DNA of 64,000 nucleotides from Micromussa lordhowensis (taxonomy: Eukaryota; Cnidaria; Anthozoa; Scleractinia; Lobophylliidae), in NCBI GenBank assembly GCA_964020085.1, contig OZ026600.1, forward strand, positions 19,040,194 through 19,104,193, in the 5' to 3' direction. The position numbers were made by a program, and so were the translations under genes. The notes beneath the pieces are model-generated. The model had not been told where the DNA came from, made no database searches, and worked only from the letters and a program-made list of their open reading frames with translations. Below, one piece after another: positions 1-64,000 of this stretch; positions within the stretch are counted from its first letter, which is position 1; every line of letters starts with the position of its first letter.

Positions 1-130
1 GACCAGCCCACTTGGTAACCAATCAAAATGCCGTTGTATTTATCAGGTGGAATGCTGTGAAGCCAGCTCACAGACAGACTGGTTGAACTAGTGTTAAAGA
101 GACTCGTTATGTTTGGAGCAGCACTTGGAC
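1..130 (-). CDS. Copy B second FN3 exon, cut by the window edge
   Basis: After the acceptor CGTTCACAG the exon reads PSAAPNITSLFNTSSTS, then SVSWLHSIPPDKYNGILIGY. This is a classic FN3 N-terminal half with the conserved Trp and the Y-N-G-I-x-x-G-Y strand. It aligns closely with the copy A exon at 33785-34084 (PSVAPNITKFINTSSTS). The exon continues off the left end of the window. Confidence 0.8.
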
Positions 131-3100
131 CTGTGAACGAGAGAAAGTGCTTAGAGAGAATCGGCAATAAACATGCATGGTAACCAAGCAACGCTTCAAG
201 CTTCAAAAGACTTGTCTAAATTGCTTCAACTATTTTGGCTGTTTCAGCTGTTCAACTTAACTGGTGTAACTGGTACAACACCGGTAAAACACATGAGCAC
301 CCCTCATCAGTTTATTTTCTTTATTAACGTTGTGTACACTTTTAGTTGACCATCTTTCAAATCGTGTACATGCCTACCGACAGCTGCCTATTTAAAAAAT
401 AGATTCCGTGTTGCCGTGACTCTGTTCAGCAATAGATCACAGATGACGTCAAGAGTTGAAAGAATACGCTAGGAAAACTTGCGGTTGCGGTCAACACTGG
501 AGGCCATTCGATTCGAGTTTTGAATGAAAGGAACGTTAGTGAAGGCGGAAATTTGTGTCCTCTGTGGTTGCTGATTCTTAAATCAGTTTGATATAGTGTC
601 GGAGACACCAACTAGCTCAGTGAGCCGTGGTCGTGAGGTGTAGTGAGCTATACTTTGCTCGCTGCTGTGCCCTGAACTCGCGTTGGAAAGCAAAGCATGT
701 GTTTATTTTAACTGATTTAAAAAGTGATGTTTTAATGTCTCATTCCTGACATTAACCTGTGTCAACAATTATTTTGTGACTGAGAAAAGTTAAATTTTCT
801 AAATAAATTAATGTCATAAACATTTTGTTCATTGGGTTTGTTAAATTCGAGACAAAGATTAACCAATTTTCTGTTTGGTTTAGTCTCGCTCGATTGGCGA
901 CTGAGAATGCTTGCGTATTTGTTCTGAGTCATTTTCTAAAAAAAGAAACGGCTTTTTCTTTCTTCCTCCTCCTTCTCGTACTTGGTCAATGCCTCGACAA
1001 CCCTTTTTTGTACCGTATCTTTCGGCCAGTCACAGAGGGAAAAACTTTGTAATGATTACGTCAATCGTGCGTCTGTCCTCTAATAGATCATAGGCGAGAA
1101 CCAATCAATATGCCGAAAAAAGTTTAGATGGGTTATCCGAAGGTAAGGTGATTAACCCGAAAGCAAATTTCTCGCGATTTGCTTCAGCAGTACCACTTTG
1201 CTATATTGTCGCATATATAGGAAATGAAATGCGGTGAAGCTCATTTGTCAGGTACATCACCGCAAACTATCTGCGTCACAATTCAGCCAAGGCAGTCGAA
1301 TATCATGGCCATTTGCCGTCGCCAAGCTAGAAAATATTTATTCCTAATGACACAAGCTCAGGTTTTTGTTGTAGAAGGCGAGCGGGTTGAAATCACAGCG
1401 TCAAACTGCAGCTTTACAGATTTGCCCCGCTTCGGGGGGGGGGGGGGGGGGAGCGCAAATTGGTACCCTTCACCCTTAACCCTTCGCCCTCATTTTCCCG
1501 CGATTCGCGTCAGCTACATGTTATTACTTCGAAATTTGATTGGTTCACTGTACTGACCGTGGCCTTTGTGATTGGCTAGTGTGATTAATTTCGTTTTGGC
1601 TGAACGACACACAATTGAAAACTGCTCTTAAAGATCTATGAATGCTAAACACGGTTTTGTGTATTTCATACCTGCCTCCTTAGTTTGAAAAATTCTAGCC
1701 TCACTTCCGAGTCTGTACCCAAGGAAACTTCTAGGGAAAATGCGTGCGGTGTAATTCGTAAACGGCTTGAGATAACCAACGTCCATATACATCGTTGAGC
1801 CTAACGCTGGCCATGAGCTTGTTTTTCTCCAGGTGAAGGTCCCCAATTCGCGAGTGATTGACAAGTAACCATGTAACATGTTGGTTTCATTTACTTGAAG
1901 GTGACTGAAATAGAACCGTAACCAGTCACTTCCTCCGCCTGCCGACGAAATGTTGGGGACATGACAAAAATCTGTACAAAAAATAACAGTAGCAACTGTT
2001 GAATACAAATTTAAAATTATCTGTATTGTATTTTATTATATGGCTTTGTCTCACAAGGACTGGGAACTGCCGAATTCACGAATTTGACTGGCTGAAATCG
2101 ATATTGGAAGCGGTTTAGATTTTCCCATCTAGACCGGCATCTAGACCGGTAAAAAAGTTGCGGTGAAAAAGTTGCAAACTGAAATGCAAAAATGTTGACT
2201 ATTTTCTTGTAACAATATTTATTTACGGAAGTGCCAAAAAGCCTGAGGAGAAAAAAAGTAAAGAGGAGCAAACTTTGGCAGAATTAAGTTCAGCTCATCG
2301 CTGTTCGCAAGTCACATGTCAGTCAGTACAAACCAGTTAAACGAATCAACTTGTTCTTGATTGCCATATAATAAACATCTTATTAACCGAGCTTGGTCGG
2401 TCTGTATGGGAGAATCTTGACCTGGGTCGTGTGTACAGACCTCACTCTGTACTCACGACCTCGGTCAAGATTCTCCCATACAGACCGACCAAGCTGCATT
2501 GTGGGTTAATAAGAGTTAAATAGTATACATGAAGACGAAGTTCGGTATCTACGTGTTGCTGTGTTTTGGACTCTTAATACGTTTCTTCGAGAGTTCGTGC
2601 CATATTCAACTAAGATCAAGTTACGCATCTTAAAGAGTGTACAAGAAAAATACGTTTATAGATAGAGTACGCGGTGTATACCAGTTTGGCCTAATCAAGG
2701 CCGTGAAACAAGAGTTTTAATTTCTGTATAAATTTCCTTGTTTAGGAATAGAGTAAAGTCTGCATACGAGCCTAGTGGTTCATCAGGCCGGAGCTTATCC
2801 CGGTTTCAGTAGCATGAAGCGACTAGCAGTATTTCTACTCCCCCCTGGATGGGATGCTAGTCCATCGCAGGGTTACCCCCAGCATCAAATTCGCCGGTAC
2901 CCATTTATACACCTGGGTGGAGAGAGGCACTGTGAGAGTACAGTGTCTTGCCCAAGAACACAACACAATGTCCCCGGCCAGGGATCGAACCCGGAGCGCT
3001 CGCTCCGGGGTCGAGCGCACCAACCATGAGGCCACCGCACCTCCAAGGATTGTTTAGGAATACCTCTTGGAAATTTGGATAGGGTGCATCGTACAGAGCT

Positions 3101-6100
3101 TCGTTGAATACCCGACAATACCTCAAACAAATCATACGAAGTTCGTACCCCAACAGTCTCATCCCGTAAACCTTTAGCCTTTTGAGGTAAGATGGCCCGG
3201 TGGGATTTTTGACAAACGATATTTTTCAGCTGAAAAATAGAGCACCACCGTAATAAACCCACAGAAAAATTCCTGGTCTACAAGAGAAAGACAAAAGCTT
3301 CAAATGGGATCTGAGTTACCCTCGTTGTTCGCACCACCCACTCGCACCCACCAATCACAATACATGTAATTACCACATAAGCATCAGCACATAACGCCTA
3401 TATAAATCTGTGTACAGGCTTTATAATATACTCTACTTGGAACACAAAATGTAACGGGCAGCATGGTGGCTATTGTTACAATCTGATGCCCTTTGGTATT
3501 GCCTCAGGACCGAACGAATATCAGCGGCGACAACATGAGTTTTTGGATGGATTGAATGGGGTAATCAACATAGCAGATGAAATTTGTGTTTATGGTTAGG
3601 AAGAAGCCGATATTGATCATGACCGAAATCTTACTCGACTGCTTGAGAAGTAAAAAAAACCCACGATCTTCGACTCTCCGCGAAGAAAATTCAACTTAAG
3701 TCCAGCTCTGTTTCATTTATGGGGCACAGACTCACCAACCAAGGAGTGCAGCCTGATCCGAGCAAAGTAGCTGCGATCACAGGAATGCCAACCCCAGCAG
3801 ATAAACCCGTCTTGCAACGTTTCCTAGGAATGTGCCAGTGCTTGTCCAAGTTCTGCTAAAACTTGTCCCACACAGTCCTCCCATTGAGGGACCTAACTAG
3901 GAATGACGCTGAATTTCTTTGGTATGAAGTTCACGAGGCGGCATTCAACTCAGCCAAGACCCTCATAGCTTCCACAACAGCGCTGCGCTATTATGATGTC
4001 AGCCTTCCTGTGACCCTTCAACTAGACGCATCTGACAGCGCCATAGGCGGAGTTTTACTTCAGGAGAGCCATCCTGTCTGCTTCACGTCACACATTCTTA
4101 GCGATACAGAAAAGCATTATGCTCAGATCGAGAAAGAGTGCTTGGCAATCTTCAGCCTCTGGAGACCTTTTTCAAGAAACCTTTGAGTAGAGCTCCACGC
4201 AGGCTTCAGAGAATGATGTTGAGATTGCAGAACTATCACTTCACTGTTCAGTACGCCAAATGGAAAAGAGCTCTTCGTGGCTGACACTCTGTGTCGCGCA
4301 CCTCTCTGTGATGAACCCCAGTCCCCCTCCAAAATGACGCAAGAGCACGCTGTATTTCGCGTGGATCTCACACAGATGGACCTGTCACCAAACCTCATCA
4401 AACCCGGTACAATGAATCAGATCAGAGAGCAAACTGGGAAAGACCCATCCTTAATGACACTGAACAAAGTGGTCCTAGGTGGCTGGCCATCCCAAAAGAG
4501 TGAAGTACCGGATGAAATCAGAGCCAACTGGGACTTCAGAGATGAGATCTCCGTATATGATGGAGTGCTTTTCAAATCTCATCAAGTCATCGTTCCCTCA
4601 TCACTCCGACCTAAGCTTTTACAGAAGATACACAAAGCACACCAAAGCGCAGATAGTAGCATACGAAGAGCCCGGGAATCCATCTACCGGCCAGGAATAC
4701 AGGCAGCAATCAGGCAAACATGCGCCTCAAGTGGTGTATGCTTTCGATACAACTAAATGGCAGTAATTACCTTGTGCCCGTGGACCATTACAGTGACTAT
4801 ATCAAACTTGAGTTTTTAAGAAACACATCAGCCGCTGCAGTCATACGAGCCATCAAGAGAAATTTCACAAGTCACGGTATTCCCGACGAATGCGTGACAG
4901 ATAACGGTCAGCCACGAATACGCACGTTTTGCACGTGAAAATGGATTCACCAGTATTAAATCACCCCCCTTATCACAGTCGAAGAAACAGGGATGCCAGT
5001 ACTCACCAGCACAGCGACTGATGTCTCGTAAACTTCGAGACGTCATCCCAACAGCAACAAGCCAGCTCCTCCCACAAGTCGCATCACATGAAAAACAAGA
5101 GGGTATCAGGCCCGCTGAAATCATTTGCTCCAGGGAAAAAAGCCGCGACCAACGAACAAGTCTCAGCCATGGATGGACAACCCACATCGAGATCCTGCCT
5201 GGTCAAGACTGCAATGGGACCTGTTCGACGAAACCATGCCCAAATCCGGGGGGGAGCGAGAACGGAGCCAGCTGAAAGAAAGATCGTCGACATGGTCACA
5301 TGGACCAGCTTGAAATTGAACAGGAGCAGGAAATACAACCAGCTGACCTTGGCAAATGGAACTAGAGAGCGCGATGAATGCGGACTTCGCCGTCCTCACA
5401 TGGAATTAGAGAGCGCACCACCTCGAGCCGATGAGTGCGGACTTTGCCGTTCACAAAGGATTCGTAAACGGCCGTCAAGGTTCAAAGACTATGTTATGTA
5501 GAGTAACAAGCTGAACTGTAATATATATTTTTTTTTTTATTTCACTGTTTATGGTTTATTCAAATACACTTACAAGTTTAAGGAAGAAAAGAAAAAATAA
5601 ATGAAATAAAAAAAATAAGTAAATAAATAAAAACATCGAATCAGTTAATATAAATAATGTAAATATGAGTGGTATAAATATAAATACTATAAATATATAT
5701 TATAAATAACGACTTGAAAGATTTACTTGGGCTATAATTAACATAAAGCATATTTACATGAATTTCTCTATACAGTATTTAACATTAAGTCTGTTTACGA
5801 AGCTGAACTGTAATATATTAGTATACTTATTTATTTATTATTCCGCTTTCCACAACTATTGTAATTAGCGCCTCAACGTTTGCACCCTCTTTGATCGCAA
5901 CCACACACTCGCCCCCACCAATCACAATACATATAATTACCATGTAAGCATGAGCCCATAACGCCTATATAAATATGTGTGCAGGCTTACATATTCTACT
6001 TGGAACATGAAATGTAACGGTCAACAGTGTAACATATGTTGTACAAATAAAAAGGCTTGAGCTTAGCGCATTTCCTTGGCACGTCCGTGTTACCCCGTGA

Positions 6101-9100
6101 TGATGATCGGCATGAGCGAAAGTGAGAGAAATATTTCATGTTATTGTAATGCTGGCTAGACAGATTTTGGCATACCTCCGAAAAATCATCAGAAAGCGAT
6201 CACGCCTTTTATGAGTTCATAAATTCACAATGAAATGTACAATTGCATGATTTTTGGGTGATGTAGCAGCTGTCGTAAGGTCTCACATGAGTGGCTCGAT
6301 ACCCTTAGAGTGAACAATACAACAAACAACAGAAACAATGCCCCTAGCCCTAAAACAATAACAGCTGCTACAATGACCAAACAATAGCAGCTTACGAGAG
6401 CTGCTACACTTCTGTGATTTTTCGGTACAATAGAATGGAAATCAGCGATGTTTTCCTGAGTTAAAGCTATAAATTGGCTGCGTTAAATTTTTCAATGAAT
6501 TTAAAATCCAGTGATTGCATTTAATATTGGTTGATCTCTTTGAGGGCCAAGTTTCTGTTTTGTTTTGTTTTTTAATTCTTTTAGCATTTCTAGATTCCCG
6601 ATCAACTGAATAGCTTTAACTATTTTTGATGAAAAACTAGCTAAATAATTCCTCAATCAAGTAGTGTTTCTGTAATGAGGTAATGAGGTGTTATGCAATT
6701 CATTTAAGCCGTAAATGTAAATTTACCAAGGCACATTTCATGCTCCTAAGAATCATGTTCCTGGCTAAATATGGTAACCATACATGGCTACCATGGTTAC
6801 GAGTCGAAAGTTACCATGGCTACAAGCAAAAAAAAGACTCAATAAATCCCATGCTTCCATCACGTTGGGCAGAGCAAGAGGCCGGAAAAGATCTAAACAA
6901 TTAAGAGGTTCAAGTTTGACAGAGCCTACTTACCATCGTCATTGGATGAACATGTGCGAACCTCGATGGTTGAGTTAAACAAGGTTCCATTTTCAAAAGT
7001 TTCCTGAAGCTTTAGCAGTGTTTCCCAATAGCTCCCGAAGAATCGAAAGTACATTCTCGCAGTTACGTTGCCATCATCCAATTGTCTGCAAGAGAGTAAC
7101 ATATAACAGTTATTCCATGAGTCCGAGTTGGATATGAAGTGATAAAATAACCAATGAGTGCGTAGCGCGAGTTGGTTACAATCACTTGATATCCAGCAAG
7201 GGCGAATGGAATAATTGTTTTAGTAAATTCTCAAACCGGGTTTTGCCGTCGATTTTTATTTCGGCCATTATAGAGGGCTGAAGTTGAAAACTTCGTGCGG
7301 AAAATTTTGAAACTTGGCGCACTATTTTCCATATGACGTAAAACTCCGACTATTGGCTCACAGTCGGAGTTTTTTAGCCAATCAAAAAGCTAGAAATGCA
7401 ATAGTCGGAGCTGAGAATTTACTGAAAAAGAATATATTGTATATAATAAAACGACGAGCGTGTTTGCATTCTATGAATGCAATACCCCGTGAAAGTTGCA
7501 ACTTTGACGTAGACCCGACTTGCAGAAGACGGTTTCATACGTGCTTTAGAACTCTCCACAACCACCTCGAGCGTTTAATTCAGGTTATGTAAGCAAGAAA
7601 ACGCATTTTTTCATGTTCGTTTAGTAGACCTTGAACATCCCCGATAATGATTGATTCTCCGGTAGTTTTTTATTCCCGATAGAACATGATCGTGGATCCT
7701 ATACTATAGGATCTAAAAACCGTTCCATGATCGTGAGAAGGCTTTTTGAAAATTTAAGGTTGCTCTGAACATACACCCAAGAATCTTTGTAAAAAAAAAT
7801 TATTGTGACACCAAAGTGAAGAGCTTGGAACTGTTTCCAACCATGTCAAGCATTGCGATAGCGTCAGTTGTGTTCTTGCCACAAAGCCACATAAGAGACA
7901 TTCGTAATACGCTCACCTGAAATTAGACACTTTAGCCTTCAAAATATTTCCAGCAAGGGAGTTGTTTAAGTTGGTCATCTAATACAGAAAAAAAATCATT
8001 TTGTCACTTCGAACTGGAAATCAAATATACGATTCGAACTGGAAATCAGATATACGGCGTAAATATATTGAGGTGACAGCTATTCGTAGGCCACAAGCGT
8101 TGTAGTACTTCACGTATAACTTGAAAGAATATGTTGGGTGCCTTTATTTGCACACTGCACATTGTTTAAGGGTTTTTCATTTTACCAAGCCATCGGTTGC
8201 CTTGATTCCAAAGGCTGGACGATGCAGACCTAGAGGGGAGGATGCCTCGTCCATGTAAAAAAGATAAGGACAAGTCACAAGGGATACATCGGAATGCATT
8301 TTTTTCCCGCTGTAAAAATTTCTCCACGACTAGGGAGAGCGTCAGCAACGAACTATCCCTTTCGCACTACCTTAAAATTACTAAATACAAATACACACCG
8401 TGTCATTGAACTCTTTTACTAAGTTCTTGTATTCAATGGACTGATTTGATGTTAAATTGGGATGCCAAGATAGGTCCTTAAGTACGACATCCAAGTAAGC
8501 ATCAATTGGAATCCAACTGTTATCTGCAAAATCATTGTGATATGTTACAATTAGCTCTTATTAACCGAGCAGCAGGTCTGTATGGGAGAATCTTGACCAA
8601 GGTCGTGAGTACAGACCGAACGCAGTGAGGTCTGTACACACGACCGAGGTCACAATTCTCCCATACAGACCGACTAAGTTCGGTTAATAAGATGTTTATT
8701 ATATGGCGCAAACAAGAACAATTAAATTGGCTTAATGTAACTGGTTTTTACTAACTGACATTTTGCTTGCAAGTGGCGATGAGCTGAATTTAATTCTGCC
8801 AAATTTCGCTCGTCCTCTCTACTTTACAAATGTATATTCTCATCAAGCTTTTTAGCATTGCCTTAAATAAGTATTGTTAGCTGAAAATAGTCAATGATTT
8901 TTGCAACTTTTTCACTGCAAAACATTACCGGTCTAGACGGCGGTCTGGATGGGAAAATCTAGACCGCTTTCAATATCGATTTCAGCCAATCAAATTAGTG
9001 AACTTGAAAGTTCCCAGTCCTTGTGAGAGAGAGCCATATAATAACAATACTTTTAAGAGTAGGTTTATTCTACAGTGACAACGATTGGAGACGGATGGAC

Positions 9101-12100
9101 AAAGAGCAAAATCTGTGTTTTGGTAGAAGATTATATGTAAAAGGCATATATTTTCACTGGTCACGAGGAATACAGTTAATTTTGTTTGTCGAGAATCCTG
9201 TTTTTCCCTAGGCGGAGTCACGGAAACATCGTGTTTCCTGGCGGCCAAAAAGGTTTCTTTAAACGAGGAACATCCAAAAAGGCAGAACAATTGTTCCTGA
9301 TGGTCTGAACATCCGCGAAGAAACATTTTAGTCGTTTCCTTTTACTTTATTTTGTTTATTTACTATTTTATTTCTTCATATGTTTATCTGTAATTTACAC
9401 TGTCAATTATTTTTACGTATTTCCGGTAATATGCTACATGAAAACACGTCCCGATGCAAAATTTTCCATTGTAACCCGAAGAAGGCTGGTTTGGCCAGCC
9501 GAAATATAGTACACGTTCAAAAAAGCATTCTACGTTGTGTCGGTTTCTGCCTTAATATTCTTCATTTTATTTGTGAAGCCGATTAGATCACTATTGATCC
9601 AACGTATACGAGCAGGATCATCGTTCCGGTTGCTTGCTTTTAAAACATTTTATAGTCTAAATGTTTCCCAGGGGATTATTCAGTACGTGTGTTGTTCTAC
9701 AGCTGGAGTCGAGCGCATAGCAATAAGGTAAGAGAAATTACCCCTAGGATATACCCACCAAATAAAGGACATCGGAGAGTTTCTGGAGCCCAGTTTCAAG
9801 TCACAGAATCATACTAACCACCTGGCCTGGGTTGTTTAAAAGGTGGATAATGCTATCCACCGGATAAATCACTATCCAGTGGATAGCGTGGTTTGTTTTG
9901 TTAATACTTATCCACTGGATAGCGATTGATCCAGTGGATAGCGTTATCCAGCCTTCGAACAACCGGGGCCAGAAAGGTTGTACAATACAGTGGCGGATCT
10001 AGGGCAGGGGCCCGTTCCCCCCCCCCCCCCCTTATTTTGGGTAAAAAAGGAAGAAATGACTGAAAGGAAAATGGCCGCCATGGCAAGTAAATCAAGACCG
10101 CCCCCCCCCCCCCCCCCTTTAGCTCAAGATCTGGATCCGCCACTGTAATAGAAGTTAAATATGGCATGTAGTTTGTTCGCGGATAATGTTACCATAAACG
10201 TTGCGTAGATATTTTCTCCTGGGATTTGTGATTTCTGTGATACTCTTAAAAATTGGCAAACATACGTGGTTTTCATCTTAGCTTCTTTCAAATGTTAGTT
10301 GCATGACAGGATTTTACAGTTGTCACAAAACAATATAAAACAATATAGTTTGTGGGGAAGCTGTCTCAAAATTAGAGACGTTTGTATGGATTTTGAACCA
10401 TGTTTCAAGGTCCATAACTTGGTCTCTGTTTACCCCAAAAGCATCAAACTTGATCAAATAACTACTCTCAGCGTGATCTTTCATGTGGTGTCAGTTTATC
10501 GATTGGTTAAAATTTGAAACTCGCCCCAGTTCCCTGCGCAATTTCGGAATGGCCAAAAGGGATAACTTAAGGGATAAGGCCTAAAGGGAGGATTAACTCT
10601 CTTACTTTTCATCTTCTCTTCACTTAAGATATTAAAGGCTTTCTTTAGCTAACGTTGAACCCGCAATTTTTTAAATATACTTCAAATAAATACTATAAAT
10701 ATTTTGTTTTTAATCATATGCTAACCTGAAGTCTACTTTCACTTAATTCCATTCTACCAAAATGAAATAAAACTATGCCTTACCTATTACGTGGGTCCAT
10801 GGAGCTGTGAGGATAGAATAATTGTCCTGGAAGTTTTGGTACCAAATTGCTAAATGATCGAGTTCAGCAGTAATCGATAGGTCATCGTCATTAGATCCAA
10901 TTTTAAGTTGTCGAAGAAGCATGGGACTCCTTGTGTGATGATCACAGTCGTTAGATGTCCCAGATACCCTGCGCGAGTCTACGAAGATTTCAAGCCCACC
11001 ACCTGGTAACCCAAGGTCCTTCCAAGTAAATGCCAAATGAGACCATAAATACCTCCTGATGCTCGCCCGGGAACTGGAGCAAACGTAGTTTTGACTGTTA
11101 ACAATTATCTCGAATTTGTCACCTTTAATGCCAACAGCGAATCCGTTGTAATCTTCACTATGGCGAAAATCTTTGTCGATGTTTCCCAACAGAAACTTGT
11201 ACTCTCGATGGTCGTCATGACGATCTGACTTCACTGACTCCATTACCTTGATAAACATTGAGACGGCGAGACCTTGAGTGCATAGGGATGGATTCACAGG
11301 ACACACGTCCCCAAATTCATGGAGTGGATTAATTACAGCACCTTGCACTACACGTAGTCCAGTCCCCGTGGGAGAACGCTTCGCTATGACGTCACCGGAG
11401 AAGGAGCCTTGTTGTGAGGTTATGTTGTCAACTATGTTATTTGGAAGATCGAAGTCCCAGTAATGATCCGCGTCCTTGTAAAAGGAGTAAAATTCTGAAA
11501 ACAAATTGGGCGAATTAAAAATGTTTCGCTCTTAAAGATCGCACGGTATAACTTTACAATATTAGTTTTTATGGGGTTAGGCTGCTTATAGCCTATTTCA
11601 TGAACGCTACGCTAAAAAAAAACGAGAAAAGAATCGTCACGAACCAAATTGGCGTAACAGCAAAGCGCACATACAGACATTGTGAATAGGCTACAAAACA
11701 ATAGCATCTTGCAACCGCAATCTAAATGATCATCTTACTGTTGATGATTTTATAGAAACCTGCAAACTGAAATAAAAACACGACAGCTGACCTGCTAGCC
11801 GACATCTGACATAGACAGCTCCAAATAAAACATGTATGTCTGTCTGTCTACGGGGAGGCTCCCCCGAGGTCCAACCCCTTACCTTTTGACAGAAAAGGTA
11901 CCCCTTTCACATACTTTCTTAAATCACCAAAAAGGAAGCTTTCTTGTCATTTTCATGTAGTGCTTAATAAATGATTCTGCTAGCTTCAGCTACTACGGCT
12001 CGAGAGCGAGCTTTTAGTGATGAAATAGAATGCCCCACTTTTTGGCTCCCTACTACCTTCATATCTTGAAGCAGTAGTGCATCATGCATGGGGTACAGGG

Positions 12101-13858
12101 AAAAGATACATATCGAGAGTGTCTCAATAGGGGGGGGGGCAGTAGTGCATCATGCATGGGGTACAGGGAAAAGATACATATCGAGAGTGTCTCAATAGGG
12201 GGGGGGGGCAGTAGTGCATCATGCATGGGGTACAGGGAAAAGATACATATCAACAGTGTCTCAATAAGCGGGGGGGGGGGGGACTTTGACGGTTGACGGT
12301 TAAATTTTTCCGCTTTTGACGGTTGGCGGTCATTTTTGAGGCCTTGAGTCTAAATTAATATCGACTCTTGTTAAGTATTAAATGTTGTGTTTTGGAGGTC
12401 GTCTTGGTCAATTGCCGATGAAATTAAATTAAATTCTGCTAAAACACTCTCTAATAATATATAATTATTTTTAAAAATATGTAATTTAAACGAATAAGTG
12501 AAAAAAAAAATATTTCCATCGCGGCCTCGAAGTACATGTGTTCGATGGGATGTTACATAACAATTTGAGAGCTCGTGCTGTGCGCATCGTTAGTTTAGTG
12601 CTCTACTCACCGAGCTCGATCTCTCCGTCGTCTTGCACGATATGTGGCAGCTGCAGGTACAGCTGTTGTTGTGTCGGTAAAGAATAATTTTCGGTCTTTC
12701 TGTTTCATTTTACCAATCTGTATAGGCTCGATTACCAGCCACTGTTCCAGAAAGAAGCCCGTGCTCCTGGACTCGAGTGAGCGGCTGAAATCGAGCCTAC
12801 AACCCGTGCAGCTTGAGCTCGTATGCCCAAGACCACACTTTTAGGACAAATCTCTCAAACCGAGGAAATTTATCAAATGCTGTTTAAAAGCTCCAATTGT
12901 AAAAATTGCGCTCTTTTGGCGGTTAAATATTGAGCTGTTTGACATTAGAAGGTTAACTCCATTGAGACCCTCTATCAACGGCTTCTGTCATATTAAATAT
13001 GCAGGTCTGCACTAATTTCATTCTTAAGAAAATATTTTAAATATTTTGTAACATTGTTTTTTCCGTTTTGCAGGTCAAATCCTAGAATCAAAATCAAAAG
13101 TATCCATTTTATCCTGTTAAAAATGTACAAATTCTTTCCTTGTTACGTTTTCTCTTGTTCTAAAGGTGCATATGTGATTTCTATGACGCATTAAATGCCT
13201 AAAAACATCAAAGGTCGCTAATTTCTAGAAATAAATGTTTGGCCTCTCCACAAGTGGTAATTAGCACTTCCTAGGTAAAGCAATTCTAATTGCAACCATT
13301 GTTAGAATGTGATTATTTGCCTTACGTACAATTGCGAACTGTGGGTGGGCGAATTAAGACCTTGTTGATTTTTTTTCTTCGTTCTATTGCTTGCTACTAT
13401 CAATTTTTTCATGTGTTTATCGTCTACACATCGGGCGTCTAGTGAATTTTAGAATTCTCTCGAAACAAGTCACCTTATGATGATCTATTTTATTTATTTG
13501 GAAAAAAATCTGTCTGTCAGATACCCTTTACCCGAGCTTTATCTTTAACCTCACGCTACAGCCAATATCTAAAGATACACAGGAAATAATACTGTGTATT
13601 AACTCCTTGCAAAATAAAAAAAGCGGTATTGTTGTTACCCAATGCTGTCTCGAAATCGCCGTATGCAATTCATAACGTAGATGTTTCTGCAGTGAACAGT
13701 TTTACAGACTTAAGATCTGAGCACAGCTTAATCCAGTTGTCTATTTTAACATTCGCTCCGACGAAGGGCTAACGCTCGAAACGTCAGCTTCCGAATCTCT
13801 TTACGGTGGACAATTCACATTATGAACCCAGTTGATAAAACCAAATCATCTTGCAATA

Positions 13859-13895
<37 letters not shown>

Positions 13896-14653
13896 TGCCC
13901 CCTTTATTTATTTTAACAAACGCTGAGAGGTTTTGCAAAAATCCCCGAACGAAAGGTATTGTCAGTGATTGATGGGACAAATTTTCCAGTTCGCATTTTA
14001 AGAGAAAGCTATTTTGTTCCTGTTTGCAAATCAAATGCTTCTTCCTCAATAAAAAACCTCTCATTTCACATTACGCAAAAGGGAAAAGAAAATTTCGACT
14101 ACTAAATCTAATTTCAGTAAGGTGCCTTACTCTTTCATTTTACTTTGATTAACTCTTCTTCATGGAAAAAATAGTAATGTAAATAACGTGAGATAACAAT
14201 GGTGAAGTAAAGTTCATCACCAGTAATGTTTAAGGCGTTGCAATGATTATCTTTCTGCTTAGATACTTTAGATATCTTTCAAAGCATCAATCTTTTTAGC
14301 TCATGCCTTTCAGTTCGGGATTTTTATCACGGACCACCTTTCTCAGAGCATTAGACTGAGCAAAGCGCTTAAGCTACCCAGCTGCTTTTGCAGACATGTA
14401 GAAAATGTATATCTACATACATGTATGAACTTCGGCGCTAAAAAATACGAAAATAAGCACAGAACACCCTAAAAAGTGAATACTTACCGGTTAGCGCCAA
14501 AGCTGTCGACCACAGAGTTGCGTAGAGAGCTGAACACACCTGTCAGGATGGAAAAATGTCGGAAAAATACGTTCTTTATTTTAAACGTATCGAGGCTGCT
14601 CAGATCAAATAGATAAGATTCAGGAGACTTACCAGCGTTCTTGGAGTAATCAT
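1..14653 (-). CDS. Polycystin-1-like gene, copy B (5' half; 3' end off window)
   Basis: Multi-exon gene rebuilt from splice sites and phases: exons 14633-14653, 14488-14539, 10784-11494, 8399-8523, 7917-7978, 6934-7085, 1672-1971 and 130 to beyond position 1. The first two exons give a start Met and a hydrophobic signal peptide ending in ALALT. A LamG-type exon, three exons forming a SEA domain and two FN3 exons follow. Every junction is GT-AG and frame-consistent. Exon order, phases and lengths match copy A at 20,332-39,250 (125 and 62 nt are identical in both; 152 versus 149, 300 versus 303), so the two are tandem paralogues. The GPS, PLAT and channel parts expected by homology lie beyond the left edge, so whether this copy is complete cannot be seen. 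By family knowledge the product is a plasma-membrane polycystin-1-type receptor/channel subunit; its ligand and cell type are unknown. Confidence 0.85.
1672..1971 (-). CDS. Copy B first FN3-like exon
   Basis: A 300-nt phase 1-1 exon starting at the acceptor TTGTACAG and entering DFCHVPNISS. It ends EARIFQTKEA before a GTATG donor. It contains the FN3 landmark YLKPFTNYTARIFP (the L-x-P-x-T/Y-x-Y strand) and aligns along its length with the copy A exon at 35320-35622, which begins FCHVPTID. The opening is atypical for FN3, so the fold call rests mostly on the second half and on position before clear FN3 modules. Confidence 0.7.
2030..2520 (+). mobile_element. Composite foldback element, copy 1 (intron of copy B)
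   Basis: A non-coding repeat of about 490 bp. It starts near TTATTATATGGC, contains the half-palindrome AGACCGGCATCTAGACCGG, and ends in a strong hairpin: both arms carry the GTCTGTATGGGAGAATCTTGACC motif in opposite orientation (about 2390-2500). The last bases are GGTTAATAAG. The whole unit recurs inverted at 8560-9050. No transposase ORF is present, so it behaves as a non-autonomous MITE-like element. Confidence 0.75.
2770..3046 (-). mobile_element. tRNA-derived SINE, family 1, near full length
   Basis: Read on the minus strand, the element starts with a tRNA-like head holding an A-box-like stretch (TGGTTGGTGCGCTCGAC) and a B box GGGTTCGATCCC (2981-2992). A body follows that includes TATAAATGGGTAC and ATGCTGGGGGTAACCCTGCG. 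The same head and body occur in the copy at 38350-38520. The head is not a working tRNA gene because no cloverleaf can be completed. Conceptual ORFs across this element on both strands are spurious. Confidence 0.7.
3480..5501 (+). pseudogene. Broken Gypsy pol gene (RT, RNase H, integrase)
   Basis: Frame-hopping translation recovers RT fragments (MPFGIASGPNEYQRRQHE, then ADE where RT normally has two aspartates), an RNase H segment at 3863-4186 (LQLDASDSAIGGVLLQ, QIEKECLAI), the integrase zinc region and linker at 4277-4756 (KIHKAHQS, RRARESIYRPGIQAA), and an integrase core fragment at 4720-4938 (VPVDHYSDY, VTDNGQP). C-terminal scraps continue to 5501. Several stops and frameshifts interrupt it. 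The second half of the integrase core, with its catalytic Glu, is not recognisable. Clearly dead. Confidence 0.85.
5502..5885. other. AT-rich stretch before the 3' LTR of element A
   Basis: This interval is strongly A/T rich (runs of T, then AAATAAATAAATAAAA-like stretches around 5590-5720). It has no coding potential. It lies between the decayed pol end and the 3' LTR-like copy, where the polypurine tract of an intact element would be; no clean tract is visible. Confidence 0.5.
6262..6411. mobile_element. Short foldback element
   Basis: Inverted ends TGTAGCAGCTGTCGTAAG and CTTACGAGAGCTGCTACA enclose about 115 bp without coding potential. The sequence TGATTTTT occurs just outside both ends, which may mark a target duplication. 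A non-autonomous DNA transposon remnant in an intron of copy B is the simplest reading. Confidence 0.5.
6934..8523 (-). CDS. Copy B SEA domain, three exons
   Basis: Exons 8399-8523, 7917-7978 and 6934-7085 together code about 113 residues. They show the SEA pattern: a DAYLDVVL start, a PNLT segment, an EYKNLVKEFND helix, and a long strand containing ARMYFRF followed by ETFENGT and a CSSNDD end. Phases are 1-0, 0-2 and 2-1, exactly as in copy A. SEA domains are extracellular and some self-cleave at a G-S-x-x-x motif; no clear GSVVV-type site is visible here, so cleavage is not predicted. Confidence 0.75.
8560..9050 (-). mobile_element. Composite foldback element, copy 2 (inverted)
   Basis: Reverse complement of the element at 2030-2520. 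It starts with the hairpin (8567-8695, arms with TGTATGGGAGAATC), runs through ATAATAAACATCTTATTAACC and the AGTGAAAAAGTTGCAAAAA stretch, and ends at the GCCATATAATAA terminus near 9045. The two copies align over the whole unit with scattered substitutions and small indels, so they are old insertions of one family and not a recent duplication. Confidence 0.75.
9831..9968. mobile_element. Palindromic repeat with TTATCCACTGGATAG cores
   Basis: The outer ends GGTTGTTTAAAAGGTGGATAA and TTATCCAGCCTTCGAACAACC are inverted copies. The interior alternates GGTGGATA, ATCCAGTGGATAG and CCACTGGATAGCG. No ORF. I recognise the pattern as a frequent anthozoan interspersed repeat, from general knowledge and not from a search. 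Confidence 0.6.
9988..10147. mobile_element. MITE-like element with CAGTGGCGGATC ends
   Basis: Inverted termini CAGTGGCGGATC (about 9990) and GATCCGCCACTG (about 10146) bound about 160 bp containing two poly-C runs (10017-10031 and 10100-10117). The terminal sequence resembles hAT-type MITE ends. A clear 8-bp target duplication is not visible. The apparent 88-residue ORF with glycine runs (minus strand) is a by-product of the poly-C tracts. Confidence 0.55.
10784..11494 (-). CDS. Copy B exon 3: LamG/concanavalin-type domain
   Basis: A single 711-nt exon codes about 237 residues with the beta-sandwich pattern of the LamG-3/pentraxin-like family. Landmarks are DHYWDFDLPNN at the N-terminus, AVSMFIK, GFAVGIKGDKFEIIV, SHLAFTWKD, GGLEIFVDSRRV, LKIGSND and LDHLAIWYQ near the C-terminus. 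It aligns block for block with the copy A exon at 38585-39250. It enters and leaves in phase 1, so it is a symmetric, shuffle-competent module. In this position it would be the outermost extracellular domain. Binding partner unknown; such domains often bind sugars, sulfated glycans or calcium. Confidence 0.85.
12072..12282 (+). repeat. Three-copy 68-69 bp tandem repeat with poly-G spacer
   Basis: The unit begins CAGTAGTGCATCATGCATGG and ends in GTGTCTCAATAG plus a run of 9-13 G. Copies start at 12072, 12140 and 12209. Copies 1 and 2 are almost identical; copy 3 carries a few substitutions near its end. Located in the large intron between the LamG and signal-peptide exons of copy B. Confidence 0.85.
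12283..14487. other. Large intron of copy B, no further gene seen
   Basis: The rest of the 3-kb intron between coding exons 2 and 3. It is AT-rich and has no convincing coding exon on either strand. The only structured piece is the interspersed repeat at 13750-13870. Confidence 0.5.
13750..13870 (+). repeat. Interspersed repeat with GACGAAGGGCTAACGCTCGAAACG core, copy 1
   Basis: About 120 bp starting at CGACGAAGGGCTAACGCTCG and running through CCGAATCTCTTTACGGTGG, CAATTCACATTAT and ACTCCCACCGACGCAG. The same block recurs at 33417-33540. The core can form a GGGC/GCTC stem before GAAAC, which loosely resembles a hammerhead ribozyme, but an extra A and a wrong base in the CUGANGA box argue against a canonical one. 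Probably the terminal part of a retroelement family. Confidence 0.6.
14488..14653 (-). CDS. Copy B start codon and split signal-peptide exons
   Basis: The ATG is at 14653-14651. Exon 1 codes seven residues (MITPRTL) and ends at a GTAAGT donor at 14632. Exon 2 (14539-14488, 52 nt) follows an acceptor ending in CTGACAG and codes a hydrophobic run including LYATLW and ALALT; it ends in phase 1 at GTAAGT. The next acceptor (before 11494) completes a Glu codon and enters the sequence EFYSFYKDADHYWDF. This start was chosen because it gives a compact signal peptide directly before the LamG domain and all phases agree. The transcription start and 5' UTR are not resolved. Confidence 0.75.
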
Positions 14654-16330
14654 TGTTCGATCAAAGACCGTAAGGGCCTTAAAACGATACAAAAGTCATC
14701 AAGCCCGCCCTTTCGGTTGTTTTTCTCACCACAAACACAAGAAACTGATCCAAGGGATGGTGTTAAATTATTAAGGTACTTAAGGAAGGATTTGTTTGGA
14801 TTTCGTTTGTACATTCATTTAAAATACACCTGCGATTAGACGGTTTCAGGCGCTCAGACGCGCTAACTCGAACGGCCACGAAATCAAACCTCTGCTCACT
14901 ATCTCTCCGCCTAGCGGTTTTCAGATTTTCGCATTTATATCGTTTATTTCGCCGTTATCAACACAGAAAACACGGCCCGAAGAAGGCTGAACCATTGTTA
15001 CAGTAGAATTAGTTGTATCATCACTGGACATTCTTGCTCACGTTTAAGTCATAACTACGAATTAAAATGCCTTAATTGTCACAAGATGCGCCTAGGCTTG
15101 GGGTCTAAAACAAAAGAAAATGTTAATTCATGTATCAATCTCAATGCTATTTCTGTTGTTTTAGTTCCTTGTGCGTCAAGGATATTTTGATGCATAGGAT
15201 TTTTTCTCTTATCATACGGTCAAATGAGCCACTATTCTGGAACGCAGACTTAAACAGGATTCCAATTACGTCAAGAAGCCATGAATACTTTGTTTTCTTT
15301 CTCTGCTTGACGTGTTGCGGACCATGCTGGGACCAACTAATAAGGCGAGCTCCCAAGTTCTCGGACTTTTTGTTGCAGTTTGGCAAGAATTCTCCTAATT
15401 TACTCAGCACTTTGAGCCTCAGTTCGGAAACGCCCCATAGGTGACGCGCTGCAATCCGAAGTTTTCGTGTCTGCGGTTGGTTGTATTTTATTGTATAAAT
15501 AAGATCTGTTTTTTCAACCATTACATTAGAAAGCCAAACCAAGGGAATTATAATGGTCAGTCACAACAAATGAGCACAGCACAATGAGCCAGTGAGAAAC
15601 AAGAAACAAATACATTTATACTGACGTCTTCAAACACACGGAAAAACACGCAAGACCAAATCGCTACCCACCTTATCTACGTCACGATAATCATGAAAGT
15701 AACCAGTAAATGGTTTGAACCCAGGCTATCAGTAGTTCGTATAGTGTCATTGTTCGAACGATCAAACTATAGCAAAGATATCAGTGACGTCACCTATTGT
15801 TATTAATATGTCAACCAGAGAACTATTGGCTGGTGAAACGAAGAATTCTTTTGTTTAACGTTTCGAACATTTAAATAACAAAAACAATGTTTGTAAACAA
15901 ATATCTTCCCTATACGAACTAATCACGAAAGTGTTTGTTTTAACATTCAATCCAAATTGGGCACGCGATTTCTAAGTGGGAGTGGGGGGGGGGATAAATT
16001 TTTACTGGTTTCTTGTTATTTCTGTTACGTAGCTACGCTTTCAGTATGCACCGTAGGAAAAAAGATGGGGACTGTACATTTTACCACAACCTAACGCGGC
16101 GCATAAGGCACAAAGAAACCCAAAGTTTTACAATATTCGTCCCTGTACTAAGGACAAAGAAACCGAAATTTTTACAATATTCGTCCCTGTACTAAGGATA
16201 CTGTGCAGCCAAGGTTTGAAGATTTATAACTTTCCTGTAAGTTTTAAAGAGCTTATTTAAGGTTTTCGTGCGCTAAGAACTATGGGTAAATATACCAGTC
16301 GCCATCTTTTTTCCCTATGGAGGATTGTAG
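14654..16330. other. Upstream flank of copy B, no gene seen
   Basis: The interval directly upstream of the copy B start codon, where its promoter and 5' UTR should lie. No TATA element or open frame stands out. A fragment CCCGAAGAAGGCTGAACC near 14976 resembles another dispersed repeat. Two partially duplicated stretches, AATATTCGTCCCTGTACTAAGGA, follow each other near 16131 and 16171. Confidence 0.4.
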
Positions 16331-16399
16331 TTTGAGATACTGTCGAACGCTAAGCGGCCATTTGGGGAAATGGGAGCCAGCCGCTTAAGAGGGGGCGGT

Positions 16400-16609
16400 A
16401 CAGCCTTGCCAAGAAGAAACTCAAACTGGGAGACACAAACTCGAAGAAAGCTGGAATATGACTCCACGAGAGCCCCGAATGCCAACATCCCTGACATGGC
16501 AAAAGAGCAAAATATGACAACGAACGCTACTGAAAAAGAGGCCAGGTATTTTGCAGCTAACCGAACCGTTATAGAGAGGAATATGATCTGCCTGCTGAAG
16601 CGCAGAAGA
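16400..16609 (-). pseudogene. Copied fragment of a polycystin pore exon
   Basis: 210 bp aligning without gaps to 20978-21187 inside the last exon of copy A, with four mismatches. The encoded stretch runs from the S5-like helix (LLRFSRQIIFLSITVRLAAK) to FLLGKAVP. Three of the four substitutions are silent and one changes Val to Ala. Both flanks diverge abruptly with no splice sites, so it is an isolated fragment and not an exon in use. It could have come from copy A or from another paralogue such as the unseen 3' half of copy B. Confidence 0.85.
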
Positions 16610-16896
16610 ATATCAGGAGTTAGCATAAAGCTTAGTAGAACGTCAATTTATTTAAATGCAAACATGCTTGAAGGCTTGTGACTACTGTTGCACATAATAG
16701 GGACTATCACTATTTCTATTTCCCCGATGTACTTGTCGTCAAAATACTGACCTTTAAAAATGATACACATCCAGTTTCGAGAAAATCCTGTGAACCTTCC
16801 TCGAACGTGTGATTGAATTATTCTACCAGTGGTCACTTTCCATTTCGGACTCCTATCTGCCATCGCAACTGCGTGTATTAAACGGCGAGTCTAATC

Positions 16897-17085
16897 CGCA
16901 GGTCGCAGATCACAGGTCGCAGGTCGCAGGTCGCAGGTTGCAGGTCGCAGGTCGCAGGTCGCAGGTCGCAGGTCGCAGGTCGCAGGTCGCAGGTCGCAGG
17001 TCGCAGGTCGCAGGTCGCAGGTCGTAGGTCGCAGGTCGCAGGTCGCAGGTCGCAGGTCACAGGTCGCAGGTCGCAGGTTACGGAT
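16897..17085 (+). repeat. Heptamer array (GGTCGCA)n, left arm
   Basis: About 26 tandem copies of the 7-bp unit GGTCGCA, with a few variants (GGTTGCA, GGTCGTA, GGTCACA). Seven bases is not a multiple of three, so the array is open in all three frames of a strand. This creates spurious ORFs of repeated QVAGRRS on the plus strand and RPATCDL on the minus strand. Confidence 0.95.
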
Positions 17086-17119
17086 ATAATCAGAGAAGGA
17101 AAAAGCAAAAAATCTTTAT

Positions 17120-17920
17120 TGTTCAAAAACAGTTTCTCTCATATTTAACTTTCCAGTGGTAATAAACAATTTGTTTTTACTAGTTTTTTACAGCATTTGA
17201 AAGTCTGATGGTTTCCCTTTTATTATTTGTCTGAACTGTAATATTAACACAAACGTTTTTAACACAACATCTACAATCGTAATTGACTTTTCTTGACTTA
17301 CACTATGTCTGCAGAAGAATGCTCAGAAATTTGAGAAAAAGTTCGCGCCGTTGAATTTTCACAAAAGGAATGGAACTAAAATGAAAAACTTCTTGTAAGA
17401 AGTTTGCCCAACATTGAAAACCTGTAGTTGGCCGACTTCGATAAATGTAATAAACTAGCCACCACCTTTCCCTCCCCTAGGGAGGCCACTTGTATAGGTT
17501 CGCATGTATAATAATAATAGCATATTTTCAAAAATTCGGTGAAGGAAAATTTGCAAAATTGTAACACTAAATAACAACAATAAACCATTTACTGAAAAAA
17601 GAGTTGGGAAAAAAAAGTGCCCGATACCAATAGCCTGTATTGAACTACAACCTCGGACAAAACCTGTTGAGACACATTACACAAATACCTATTTTTTTGC
17701 ACTCGCCCTGACAAAAATGCTTACTGTCGCAAATTAAAAGGCTGTTTCCCCCCTCCCCTATTGCAATGTTGTTTGCAGTAACACAAGAAATGCACACTTG
17801 AGCCGCTAAGCCGAAACAACATTGCACCAGGGGTGGGGATGGGGGTGAATTTGTTTCTTTCGGACACGATGGTACCATGAAAGGTCTCAACAGTTTTGTC
17901 CGGGGTTGTATGTTCAAATT
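17120..17920. other. Interior of the heptamer-bounded unit, no gene seen
   Basis: AT-rich sequence between the left heptamer array and the SWIM remnant. It includes an imperfect inverted pair, CCTGTATTGAACTACAACCTCGGACAAAACC (about 17634) against GGTTTTGTCCGAGGTTG-like sequence near 17895. No coding region is supported. Confidence 0.4.
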
Positions 17921-17922
17921 TA

Positions 17923-18530
17923 AAGAAGGAATCCGAATTCCTTCATTAGAAGACGCTTGTGTGCCTCATTGAGGTATTGCTTAACGCCATCCTTGACAAT
18001 AAGCTTTCCCTCACTCACATCTTGAACAGTGAGGTTTACACAGGACTTGAATGGATGAAAATAAACCATTCCTGGTTTCGAAGAAAGTCGGAGCTTGGTG
18101 TCTCCAGGGCGATTGTATACTCTGATCTCGGAATGCCGGTCATATGGTGAGGGTGGGGGTGGAGCCGACGGCTTCTCTCTTACGTGCTCCTTGCATCCGT
18201 AGCAAGTGGTTGCAGATGTATCTTTCACAAAGACAAGTTCGCAAGGGCTGCTTACGCCACTAGAAACTTAACGAGCCTCTATGCGTTCTCCATATTGTGA
18301 AACATCTCGGGAGGATTCCCTGCTCGCTTTCGTTTTCTCGCCCGCTCGTTGTCTTTTATCCCTGATCGTCCGAGGATCCCTGCTTGTACCATCTGCCCAA
18401 TGGGAACTTCGTACGAGGCCACAAATTCTTCAAGCTTGCCAACTTTATACGCCACAGCCACGGTGTGGGCGCATATCGCACATTCCTTGAAACGTGGACA
18501 GTCATCGCATGCAAATTCCTTGCCCTGCGA
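17923..18530 (-). pseudogene. SWIM zinc-finger protein remnant (transposase-like)
   Basis: Minus-strand translation gives a C-x-C-type finger (CPRFKECAICAHTVAVA), then KVGKLEEF, a basic ARKRKRAGNPP stretch, and after one or two stops a second piece (CYGCKEHVREK, RVYNRPGDTKLRLSSKPG, LNEAHKRLLMKEFG) ending in a stop near 17920. The finger followed by a Gly-rich and basic tail resembles SWIM domains found in transposon-derived proteins. Stops near 18275 and the lack of an N-terminal catalytic region show it is not intact. Family within DNA transposons not determined. Confidence 0.6.
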
Positions 18531-18612
18531 CTTGCAACCTGCGACCTGTGACCTGCGACCTGTGACCTGTGACCTGTGACCTGTGACCTGCGATCTGTGA
18601 CCTGCGACCTGC
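18527..18612 (-). repeat. Heptamer array, right arm (inverted)
   Basis: About 12 copies of CCTGTGA/CCTGCGA, the reverse complement of the left array unit with TGTGA as the main variant. It ends in the shared border CTGCGGATTAGAC. Its inverted orientation relative to 16897-17085 is what suggests terminal inverted repeats instead of unrelated microsatellites. Confidence 0.9.
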
Positions 18613-18790
18613 GGATTAGACCCTCTGCGTATTAAACCCTTATCGGGACAAGGTGGCAGTGGCCGCTTAATAGAGGTAGCCGGTTAAATGGGGCTTTTAT
18701 TGACAGCATTTTGCAGACAATAATTTCGGGACTTGGGTAACTGGCCGCTTAATAAGAAGGGGGCGTTTAATAGATTATAGTTCGATTTAA

Positions 18791-19267
18791 GGTGGCTCAA
18801 AACAGTTTCCAGCATTTATATTTGGATGGGTCGTTATAACCATTCTTTATCACTTGACGCTTCAATCATGGTATCAAAAAAATGCCCGATCATTGGTGAA
18901 GACGTTGGTATCATTTTTGTGACACAATAAATTACCATAGCAACAGTATAACGTCCTAAAAGCACCCTTAATTGCAGCTTTAGGGGCTTATAATTCAAAA
19001 ACGGCCGGTGAAATTTTTTTCTTTTGATAAGCATGTACATCGGCTTCAGAGCCACCTTAAATTTTCAAAAAGCCCCTAAAGCCGTAATTAAGGGTGTTTT
19101 TAGAAGGTCTTCTCGTTGCTATGGTAACCTATTGTGTCACGAAAATGATACCAACGTGTTTACCAATGATTGGACAGTTTTTTGATCCCATGATTGTAGC
19201 ATCAAGTGATAAAGAATGGTTATAATGACCCATCCAAATCTAAGAGTTGGAACTGTTTTGAGCCACC
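18791..19267. mobile_element. TTAA-flanked foldback element
   Basis: The ends GGTGGCTCAAAACAGTT and AACTGTTTTGAGCCACC are inverted repeats, and TTAA sits directly outside both (18787-18790 and 19268-19271). The arms pair over about 200 bp each, with shared blocks such as CCATTCTTTATCACTTGA, AATGATACCAAC and TTGCTATGGTAA. TTAA duplication is typical of piggyBac-type transposition. No transposase is encoded, so it is non-autonomous. Confidence 0.8.
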
Positions 19268-19271
19268 TTAA

Positions 19272-20030
19272 GTCTGAATTTTGGACAGTTTCGGTGCATT
19301 TCTGGAAAACAAATGGCTTGCCCATGCAAATCAATATTCCAAAAGCCAAATAAAAAGAAATTTGGCTCTTGAAATGATTAAAGTGCAAAAGTCTCATTAT
19401 TAAGAGGAGCCGATTTTCCGAGAATTAATCAATCCCAGTATCTCGCTGTTCGGTACCTTCTATGTTCAACATGGGAAAAAATACGAGTGCAGTTTTTGTG
19501 GATTGTTAACAGCGGATTTATCCGTGTTACTCGCACATCCATGTGCAGTTAAAACCGGAACGAAGCTGTTTCGAACCTGAGTATATCTTTTGGCTGTAAA
19601 AACCGGTTTATTCGCCGAGGTTTTTTTGATTTCGCATGTTTCTTTTGTCATTCGAAAGTGGTGTTTGAACTCCTTCATGAAATATCTGGAAAACAACCCG
19701 TTATACGGCTTAATTGTTTCGCATGAAACAGCTCATCATCTTCTTCAGTTCGCAACTCATTGATAAATTCGAAATCTTGATCTGACTCTAACACAACCAA
19801 CAGTGATACGCCAACACCCACCATCTTAAATAAGAGGCGAACACTTTTTGCGAGGGGAATTGAATGAGACCGTCCGGAAGCATCGCGATCCATTCGCCGT
19901 CAAGGAATTTTCGAACCCCAGCCCGGAAATTTTGGTTGAATGGGTCGCGCCCTTTACACATCATAACTGTTTCCTTGTTTCTGTTGTACTGTAAATAATA
20001 ACACTTACACTCCACTGGTATGTAATAATA
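19272..20030. other. Flank between foldback element and copy A 3' end
   Basis: No supported gene. Minus-strand open frames here (19466-20015) overlap in different frames and lack recognisable domains. The region may include readthrough 3' flank of copy A. Confidence 0.4.
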
Positions 20031-20032
20031 TT

Positions 20033-20042
20033 TTTATTTATT
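20033..20042 (-). terminator. Putative polyadenylation signals for copy A
   Basis: Two overlapping AATAAA hexamers on the minus strand (plus-strand TTTATT at 20033-20038 and 20037-20042) lie about 290 nt beyond the stop codon of copy A. They would give a short 3' UTR. This is a candidate from motif and position only. Confidence 0.45.
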
Positions 20043-20331
20043 TCCGCCTAAACTAGAAATGGTTTTTAAAGTCGTTATTCTCAATCACATCAATACAATA
20101 AAAGGAAAATATCAATATCAATTTCTTGTTTTCCTCAGTTCATGATGCTTGCTCGCAATATGGAATGTGCAAGTTACACTAAAGGATAATATCTTCAACT
20201 CTAAAATTTTATGCTACCTTACATGTAAAACCTGGTTCCAGCAACAAGTCACACAATGACATCCTGGGATAACTGAGAACGTATTTGTAGAAATGTTAGT
20301 CTGTAGACAATTCCGTTGCCGTTAAAAGCTT

Positions 20332-21983
20332 TTACAGCCAGCTGTTTAGATCATCAGATTTCAAACTGATGTCGGAGGGCAAAGTGTGATTATTTCTCGC
20401 TTCGTCTGTTTCTTCCATTTCCACAATTGGAAATAGTGCCATAGAACACAACGGATTTGAGCCATCCTCCATTACAAGGTCTCTTTCAGAACTGCTTGTA
20501 GAGGATACCTCATCGTAACTGAAGGTTTCCTCCGAATCCCAGATAACATTGCTGTTCTCTGTTTGCTTCTCGCAGAGGTCTGGTTCTAGTTTCTGTATCT
20601 TGGGCTTTTTCAAACAAGCGTGAGCTTCTGTTGATGTGTCTCCAGCCATTATGGTCATTCTACGGGTGATCTCATCAAGACGATTCTCTACGTAGGCGCA
20701 TTCCTCTTCAAAGGATATGTTTTCACAAAAGAGTTTAGAATTCTTGCCTTTTTTCCTACGAAATATGTTTGAAATGCCTTGGGTCAAATAGAGAGTCATA
20801 AAATTGGCCAAGTCGAGCTCGTCTGTCACAACATCTAGATTGTCCTTGACTTCACCCAGAGCATAGTTTAAAATTACAATGAATAGATTCAGGAAGAAGA
20901 CAGTCATAGAACAAATGTAAAAGCTTGAAAACAAGAAGGCCAGAAGAGGGTCAACTTTAGCCATTTGAAAATTGGGCACAGCCTTGCCAAGAAGAAACTC
21001 AAACTGGGAGACACAAACTCGAAGAAAGCTGGAATATGACTCTACGAGAGCCCCGAATGCTAACATCCCTGACATGGCAAAAGAGCAAAATATAACAACG
21101 AACACTACTGAAAAAGAGGCCAGGTATTTTGCAGCTAACCGAACCGTTATAGAGAGGAATATGATCTGCCTGCTGAAGCGCAGAAGAGTCATAAACTTAA
21201 GTGTCGCCAAAAAGATGACAACAGAGAAAACGGTGGTCTCAAGGTCTAACAAGCTCAAAGCTTTGTGGAAGCTCACCGTTGCATAAATATTCTTGTTTAG
21301 TTCCCTTACGGAATCGCTGGTTGTCTTCTCTTGGACAATGTGCAAGATTACAGCTGTCACAGATGTAATAATAAGAACAAGGGCGATCCAGTTCCAAACA
21401 TGTTTGAAATACGATCCTTTTTGACGGCACATTTTAACAAGCTCTATAACAAGGTAAGCGACCATCATGACAATAACAAGAAGGCGACAAAACAGAATAA
21501 GCTGACCTAAACTCGTTTCTGCACCATGCAAGTCCAGCATTTCTATTCTCGCATTAGTGTGAACACCACCAGTAGGCAGGAACTCAAAGAAATAGTTTGC
21601 TATCACCAGGATATTCATGTTACTATTAAAAACACTGAATTCCACAATTAAGGCTCGAGTTCGCCGATCGATCCAGTTGTTTCCACTTAAGTCTTCCATG
21701 ACTCCCCTTGCTGTCTGCAGATCGTATCCAAGATCAGCCACATATCCACCACCTCCATATGCTGCTTGAGGAGTCGACCATGGTAAGTTACCCATGTCAA
21801 CAGATGACTGATAGCGCCAGGGCTTTGGACATAACTTCTCAAACAAGGACGGGGAAGCATCAGATGGGGGTTGGTCCCATTTTGGAAGATACACTAGCGT
21901 CTTGTCCTCACAGCTCATGGAGTAATAAGGGTAGCACTCTTCAGTAATGTTGTATCTTTCCACAAGTCTCTTGGGACAGGAGG
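20332..21983 (-). CDS. Copy A last exon: TOP domain, channel helices, cytoplasmic tail
   Basis: A 1,652-nt terminal exon. The TOP domain continues with SCPKRL, ECYPYYS, GGGGYVADLGYDL, WIDRRTRALIVEFSVFN and the lock-like LPTGGV. Five to six channel helices follow, including LILFCRLLVIVMMVAYLVIE, IALVLIITSVTAVILHIV, FSVVIFLATLKFMTLLRFS, FVVIFCSFAMSGMLAFGAL and FYICSMTVFFLNLFIVILNYAL. The pore loop reads FLLGKAVP. The tail of about 170 residues is acidic and serine-rich and ends LNSWL. Length and layout match the polycystin cation-channel domain. The stop is at 20332-20334. Confidence 0.9.
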
Positions 21984-24900
21984 CTGTAGGTTAAAAGACA
22001 ACAACTGGAAATTATCTAACTTGGAACTACAAGGAATGGTCCGGAAAAGGCTGAATGATCAAATTAATCCAAAATCCAAAACTTAAGAATGCTAAACACA
22101 TTGAAGCACCTATCATATACTTTCAGCTTTCGTATAATTTCAGTATACTGCTTCCAGTATGAACTTCGAGAAGGACAAAAGTTCGAGCAATAAGAATGGG
22201 GAAAATATTAGTCGTTTTAAGGTGCACCTGTACGGTTGTTCAAATGTTTACAATATATAGAGACATCTTTATGCCTCCAGTGGCAATGTTTCCACGCAGC
22301 AACACAAACGTCTGTAAACTGCACGTTTTCTGCAAGAATAGATTTCAACTCATTTCCCTCATATATGTATTTACCAGAAATTGCGTTGTTATGTTCGCTA
22401 ACACGATCTTTACCTTGCCGTATTCTCAACTGCCTGATCCGTGGCATGCCAATCAAAATTGAAACTTTGTCACTAATGTACGCTGTGTTGTTTTGGTTGT
22501 CACCGTTATACCAGTTTGCTGTATAGATACCAGGAGCAAAAATGTTGGTCATCCAAGTCCAGAATCCTAGAGAAGTACCAACCTAAAAGTAGGTAAAAGA
22601 CAGTGGGATCGGATAAGTCGAAAATAGGCACTTATGAGTACAAAACCTTGATCGCCATGGCCATGACCAGAATCTTAAGGAATGGACAATCATGATGATA
22701 AGTGAAAGATATGTAACTTATGTTAACTTTTTACGAGTTAATATATGAAAGACCATATTTTGAACTGCGGAGAAAGATATGGTTGATCATTGAAGTTCTA
22801 CATACAACTTAAGCAGTTGTGAAATTAAAGCCTGAAAAAATTCACTATATTCTTCACAATGTGACCAACTCCCAGTTGGTTTGATAGCTCACTTGGTAGA
22901 GTACTGCACCGGTATAACAGAGGTCATGGTTGGAATGCCGTTCAGGCCTGAATTGTTTTCAGGTTTTAATTCCCCAACTGCTTAAGTTGTGCGTATAACC
23001 GCGATGATCAATCATATCTTCATAAAGTCTTTCTCGTAAGATATCAAATTACCATAGAGCTAACGATTGAACGATAGCGATCAATAACTGAGAGGCTTGG
23101 AGTGAGGAAAATTGAGATGGTCTGTACTCAGCAAGCTTGGCATCTATTGGCATAGCTATTTTAAAAAGGGGAAGGAACTATCAAGAGAAAAAGGTCATCA
23201 CTATGTTTGTGTCTATCAGCACGACTAGCTGCAGGGAAATTGCGAAAACATCGAACATAAGGAATAGTAACGGATAAATTTTAAATCCGAAGATGAATTA
23301 TCTAGGGCCAATGAAATTTTATCGTTAAAAACCTAACGGGTGAAATAAAATTAGTGCAGAATTTATACCTGGCCAATGAAAGCACAAGAAATCTAAATTA
23401 TTGAAAAGAGGTCCCATATATGCATTATGATTAAAATTCACTTTCCTGTTTAGCCTGTGGGAAAATGGCTTTTATTTCCTCAACCATTAGGTAGTGATGA
23501 TAATCGCGACTGCCATAGCAAACGATTCCCAACACCAACATAAATAATGTAAAGAAGGTTAAGGACTTGAATGCCCATAAGGTTCTAGTCTCTTTATCTT
23601 TGTACTTCTTGTACCATTCCAACTGCATAGCATCTGGCAAAGCTCCGTTATAAATTTCAGGTGGTTCTACATCCTCAAGACACTGTCCTTCTCTTCCTGT
23701 AAAGCTGCAAGCAATTTGTTTTTAAAAACATTAAGCTGGCTAATGGATAGCGCACACCACAACAACTACATCGCAAGGCGATTTTAGCAACTTTTGACCT
23801 ATAATGAGCGTAAAAGTGACCGCAGCTATATAGGGTTTTAGGTGTGTATATTCACAGGGAAAGTGGTAGTGTTAAAATGTAAGATGTATAGATTGCAACA
23901 GTGGTGGAGTAGGACTATGAATTCCTAAGACCTTCCTTTTACCAACTACAGGGTTGAGTACCACAATAGCCAATTCCATCTATGAGGTGTGCCTGCAGGG
24001 AAACCTGGTAGTTGTATTCATCATCTTGGACTGTATTTTTTCTTTGATGAATACAACTGCCATGATTTCCTTCAGTTGCGTTTCATAGAGAGAATTGGCC
24101 ACTGAAGCCACAAGGAACGTTATATTGTGTGAGTGGTACCTCACGTTGTCATCTAGATTTTCATTTTCTCACTTTTCTTCCTATATCTTTCTTAACTCAC
24201 TCTGTGTGTAAAACGGAGATACCATAAGAAAGGAAAGATAGACACATCTATGAACCTCTGTTGACTTGAATGGATGGGTAGCAGGGTAAGACATAGTGCT
24301 CACGATTTGGTTGAAGATTTATCATATTTTCTGTGCATAAATGGAATGTTTGGTTCGCTTACAATTCGTCTATAATCCATTCCTAACCTAACATAAAAAG
24401 ACTTAGTATCTGGGTCAACCCAGATACTAAGAAAATATACTTCTCTGAGTTCATGTACAAACCTTCTGAAGTCAGAATTTTGACAGGTTTGTCGCCAGTT
24501 CTTTTTAACACTATGGAAAAAACTTAAATGTTTTCCATATCGTTATTTCTTGCAAACTGAAATGCTCAACGTTAAAACGGCGAAGTTTTAAAGTTTCAGT
24601 AACGAGAAATTATTATATTTTATCTCGCTTACTGTATCCATCTTCTTCCCCAAGAATTCAAGCCCCCCTTTTACTTCTTCGTGTTTAAGAATAAACTTGT
24701 GAGAAAGTATGGGTATACCTCTTTCTCGATGAGAGTCTTTCTTTCGTTTGTTTTGCTTTTGTTATAACAATAGCACCCACAGCTGCTAATATAACAAGAC
24801 GTAAGGGTTGAATAGCAAGGATGTCCATTGTTATTGACATAACGATTGATGAAAGCCATTCATCGGCGGTCTCTTTACCCCACATCAGGCTGTAGAAGAA

Positions 24901-27900
24901 TACAACTGTGGCAGAGGTAACAGCGGTGGCGAAACAAAGAAACCAAGCAATGTAGACAAAGACATGGTGTAAGGGTTTCTCATCATCCGCTGGATCGTGT
25001 TCTTCCGTTACTCTATATACCTTGCCACAACACTTGCCGAATGTTGCCTTTGAGTTTTTGAAGATTACAACGATAAGAAAATTGATGGGAGCTATAACCA
25101 AACAGCTCTGTAATGTTATCATGATTTGTCTCATCGAGACCTTCAATGGACCAATTTTGATGGTATTCACTGTTGTTTCACCACCCAAGTTGAAAAACAT
25201 TGCATTTGCAAGCATAGCCATGAGTACAACGCACAAACAACACGTGACACGTTGTACACGGGTGAAAGAGCTTCGCGGACGTTTCGTAACAGACGACATC
25301 CACAAATGACTTTCGTAAAGAGTGCCAGACAATTTTAATCGAAATGCTTCTCGGAAATTAGGAAGGGAATTTGTTCTTTTCACTAGCAGTTTTCTAACAA
25401 TTTCGTCTCTCTCTGGACAAAACCACTGGTTACAGACAAATTTCCACTCGTCACCATTGTCTCGTCTCCTAACCACAACATAGTCTAAAAACCAAGAGGG
25501 GCTTTCACCAGAGTTGTCATGCCAAATGTAAGCGTGGTGAAGTGTTCCAAGCGATGTTGAAACGGACATGACGTACTTTTCAACACTGCCGCGGGAAAGG
25601 AGAACTCGTGGGCGATCAAGGTCTCGACTCACTGTGATTGGTCCACTGTTACCAGAACTACCATAAAACACCATGGTAACCTTGGCTGTGGTCCCACTGT
25701 CTGGCCACACGCCAGTACTAATTGTAATCTCATACTGATGGGAATTTAGGTCTCCTTTTGTTTCCAGCACAACTTTGGGACCAAGCTAGTTAAAACAAAG
25801 GAAACACTTAAGAGGTTTTTAAGGGCTTACCATACACGATCAACGTCTAATTGTGGAATATCCTATCAGGGAATAGGTGGACGAGCCGCACGGCTTGAGT
25901 AAATAGACGAAAGTGAACCCACTGATTCCAAATTTTGCCGATAAACAAAATATATATCCATCGGATGAAGTTGTCCAAACTCTCAAATGATTTAAGTATA
26001 GTATTTGAACTAGACATAGAGAAGTTTTTGAAGAATTTTTAACTTGTCGTTACCTTGGCTTGATCTCTCGTGTCTGCTCTCTTGGCGAGGACGATGGCGA
26101 TAATGTAGAACAAAAAGACGAAGATGATTGTCAGAAGAACACCAAAATTACCAGTCTCATCAAGGCGACTGAGCTCTTTGAACACAATGTCCATATCAAT
26201 GGGGTTCGGTGCTACCAGAAGTCCGCCACCGAACGATGTAAGGTGGTTACACAGGCAAAGAAGACGATGTTTGGTTGATTGAGGACCAACCTGTAACGTC
26301 AAATAACGGGAGTTTAACTGTCTATGCTCACCTGTTAAGATTTCAACAAAGTTCAAATATATGGCGTAAAATTTTCAAAACATTTCATATCTTACATTTC
26401 ATACCTGTCGCTGAACCGACAGGGACCTGGTCCCTATTGGCTTGGGAGCTCCTTTGGTAAAGCGGATTCTATCAGGTTTTCATTTTACAACTGCTTAAGG
26501 TGGCTGGCAATAGCTTTCTGCGCTTTCCGTCACTTATAATGTGTCGTATAATCTTACAATAATGGGACTGTAAAAAATGCTCACTCGCTGGTAAACAAGC
26601 TGTAGTTATTTTTTATATACATAACATAACAACAGTACAACTTGTTAAGAAACTCTTAATGTTTAGCTTTTAACGCTTATGACTCAAAGCGAGCTCGATG
26701 ACCCCAATCGTGATAAGCATGTAAGATGCAATTCTAATTGGGAGGTTTAGAGTCACCTTAAATTTCGTTTAATTGCTATATTGAGGACCAGATTATTTCA
26801 AAAGAGTCACTTTCTAGCGAAGAAAATAACATCTGTACCTTGCAGCCTTCTGTTATCCATTTCCCCTCATCGTGAGACCAAAATCGACAGCTGAGTTCAT
26901 CCGTTTCAATTGTGTAGTTGATGTCCACACGAGGATCATAAGGTGGGATAGTGCTCTCTTTATATACTCCTAAAGGAGGTGGAGGGGTTCTCGTCTCGAC
27001 ACACGATCGTTTCGCTCTTGTAGTACTAAAACAAGACTTCCTCTTACGCAGATGATAGGTATCAGCAGAAATGTTTCTCGAGTACAGGATCCCTAAGTAA
27101 TACACGCCAGTTCTTTTGAGGAAATCTCGTGCCAAGAACAGCTGGTGTGGATGACTGGTGCAGTTGTATTCGTCCTCTTCGTCTGTACCGGTGCTTCTTG
27201 TGCATGAAGAAAAGTCTGGGATAGTGTAATTCCTGTCATGATCTTCTACTGATGGTTTGCTTCCGAATTTCAAAAACACGTTTAAACTGTCCTTCGTTGT
27301 TATTGTTATCTGGTAAGAAGCTTGTACTTCGGTCACTTCTATTCTGTGGTACTGTATACGCCCAGGCTTTACGAAAGATGCTGTCTTGGCAGGGTTAGAG
27401 CCAGTTTCGGGTGCTTTTTCTCTGAGTTGAATTTCTAACTGTATGTCCGATGTAAGGTTTTGCACTTGAAGGACTTCACCTGATTCCCCTCTCAAGTCAA
27501 TTTCAAGAACACGCGATGTGATGAAATCTGCACTGGAATCCCAGTGATAAAAGTTTACACGCGACGAAATGACCTGAAGTGGAAGTACAATATTGCCATT
27601 GACAAACCTACTTACTTTTTATATACAGGTTGATCAATTAATAGTGAGTTCGTAATAACCCAGCGGAGTCTGCATGGGAGAACCTTTACTAAACTTCTGA
27701 ATATGGACGGATGTATGTATTTAATTCCTTAATCTCTTTACAATCGTTCGAGTCGCTCTTAGTCTTGCATTGAGTGCTTTTGACTCAATTTCGTCTTTGG
27801 CCGGTATTTTGATTGCCTGAGCTAAACTTATTTTATTTACTTCTTTTCTCGTCAGGTCTTTTGTCTATTCCATATAGCATTTCTAGCAGAAATAGCCAAA

Positions 27901-30900
27901 TGTTTTAGCATATTTCGTTTCGTCTTGGCAGAAGCTTATCACCTACAACTTCCTCGCTCAATGCTTTTCCCGAGACACAAATGTTCTTTATTTTCATTCC
28001 CGAGAGCTTCTTCGCTTTGGACGCCATTTTGAGCAGGTTTGTTTTGCGAGAGATTCACGCGAGAAGTTCGCGAAGAGCGCGCTATTCAGAGTTTCCTAAT
28101 ATGGGCAAAAAATAGAAGAGTGATTTCCATTGGTCGGGAATAATCGGCAGCACGGTTTGTAACAGATAAGGGAAGTTAAACGCTTCTAGGTGATAAGCTT
28201 CTGCTCTTGGTAAATGCAGCAGCTGGACAGTCTAGATCGCAAGTACATGGGGGAATCTAGACCGCAGTCAATACCGATTTCAGCCGATCAATGAGAATGG
28301 AACACAAACAAAGCAACCAACAGATTTCGAGGCTTGTTTAAGGTAGCTAATCAAATTGCAGGAAAGCCAGTGAGATTTAATCACAAACTGCACTATTTCT
28401 TGCCCTAAGTTGCATCACTTTCTGTTTTGCATACAAAATGAGATGTCAAAGGTTTCCATTTCCGCTTTTTTAATATACTGGTTACTATATCAGCAACATA
28501 TTGGTACTGACCAAAATCCTGTATTTTGCCGATTAAACTGTACGATTTCACAATGGACGCGATAAAGTGGCAATTGAGCTTCGTGTCTTGCAATTTTGAA
28601 TTTTGAAATCACACGTATGATTGCAGACCAAATTGCCCTCCACTCAGTTCTATTACCATCTTATATAGCTGGTTCTGGATTGGATGAAGCATCTGAAGGT
28701 GCGACCTCCAACTTTCATAAGAATACCTCTACGTCAACGAAGTTCCCAACTCCTGAAAAAACCTGTGCGACATCTGCTGAGTCTGGCAACTGAACGGACC
28801 CGGTTTTCAGAGTCAGCCTGGATCCAGGTACTCCATCAGGATGTAGTCTCGCAACCAATATTTCAATGACTTCAGTATGAATAACAGTAGCCTCTTCGCC
28901 GATTAATTTCTGCTCTATCATGGTCCTCATTACTCTTCGAAGAAGCTTCAAGGAGGTGAGCGTGTCAATTATAAGAGCCTGCAGAGACAAACGTTTCCCA
29001 TAAGTATGAAACAAAGAAGTCAAAGTCAAGCAAGGTGGAATTCTTGTATGTTATTGTCTCATCAAACTATCAAATGTTTTCTGGACTTTTTTAAAAGAAC
29101 TATTACTTACAGTTGTATTTGCTCCACTTCTACTTGAGGATGCCTGAATGTGTTTACCCAGGGCATAAATAAGATTAGTCTCGGCTGTCTTAAGGTAGAG
29201 CAGCTCCATGACCTCTCTCCTCGAGCTAATATTGACCAACAAATCTGTCATGTCCTGCAGCATCTCTTTGATAGATTGCTACCAAAAAAGAACGGAATTA
29301 ACATCAAGAAATTGACGTCGTAGCTTACTTTACAATATAAGAGAACTGTTTGCGGTGCCAAGGGGATACTATACCAACTAACTGTGAAGGCAGATTCAAT
29401 GGAGCAGGCTCATCGAATGTTTTGTATTGAATCCTGTCCAAAGGCAGAACGTAGCCCGGCATTACTTTCGACAGTCAAGTGAAAACCGTTCTAGTATTTA
29501 GCACACTTAGGCTACCTCAATTCTTCTTAGAGAAGATGATCCACGTTGAGCACACTGTAGATCAGGTGATTTGAATAAAAGTATTGAGGGCAACTTCATC
29601 TCACGCATTAAGAAATTGATTGATTGATTGATTGATTGATTGACTAACCATAACTTCCTGTTTCAAGTCTGTTGAATCGTGCATCGCAAGCGATATCACA
29701 GAGGAAATCTGGACAAGTTCTGCCAGGTCATGGATTTCAACTTCACGTAGTTTCGTTATAATCACCTGTTTAATCTGGAAAAATACCACAGTTTGGATTT
29801 ATAAGGCTTCTTTCCTTTCAGTGCACGTAAATGATTGATTTCTGGTGCAAGAGCGCTTTGTCAAAATTTTACAAAATCGGCTGGCAAAGGCAATAAAGAA
29901 AGAAATGTATTTAGAAGTAGTTCCTACCTGGCTTCTATCCATTTTGCCAACAGTCTCGCTCTCCTGTAGTTCAAAGGATTTCAATACACCAATAGCCAAC
30001 TGAGTGGCTCGTTTCAGATCTCCTCTGTCAACTTGCGTCGAAAAAGGACCTTCCACAAGACGATGTGTTTCAACAGACGCCTCTTGAGTACTTATTGAAG
30101 GCCAAGGAAATACCTGCAAGTCAAAGCAAAGCAGCTCTGGTGTAGTTCATGCGTAGTTAATCCAGAGAGGTGGGGGAGACACCTTCTACTGTGTTCTAAG
30201 GTGGAGTGAGTTTTGAACTCCGCCTTGCCTTTATTACAGATGAACCTCGTTGATAAAGCACCGAAGGCTGTAGGGATAACGATGAGAGGGCAATGCTCTA
30301 TTATATTAATTTTAGTGGCTCTTCTAGGCGTTAAAAAGCCTCTATGGTCTCCAATTGCCGCGACAAAAAGTTCCAATGGCAGGTCTGTCTAAAGTTTACT
30401 AGAAACGAGGTCTGTATTCGCAGTATCCTACTTTTGCTCAACATTGCTATATGTGTATGCTTTCCCATTGTAGATAGTACCCCAAACATCACAAACCTGG
30501 ACGTCTAACGAAGTGTTTTCCTTAGAACCAATAGGGCTCGTTGCATCGACGTGGATTGTTAGAGAGTTATTTTTCAAAGGATCACCCGGTGGTAACACAA
30601 CTTCTGCGTTAGATGAGTATCCGTACCACAAAATGGTAGTTAGTCCTTCTGCTAAGGGAAGCATAAAGTCGTAAAGAAGTGGCGTGTTTAGATCGTGCCA
30701 GTTGGTGCAAGAAAGAGTGAAGGTTGTTTCAACAGCTACTCCTGATGATGGGTTTGCATTGCACGTGATCGTTCCTGTTCCTTTAGACTTGTCAGTAGTG
30801 ACATTGACAGGATTACTCTGTACTCCACGTCCTTTTACAGTAAATCCAGCTACTGAAACTTGGTAAGTTGTACTTTCCTGCAAGTCTGTGACAACCATTT

Positions 30901-33900
30901 CTCGTTTGTCTGCTAAAGCGGTAAGGTTGCATTTTACGCTTGAGTTCAGCATCACAATGACACGATAGCCCAGAATGATTCCGTTTCGTAAGTCAGCTGG
31001 AATGGATCCCCAGTGAACTTTGATTGAAGTGGGACTTACATTGTGAGCCGACACATTATCTGGTGGACCTCCTGGAGCTGAATGATATCATAGTAATAAT
31101 TGAAACCAAAACCCCACAAACATAAAAAATTAAAACCTTAAAATCACAAAACCTCATAAAACCTAAAAGCTTGCCTGCATGCAAACGTCAACTTTGTCCT
31201 TTTAGGCGCAAAAAGAGACGTCCGTGAAACGCGGTTGCTAATCGTTCTCCAGTATCCAGTTAACAAATTGACGTCAGTTTTTTATGCGTCTGTCCTGTTA
31301 TTGATCATAAATTTCGTCATCACATTGTCAAAGTAGCTGTGGATCCACGAGGCGATAGCCGAGTGGATCCGCAGACTACTTTGACAATGTGATGACGAAA
31401 TTCATTGTCAATAACAGGACAGACTCATTAAAAACTGACATCAATTTGTTTTTTACGATAACAAATGGTCGAATTGCCCGCTCTCGCTCGCTGACGCGTC
31501 GCACGAATTTCAAATTCATGTGTCTGTCCGCATATTGACGATAAAAATTAGCCAATGAGCGAGCGAGAATTTCTGCAGTTATCGTAAAATATCTTATTGT
31601 CAACTGCTTGACAATAAGCGTTGTTAGAAGTCAACTCTGACAGGCTATCAACACAAGATCTTCGACAATTTTTTTTCGAAGGATACATTTTACATCTGCA
31701 CGTAGGATGCCTAAAAAAAGGGTTCATGTAGTTCCTCGCTCGCTTGCGCATTTCCCATTTTAAGTTTTTGTTTTTCAATTGAACTCTGGAGAGACGACTG
31801 GGAACAAGTCACCTGCGAATATTGAACGTTCTCCTCGAAAACAAAGCTCCGTAAAATTGATTTCTAATCGATTTCGTTATTGAATTAAATGATTTGACTT
31901 CTTTTTTTACCATCTTGTTGAGTGCGGACGACAACACTACTGCTATTCGTTCCCCCTGCCATTGTAAAGGCGCCCACTGTCACATTATACTCAGTGTATG
32001 GTTTGAGATCAATCAGCGTTAACGACGATTCCTCTGCGCCTGTTGTAACCAAAGGAAGTCTTCTAACGTCCTGTCTGACGTAGTAAACATGAAAACCTCG
32101 CAGAACACCTAACACATTTCTGGTGGATTTATTGAATGTCCACTGGACAGAAATTGAGGTGGAATTGTAAGACTGCCCTAAGACACTAGGAGGGTTGGCA
32201 GGTGCTGTAATAAAAAACAATTTTAAAAAACTCTTTAATACATACCTCATATAGTAAAACTCCATACACGTGACGATATAAAACAAAAGGAATACATTTA
32301 TGGTTGCCAAATAACATCCATCTCAAGTCTCAAAGAATACTCCAACGAGAAACAACACATATAAGCACTACACTAGGAGCTTCTAAAATTAAAATCTTGC
32401 TAAATCGTAATGTAAATATGAGAACTGAAGAAAACGAAAGTTCTCATCAGAATGATCTCTACATTCTAAGAGATTCATTGCTGGAGGTGGGGGGTTGATT
32501 CTAATCAAAAGTTTTGCGGTTATGCTGGAGCTTAAGATTCTAAAAGGAAGGAAAAGACGGAGTATAATGGCATTTTACGAACGCCAAATTTGCGGTCACT
32601 GACTGTGGTGTCCTGTGGATATCCGGGACTATGAACAGTGGTCACGTGGCCGAACGAGTGGGTGTGCATGTGTGTATGAGCGGGAGTTCCAAAGGTGACT
32701 TTGTGTTGCTCGAGTTATTGACCTTAGTGGCTTCTAGGAATATTACACTGACTTTTAGTGCACGATTTTCAAAGGATTTTTAACTCCATCATGCCTCAAG
32801 GTTTTAAAGCAAAAGAACACGCCCTTTCCATTTCTGGCAGTCTTAAAAGTTGAGTTTATCGTTTTGGGATCAGAGGCAACGCAATCAACTGGCGCAAAGG
32901 CTTAATCACCTACCTGCTTCACCCGTTACTGTTCCATTTTCGGAAGCAACACCGCTGCCTTTTATCGTGAAGGCAGCCACTGATACGTCATAAGCATAAA
33001 AAGTCAGCAAGCCGTGAAATTCAAACGAGAGCGTGGATTCACTAACTTTCACGCTCGTTATAATTTCTCTGCTGTCGTGGTCTAGAAGAAGAACTTGGTA
33101 TCCTCTAATAATTCCATATCTACAGCACAACGGCACCACATCCCATTCCGACCGTAGGCTCGAGCTATTAGTGGCAGAGACATTCAGCTTTGTAGGACCT
33201 TTTGTAGGCACTAAAAGGGAAAGTACAGATCCTTCAAACACCTTTTTTGGGTTGTTGACCTTTAAGGAGAAAACTTCAATAACAATGCTATTATTACTTC
33301 CTTGGTACAATTGACATGAAATGAATTTTCGTAATATAATATTGTTTTGATACTAAACTGTTCATTCGGCAAAACAGTATTCTTCAGGATTGCAAACCTC
33401 ATTGAGGAGAGAGAGCTTCGACGAAGGGCTAACGCTCGAAACGTCGGCTTCCGAATCTCTTTACGGTGGCCAATTCACATTATCAGTCCAGTTGATAAAA
33501 CCAAATTATCTTGTTATACTCCCACCGACGCAGAAACTTGCCCCTTTATTCTTTTTTTGTTAAGGTCACTCTGTTTTTAGCTTCCATGTATTTTCGTAAC
33601 AAATCTAGACCATTCTATTGGTAGGTTTCCATCATAAAATTATTTTAAGTTTTGACGTTAGAAAGCCAAGCTAGTGATAGATTAATACGGATTACAAACG
33701 ACGAACTTGAAAGCGTTAGGCGAAAGTTTTGAAGATGCATGCACGAAATGTAAAGTAGCTCCTTAATTTTCCATATTTATTTACCGTCTTCATCTGTCAT
33801 GGCTTCTTCGTAATTTTCAACTCCAACTCCACCATGCGAGCGTCCAGCCACGTAAACTCTGTACGACTGATATTTTTTCAAGTCTGTTATACTGTAGCTG

Positions 33901-36900
33901 TCTACTTCAGTTCCAAACTCCACGGATCCTAAATCGTCGGCATGTGGTTCCTCAGTCCATCGTACTCGGTAACCAAGAAAGATACCATTGTAGTGTTCAG
34001 GTGGAATATTGTGAAGCCAAGTAACTAGCAGGCTGGTCGAACTAGTATTGATGAATTTCGTTATGTTTGGTGCAACACTTGGCTCTGTGAAAGTGTGCAG
34101 AAAAATCACAGTAGAGAAAAACTAACTGTAATAGGTGACGATAACATACCTTAAATGTAAAGATAGCACGCGGTGATACTCGTATAGCTAGGTCAACACA
34201 AAAACGTTACTTCATAAACAATTGCAGATTTTTCCAGACGGTGTTGTTTCATATCAGTGACTACTTTTCACTACCTAATTTGACAACTAAGATTTTTCGG
34301 CCGGTCTCTGCATAACTACCCATAGGTGGCATTGAAATACGTTTTTACTTCCCTCTCCTCTAACAAGCGAATGGCGACCAACACTTCTGTTTGAAGCCTC
34401 TTGACCATTTTTCATCAAATGAAGTAAGAATTCTGGACCATAACTAAGCGATATTCCCAGCATTGGCCTACTGGCGCCACCGAGAAATGATGATGATGAT
34501 GATGATTTCCAGAATTGACCACTTTATATGAGTCTTTTTCGCAGACATTTCACAATGAGAGATAACTTGACATTATGATTTTTTTCATCATGAATAAATT
34601 ATGTTATGTATGACATACGAGTTCCAGTGCTAGATCTACAGGTACTCAAAGAGAGAGGATGAAGACAGGTCTTTCCTTCTTAAAAAGAGTCGGAAAGGAG
34701 GGTGCACAGGAGTTTAGACGGGCCTTGTCTAGCGATAAAACGAAAGAACTTCACAAAATATCCCACTAGTATTGTTCTTAATGGACAAAAACCTTGTACC
34801 AGAACAACTTTAAGTATATTACAGTCCTTTATGCATTTTCTAAAAGCCAAAGATATAAATAGTTGCCTGAAATAACACCAAAAAAAAACAATTCTCATGG
34901 GAACTCGAGAAAATAAATTTCAAAGTTCAAAGAAATTGTGCGAACACTAGTTTCATTTCGCCAGTACTTTCAAGTGTTTCATACGAACTTCAAAAGTTGT
35001 TTTCGACATTTGGTGTTGTTCAGTGTTTGTTCCTTCGAGGAGATATTTAAAACGATAACAGTCGCACAAAAGTTTGTAATACGATGTAAATAATCTCGGT
35101 ACAAAGCCTTTGTTACTCAAACTTCTGGTGGACTCCTTCCTAAATTCTGATAATAAAAAATGAATAATAAGAAACTTCATTAAAGTGCCAAACCATGTAG
35201 CCTGGGAAAAAAACCATACTAATAAGGAGACACAGAGTACACAAAATGGTATATATAGAGTGGCCAACTGGATGTACATTATGACTGAATAATAAAATTT
35301 GAAAAAGCTTCTTGTTCACCTTTCTCTGTGGTTTGAAACATTTTGAGCTTGCTTCCGAGTCTGGTCCCGAGAAGACTGTAAGGGAAAATACGAAACGTAT
35401 AATTTCTGTACGGTTTAAGGAAACTCATGACGATATTCATTCTAGACGAAAACAAACTTCTTCGCATAATTTTAACGTCCCATGACGGGGTTCCCAGTTG
35501 GCGATAGATGATCTTGTAGGCGAATAAAATGCCGATGTCTTCTATGTCAAGGTGGGTGACTTGAAGTTTTATTCTGTAAGGCTCGCTAGTTGCTGTGTCA
35601 ATAGTGGGCACATGACAGAACGCTGCAAAAAAGAAAAAACACGCTTGTGACAAATTGGGTTTAAGAGCAATTAAGTGTAAGACAAACAAATGCTCTGTAA
35701 ATTTCAATGACAAGCTCTGAGATTATGAAGTCATCCGTGATTATCGCAGTTACAAACACAACTTAAGCAGTTGTGAAATTAAATCCTGGAAAAAATTCAG
35801 ACCTGAACGGGATTCGAACCCATCTCTGCGATACCGGAGCATTGCTCTACTAAGTGAGTTATCAGGCCAACTGGGAGCTGATCTTATTGTGAGTTCATAA
35901 TATACCCGAAGATGGCGAAGAATGCATTTAAATATATGAAAGATCATATGTTTGAACAGCAAAGAAAGATATGAGAGATTTGAAGGACATCAATGATCGT
36001 CGCAGTTATATACACAACTTTAAAAGCAGCTATGAAATAATGATCTTACAAAGACTCTGACTGCACTGAGTAATAACAGGTTACTGTTCCATTGCCTAGC
36101 AAGATATCTTTATAAACTTACAATCATCATTGGCTGAGCAGTTGAGAATTTCAACGCGCGATTTCAATAAACTTCCACCTTCAAAAGCTTCCTGTAACTG
36201 CAGCAGTGTTTCCCAAGGACTTCTGTAGAGTCTGACGTACATTTGAGCAGTCGCCTTCCCATCGAGCTCTCTACAAAAATGATTATATTACAGTGAGAGC
36301 CTGCCAAAGCAGAGCCTGGTAAAACTGACACCTCTGAGCGATGAGAAAATGAAAAAAGAAAATGAAAAGGAAGAAAAGCCTGAGTCGCCTGTGATGGGCT
36401 CCTGCCTTTGGGAAGGGTGAGGTGGAAACGGGAGTGGAAAGGCCCGCCGGGAACGCTGGGAAGAAAGCGTTTCCCTTGGACCAAAAAAGCGCGGTTAAAG
36501 CTAGGTAGTTTAATAATATGGTGGTTATGACGCGGGGTTGCACTGTACTTTTTATAGTCGTTTTTATTGATCATAGATCGGTTTTCAATAGAGTGTCGTA
36601 AAACCAAACCTCTGGCTATCACCAGGGACACAGGCAAGCCAGTGACCCAATCAAAACTCGAAGCAAAGCGCGGGAAAACGTATGTGAACAAATCACGATT
36701 GGGTTAAGTTCTACTTCTGATTGGATGAGAAAGTGGCGCGAGTCTAGCTAAACTATCACATAACACTGATAGTGATGTAAAATCAAACCAAATGCGAATT
36801 ATTTCAACATTCAAGTGAAACCCGCTCTTCCCTGTAGCGACGCAATGCTGACTGACCAAGCTGGAACTAATTTGCATATAATTTGGCTGTTTAATTTGTT

Positions 36901-37317
36901 TTTGATTAGCGTAGTACGCGGAAAAGAACTACGCCTCCATGGAGGTTCGCTTAAAAGCTTGACGGAACATACCACTCTTTTAACATTTCTTTGATAAGCA
37001 AGCAGGCAGTAAAGTAACCCTTACTTAGGTCTGCCTCAGTCATAGCCCTTTTTTTGAAATTAAACGAAATTGGCAAGAAACTGCAAGACTTCAGCTTACC
37101 CGAAACTAGATATTTCAGCCTTCAAAACATTTCCAGAAACAGAGTCGTTCAGGTTTCGCGTCTATTACATAAAGAAAGTGCATGTAGCTTTAGCAATGAA
37201 ATCATAATATGTAATGGTAATAGGACTGAGTGGAGTCCAATTCGGTCTGTAATCATACAAGTGATAACGAAAGTGAACATACAAGTGAAAACGAAATCGA
37301 AGTCCGATTTGTTTATC

Positions 37318-37348
<31 letters not shown>

Positions 37349-37434
37349 ACGAAGTCTTATTACCAATTAATCATAAAAATTACAATTTCCGAGAAAAGAA
37401 GAATAGCCAAGTTATCATGTCACTCTGAAATTGA

Positions 37435-37466
<32 letters not shown>

Positions 37467-39250
37467 GATTGGCTTAAACTGTCCGATAACAAACTGTCCG
37501 ATAACAACTTGGCAAGTGAATTAGTGGAAAATAAGAGTTTTTTAAAACAAACACAATCGAGGAAATTCAGTGTAACTTTTATGATTAGAACTGAAAATAG
37601 AGTATAAAGTAAAAGAAATTAATGATCGTCGCTGCATGGCCTTATACAGAAGTCAAACGTAAGCCAGCTGAACTTGAAAGCAACACCCACCTGAATGAAA
37701 GAAATAAAATCCAAACCCTACCTGGTTATTGAATGCATCCACTAAGTCATTGTATTCGTCGGATCCTTTTACTGCTAAATTGGGATCCCATGGCAGGTCG
37801 ATAAGTGCAACATCCAAGTGAGCATCAATTGAAATGCGACTGTTTTCTGCAAAATCATAACCTGTTATTGCAAGTAATTTTGGTGCCGAGTTTCATTTAG
37901 AAATAAGTGTCTATTACAGGCGAACATCCCGTAGCGTGGCACCCTTAGAGCAAAAAGTATCCACGTTGGAGAGAAGTCCTCTTGTGGAAGTTAAAAATGT
38001 AGCGTTTGTATATCACCTGGACCATGACCAAGTGCCTCTTTAAAGAGGTCTCCGTCTACGTCGTCTACGGGAGGTACTGCTACAGGAAGCTTGACTTTGA
38101 TAAAACAAACCCCAGTAAATGAACCGGAAAAGGGAGAAAAACCCCCTACAAAATTGAGCCATTTTTAAATACTGAATGTGTTGACTGCATGCTAGTAATT
38201 CTATTCCTTACCAGATCAAGACAATTTAGAATCTGTCATAAAGAACCTTTTCATGTGATGGTTTCGTGGTGATCGACAAGTCAAGCAGACATTGTCTCGT
38301 GGGCCTTTTCCATGCAGTATTTCTTTGACTATTGCCTTTTAACGGGGTGTGGGGTGGGGAGGCCCGTCATGGTTAGATCGCTCGACTACGGATTGAGCGG
38401 TCCAGGTTCGAACCCTGGCTGTATAAATGGGTACCTGCGAATTTAATGCTGGGGGTAACCCTGCGGTGGAGTCCCACGCAGACGGGTGGGGGAGTAGAAA
38501 TACTCCTTGTCGCTTAGTGCTACAGAAAGACTTTACCTACCGAAACAGAGTACCCGTTTTAGACCATTCAAGAATCATATTTACCTGTCATGTAATTCCA
38601 AGGCGTTGCGATCGTCTTTAGTTTTTGATACCAAATTGCTAGGTTGTCAAATTCAACAGCTGGGCCGCTGTCCCGATGTGACCCCAGTTCGATACTTGTG
38701 GATGTAGATCTCATTCCTGGCCTCCTCTCGCACCTAACATAATCAGAGCCTACTTTTTTCCCGTCTATGTAGACTGTAAGGCCACCATCTGGAAGATCAG
38801 GATCTTTCCAACTGAATCCCAGATAAAACCATACATTTACAGTGGCTGGCCGGTCAAAGCACGAACAGACGTAGTCATCGGTCTTAACAAATATTCTTAA
38901 TTTTCTTTCAGAAATTCCAACGACAAATCCATTCTTTTGCTCATTTACAGCATTTCCTAGAATGTAAGTACGATCTTCAAACTGAGCGAGAGTTCCAACG
39001 ATTTTGAGAAACACGGAGACTGTAAGACCATTGGTACATTTGGAAGGTTCTACAGGACATTCAGCCTTAACCACAGGCTCGAGAATAATCCGACCTGAAT
39101 CTTTCGTTCGTAGTCCTGTTCCCGTTAGAGAGCGAGTGACTTCCACGTCATGCTCAGATCTGCCTTGCTTCGAAGTTATGTTGTCCACTATGTTGTCTGG
39201 AAGATTGAAGTCCCAGTAATGGTTCGCGTCCTCGTAAAAGGAATATAGCG
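20332..39250 (-). CDS. Polycystin-1-like receptor/channel gene, copy A (near complete)
   Basis: Nineteen exons, all GT-AG: 39250-38585, 37846-37722, 37161-37100, 36270-36122, 35622-35320, 34084-33785, 33210-32914, 32204-31911, 31077-30432, 30113-29928, 29774-29649, 29278-29111, 28978-28727, 27573-26839, 26290-26054, 25785-24719, 23704-23442, 22566-22414, 21983-20332. They give about 2,560 residues: LamG, SEA, five FN3, REJ-like, GAIN with GPS, a first transmembrane helix, PLAT, transmembrane helices, TOP domain and a polycystin channel. Phases agree at every join except 30432 to 30113, where a small exon is probably missed. This is the polycystin-1 (PKD1/PKD1L/REJ) family: surface receptors that assemble with polycystin-2-type channels and may act in mechanosensing, ciliary signalling or fertilisation. 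Which role applies here is unknown. A candidate signal-peptide exon is at 40990-41034. Confidence 0.9.
22414..23704 (-). CDS. Copy A linker, transmembrane helix and start of TOP domain
   Basis: Exons 23704-23442 and 22566-22414. The first carries SLTFFTLFMLVLGIVCYGSRD, the helix entering the channel half. The second holds FWTWMTNIFAPGIY and GMPRIRQLRIRQ, the conserved entry to the extracellular TOP (polycystin mucolipin) domain. The acceptor at 22567 (after TCTCTAG) was preferred to one 7 nt upstream because only it keeps the frame. The donor at 23441 (GTGAAT) is non-ideal but in phase. Confidence 0.7.
22865..23025 (+). mobile_element. tRNA-derived SINE, family 2, copy 1
   Basis: The head TTTGATAGCTCACTTGGTAG resembles an A box region and GAGGTCATGGTTGGAATGCC a degraded B box, followed by TTCAGGCCTGAA and the CAACTGCTTAAGTTGTG body. 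The inverted fragment ACAACTTAAGCAGTTGTG at about 22805 lies just upstream. Intronic in copy A. Related copy at 35745-36010. Confidence 0.6.
24402..24431. repeat. Perfect 14-bp palindrome
   Basis: CTTAGTATCTGGGT and ACCCAGATACTAAG are perfect reverse complements separated by CA. Intronic in copy A between 24718 and 23705. Function unknown; could be the core of a decayed foldback repeat. Confidence 0.6.
24719..25785 (-). CDS. Copy A PLAT domain and following transmembrane helices
   Basis: A 1,067-nt exon. The first about 115 residues form a PLAT/LH2 domain (HQYEITISTG, TAKVTMVFYGSSGNSGP, VSVSTSLGTLHHAYIWHDNSG with small variations, SWFLDYVVVRRRDNG, FVCNQWFC). Polycystin PLAT domains are cytoplasmic and bind lipid and calcium. 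After a linker with basic residues come at least four hydrophobic helices, including CLCVVLMAMLANAMFF, LVIAPINFLIVVIF, YIAWFLCFATAVTSATVVFF and LVILAAVGAIVI. Ends in phase 2. Confidence 0.85.
26054..26290 (-). CDS. Copy A GPS motif and first transmembrane helix
   Basis: A 237-nt phase 0-0 exon. It contains LLCLCNHLTSFGGG, a canonical GPS with the H-L/T cleavage tripeptide (Leu-Thr bond at plus 26239/26240) and the flanking Cys pair shared with the preceding exon. About 25 residues later comes a strong transmembrane segment (FGVLLTIIFVFLFYIIAIVL) and the basic stop-transfer KRADTRDQAK. Autoproteolysis at this site would leave a non-covalently held extracellular fragment, as in adhesion GPCRs and polycystin-1. 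Confidence 0.85.
26839..30113 (-). CDS. Copy A GAIN-type region, five exons
   Basis: Exons 30113-29928, 29774-29649, 29278-29111, 28978-28727 and 27573-26839, all joined in phase 0. The first four code amphipathic helices (KRATQLAIGVLKSFEL, IKQVIITKLREVEIHDLAEL, LQDMTDLLVNISSRREVMEL, IIDTLTSLKLLRRVMRTMIE), as in the helical half of GAIN domains. The fifth (735 nt) is the beta half: VISSRVNFYHWDSSADF, LEIDLRGESGE, and CRFWSHDEGKWITEGCK just before the GPS. Exon 28727 joins directly to 27573, so the 1.15-kb intron between them holds no coding sequence. Confidence 0.8.
27650..28330. mobile_element. Decayed foldback element in copy A intron
   Basis: Inverted segments GCAGAAGCTTATCACC (about 27930) and AGGTGATAAGCTTCTGC (about 28189) pair. 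Nearby are remnants of the 2030-2520 family: GCATGGGAGAA at 27670 and GGGGGAATCTAGACCGC, CAATACCGATTTCAGCC near 28247-28290. Together they suggest nested old foldback insertions. A 62-residue minus ORF at 28405-28593 next to it has no support as an exon. Confidence 0.45.
29617..29642 (+). repeat. (GATT)n microsatellite abutting a splice donor
   Basis: Six to seven copies of GATT. On the gene strand this is (TCAA)n beginning six bases after the donor GTTAGT of the exon ending at 29649. The donor has T at +3, so it is already weak. Confidence 0.8.
30432..31077 (-). CDS. Copy A FN3 module 5 plus REJ-like segment
   Basis: The exon opens APGGPPDNVSAHNVSPTSIKVHW and holds a full FN3 (GYRVIVM, YQVSVAGFT). 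It then continues as ITCNANPSSGVAVETTFTLSC, LNTPLLYDFMLP, LWYGYSSNAEVVLPPGD and LDVQVCDVWG, the pattern seen in the REJ module of polycystins (C-x-A-x-P-x-S-G, W-x-D, PL-x-Y-x-F). The 3' end was set at a GTAGGA donor (30431), leaving phase 2. The next recognised exon needs phase 0, so a short exon between 30,114 and 30,431 is likely. Confidence 0.75.
31255..31640. mobile_element. Foldback element plus adjacent inverted-repeat segment
   Basis: Left arm ATTGACGTCAGTTTTTTATG ... GACGAAATTT-like and GTGGATCCACGAGG; right arm CTCGGCTATCGCCTCG-facing sequence, ending AAAAACTGACATCAATTTG at 31452. The arms pair over about 90 bp. A second, looser inverted pair follows to about 31640 (TTTTACGATAACAAATGG against ATTTCTGCAGTTATCGTAAAA, CGCTCGCT against GAGCGAGCGAG). 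Intronic in copy A. Confidence 0.6.
31911..35622 (-). CDS. Copy A FN3 modules 1-4, one per exon
   Basis: Four exons (35622-35320, 34084-33785, 33210-32914, 32204-31911), each close to 300 nt and each phase 1-1. Modules 2-4 show the FN3 signature: a Pro near the start, a central Trp (LVTWLH, RSEWDV, SVQWTF), a G-Y/F-x-V strand (GYRVRW, GYQVLL, GFHVYY) and a late Y-x-V (YRVYVAGRS, YDVSVAAFT, YNVTVGAFT). Module 1 is divergent at its start. One-module-per-exon symmetry is the classic pattern for expansion by exon shuffling. Confidence 0.85.
33417..33540 (+). repeat. Interspersed repeat with GACGAAGGGCTAACGCTCGAAACG core, copy 2
   Basis: Second copy of the block at 13750-13870, sharing TCCGAATCTCTTTACGGTGG, CAATTCACATTAT, AGTTGATAAAACCAAAT and ATACTCCCACCGACGCAG with few differences. 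It lies in a copy A intron between FN3 exons, while the first copy lies in a different intron of copy B, so it is a dispersed repeat and not part of the gene duplication. Confidence 0.65.
34085..35319. other. Copy A intron between FN3 modules 1 and 2
   Basis: No coding exon seen. Contains a (GAT)n run near 34488-34506. The small minus ORFs at 34680-34898 and 34953-35279 have no domain signal and no phase-compatible splice sites. Confidence 0.4.
35745..36010 (-). mobile_element. tRNA-derived SINE, family 2, copy 2
   Basis: On the minus strand the head reads GATAACTCACTTAGTAGAGC (A-box region), CCGGTATCGCAGAGATGGGT and B box GGGTTCGAATCCC (35809-35821), then GTTCAGGTCTGAATTTTTTCC and a body ending near CACAACTGCTTAAGTTGTG. 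It is more intact than the copy at 22865-23025. Intronic in copy A. Confidence 0.65.
36122..37846 (-). CDS. Copy A SEA domain, three exons
   Basis: Exons 37846-37722, 37161-37100 and 36270-36122. The start ISIDAHLDVALIDLPWDPN, the helix EYNDLVDAFNNQ, the block VSGNVLKAEISSFGELDGKA and the strand TAQMYVRLYRSP follow the SEA fold. The end is ILNCSANDD. Same phases as copy B. The middle exon is only 62 nt. No obvious self-cleavage site. Confidence 0.75.
37216..37370. mobile_element. Foldback element with GTCCAATTCGGTCTGTAATCAT arms
   Basis: The arms GTCCAATTCGGTCTGTAATC and GATTACAGACCGAATTGGAC are perfect inverted repeats, extended by AATGGTAATAGGACT against AGTCTTATTACCAATT. The loop contains repeated GTGAAAACGAAA-like units. 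Intronic, 55 bp beyond the 62-nt SEA exon of copy A. Confidence 0.75.
38350..38520 (+). mobile_element. tRNA-derived SINE, family 1, truncated copy
   Basis: Head with GTCATGGTTAGATCGCTCGAC and B box GGTTCGAACCC (38405-38415). Body GTATAAATGGGTAC and AATGCTGGGGGTAACCCTGCG as in the 2770-3046 copy, then GGAGTAGAAATACTCC. The last part of the body is missing. Intronic, about 65 bp from the LamG exon of copy A. Confidence 0.65.
38585..39250 (-). CDS. Copy A LamG/concanavalin-type exon
   Basis: A 666-nt phase 1-1 exon. Key blocks are NHYWDFNLPDNIVDNITS, GLTVSVFLKI, RTYILGNA, GFVVGISERKLRIFV, WFYLGFSWKD, GGLTVYIDGKKVG, IELGSH and FDNLAIWYQ. The pattern fits the LamG-3 family. It aligns with copy B 10784-11494 with conserved cysteines (CPVEPSKC here; CPVNPSLC in copy B). 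It would sit at the N-terminal tip of the receptor. Confidence 0.85.
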
Positions 39251-40740
39251 CTGCAAAATAAAGGAACAGTGGTTAAATATTGGTTGTTGGTTTACTGCAA
39301 TACTTTGTACTCAAAGGATAGCAATTGACAGTAAACTGATCAAAATTGGTGGAAGGAAAATAATCCAAAAATATCCAAACCTTTATCCACGATAACTGCT
39401 ACTCTTAAGATCCTTTTTAGGTAACGTTTCTTACAAAACACATTGTAAAATATAAATGCAAAAGCTATGGTCATATGTAATCATTATGGTGTAGTGGTGG
39501 CTAAAATCGAAGACTGGCTGAGACCGAGGTTTGTTTTCAAATCCGCAACCTAAGGTTAAAACAAAAACTACATCAAGCCTACACAGAGCTTCGAGAACCT
39601 GCTTACACTTACTCAGTTCACAGACAACTGGATAAACAAATCGAAGGCCAGTCGAAGACTCATAAAAATTGAGGTACTTTTACACACAGCACAGTCAACA
39701 TGTTAATATTTGCTTCGCAGAAGTTAATTTTGGTGATAATTTGTTTTCTTCAACGAGAACGTTGCCAAACAAAAGATTTAATGAGTCAGATAATGGCGCT
39801 GCACGTGCGTTATAAATCTTGGTAGATTTAATTTCTTGACCGTTCTCTGCAAAACTCGACGTAAAATGACCACGTCTTGCTATTTTAGTCTGGAATTGCC
39901 CGTTTATCTCATTTGGATCTAGTCTAAAAATGGCATGTACACTGAATAAAGTTCAGTAATTGTGAGTCTTGTATACAAGGTATCATATCCCTATAAATTC
40001 AGCTAATCATGGTAACCTGTCTGAACTTCATGAAAATGACGTCAGGCTTAAAGAAGCTCCGCAATAGATTCTAAGCGGAATAGGGCATCTGCGAAGAAAA
40101 AAGCTGAAAAAAATGGCAACGATATTGCATCTAAGTAAAAGTCTCGATTCCACGAAATGCAGAAATACATTTACTTCCGATGATGACGGTCTATCGTTTA
40201 TTTAGCTATTGAAATCAATTCCAGATCTGCCATATTTTGACCCACCTGCTCGTAATGAGGCGTTTCATTAAGGCAGTCTTTAATTAAGCACTACCCCGCA
40301 GAGAGAGCGGAGGAAAAAAGTCGGCCTAATTGACGGTTTTATTGTGCATCCAAACTAGAAATTTCATAAAAATAAAGGAAATCGATCTTCGTTCTCCCCT
40401 GAATTTGAATAAATTGTTCGTTGTACCGTGGGAACTAGTGATATATGTAGCAGTAATTCGTTTTATGAAAGTTCATTTAAGTTCATTATGAAATGGCCAA
40501 GGACAAAACACTATTCTTCTTCCTTACATGAATAGTTCTAAAATGAAACTGTTACCTCTTGTGACACCGTCACGATAATAAATTAACCACTTTGGCAAGT
40601 ATCCGCATCTTACCTTCAACCTAAAAGGACAATCTTTTCTTTTTGCAGTTTGCACTTTGCAAAATCAAGGGAAAATAGGTTATAGATTTTAAATTTCTCC
40701 AGAATAGCCATACGTTGTCACTTCACTATGAAGATTCTCA
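39251..40740. other. Copy A 5' intron, no gene seen
   Basis: AT-rich with no supported exon on either strand. Contains two copies of AGTTCATTTAAGTTCATTATG-like sequence near 40470. If the candidate signal-peptide exon at 40990 is right, this whole stretch is its downstream intron. Confidence 0.4.
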
Positions 40741-40989
40741 TCTATGTTTTTATGCACATTTTCATAGCAAAGTAGAGCTCATTTTCAAAAAAAAGCCTCT
40801 GCATTTTGCAAATCGATAAAAAACAATCTACTGTTATCTCTTTGCAACAAGCCTGAGCATGGATTAAAGGGGCTAAACCGGAAAAAACGCGCGGCGGTAC
40901 TCTTGCTAAGGTCGAGGACATTACGATGCGTACATACCGTTTGTATCTAGTGCTGAAACCCACCAGTTCATGCCAAGTATCGCACATAC

Positions 40990-41034
40990 CTGCCAAGAAG
41001 ACAGACGTAAAGATTGTCAAGTCTCTCAATACGA
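40990..41034 (-). CDS. Candidate signal-peptide exon of copy A
   Basis: On the minus strand this stretch reads FVLRDLTIFTSVFLA and ends in phase 1 at a GTATG donor (40989). It joins in frame to the LamG exon at 39250, giving ALYSFYEDANHYWDF. The hydrophobic run ending in small residues suits a signal peptide, and copy B has an equivalent exon at the same place. The exon's own start and the initiating ATG are unresolved: a nearby ATG exon ending GTAAGT at about 41073 would leave an intron of only about 30-40 nt, which is too short. Confidence 0.45.
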
Positions 41035-41079
41035 AGTCTCATCTGCTATGGAGGTAGATTGCAGACACTTACCCGAGTG

Positions 41080-43010
41080 ATCACATAAATCATTCTCCCC
41101 ATCAAAGTGCATTGAGACATCATATGAAGATGACGAGATGACGAAAAGATTAGGAGGAACGGGCGAGCTTGGAGTCCACTTGCGAAGCTCCCAGAAAGTT
41201 TCCCCAATAAAACCGCTTTGTTTCTTTTTGGCAGGTTGGTTACAATCAAACTTGGATCACCAAAACTTATCCCGTTGTGCATTTTGTTTTTTTGTTTATT
41301 TTGCGTCTGTAACAAGTCGCGTTAATTTATCGCAGACAAATATAAGAGGAATCATAAATTTTTAAGCACATTTCTGAAAAACTAATTTGGCTTTTTCAGG
41401 GAAAATTCCAACGCATTTGGTACCACCCACCGTTTGTTTTTTTATTTCACGGCAAGCTGGTTAAAATCTTCAAATTAATAAGAATGAACTGAAAATACAA
41501 AAGAAAGCAAATCTTCACACATAACCAGCCTTGGAACCAGCCTTTTATACAGAAATCTAAATCTATCTTGAAGCACGGGGCTATTATATTTCCGCTTAAT
41601 CAGTATATATTGATAACAAGCTGCTCGTTTCTGATTGGTTCTCCGGGCGGTGTCCAATTAATGAAATTAACTCTGCATTTAGAACACCTGCGCTGCTTCC
41701 ACACCGTCGACACTCTCTGTAGGGTGAAATTTGGCCATGTCTGTTTCACTGTTGAAAAAAAAACTTAGAAGATACTTATTTCCGTTTTGTTTCTTTCTTC
41801 TTGTCTTCATTTTCTTTTTAATTTGCTTTTCTTCTTGGCATGTACAAAATGTTATTGGTGAACTTGATACACGGTATGGCTTTTTTCTACCGTTTTTCCC
41901 ACATATGGACTGGATTTTTAGGGAAATCTCCATAAACTACTTTAGATCGCTCCTGATGGAGGCCGAGAGTCTAGGGATAGTTACGCCGCTTTGCATGCAT
42001 TTCATCCTCCACAGAAACATCCACGTATCGCGGTGGTAAGATCATCCACCGGAAAACTGGGAACTATCTCTGAAAATAACTTGGGAGGGATTACCTTATA
42101 AGGGCTACATGAAGGACTAACTTTAATACCCTACATTCTCTCTTGCGAAAACTAATTTACTAAAACGTAACTCAATGCAGTTTAAAATAGTACGAACAGA
42201 AAACGCAAAACCAAGTCTGGATAGTGATCAAACAAATCTCTTGGAACCTTAATTTATACAGAATTTTATCACAACGCCGAAGAGTGCCGCCACCCTTTTT
42301 CATTCAGCCGTATTCATATACAAAATTATCGTTTGTGATTGGTTGTCTGCAAGACTCACCCTGCTGCTTGTTTTGTAAAGTCTTATTTCAAACAAGCACA
42401 CTGGAGTGCAAAATTTGGCAATTCCTGAAAACCGGTAAACGCTGTAATGATTGAGTGCTCCATTTAATTTGTTTGTTTATTTTGCTTTTGTTTCTGTTTG
42501 TTTTCCACTCTTGGCTGGCTTCTAGTATCTACGTACACAGACTAGGCAACCCGGACATATACTTCAAGACAACCATATGAGAAAGATCCCTTTCAATGTC
42601 GTCATGGCAACTAATCTGGACGTCATGGAGATCTTGATGTGTTTACTTAACATACTTAAAAACTTGTCAAAATCTGGCCTGGACATTACACTTCAGCATT
42701 GCTTTTCTACTTGTGATAGAACACCAAAAACTGAATTCTCCCAAACTCCTTAAAAATTATGTCGGAGTAATGCAGCTGAGAAGTGGCAAAAGTGTAAAAC
42801 CTTCTGTTAAACATGATTAAAGCACATATTATTTAGGGCTAAAGAAGCTGACAAATTTAATGTAATGAGACATGCGGGTAATAAAATGATAAGTTAATGT
42901 AATGAGACATTTCTGAATAAAACTGATTACTTCCAATTTAATAGAGACCGATCTATAGTTGGTTTCGCTGATGAGGAAACCCACCTTGATATTTGACCAA
43001 GCATTTTATT
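41080..43010. other. Upstream flank of copy A, no gene seen
   Basis: Should include the promoter of copy A. Two diverged stretches resemble each other (about 41520-41760 and 42225-42430: GGAACC, TTTATACAGAA, GATTGGTT, AATTTGGC), suggesting an old dispersed repeat. The plus-strand ORF at 41731-42039 has hydrophobic runs but no start context or domain support. Confidence 0.4.
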
Positions 43011-43013
43011 TAC

Positions 43014-43205
43014 TTAACAAATAAAGAAGCCTAAGCCGTGTATTATACTGTGATAAAACACGACGGGCATTTAAGAACTCGAGGGAAATGTAGAAAACAC
43101 GAGCCGCAGGCGAGTGTTTTCTACATTTCTCAAGTGTTCTCAAATGTCCAGAGTGTTTTATCACAGTGTAATTACACGGCTTAGGCTTCTTCATTTGCTT
43201 TATGA
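43014..43205. mobile_element. Foldback element 1 of a cluster of three
   Basis: The arms AAGAAGCCTAAGCCGTGTA and ACACGGCTTAGGCTTCTT are inverted, extended by CTGTGATAAAACAC against GTGTTTTATCACAG and GAAATGTAGAAAACAC against GTGTTTTCTACATTTC. The apex reads CGAGCCGCAGGCGAG. No ORF. Confidence 0.8.
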
Positions 43206-43239
43206 TATAGATTTTACGCGCGCAAAACAATAAAACACG

Positions 43240-43314
43240 CTTTTTCTATGTCTTATTTAAGAAATAGAAAACATGTGCCGTGTTTCTATCGAGTTATAGA
43301 AACACGAGTGAAAG

Positions 43315-43345
<31 letters not shown>

Positions 43346-43346
43346 G

Positions 43347-43377
<31 letters not shown>

Positions 43378-43445
43378 GAGTTCCTCCAAACTTTCACGAG
43401 TGTTTCTGTAACTCGATAGGAACACGGAGAACATGTTTTCTATTT
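43240..43445. mobile_element. Foldback element 2 of a cluster of three
   Basis: The arms AAATAGAAAACATGTGCCGTG and CACGGAGAACATGTTTTCTATTT pair, extended by CGAGTTATAGAAACACGAGTG against CACGAGTGTTTCTGTAACTCG. The apex is again CGAGCCGCAGGCGAG, shared with element 1, so the two are related families. No ORF. Confidence 0.8.
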
Positions 43446-43550
43446 CTTTTAGAAAATACCGGGACGAAGAAAAAGAAAAACAGCTTGTTTACTGCGATCA
43501 TCAAAATGTAAATTCTCTTTGTTCGCGCCATCATTACGTCAACAGCTCGT

Positions 43551-43775
43551 GCTAGTTCTGTGTTTCTATGGAGTTATAGAAACACAGTTTAAAACCAAGC
43601 AGCGTGCGTATTTGCTTTGGGTTGTTTTCTAAACTCTGTTATAACATACATAGGACCCTGCTCGCGCTCTGATTGGTCAAAAGCCCATGTTTTATCAGAG
43701 TATAAAACATGGGTTTTTGACCATTCTGAGCGCGCGCAGGGTCCTATCTATGTCATAAATTATGTTTAGAAAGCG
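43551..43775. mobile_element. Foldback element 3 of a cluster of three
   Basis: The arms AGGACCCTGCTCGCGCTC and GAGCGCGCGCAGGGTCCT pair, extended inward by GGTCAAAAGCCCATGTTTTAT against ATAAAACATGGGTTTTTGACC and outward by CTAAACTCTGTTATAACATA against TATGTCATAAATTATGTTTAG. The left part starts with a small hairpin, GTGTTTCTATGGAGTTATAG, that resembles element 2 arms. Confidence 0.75.
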
Positions 43776-43950
43776 AAAACCCATGCAACACCACGGGGAT
43801 ACCTTCTTCAATATTACTGAGCAACGGAGCTTCAGTATTTGGTAGGTTGTATTTCGTTTCGGAACATTAAAAGGAAGTTAAATAAGAGACAAGCGTCCCT
43901 CGCAAAAAACAAAATGAAACTGAAAGAACGAACAAACGGACAGTCGAAAG

Positions 43951-44116
43951 TGTTGATAGGAGTTATCAATCAATGTTGTCAGCGGTCAGCCGTGTTCCGG
44001 GGATGAGCATAATGTTGTACGACAAGACAGCATGGCCGAGTGTTGGCTGAGAATAAATAGTTGCGTTTGTTGAACGTGATGTCTTTCCTTTCCATGGCTT
44101 GCCTTGCCGGTCAACA
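43951..44116 (+). repeat. 5' LTR of element B
   Basis: 166 bp, starting TG and ending CA, with the inverted tips TGTTGA and TCAACA. It includes AATAAATAG, a possible polyadenylation signal, at about 44050. It is short for a Ty3/Gypsy LTR and has no obvious TATA box. Confidence 0.95.
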
Positions 44117-44131
44117 TGGTGTCAGAAGTGG
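44117..44131 (+). other. Primer-binding site of element B
   Basis: TGGTGTCAGAAGTGG directly abuts the 5' LTR. It starts with TGG, the complement of the tRNA CCA end, and resembles primer sites that pair with tRNA-Leu. The exact tRNA is inferred from pattern only. Confidence 0.75.
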
Positions 44132-44285
44132 ACGAACACTCGCCCGAAGTCTGAAGTTCTAGAACGTAAATATTGTGGTAATTGAAAGGTTTGACATCGA
44201 ACTGTGTTAGTCGTCGTTCGATTCGTGGCCGCCATTTTTGTTGTCAAGTCGGGGCCCGCGGAAACTGGTTGTCCTTGTTTTGACC

Positions 44286-45530
44286 ATGGCGGGTCCACCA
44301 GTCGGTTTTCCTGTTCCTCAGATGCAAGAAGGGTTAGACGAGCGTGAAGCCCTAGACTGTTTTACTTTGGATTACATCGATTATTGTACTGTGATGGGTT
44401 GGTTCGAACCAAAAGATGGATGTAAATTTGACGATGCCAGTGAGAATGGAAAGGCGCAGTGGAAGAAACCAAGCCTATGTATGTCTACATTGCGAGCTAC
44501 TCTTCCATCGAAGATGAAGAGGTTGATTAACCCTAATAACAAGACACTTGGACTGTCTAATGCTGATAAAGGTAATCCAGTGAAAGTTATTCAAGCCCTT
44601 ATTAGGCGATTTGGTGGTAGTGTGAGTGTTCAAGCTGAGCGAACGAAAATGGGTCGTATGTTTCAGACTGAAGGAGAATCAATTAGTGCCTGGGAGTGTC
44701 GGGTGGTGGAACGAGCTAAATATTGTGAATATGGAGACTTTGAGGATCAAGCATGTCGAGACCGTTTCATTGCTGGTTTGGTAGATGAAACTTTGCAAGG
44801 AAAGTTGAACACGAACGGTCATCGCAATAAGGAAGGCAACATTGTGGAGTTTCGTGCTGTAGTTGAAATAGCTAAGAACTATGAATCCTCAACTGATGCT
44901 CGACGTCTTATGAGACAGGTCCGTGGAGATCAAGAGCAGGTAAACTGGACGGAGAAGGCACCCAATTTAAAGACAACAAATTCGCAGAACCCAGGTCGAG
45001 GTCGTGGTAAAGGCTCCTCCCACAAAGAGTCAGAGTGTAACTATTGTGGAGCCATACCTACTCACCCTAGAGAAAAGTGTCGTGCAGTTCGCCTTAAATA
45101 TGTGTGTGGAAAGTGTGGTAAAGAAGGGCATATTGACAGAAAATGTTTGAGCAAACCTCAAAGTGTGAATGCTGTAGATGAGTTTGGTTCTGCTTGTGAG
45201 CAAGAAACATATCATCTGTTTACTTTGGACATCCACTCTGTGAGAACTGTGTCAGTGCAGAAAGAAAAAAAGTTCTTTGCAGCGATCAAACTGTCTGCAG
45301 CGGGAAATGTTTTCGCTTGGAAAACACTGCAACTAGACACCGCCTCAACAACCAACACACTTGCAGTTGATGATCTCCTGGAAATGGGACCAGCAGGTTT
45401 TGACATCAATCACCTAATCAAGCCCTCTCATGCCATTCTGCACACGTATGGAGGAGGTGTCATAAAGCCGGTGGGGCAAATAGAGTTAGTTTGCGAGAGG
45501 AAGGGCCCCATCCGTATTGCATCCGAGTGA
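44286..45530 (+). CDS. Gag-protease polyprotein of element B
   Basis: The ORF starts best at ATG 44286 (MAGPPVGFPVPQMQ). It codes a capsid-like region (LTSE-free, with PVKVIQALIRRFGGS and FQTEGESISAWECRV, as in Ty3/Gypsy Gag), a basic linker, then two zinc knuckles. The first is C-x2-C-x5-H-x4-C (CNYCGAIPTH) and the second a canonical C-x2-C-x4-H-x4-C (CGKCGKEGHIDRKC). A retropepsin segment follows (LQLDTASTTNTLAVDDLLEM). The active-site triplet reads DTA where DTG/DSG is usual. The ORF stops shortly after LVCERKG, so the C-terminal part of the protease domain is missing or out of frame. Confidence 0.85.
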   Translation: MAGPPVGFPVPQMQEGLDEREALDCFTLDYIDYCTVMGWFEPKDGCKFDDASENGKAQWKKPSLCMSTLRATLPSKMKRLINPNNKTLGLSNADKGNPVKVIQALIRRFGGSVSVQAERTKMGRMFQTEGESISAWECRVVERAKYCEYGDFEDQACRDRFIAGLVDETLQGKLNTNGHRNKEGNIVEFRAVVEIAKNYESSTDARRLMRQVRGDQEQVNWTEKAPNLKTTNSQNPGRGRGKGSSHKESECNYCGAIPTHPREKCRAVRLKYVCGKCGKEGHIDRKCLSKPQSVNAVDEFGSACEQETYHLFTLDIHSVRTVSVQKEKKFFAAIKLSAAGNVFAWKTLQLDTASTTNTLAVDDLLEMGPAGFDINHLIKPSHAILHTYGGGVIKPVGQIELVCERKGPIRIASE

Positions 45531-48471
45531 CCCAAAAGAGAGTGCTGAAGAGTCAAAAGTGTGCCAGCTTGAATCAGTATCAAGCCCTAACCATGGAAGA
45601 CAGGAGGAAAGTGTTACTGCCGAAAGAGGCAACGGGCCAGCCCCGCTGAATGAAAAGCTCACGACCGGTGATTCACCTGCGAGTCCCTATGCAGGCAATG
45701 GTGTACGTGACGACATAACTGAAGTTCACAACACTGCTGCGATTGAAGCCCACGATAAGCAAGTCATGAGTGTGGCTACTGAAATGGGCGTCTCCCACGT
45801 ACCTGTCCCTTGGGGAAAATTGACTAAGGCCATCGTCATGGAGGCTTTCAAAGATGTCCATACAGGGTTAGGAACTTTGGGTCCGCCCCTACACATCACT
45901 GTGGACCCCAATGTTACTCCAATCCAAGCTCATCCCCATCGGTGTCCCGTGGCAAAAGAAGCAAAAGCAGCCGAGGCCATCCGTGATCTAGAAAAGCAAG
46001 GTGTCCTGAAAAAAGTCACTGAACCCACCGCGTGGATCTCTAACAGTGTCTACAGAGAAAAACCTGACGGCAGCATACGTGTCTGCATCGATCCCAGCCA
46101 GACCATCAATAAAGCCATTGAGGTACCAAAGTACCCCATTCCTACCGTTCACGAGTTATTACCCAAGTTGAACAATGCAAAAATCTTTTCCTGCGTAGAT
46201 GTTTACAAGGGGTTCACAAATGTTGAGCTAGATGAAAGTTCATCCTATTTAACGACCATGCACACTCCAATTGGCAGATACCGTTGGTTACGTATGCCTT
46301 TTGGGGTCAGCCTAGGGCCAGAAGAGTATCAGCGAAGGCAGCACGAAGTGTTGGAAGGCTTAACTGGTGTTGACATCTTAGTTTTTGGAAGAGGCGATAG
46401 TATTGAGGAGGCAGAGAAGGATCATGACATTAACTTGTGGAACTTAATGCTGCGTTGCCGAGAAGTGAATCTCAAGCTGAACCCGAAGAAATTTCAGTTA
46501 AAAGTAAAGCAGGTTACATGGATGGGCCATCTGCTCAGCAGCGGTGGAATTACTCCACACCCAGACCGTGTCCGGGCCATTGTGGACATGACCCCGCCAC
46601 AAGATGTTAAAGGCGTTCAGCGGTTCTTGGGCATGTGCAACTACTTGTCTCGTTTTGCACCAAATCTTGCAGAAATTGTGAAGCCGCTTACTGGGCTGAC
46701 ACACGTGGACGCAGTCTGGTCGTGGTCTTCCCAGCATGACAAAGCCTTTAAGACAGCGAAAAGTCTAATCGCCAATGCCACAACATTGAAGTTCTTTGAT
46801 GTAAAGAAACCCTGTGTGTTACAAGTAGATGCCAGTGACACAGGCCTCGGGGGAGCCCTATTACAAGATGGCCAACCTGTAGCTTTCACAAGTTCAACGT
46901 TGTCAGCAGCTGAGGTTAACTATGCCCCCATTGAAAAGGAATGTTTAGCCATCAAAGTAGCCTGCACGAAGTTCTACCAGTATCTTTATGGGAAACAAGA
47001 TGTAATTGTGCATTCCGATCACCAGCCCTTAGAAACCATTTTTAAGAAGCCCTTGAGTAGTGCCCCTAAGGGCAAGAAGGGAAAGGGGATGCTTCAGCTT
47101 CAACCGTTCAAGTTCACAGTAGTCTACAAGAAGGGAAAGTACATGTACTTGGCGGATACATTGTCTAGAGCTGCCTTAAATAACCCTGCTCCCTCTGGTC
47201 CACAAGAGGAGGTGTTTCAGTGTGATGCTGAGGATACTCAGGAGATGTTCAGAGTGGAGCTGGAGACCTTGGAACTAGACTCCCCTGAGATGTATCCTAG
47301 CACAATAGAAGAAATCAAAGCCGAAACGAAAGTTGATTCTACCCTATCAGTTTTGTGTGAGTTCGTGGCTCATGGATGGCCGTCTGACAAATCGCAAGTT
47401 CCAACAACACTCCGACATTACTATCCGCTACAGGATGAACTAGCGCTGTACAATGGTGTGCTGTACAAGTCACACAAAGTCATTATTCCCCGGCAGCTGC
47501 AGTCTACTATGCTGAAGAAACTTCATCAAAGCCATCAGGGCGGTGAGAGTATGGTTCGTCGTGCGCGAGAAGTCATGTATTGGCCAGGAATGCAAGCTGC
47601 AATTCTCCAAGAAAGTGCCAATTGCTCATTGTGTGCTAGCTACAATTCAGCACTTCCTAAAGAACCAATGCTGTCCCACGAAATACCGCAGGGCCCATGG
47701 AAATTCATTTCACAAGATTTGTTCAAGCATGGAGGGCGTTGGTATGCCGTTACTGTTGACCACTACAGTGACTGGTTTGAAGTTGATCTGTTGAACAATG
47801 ACATCACTGCTGCCAATGTCATCTCAGTAACAAAGGCACACTTCGCCCGCTATGGTGTACCTGATAAATTTCTGTCAGACAATGGCCCCCAGTATATCTC
47901 TCAGGAGTTCTTGAGCTTTGCCAAGGCTTATGATTTCAAGTTAATCACCCGCTCGCCTTACTACGCTAGAGCCACCGGTAAAGCAGAATCTGCTGTTAAG
48001 GAAGCCAAGAAAATGTTGAAGAAGTCGAATCTCCTCACTGGTCTTCTTGACCACAGGAACACTCCGCCCCAGGGCATGACTTACTCCCCAGCACAGAGGT
48101 TGCTCTGCCGACGAACGAAGTCCGTTTTGCCAATGTCCGAGTCATTGTTGAGCCAATCTGTGCCGCCAGTAGCAGCCGTGCGAGATGAGCATCTGGGCTG
48201 GCGGGCTAAAGCCAAAGCTCACTATGATAAAACTGCTAACAGAGACTTGTCCCCTCTGTCACCTGGACAACCTGTGTACACCAGACCAAGTGACCATCAC
48301 CGTGGTGAACAGTGGAGATATGGAGAAGTCTTAGAAGAAGTAACACCCCGTTCGTACGTCGTCAGAACGTCAAACGGGCTAGTTAGACGTAACAGGACGC
48401 ACCTGAGACCTGCTGAGCGATCGACGCCATGTAAGCAGCAAACCCTGGAACCCGTCAACAGACAGTGGTGA
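45490..48471 (+). CDS. Pol polyprotein of element B (RT, RNase H, integrase), RT motif deleted
   Basis: Open in the +1 frame relative to gag from 45490, overlapping gag by about 41 nt; no ATG is needed if expressed by frameshift. RT shows CVDVYKGFTNVELDE, YRWLRMPFGVSLGPEEYQRR and WMGHLLSSGGI, but the catalytic aspartate-pair motif is gone: GLTGV runs straight into DILVFG at about 46366-46380, an in-frame loss of about five residues. RNase H keeps its acidic residues (QVDASD, EKECLAI, HSDHQPL). Integrase has H-x3-H...C-x2-C (LHQSHQ to NCSLC) and D, D, E in QDLF, LSDNGPQ and GKAESAV. A frameshift near 48,440 separates the last segment, which continues in the next frame to 48607 with GRPIRPPKRLDL. 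Confidence 0.9.
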   Translation, partial: FARGRAPSVLHPSDPKESAEESKVCQLESVSSPNHGRQEESVTAERGNGPAPLNEKLTTGDSPASPYAGNGVRDDITEVHNTAAIEAHDKQVMSVATEMGVSHVPVPWGKLTKAIVMEAFKDVHTGLGTLGPPLHITVDPNVTPIQAHPHRCPVAKEAKAAEAIRDLEKQGVLKKVTEPTAWISNSVYREKPDGSIRVCIDPSQTINKAIEVPKYPIPTVHELLPKLNNAKIFSCVDVYKGFTNVELDESSSYLTTMHTPIGRYRWLRMPFGVSLGPEEYQRRQHEVLEGLTGVDILVFGRGDSIEEAEKDHDINLWNLMLRCREVNLKLNPKKFQLKVKQVTWMGHLLSSGGITPHPDRVRAIVDMTPPQDVKGVQRFLGMCNYLSRFAPNLAEIVKPLTGLTHVDAVWSWSSQHDKAFKTAKSLIANATTLKFFDVKKPCVLQVDASDTGLGGALLQDGQPVAFTSSTLSAAEVNYAPIEKECLAIKVACTKFYQYLYGKQDVIVHSDHQPLETIFKKPLSSAPKGKKGKGMLQLQPFKFTVVYKKGKYMYLADTLSRAALNNPAPSGPQEEVFQCDAEDTQEMFRVELETLELDSPEMYPSTIEEIKAETKVDSTLSVLCEFVAHGWPSDKSQVPTTLRHYYPLQDELALYNGVLYKSHKVIIPRQLQSTMLKKLHQSHQGGESMVRRAREVMYWPGMQAAILQESANCSLCASYNSALPKEPMLSHEIPQGPWKFISQDLFKHGGRWYAVTVDHYSDWFEVDLLNNDITAANVISVTKAHFARYGVPDKFLSDNGPQYISQEFLSFAKAYDFKLITRSPYYARATGKAESAVKEAKKMLKKSNLLTGLLDHRNTPPQGMTYSPAQRLLCRRTKSVLPMSESLLSQSVPPVAAVRDEHLGWRAKAKAHYDKTANRDLSPLSPGQPVYTRPSDHHRGEQWRYGEVLEEVTPRSYVVRTSNGLVRRNRTHLRPAERSTPCKQQTLEPVNRQW

Positions 48472-48774
48472 CGGATCTGTTCCAGGAGAGCCCTCAGACT
48501 CCACCGAGACCGAGCCCATTGTAGAAATGGAGGCTCCTGTTGAGAGTCCCGTGCAAACCTCCCGTTACGGTCGGCCTATTAGACCACCCAAGAGACTAGA
48601 CCTTTGAGACTTGATCGAGATAACAGAGTGCGATTGCACTCCATGTTGACTGTTAACTGTTATTTATTCACATTTGTTTCTCGTGCTAGTTTGCTTACAA
48701 TGCAGAGAAAGAAAAAACAAAAAACAAAAAAAAAAACATGTTAATGTATTAACAGTTTTCTTTAAAAGGGAGGA
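48472..48774 (+). other. Out-of-frame pol tail and polypurine tract of element B
   Basis: From about 48,440 to the stop at 48605-48607 the +1 frame continues the usual acidic and basic pol tail (GDGSVPGEPSDSTETEP, then RYGRPIRPPKRLDL). Non-coding A-rich sequence follows, and a purine tract AAAAGGGAGGA lies immediately before the 3' LTR (48764-48774), the usual plus-strand primer. Confidence 0.75.
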
Positions 48775-48940
48775 TGTTGATAGGAGTTATCAATCAATGT
48801 TGTCAGCGGTCAGCCGTGTTCCGGGGATGAGCATAATGTTGTACGACAAGACAGCATGGCCGAGTGTTGGCTGAGAATAAATAGTTGTGTTTGTTGAACG
48901 TGATGTCTTTCCTTTCCATGGCTTGCCTTGCCGGTCAACA
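48775..48940 (+). repeat. 3' LTR of element B
   Basis: 166 bp, identical to the 5' LTR apart from one transition. Followed by AAAG (48941-48944), the copy of the target site. Confidence 0.95.
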
Positions 48941-48944
48941 AAAG

Positions 48945-51900
48945 CGTAAACAGACGCCTGCACGCAACGAAACAGCCTTCCCCCGCCTAACCAGCAATAC
49001 CAAATAAACGGCAGAGAAGAAAACAGACAGACGAGCGCAAAACAAACGAAAGTCAGAAAAACAACCCCGACCAAAAACTACTTGAGTTTGAAAATACATG
49101 TTGAGGAAAAACGGAGGGAAACTGTCCACCTAGAGAGGTTTCGCATTTCCTATTTAATTTCTCATTCAATTTATCTTATTTCTCTCCGTCCCAGATTAAT
49201 GGAAAAAAAGAACTTGGAAATGGAAGATATGGGGACAAAGCATACCCTACAAGGAGTTCAACAATCAATAAATGGAATATTAAAAGCACATTGATGTCCT
49301 GGAGACAGAAAACGAAAGTAAGAAAATCCGTGGAACCATTTGAAAACATTTAGGAAAAACCAGTGACGATTTATGCGTCCAAACATGTATATCATAACGG
49401 TAACATGGGGGAAACTGTTAAAAAATTTCCATACAAAGGAGGTGAAGCTAGTTTTAAGCCAGAAAAATGGAAAAACTTCTGAATTGTACTATATGATCAG
49501 GACAAAGCAGACTTAAAAAACATGTTTTATTAAAAACGTTTCCTAAAGTCAGGGCTTGTTGTTTTTGATGAAGTTTTCGGATCTCGTTTGTTAGCTGACT
49601 TCATTCTTTTAACAATGTTATTACCTGGGCAGAAAGCTGTTTGGCCCTTATATGTGTTATCAATAAAACTGCTTCCAGTACACTCTTCTCCATTCGCAAT
49701 TTCATTACTCTTTCAAATCTTTCTTCACTTTTTCCACGTTTGATTTTCCACCGTCCTGTTCCTGCAATAACTCGATAATTGACTCATCGTTGTTTAACAT
49801 TTTACTCAACAGTGAGCTGATTTCAAAAAGAATTGAAACGGTGCTGAAAAGGCTAAAAAATGGTCCCCTTCTCATCAGGAACCCAGAAGGACTATATGGT
49901 TAATAGGTTTAAGGGGAATTAGGTGGGTAATTTGCCGGAAACAAGACGCAGAGAAATCGTCCCATAAGAAATGAGATTCCAGCATCCCCATTCAGGCCCT
50001 CAAATTCCACAACATACCAAGGCAACGTAAAAATGTCGAGCAACTGAAATTCAAAGTATTTCGGAGAACGTGAACCACCACGGCTAAGTTTTCGATTTTT
50101 ATTTGGAATTGAATGCCTCCTTAACATGATAATTTTTCGTCAACTTTAAGAATTCAGCTCACCTTGCTATTAAACACAGAGCGCGTCTCCTCGGACGCCA
50201 AGAGATTACCGATCCAGTCCGTTTTATCACAAGCACTTGACGGCACGCCAGCCAGCTTTTGCCAGTTTGCCACTCACCTTCTCCAAGTTGTAGGTCCAAC
50301 AATAGCAAAACGTTTACTGTAATTCTGTCAGTTCTTGTGAAGGAACGACTGAAGAACAGGGAGCATAATATCGAAAATGTGTGATCCTTGAATAGCGGTG
50401 CGAAGAAAACGAGAAAAGTAGAATTCTTCGTCGATTATATAACTTCACCAACACCGCTTTTTACTGAAGTCTGATGAATAAGTGTGTCCGTCCATATACA
50501 TTGATTTTGGGCAACGATAAAGGCTAAACTGGTGATGAAGATGATTTTTTTAGGCAGAGGAGTTTTCAAAAATAATTGCCACTTTGTAGCAAAACTTTCC
50601 AGGTTTGCCGCGCCGTTCACGCCAACTTTTCCCGCCGAAACCAGTCTCGTTTCCAAGATAGCAGACGACGCATGACTGCCCAGCCCGTTCATTGGTACGT
50701 TTATATAAAACGTCTCAAAATGTTTAATCTGGTTCCACTCGGTTCCACGGGCACTCATTGTTATGTAGCCTTATTTTTCTAAAGCTATTTAATCAACAGA
50801 GCAATTTTTTCCCTGTTTACATCGCCTCGTTTAAAGAGAGTTATGCAAACCGTCGACTGCGCTTGTCTCGGGTTTCCATAACTTTCGATAATTCTCCCAA
50901 CCATCCGAGTATTTAGATGAGGCTATGTAAACACGGAAAAAGTGCTCTATTGCTTTTATAAAATAATTCCTAAAAATACGCGCGAAACTAAAACGTCACA
51001 ACCGTGTTTACATACTGTCATCTAAACACACCTATTGACCAATGAGAGCTAAATAACTATCCTAACCTAAGTGCTATGTTCAGTCTAAGAAAGGCATCGC
51101 AAGGGTTTTAAGGAACAAGGGAACATGACCGTGTATTTCGAGGAAACAAGGGATCAATTTGAAGGACAAGGGCTCTACTATTTATGGGCTCAAGGGAACA
51201 TGCAACCCCCACCCCCCGCTGAGATGTTTTTCGCCTAACCATTAGTCTTGTTTAGTTCATTCTTAACTTTGCACCGAAGGAGGGTTACGACGGTTACTTT
51301 AACTTCCAGTTGATAAAAACAATAGCAAAGTCATCCTTTCATTGAACCATCTTCAAGTTTTTTTTTTCTCCGTAGGAACGCGACGTCACTGAAAAATAGC
51401 CTCGCGCATCCACAATATACGTGCCAGTTAAAAACACAATACATCAAAGAAAACTTGAACTTTAATTGTTTACATAACACCTTAGGGTTACAAATTACAA
51501 ATTATTTCCCGAACTTAGTCGCATTTTGACCCACCCTTCTTGCCGCGCCCATTTGAAAAGGATGAAGAAAACGCCCACTGGTGTTATTGCAAATATAGAT
51601 GACGTCCGGAATTATAGTATTTTCTGGTCATTGAGTTAGAAACCAAAATTTTTTTTAGCACCTAACAAAAAATATACAATCAACACACACATACCACAAC
51701 TCACGGCGGAAAAACACATAATATTAGACGAAGTATAATAACAAAACTACAAGGTTTAACCGGCTGCCTAAGCTATATCCAGAGTCTAACACACAATACA
51801 TCCGGTGATGAATCCTTGCACTACGTAATTCATGAACTTAATTGCCCTACATCGAGTCATGGAAAACGATTTCACCCAGTAACAGCACTTTTTTCAACAG

Positions 51901-53400
51901 TTCAGGCGGGATTACACATGTTGGGTTACTTGATAGATACGAACAAACCGATATATAATACACTAAATCCCTAACTTTTGTAAGTTACAGATTAATAAAA
52001 TTCTCCTAACATTGAGAAGTTTGCTACCTATCTAGAATTTTGTAACCAACTATGCGGTTAGTCTTCCTGGATTGAAACGTTCATCGTGCTCTCAGGGGTA
52101 ATTGTACTGGCATGCATCTGGCTCTACGGCCATCTCGGTCACTGCTACACCACAGACGGTCAGGGATTACTCCGTCTGTTTGAATTGTGTGTTGGTATTA
52201 CGATCTGAAAAAAGCTCAGCGGAGTCGTGTAGTTTGTTCGCTTTTTTCAAGCAGTTCAAGGAGTCATTTTGCAACATCAAAAAGATGGGCTCCATCAACA
52301 TTGAGCTGAATATTTTGAGAAAGGAGAACAATTTAGGCAAGTAACATCCCATCCAGTGGCCGCTACTTCCCCTCATGTCCAAACGAAGGAGGACTTCATG
52401 TTAAAGGCCCGGCGGGGATTCTCGTAAATTCACATTCATAGGGATATAAGGAACTTAATGCGACAAAAAAACTTGAAGTCGATTTAAATCTACCAAACAG
52501 GGAATCGCAGAAGTTCGCTTGGGCTTTCCATCCACTAAAGGTGTATGTCAGGTGAAAAATTTAACAGCCTGGTGTCGTCAATCCGAGTTTGAACGTAAGG
52601 AGATGAGGCCAGATTGAATATCGCCTACCCTGTTCTCCTCGCTTCATTCTTTACCCGCAGTTGTATGGAGCTCGGATCAAAATGGCGCCTTATATACAGC
52701 TCAAAAAGACCAAGAACGCCACACATGGCTCAATCAACGTTTCGTTTCAAGTTTCGTCGAACCATTTAGATTTAAACCTTAAATAGTGGATTCATCAAAT
52801 TTTACACCAGTAGCCACTCAAACGAAGGGTTACTAGCCTAACTTGTGCCTGTACTGATTTAAGTCCATACAAAATATCACTCCATTCCATACTACCTTTC
52901 TACCAATTTTTGTTGGCCATTGGTAGCCAGATAAATGGAGTTAACTTCCATAAATTTATAGCCTTCCATTCCACACCTGTTCTGCGAGTATTGCAACCTT
53001 AATATTTTTGCAAATTACATTTAATGAGTCCTAATTCCATGTGCTTGTGACTAAATAGAAACACCGTCTTTAGAAGTCTGACTGCTGCAAGTGTCACTTT
53101 GTCTTGACAAAATCCCTAAATGAAATTATTAGAGAAAAGTTTACAGAAAGCAGGATGTATTGAGGTCTATCCATAGAATTGTAGGAGCTTGTAAAGCTAG
53201 CAAGCTGAAAAAGAGGGCTAACCATAATATTTCACAGGTACGTTAGAATGAGAAAGGCAATGAAGGAAAGAATTATAAGTAATTAGTCTACAAGTCCACA
53301 AATGATTATTTTCCTAATTCAGTAACCATTCTTGCCATCCGTAGTACCTTCAAATAGTCTAACAACAAACTAGACCATTACTTTTGGAATTCAATTGATG
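48945..53400. other. Intergenic region between element B and the ABHD12-like gene
   Basis: No supported gene on either strand. ORFs at 49082-49294, 50435-50758 and 52102-52344 are short, without domains or splice context, and the second overlaps repeat-like sequence. One foldback element is recognised at 50795-50955. The last several hundred bases before 53849 should include the 3' UTR of the ABHD12-like gene; no clear minus-strand AATAAA was found. Confidence 0.5.
50795..50955. mobile_element. Foldback element with CCCTGTTTACATCGCCTC ends
   Basis: AGAGCAATTTTTTCCCTGTTTACATCGCCTC at the left and GAGGCTATGTAAACACGGAAAAAGTGCTCT at the right are imperfect inverted repeats of about 30 bp around a 95-bp middle. 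A further related segment (CCGTGTTTACATACTGTCATC) follows at 51001. No ORF. Confidence 0.6.
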
Positions 53401-53848
53401 CAAAGACACCTTCTAGCTTTTTATAAAGTTGCCAAATAGCCTGACACCCCTTTAAAATGTCGTATGTTGTGGTCTGACATGTACTGGAGCAAAATCTTAA
53501 GACTGAGTGACTCTCAGCATTCAAATTCACAAAATTACTTTCAGGAACCCTACAGCATTTAATTAACATTATAATGATTTATGACTGAAATTTCCAGACC
53601 CTTTTTTCAATTACGATTTTAAAACCCATATTATAATTAGCAACATAACTAGCCCCTCTGTAGAGGGGGAAAAATCAAACAGGAAGAAATAAATACAGAA
53701 GCAAACAGTCCCCTTCAAGCCTATTTGAATCTCTCTTCTAGACATTATTTCCCACTCACCATTTCCCGCTCAATTACATTTATACACCCACTGCAGAGTC
53801 AAATTCTGAGAACCAGAAAAAAATTCTACCGGCTTGAGGCCGACAAAG

Positions 53849-56800
53849 CTACAGACTACCTGTTTCAATAATGTACCTTAAGAGTTCTGGAAGTTTTTCT
53901 GATTGAAAAATCATCTTGTGGCCATGATGCCCATTTAATTCAACAAATTTAATTCCATCAGCATCAGGCCGCCTGGAACTCTTGGCAGTTTCATATAACT
54001 AGAATAAAAAGATGTAAGAAAAGCATCATATTAAACTGAGCAGACAAGGACAATGGGAGTTTTGAATAATTTTTGTTCAGTACTATCTGACTTGTAGCGC
54101 TTATAAACCAAACCCTTGTAAAAAAGTTTCCGGGATCCCAGCGGGATCCCGTAGAGGTGGCCAGTTTTCCCGGTGGGACCCTTCCAGTGTAAAATTCCCA
54201 CTGCACATCTCTGCAAGAATCCTGCCAAGAAATCTGTCCGGGATCCTACCATTTCAGCGATGGTTACTGGAATCCTGAGAGGTAATCCGATCTATGGACT
54301 TCTGATTAAAATCATGCAGAAATTTTTACAAGGGAGAGTTCTTAAATGCAAATTAAGTTGAAATGGGGTAAGCAACTCCAATAAATTATTACCTTTTTTC
54401 CCAGTTCAAATGATATAATCTCATCATCACGGTCGTGAAGTATTAATATTGGACAATATACATCTGCTAACCTAAATGACAATGCAACATAAAACGTAAA
54501 TACATGTATGAAGGGTCCATACTCTACAGCAAAATATCATTCACAGAAAGATGTCACAAATACCAAAAACATTTTCACTCTTTACCAAAAACGTTACCTA
54601 CCTCTTGTCAGTGCGAAACACTTCCTTTACTTCATCCAGAACAGTCTCATTGAAATATGGAAGAAATCTAAAAGGCTACAATACAAAATTCAAAGAAATA
54701 TGTGAACAGGGCAATGCACTTCAGGAAATTGGAATTTTCACCAAAATCAAGGCCTTACAGGCATCACAGTTGATCATCGTCACATGACCAAGGCTTCAGA
54801 AGAAGCTGAAAGCTCATGAAAATCTATTGTAATGTAAGTAATTTATCTTAAAGATTTCTCAAGTTTAGCATGTAATGCCCTCAATACATGTAGATGAATT
54901 TCCAATGTTATGGAACAAGGAACTTAACACCCTCTGTTCTTTTCCTGAGTAGTCTGAGATTCAACACAGAAGATTCCTATACTGATGATTTAGCACAACA
55001 GGCAAGGTATATTGTTTATGACTGGTCATTGCAAAGTTAAAAAATTTTATGTGGCCGGTACAGAGTGCCTACTACTAAACACATGTATGAACAACAACCA
55101 ATGAGTCAGACACTGGTGCACCTGATTTTGCCCAGAGGTGCTGAACCTTCACTGGGTGCTGCATGACCAAAAGGATCTTTATCCATGGGAACTAGTTTTA
55201 ATTTTAAACCAGGTCAAATGAAGACTAATTTTTCACTGGCTGAGTGAAACGAAATAAGTGAAAAATGTCACCGCTGGATCCTGGGTGTAGGTCATGAATG
55301 TGACCTATGGGGCAGGCAGTTGTTTTTGTTGCACCCACCATTGCTGACTTTCCCACCCATCCACCCACCCAAAGATTTTTATTTTTTTATACAATGCCAG
55401 TATAATGTACAAGCCTTGAGCATTTTTCATTATTTCGAGTCTTAAGCATAGTGCTACCTGTACCCGTATTAGCTTGGATTTTGCAATAAAGGTCATGTGG
55501 TGGCGTCATGGTTAGCTTGACATGGCTACCAGTGGTGTGTGAGGAGTCTACTTACCACAGTAATTGGGTGCTTGGCCGCTCCTTCCCACACATTGTTGAA
55601 GGGTGCCTCCAGGATAACTCCTGAGAGGTGAGACCCTATTAAAAATGTAAACTTGACATCAACTGAAGTGGCCGTAACAGTAAGTTTAGAAATTCAGGAC
55701 TTGATGTGTTTAAAAAATTACCTTTATCGCATAATGCTTTTGCCACACCACCAGCTACCCTAAAAAGTGATGACAAGTAAACAAAAAATTGCAACCAGGA
55801 ATGAGTACCAGCTGTGAGCTGGTTAGTGAAAAACAGCTATTTTTAAGGAAATGCAAAGGCTGAACACAGCGGGAATGACACAAGGAGCTACATGTACATG
55901 TAGGTATCTCAATATTTTTTTATTGCCCTCTAGCCTAATTAATACGAACAGTTTTAAGAGTTTCAATTCCAAATCTTGCAAGCTGCACCAAAAGATAACT
56001 AATGGACAATCTAAAAGTAGCTGGTTAAGAAATGTTCTGGCTACCTAGTGAGGTTGCAATGAAGACAGTCTTGAGTCCTGATAAGCCATAGTTTATAAAC
56101 CACCGCGCTTACCCTGAACCTAGTGAGTGGCCCCAAATAAACAGAGGTGCTTCAGGGCTTAGAGACCTAATCCACTGCCATGCAGATATACCATCCTGGA
56201 TAAGTCCTGTACAGTACAAACAAAGCTACACTGTACGTGTACTTATACAAAATGACACATACAAATGTAATAATAAACAACAGTACTAAACGTTTTCTTA
56301 AGGGAGCTGTCAAAATTTACAAAATTAATAGCAAGTGATTACTTGCAAGAATGTAACAGGTCAGACAAAACAATAATATACTGAACAAAACTCATGGATC
56401 ATGAAATCAAACACCGTGAATCAACTGAACAGTAAAAAACCTGCCAGGGCTGTATATAGCCAGAAAAAATTATGAGTGATGCAAGGTCTGTGAAAAAAAT
56501 TATGACTGATGCAATGTCCATGGTTAAATTCTCTTCCCAGTAAAGCTGTTTATGATGACTTGTAAACAATAAGAATAAAAAAATTACCGAGGCAAGTGCG
56601 TTGCTTAAACTTCCTGTTTCTTGCTACAGCCCTGAGTGCCGATGCCTGTTTACTGTTTACAAAAAAGTCACCACATGCTTTTGATGTGATCATGTCCAGG
56701 GCATTCCTCAGTTCTCTTTTAGTACTTTCAATGGGAAAATTTTATTCATTAAAGTTCTTCCAGTTAAGCCAACTTAATTAAACAACTTGTATGTAGCACG

Positions 56801-59800
56801 GTAAAAAATACAACAGCTACTTTTAAATGTTTGGACCGACATAATTATAATTACCAAGCTCAGATGGCTTTCCTTCAGAGTCCCCAAAACCTGACATAGA
56901 AAATCAACAGAATTGTACATCAACATAAAGTTTTCAACTATAGGTTAATCAATCATTAAGTTTTCAAAATTGAAGGGTAACTGTGTTTGGTTGTTGATGC
57001 CTTCAAGGAAATTTTTTTTTTTTATTCACAGTGTACTGGACATGCATTGCCGGATTTCATACGGTGGGAGCCTGGGTACAAGTCCGTGTATTATGGGATT
57101 AACAACACAAGACCCATATATTCAGAAAGAGCACACTGAGCTTTACAAAATCCTTAAGTTTCGTGTTTATTGGGCCAATATTGAACAAGATACAGCCATT
57201 CAAAAACGTCAAAATTTGCAAAGAAATGTATGGATCTCCGGACAAGTGTCCGGCAATCCATACATTTGTTACTAAATTTTTAAGTTTTTGAATAGCTGTA
57301 TCTTGTTCAATATTGGCCCAATTAACACAAAACTTAAAGATTTTGTAAAGCTCAGTGTGCTCTTTCTGAATATATGGGTCTTGTGTTGTTAATCCCATAA
57401 TACACAGACTCTTACCCAGGCCCTCACGGTATGAAATCCGGCAATGCGGTAAACATTATAAACATGAATTTGTCCTACCTCGATAATCAATTGTTACTAC
57501 ATGAAAACCAATAGATGACAAAAGCTGCATGGCATAAAAAAAAATTAAAATTAACATACACATCAGTCTAATTATCAGTTAGCTGAAAGCACCATGTTGG
57601 CAAAAAAGCATCTACTGTACAGCGTATTGTAATGGAGTGAAAAAAAAAAAACAGGTTAAAAAATTAATGTTGAGGCAAACTACAACATAGGGTCACAGAA
57701 AATAATTATATACTCTGACTCAGTGACTCAGGCAGATTCCAAATATTTAAACCAAAATCAACCCGCATGTATCTATTATAATTCATTGTATACAGTCAAT
57801 ATATTGTGCCTGAACTACATGACAACGTAGCATATTTATTAAATTTAAATTAAGGAGTTCTGACTCCCCATGGATTGGTTGTTAGTCAATAGGCTCTTTG
57901 CATGACCGTGTCACGTGACCTCGTCAATCATAAAGTTTTGAAAATTTTGAGGCCACTGACTTTTAGGTGCACAATTCACCAACATACAATTCACCAGTGA
58001 CACCCATTTAAACATGAGCATCTTGGTGCTGGAGACACTGTTTCTGTCAAGGGGTATCTAGCACAAGCTTAAGAACATCCACCAAGAATCCACCCCAGAC
58101 TGGACTCAAATCCAGGCTGCTTGATACAGGCCATGTCTTACCAATACTAACTTAATAAAATTTATGTGCACCTCTGACAACAATAATTTATTATTACAAA
58201 CCTTGTAAAGTCCAATTCTGTGGCCAGTCCCTCTAGTAGACATGAAATACAATAATCCACAAAATAATTAAATTTCTGACATGATAGTAAACACCTATTT
58301 TACTGCAAATCTAATTAGCAAGAGAGTTCATTTATCTTAGGAATGGTTTCATGGCTCGGCATAGGCACAAACAGTTATGTTTGCCCATTTAATTTCATCA
58401 AAAGCAAACAGAGACTTTTTGCCAGAAATGTTTTGCTTACAATTTCAGGTGGTATTTCACATAAGAATTCCTCTTGCAATAATTTGCATTGTTTATGTCC
58501 AAATCAGATCCAAATACATAACTTGTGCCTTTAGGCCAAATAATAAATTTGATGTTCAAAGCTAAATTTGACATTTTCTGTGTAATTCTGTGGTGTCTTC
58601 TGCCTTCTTCTGGACATCAGTCATTCAGAGTTCTTTGTCAAATATTTCCTGAACTACATGTAAGTCAATAAAGCAATAAAGTCACTTAAAGCTCAAGCCA
58701 AAGCTTGGACATGTACCGAACTATGAAGTTCTCCCTCTTAGTTGTGAGGAAAGTTTGAGAGCACAGATTGCTTATTGTAGAAACATCCACAAATGTAGGT
58801 ATGCAATACATGGAAAGGGCTATGAACAACGCAGCTGCAACCCTTTGCATGAGTTTCGTGATTGTTTATTCATTCTGAATATAGCTTTTTTAGCAGCATA
58901 GTAACATACAATAATAATACTAAATATAATAATTTAATAATAATATTTAATGAGGGAACCCAACTCGCCATAGGGATTTTCACTGGGGCCCTCAAAATCA
59001 TGCATGCAGAGGACAATAGAAATGTCTGATCATCAAAATTGTAAATTCATTATGTTAGAACTACAATTATGGAACCTCCACTACCGGCAACTGTATACAA
59101 TGGCCACCTCTCTACACCTCCATCTTCGCTGAACAAACTTGGTCAATAAAGGATTTATTATATGGCATAAAGAACACCATTTTCTTGTGGGTACAGCAGG
59201 CAATCTTCAGTGGGCAAGATAGCCCTATCTTGCCTGCTCAAGTAGCTAATCATAGAACAGAATTTGGCTTATCTTGCCCTCAAAAGGCTAGTCATATGGT
59301 ACCATTACCTGGAGTAAGCATTGCCGTGAAAATACAAGAATACTGGACTTCCATCTTTGAGGTGGGAATGCTTGTCAGCTTTGCTGTCTTGCATCTTGAC
59401 AACATGCCGACCAGGAATATCCCTGAATGTTGGAAGTTACATGTGCAAAGTAGAAAGAGTAGCTTTTAATCAGTGTAACTTAACATCTAGTAGACCAAAA
59501 CACCCAAGATTTTTCATGCTAATTTAGAGAGATTGAACATGAATCACAAATTGGCATGTTTGACTCGATGCCATCATTATCTTTCTGACATCATGCAAGT
59601 TTGTTCACAGAGGCTTAATGCTACTCCAAACCTTTGCGGGACTACATTTGCCAAACTTCATTTTTTTAGCCAAATTAGAGCTTATTCATTAAGGTAACAT
59701 TTTCCAAAAAATGAAAATAAAATATTAAAATGTATGCAAACTATTGGGAAAAAGAGATTCTTTAATAAAAGTTAATAAACAGTGAAGATGTCATTATTCC

Positions 59801-62800
59801 CAAAAGACATGGACTCCTCAGCAACCTTTTCATGGCAAACGGCTTAATCCAGAGATCATATATCAAATACTTTCAATTTTAGATTTCATGTCCATCAAGA
59901 GTACCTCCTTGAAAACACGCTTCAATGGCAATTGCTCCTCAGTTTCTTTTTCTTTCGTTACACATCGGTTTCCTTGTGTTTTGCCCATTATTGCTGGCCA
60001 CTGGCCTAAATAACGCGTGACTGTGACTGGTGGCTTTTTGAGTTGACATATCCCTCTGGGAAGGCGTGATATGTTTATAAAGATTTAGAGGGCAAAAACT
60101 TGCACTCGTTTTTCAAGAGAATCCCTCCTCTTTAAATTAATTAATAGGGTACGTAGAATTGACGGTTTTCCGTGAAATTTGGCCAGAACATTCACTGATA
60201 GATAAGGAACAAAAGGGTGTTGGCGAGTTCTTTTATTTTAAATACTTTTGTCCTAGTGACCTCTAATGCAACACATTATGCACGGAACTTGATAGATCTA
60301 TAAAGAGATAACCAATAGAAATAAAACAAAATGCTGAAACACTTGAGAGATTGATGCTTTGAGATTAACACTGCACATTCAAGTGATTGCATTTGATACC
60401 TGATTAATTTGCTTAAATGTCAGTTGGTCGCTTTGGCATTAACAGCTTCTGCCGCGCCTCAGGAAAGCAATTGGCAAACCAGAATAAAATTTTATTGAAT
60501 TCTACATTTAATTTCATTGAAAACATATGAATACACTGTATGAATATGAATTTTTTCTGGAGGACACCAGCAAAGGTTTGGAGTAACCTTAAAATCATCA
60601 TTCATCTAATAAACTTCAGCACCTTAAATGCCAGAATGGCATCAAGCAGATTTGTACACTGTAAATAACTGAATCAAAGTTTAGACCAAAAGCTTTACTT
60701 TTGACCATTTGAGTGGCCAAAGCATTATTTTAAATTAATACCACTGATGACAGATTCTTGCAGATTAAATACTTGCAGTGAGACAACGAGAAAAACCATG
60801 TGAGGCTGTGTATGCTTGGAGTGCCCTGTAGCTGACCTACCATAAACAGGCACATAACGTGACACTGAAATTTGACTCAGATACAGACTTGATGGATCCT
60901 GTGTACTATAGGCATCCACAGTCGAGTGTCAATCGATACCCTTAATCGTCATCACAATCGTTACTTGATCAATATGCTGATCAATACTCAGTCGACAATC
61001 GATCAACGCTCGATCAACGGTTGTTCGATAGTCAGCCAAATGTCAACCGACTCCTATGTATTGATCAGAGATGTCAATGGAGTGTTGACCGAGTGACAGC
61101 CAAGGTGTCTATGGAATGTCAATTGAGTATTGATTGAGTGTCGATTGAGGGTATCAATAGAGGGTGTTAATTGACAGTCGACCATGGATACCTACACATG
61201 ATCTGACTTGACTCAATTTTGGATTTGACTTGGCCAACTGTTAAACTCTTTTAAGTACTATTATAAAACCTAAAACTGCCCACAAGTCTTTCGAGCTTTC
61301 CAGTGACACTACCCCTGCTTGAGAAAACTACCTTTTTTATTACCTACCAGTGATACCCTAATGTAAAACAGATCAAAAGACCTACCATGCTCCCAGTTTA
61401 CCAGCCTGACCAGAAATATAAAAATTGACAGTATTTTCTGGCAAACCAAAAGAAACAGGATTGGACAAATCTTCAAATGGATTCTTCACTTGGTAAGATA
61501 TAAGCAACAACAAAGCAGTAATCAGTACTGAATTCCACACAGTTAAGTCATCATAATGAATTTTAATAATAGACTTAATGCTCTTTAAACAGTCTTTTAT
61601 GCACTTACACGGATGTAAATAAATCACTAGTTCCCTTGCTGCTGGTGATGAGTACATTACTATCACACATACAACATACAGCAGCAGAATTGTACCCAAT
61701 GCAATCTTGACCAAAAACCTGAAAAATGAAATAACAAAAATAACATTCCAACCATCAGAGAAACAGGTTTTGTTTCTGGGGGGAGGGGAGGGAGAAACAG
61801 ATTTTGTTTCTGGGGGGGAGGGGAGGGAGGGAGGGAGGGAGAGGGAGGGAGGGGGAGGGAGGGGGAGGGAGGGATTGGCAGGGAAGGAAGGGGTTGGCAG
61901 GGGTGGGAGGAGATCAGGACCTTCAAAAAAGTGGGAAGGTTACCTGTAAAGACAGTTTGAAAAATGCCACAAGAAAATCTATTTATTGGGCACAGCTCAA
62001 GTTCACCTTTGCCCCAAGAGATCCAGTAATGAATGTAGACTCTTTTAGATCAATGACAGGTGATGCACTTTCTAGCCAAGTCATTCACTGCATCATCCCA
62101 GCTTAAACCACAGTTTAATGGCTGTGTAGCAGAATTATGATATTGAATAATGAAAATTGAGGCCAAGAAACTTAGAAATAGCATACCCCAACTAGGATTT
62201 CCGATGAGGTATTTTGTCACCTGTCAAGAATGTTTGTCTTGGTACAAAGTCTTTGGAACTGGGATCTTAAAAAGTCTTCAGAGATCTTCAGTGATGTTCA
62301 GGTTTTCTTTGAAAGTCCTGGCACTCCCAGGATAAACATCTCACATGTACGTGTCAGAGCTGTCGTTAAGGGCGGTTACCCGTCACACTTGTTGCATCTG
62401 AGTATGCTTGATTGGCCCTTGATGCTACGGATGAACTTGCCTGTTGTCAATACGATTCACCCATAGAGTAACACGTTTGTTATGGGTGTGAAGATCAAGG
62501 CTACAGGTGAATCAAAACTTAATGACGGCCCTGTGTGTGACTTAGATTCTCTGATTTTCCAGGAGAGTCACCATTTACTTCTTTAGCTACCCTAGAGAAA
62601 GGTCCAAAATTTATCTCCATGTGAGGGGGCATTTGCAATTTTTGTACTCTTCACAGAATCAATCCCCTCCTATTTGGGACGTGGGGTGGCCAGGGGAAAG
62701 GGTGGAGGGGCGGGGGGAGGGGGGGGCACCGGGGTTAATTTTTGTAAGCTTTTAGAAACTCTTTTTACTGACTTACCAAATTAGTGAAATGATTCCAAAA

Positions 62801-63059
62801 ACCAGCGATGATAACAGACTCCTAAACAGTAGTAAAAGAAAACTTTAACATTAATTTTAGTCTAAGAACGATGATAGAACTGCAGAGTGATGGACTTTGG
62901 CCAGTGACTGAACTGACAACTAAAGTCACATCTCAGCGGATCTCGTTTACAGTGTTACCTTGGTTGCTCTTTCTTATCAAAGTCATCATTTGCATCTTTT
63001 TCTCTAATTTCCTGATTAGCTGCTGTTCTCTTAGTTCTTCGCCTGATTCCTTCAGACAT
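53849..63059 (-). CDS. ABHD12: ABHD12-like serine hydrolase (lysophospholipid/monoacylglycerol lipase)
   Basis: Complete gene of 14 coding exons, all GT-AG and phase-consistent: 63059-62959, 62821-62777, 61718-61609, 61488-61386, 59422-59309, 58232-58202, 57524-57479, 56890-56855, 56206-56113, 55759-55722, 55635-55556, 54675-54602, 54471-54393, 53998-53849. The product is 366 residues. A basic cytosolic N-terminus (MSEGIRRRTKR) precedes a hydrophobic membrane anchor at about 36-72, then an alpha/beta hydrolase domain: oxyanion HGNA (152-155), VVTIDYRGFGDSEG, nucleophile elbow GHSLGSG with Ser223, Asp306 in HDRDDEI, His344 in GHHGHKMIF. In vertebrates ABHD12 is an ER membrane enzyme that hydrolyses lysophosphatidylserine and monoacylglycerol. 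ABHD12B is the alternative orthology, since both vertebrate genes descend from one ancestor. Residue roles are by family alignment. Confidence 0.92.
57044..57450. mobile_element. Long foldback element in ABHD12-like intron
   Basis: Near-perfect inverted repeat of about 400 bp: GCCGGATTTCATACGGTGGG and CCCTCACGGTATGAAATCCGGC at the ends, then TATTATGGGATTAACAACAC against GTGTTGTTAATCCCATAATA, and CCCATATATTCAGAAAGAGC against its complement. The apex is GATCTCCGGACAAGTGTCCGG. Lies 30 bp from the exon at 57479-57524. ORFs of about 100 residues on both strands are mirror images of the same palindrome and not genes. Confidence 0.85.
60930..61195. repeat. Imperfect GTCGATTGAG-type repeat block in ABHD12-like intron
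   Basis: The left half carries many ATCGATCAAC, ATTGATCA and CAATCGA units. The right half carries the complementary TCAATTGAGTATTGATTGAG and TGTCGATTGAGGGTATCAAT. Together they form a diffuse inverted repeat of short 9-11 bp units with outer ends near CAATCGATACCC and GGGTATCAATAG. No ORF. Origin unclear. Confidence 0.55.
61770..61880 (+). repeat. (GGGA)n purine-rich microsatellite
   Basis: A polypurine run of GGGA/GGGGA units, preceded by two copies of AAACAGRTTTTGTTTCTGGGGGGAGGGGAGGG. It lies in the intron about 50 bp upstream (gene sense) of the exon at 61609-61718. The proline-rich and glycine-rich ORFs here are artefacts. Confidence 0.9.
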
Positions 63060-63240
63060 ACTGTCCGTATATTTCCCCCGTTGAATCACCGCTTTCATAA
63101 CTCTTCTTACCTCATGTACGATGTCATGAAAATAACGCTGGGAAACTGGTAACTAAAAAAACAAAATGGCGGCCTCTTGTTAATCTGCACAGTTTGTTCT
63201 TCGTTGAAATTGTGTCAAGTTTATCGATTTTCTTTGGAGG
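63060..63240. promoter_or_regulatory. Putative bidirectional promoter ABHD12-like / GINS1
   Basis: Only 181 bp separate the two start codons (63057-63059 minus, 63241 plus). Both 5' UTRs and core promoters must fit here or overlap the neighbouring first exons or introns. No TATA box is apparent. The segment includes GGCGGCCTCTTG at 63167, a possible initiator-type or YY1-like motif. Bidirectional use is inferred from spacing. Confidence 0.55.
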
Positions 63241-63315
63241 ATGTTTGGTGATAAAGCACTTGAGCTCGTAAAGGAACTGAAAAGATCCATGGATGGCACT
63301 CTGCCGCCTTATAAT
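63241..63315 (+). CDS. GINS1: GINS1 (PSF1), first coding exon only
   Basis: A 75-nt exon from ATG to a GTAAG donor codes 25 residues: MFGDKALELVKELKRS then a GTLPPYN end. It aligns over its full length with the start of animal GINS complex subunit 1 (the MF-x-x-KA-x-EL-x-x-EL and L-P-x-N positions). GINS1 is part of the heterotetrameric GINS complex that, with CDC45 and MCM2-7, forms the replicative CMG helicase. Later exons are beyond the right edge. The short length leaves some risk, but head-to-head placement next to ABHD12, as in human, strongly supports it. Confidence 0.8.
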
Positions 63316-64000
63316 GTAAGATATTGGTTTCTTTTCATTCAACAAATTTTGGCGGGAAACTTTTCGTCCATGTTTTCTGGTGAAGTTATTTTCAGATGAT
63401 AGTACTGATGATCGCTTCCAAGACCGGCTCGTATTTTTGGAACGACCTGTTTGTTGGGTTGAAGTCGAATAAGCCCCAATATAAAGGTCAAGCGCAAGCA
63501 ACCTAAGCTAATTATATCTATAATTTAGGCTAACCATCGCCGAAGCCTAAGTGCCAGGTAGATCGACTCACTCGAACCACAGTCGATAGTAGAGGAGTAC
63601 GTGCGCGAACTTAAAAATCGATTTTTAAAACCAGCACTCTTTAGCCTGCAAAACACCGCGCCCTTCCGAAACACTAGCCAAGGAACTGCAGCTTTTTCTC
63701 ACAATCTACCGAGACTATCGCAGCCTCTAGGTCAACAAAATATTTTGCTAATCAAACGCCTCTTCCTGGAAAAAAAAATCAGAAAAGGCCGAGAAGCAGC
63801 TGTGATCCAGGGTGTAGATTTATAGATTAACCTGTCAGAAAATCAACCAATCAGAGAAGCATTTTCCAGTCATTTGAGTATGAATTTCCAGTAGACTGAT
63901 ACATTGTTACGAAACAAATGTATGGGAAATGGAAACGCACCTCGTCTATGGAAGATTTGAGATATTATTTCAGTTTCAGAAATGTGTGAAGATTAATGCA
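63316..64000. other. GINS1 first intron (partial), no second exon seen
   Basis: No sequence resembling GINS1 exon 2 was found before the window ends. The plus-strand ORF at 63601-63825 has no GINS similarity. The minus ORF at 63124-63501 overlaps the GINS1 exon and promoter and is a shadow. Confidence 0.5.

Follow-up and report, generated by a model that had tools for sequence, protein, structure and literature searches.

Genes at the locus

The window (the whole stretch of DNA that was analysed, 64,000 nucleotides in length) comes from a robust-clade stony coral and carries ABHD12 and GINS1 as a divergent pair. A complete ABHD12 gene of 14 exons lies on the minus strand (63098/63059–53849) and is faced by the first exon of GINS1 (PSF1). 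Coordinates of the exons, the intergenic region, and two candidate elements are provided in Table 1.

Table 1. Features of the ABHD12-GINS1 locus, in window positions
Feature	Position	Strand	Remarks
ABHD12 exon 14	53849..53998	-	catalytic His357 (predicted from alignment), stop codon
ABHD12 exon 13	54393..54471	-	catalytic Asp320, predicted from alignment
ABHD12 exon 12	54602..54675	-	gene model
ABHD12 exon 11	55556..55635	-	gene model
ABHD12 exon 10	55722..55759	-	gene model
ABHD12 exon 9	56113..56206	-	GHSLG nucleophile elbow, Ser236 (63098 numbering)
ABHD12 exon 8	56855..56890	-	gene model
ABHD12 exon 7	57479..57524	-	gene model
ABHD12 exon 6	58202..58232	-	gene model
ABHD12 exon 5	59309..59422	-	FLYFHGNA
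ABHD12 exon 4	61386..61488	-	gene model
ABHD12 exon 3	61609..61718	-	hydrophobic, likely membrane segment (by eye)
ABHD12 exon 2	62777..62821	-	gene model
ABHD12 exon 1	62959..63098	-	start 63059, shared with three relatives, or 63098 in the same frame
Intergenic region, presumed compact divergent promoter	63060..63240	.	spacing; parts of 63113-63232 conserved in P0127
YY1-like element AAAATGGCGGC	63163..63173	+	its ATG 75 bp before GINS1 ATG
GINS1/PSF1 exon 1	63241..63315	+	25 codons, ATG 63241 to N25, donor GTAAGA
E2F-like site TTTGGCGGGAAA	63348..63359	+	GINS1 intron 1

Every internal boundary of the ABHD12 model has AG before and GT after the exon with continuous phase, and the resulting open reading frame encodes 379 amino acids from the ATG at 63098 or 366 from the ATG at 63059. 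The latter start matches the MSEG N-terminus of P0001, P0002, and P0009 (three of the six relatives compared, the other three starting differently), and the upstream in-frame ATG may be an alternative start. Among the matches listed (the best 120 of 441), the closest relatives were P0001 (87%) and Desmophyllum P0002 (81%). An alpha/beta-hydrolase domain was identified (Pfam PF12146, 1.7e-16), in which the GHSLG nucleophile, Asp, and His align to human ABHD12. The columns of this Ser-Asp-His triad were identical in 12 of 12 aligned sequences, human ABHD12 included. Comparison to the PDB returned bacterial-type hydrolase chains only (nine matches), with no entry named ABHD12. The initial annotation of a complete ABHD12-like gene is thus borne out by the 14-exon model and the aligned triad.

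The 25-residue GINS1 peptide was also compared to the PDB, where the best match (E 5e-4) was a PSF1 chain aligned from residue 1 to residue 1. At E values up to 10, PSF1 accounted for 8 of 11 matches (counting 6raw_H, deposited as 'IP07275p', which we take to be Drosophila Psf1) and designed proteins for 3. All 25 residues were identical to the start of P0121 and P0122 (Desmophyllum PSF1), and both of these carry on with ED exactly at the exon 1 junction of the window. Taken together, the PDB matches, this identity, and the junction confirm the exon as the first of GINS1, as had been proposed. The peptide had no Pfam match, which may be expected at 25 residues, and no exon 2 was recognised by eye within 63316–64000, exons 2 onward lying beyond the window. 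A degenerate pattern for GINS1 exon 1 had no match in the viral_contigs and genome_contigs collections, in which animal DNA is not expected.

Intergenic region and candidate elements

The ABHD12 and GINS1 start codons are divergent and 181 bp apart, as first annotated, or 142 bp apart if the ABHD12 ATG at 63098 is used. Judged by its start codons, the pair falls within the usual limit for bidirectional promoter gene pairs, divergent genes with less than 1 kb between starts. Such spacing had been taken to argue for a true bidirectional promoter. In the available text of a sponge paper, head-to-head genes less than 1 kb apart are described as very common, and a gene-order survey saw no enrichment of short divergent gaps in non-vertebrate animals. 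Given these base rates, spacing by itself proves little, so that the measured distance stands but its use as proof is weak where head-to-head genes are common.

The intergenic stretch of P0127 is collinear with that of the window, with HVRCHE, AGKLV, and WRPLV in the same order. Nearly at the same place as in the window, ATGGCGGCCTCTTG is encodable in two GINS1-bearing contigs (at -80 in P0124 and -79 in P0127); when residues were shuffled, it was recovered in 1/5000 cases for P0124 and 0/5000 for P0127. The motif AAAATGGCGGC alone is weak, because one further exact match occurs in the window at 44228-44238, where a retroelement ORF region begins. This second match was considered as another gene start and dropped, given that a reverse transcriptase/integrase ORF (Pfam) lies just downstream. 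In the part of the sponge literature available, a YY1/Kozak-like motif peaks roughly 10 bp after start sites.

The first 11 of the 12 bases of the E2F-like site, TTTGGCGGGAA, are encodable in P0124 at offset 33 (offset 32 in the window), whereas the full 12 bases are not encodable there. In shuffles of P0124, TTTGGCGGGAA was encodable anywhere in 84/20000 and near that place in 13/20000. When one mismatch was allowed, the E2F pattern occurred twice across the window against 1.25 expected, which is not above the chance level. An antisense ABHD12 start could be read in P0124 (a gap of 226 bp), a degenerate pattern also found in 1110/5000 shuffles, but not in P0127. From the spacing and the conserved motifs, we infer that the 181 bp would work in both directions.

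Linkage in other animals and in human

In order to determine whether the genes are linked elsewhere, contig sizes were compared between 72 of the 120 listed ABHD12 matches (of 441) and 76 of 126 distinct GINS1 rows. An identical contig size in both lists was called as the same contig, which shows linkage rather than adjacency or orientation. Rows without a contig, most short contigs, P0117, and P0093 were left out, which on visual inspection removed none of the species that occur by name in the two lists; among the 72 x 76 rows there was no chance agreement in size between species.

Among the matches listed, ABHD12 and GINS1 share a contig in four of the six species named in both lists: Desmophyllum, another coral (0.99 Mb), the gastropod Physella (0.43 Mb), the jellyfish Rhopilema (14.8 Mb), and the gastropod Pomacea (29.5 Mb). 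The linkage thus spans Cnidaria and Mollusca, with human added from published reports, and the check proposed for other cnidarians came out positive in both Desmophyllum and Rhopilema. In Gigantopelta aegis, ABHD12 and GINS1 lie on separate contigs (120.6 and 91.7 Mb), as they do in Diadema antillarum (4.81 and 0.46 Mb, which could be contig breakage). A tight shared promoter kept from this genome to human is not supported as it was worded. Adjacency and divergent orientation were seen directly in the window and are implied for human; in the remaining species the observation is one of same-contig linkage.

At human 20p11, the ABHD12 and GINS1 gene starts are presumably ~17 kb apart, a wide gap in comparison to the 181 bp of the coral, which argues against a tight shared promoter having been kept to human. 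A figure legend in the available text of a human paper points the same way by naming 'both promoters'. Deletions reported in two papers, as far as their available text goes, span both 5' ends of ABHD12 and GINS1; they imply that the human genes are adjacent and head-to-head, as in the coral, and support their description as divergent neighbours. The coral arrangement also bears on how PHARC patient deletions that remove ABHD12 and GINS1 together are read. In the ABHD12-GINS1 literature found, excluding supplementary tables, which may list it, no report was seen of a bidirectional promoter for the pair or of its conservation beyond vertebrates, and the main text of the gene-order survey does not mention ABHD12, GINS, or PSF1.

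Interpretation and comparable gene pairs

Given that they are linked in two corals, a jellyfish, two snails, and human, the proximity of ABHD12 and GINS1 probably dates back to early animals. The best reading of the locus is a putative compact divergent promoter region placed on an old, though not universal, animal linkage. As a whole explanation, we favour, with some reservation, one open promoter zone with a division between YY1-like and E2F-like elements, combined with an ancestral linkage kept where the promoters are difficult to separate. The region from ~63,060 to 63,360 would then be a single open zone with two opposite start sites, in which the YY1-like element would position basal transcription, the E2F-like site within GINS1 intron 1 would give GINS1 its proliferation-linked induction, and ABHD12 would be driven steadily from the open region common to GINS1. 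The common ancestor of cnidarians and bilaterians would already have had the linkage, which would then have persisted wherever the two promoters could not easily be pulled apart, become looser in vertebrates, and disappeared from some lineages.

Passive retention is a less probable but serious alternative, in which slow rearrangement left independent promoters that merely abut in the coral and have no consequential elements in common. Absence of linkage in two of six species and the presumably large human gap favour it, and the ABHD12 and GINS1 proteins are not known to us to be functionally connected. The 'both promoters' of the human legend is consistent with it as well. However, other contigs also carry the YY1-like element and a stretch of the intergenic sequence, and the contig sizes of Physella (433 kb) and Desmophyllum (994 kb) indicate that the linkage is physically close. 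It is doubtful that early animals would have passed on the promoter as a single regulatory unit in which a fixed arrangement of YY1 and E2F sites couples a predicted lyso-PS lipase to S-phase expression, and whose starts vertebrates later separated.

It is very unlikely that the window ABHD12 is an old paralogue, not a co-orthologue of human ABHD12, and that the likeness of the neighbourhoods is coincidental. Its identity to human ABHD12 (37%) is below that of five gastropod proteins (47-49%). In a midpoint-rooted tree of 38 rows (36 of the 120 listed matches, the window, and the human sequence) with several long branches, however, the window protein fell inside the cnidarian ABHD12 group (94/88, just below the starred level), the sampled cnidarian rows grouping together. 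Vertebrate ABHD12 and ABHD12B were placed together elsewhere (100/97) and were not split across the window gene. The gastropod ABHD12 genes found on one contig with GINS1 sit in the same tree, seven named coral species each occur once among the best 120 of 441 matches, and the available text of one paper counts ABHD12 as a family whose topology is of the vertebrate 2R type. Its lack of a Pfam match and the position of exon 2 beyond the window might suggest that the 75-bp GINS1 exon is a decayed remnant or a fortuitous ORF, but this is extremely improbable against its complete match to Desmophyllum GINS1 with aligned starts and an exact splice junction.

The preferred reading, a shared promoter zone on an old linkage, has partial counterparts elsewhere. 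PREPL is also a protein of the serine-hydrolase fold. In the available text of PMC2713978, PREPL and C2ORF34 are, like the coral genes, unrelated and head-to-head across a short intergenic region on which YY1 (and NRF-2) acts; that region is 405 bp with a GC-rich core and was experimentally tested, whereas the coral region is 181 bp and was read from sequence. CDT2-INTS7, as described in the part of PMC2194621 available, likewise places a replication gene head-to-head with an unrelated gene (~246 bp), and E2F acts there in one direction only. That pair, of other genes, was demonstrated by reporter assays in human cells, whereas the coral pair was recognised by motifs and spacing. According to the accessible text of PMC5429095, the pairs of Irimia et al. 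2012 are neighbours kept across animal phyla, and one of two kinds of ancient metazoan microsyntenic pairs has common cis-regulatory elements. Its examples, Isl-Scaper and Tfap4-Glis2, involve developmental regulators with enhancers in introns, in contrast to the non-developmental genes and abutting starts of the coral.

The present pair adds functionally unrelated genes linked across cnidarians, molluscs, and vertebrates, compact in the coral and presumably wide in human. This difference in spacing makes the choice between a shared promoter and slow break-up testable through start sites and elements across species.

Gene structures at the divergent pair

The complete ABHD12 gene claimed in the initial annotation was borne out by a model of 14 coding exons, with AG and GT at each internal boundary and phase unbroken over 379 codons. 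The protein matched Pfam Hydrolase_4 (1.7e-16), and its catalytic triad (Ser, Asp, His) was invariant in 12 of 12 aligned sequences, including human ABHD12, whose sequence and residue numbers were assumed. Translation from 63059 begins MSEG, as in three of the six relatives inspected (P0001, P0002, P0009), and the start at 63098 yields a protein 13 residues longer.

The GINS1 first exon claimed on the opposite strand, 181 bp from the ABHD12 start codon (142 bp if ATG 63098 is used), was likewise confirmed. PSF1 chains made up 8 of 11 PDB matches to its 25-aa peptide (best E 5e-4); a Pfam search gave no match, the peptide being too short. The first 25 residues of two GINS1 relatives, P0121 and P0122 (Desmophyllum PSF1), are identical to it, and both continue with ED exactly at the exon junction. 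No exon 2 was recognised in 63316-64000 (sequence inspected by eye). The public Desmophyllum pertusum model P0122 carries a fibronectin-type III stretch from ~residue 47, probably an annotation fusion, so only its start was taken as GINS1.

Orthology and linkage of ABHD12 and GINS1

Among the best 120 of 441 ABHD12 matches, the top match was P0001 (87% identity), and the nearest named proteins were from corals (Desmophyllum pertusum 81%, Oculina 75%, Acropora millepora 67%, Pocillopora 65%). A 38-row tree was built from 36 of these 120 matches, the window protein and human ABHD12 (sequence assumed), with a midpoint root only and several rows long-branched. The window protein grouped with P0001 and P0003, then Desmophyllum and Oculina, then Pocillopora, with Acropora and Montipora outside. 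These identities and this placement fit a scleractinian of the "robust" clade. The cnidarian sequences and three others formed one group (94/88), and a second (100/97) comprised three proteins from fish together with human ABHD12 and ABHD12B of two mammals. Since vertebrate ABHD12 and ABHD12B share one group, their split is vertebrate-internal on this tree. ABHD12 also figures in PMC3560075 as one of the neighbour families examined for 2R duplication in vertebrates; together, these make co-orthology of the coral gene with human ABHD12 the most likely relationship.

A 59-kb human deletion takes ABHD12 exon 1, GINS1 exons 1-4 and, per the figure legend, "both promoters" (PMC10557151), and a 186-kb deletion covers GINS1 entirely, along with the first four exons of ABHD12 and a portion of NINL (PMC11172263). 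Together, the two deletions imply that the human genes are adjacent and head to head. Conservation of the pair to human, as initially proposed, thus holds for adjacency and orientation but not for tight spacing, because the human start sites are presumably ~17 kb apart.

Linkage elsewhere was read out by comparing contigs carrying ABHD12 and GINS1 proteins for equal size in bp (72 vs 76 rows); species missing from the lists are uninformative, because these hold only the best 120 matches of 441 and of 1430, respectively. Four equal sizes were found, each within a single species: Desmophyllum pertusum, a coral (993,920; P0002, P0122), Physella acuta (432,794; P0018, P0225), Rhopilema esculentum (14,788,415; P0022, P0162) and Pomacea canaliculata, a gastropod (29,527,706; P0017, P0226). 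Contigs were unequal in Gigantopelta aegis (120.6 vs 91.7 Mb) and Diadema antillarum (4.81 vs 0.46 Mb). Retained linkage was therefore upheld in part, in four of the six species common to both lists (among matches listed), including one scyphozoan and one gastropod; as for other cnidarians, both Desmophyllum and Rhopilema carry the pair on one contig. Physella and Desmophyllum are the strong cases because their contigs are short; Rhopilema and Pomacea offer nothing beyond a common large contig.

Candidate promoter elements and persistence of the pair

The ATG within AAAATGGCGGC, which we take to be the YY1 consensus, lies 75 bp ahead of the GINS1 ATG; the window has a single other exact copy. 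TTTGGCGGGAAA, presumably an E2F-type site, is the sole exact TTTSGCGSGAAA match in 64 kb, and with one mismatch allowed TTTSGCGSGAAA was not enriched in the window (2 found vs 1.25 expected). Two GINS1 relatives, P0124 and P0127, allowed a test of conservation, as ORFs on their contigs read through the upstream region into exon 1. P0127 shares HVRCHE, AGKLV and WRPLV with the window in the same order (at least one common five-letter word in 145/10000 shuffles). The YY1-like ATGGCGGCCTCTTG is encodable by P0124 at -80 and by P0127 at -79 from the GINS1 ATG, and anywhere by 1/5000 and 0/5000 residue shuffles, respectively. The E2F-like TTTGGCGGGAA is encodable by P0124 at intron offset 33 (window: 32; shuffles 84/20000 anywhere, 13/20000 within +24 to +42); the 12-base form is not encodable in P0124, and P0127 stops short of this position. 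P0124 opens with PSDIL, like the antisense of MSEG in the window, which would give a start gap of 226 bp (common five-letter word in 229/10000 shuffles, degenerate start pattern alone in 1110/5000); this antisense pattern is absent from P0127.

Alongside the observed arrangement, spacing, linkage and conserved intergenic words, we infer a single open region with two start sites, in which a YY1-type element would sit near the GINS1 start, and an E2F-type element that would act on GINS1. At CDT2-INTS7 (PMC2194621), E2F works in one direction only, a parallel for the site at GINS1; PREPL-C2ORF34 (PMC2713978) is an experimentally tested pair with YY1. In a sponge, a YY1/Kozak-like motif is most frequent ~10 bp past start sites and 11,379 head-to-head genes lie within 1 kb; a separate survey found short divergent gaps not enriched in non-vertebrate animals. 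Spacing alone is thus a weak argument for a shared promoter. Retained linkage is compatible with either shared promoter parts or slow break-up; the link seems dispensable, judging by Gigantopelta, where the two genes sit on different contigs. In the literature searched, including one gene-order survey, no paper was seen to describe the pair in non-vertebrates or to treat it as a bidirectional promoter; an earlier listing, for instance in a supplementary table of gene pairs, is quite possible.

Features of the window

Coordinates and strands of features in the window
Feature	Position	Strand	Remarks
ABHD12	63098/63059 to stop codon 53849	-	complete
GINS1 exon 1	ATG 63241	+	25 codons, then GTAAGA donor
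AAAATGGCGGC	63163-63173		YY1-like
AAAATGGCGGC, second copy	44228-44238		beside retroelement ORFs
TTTGGCGGGAAA	starting 32 bases inside GINS1 intron 1		E2F-like
Region aligned with P0127	63113-63232		
Purine tracts, ABHD12 intron 2	61760-61880, 62690-62730		G-rich, GGGAGG-type repeats (by eye)
Inverted arms, ABHD12 intron 7	57044-57447		near-perfect foldback; each of the two arms is 201 nt, complementarity 91%, spacer 2 nt; resembles a foldback or MITE-like element
Retroelement	44211-48465	+	438-aa ORF without Pfam match, then 992-aa ORF with RT, RNase H, integrase
Further retroelement fragments	3860-5495	+	integrase zinc-binding domain in 4223-4750; RNase H-like ORF close by (by eye)
Polycystin-1-like exons	20338-39272	-	LamG-like, FN3/REJ, GPS, PLAT, PKD_channel in gene order (ten ORFs scanned); LamG-like and GPS below Pfam cut-off
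LamG-like ORFs	10779-11531, 38574-39272	-	first just above Pfam cut-off, second below; perhaps a duplicated polycystin-like gene
tRNA-Arg	2970-3049	-	ARAGORN only; tools disagree
tRNA, marginal	35799-35868	-	Rfam only, 30.2 bits
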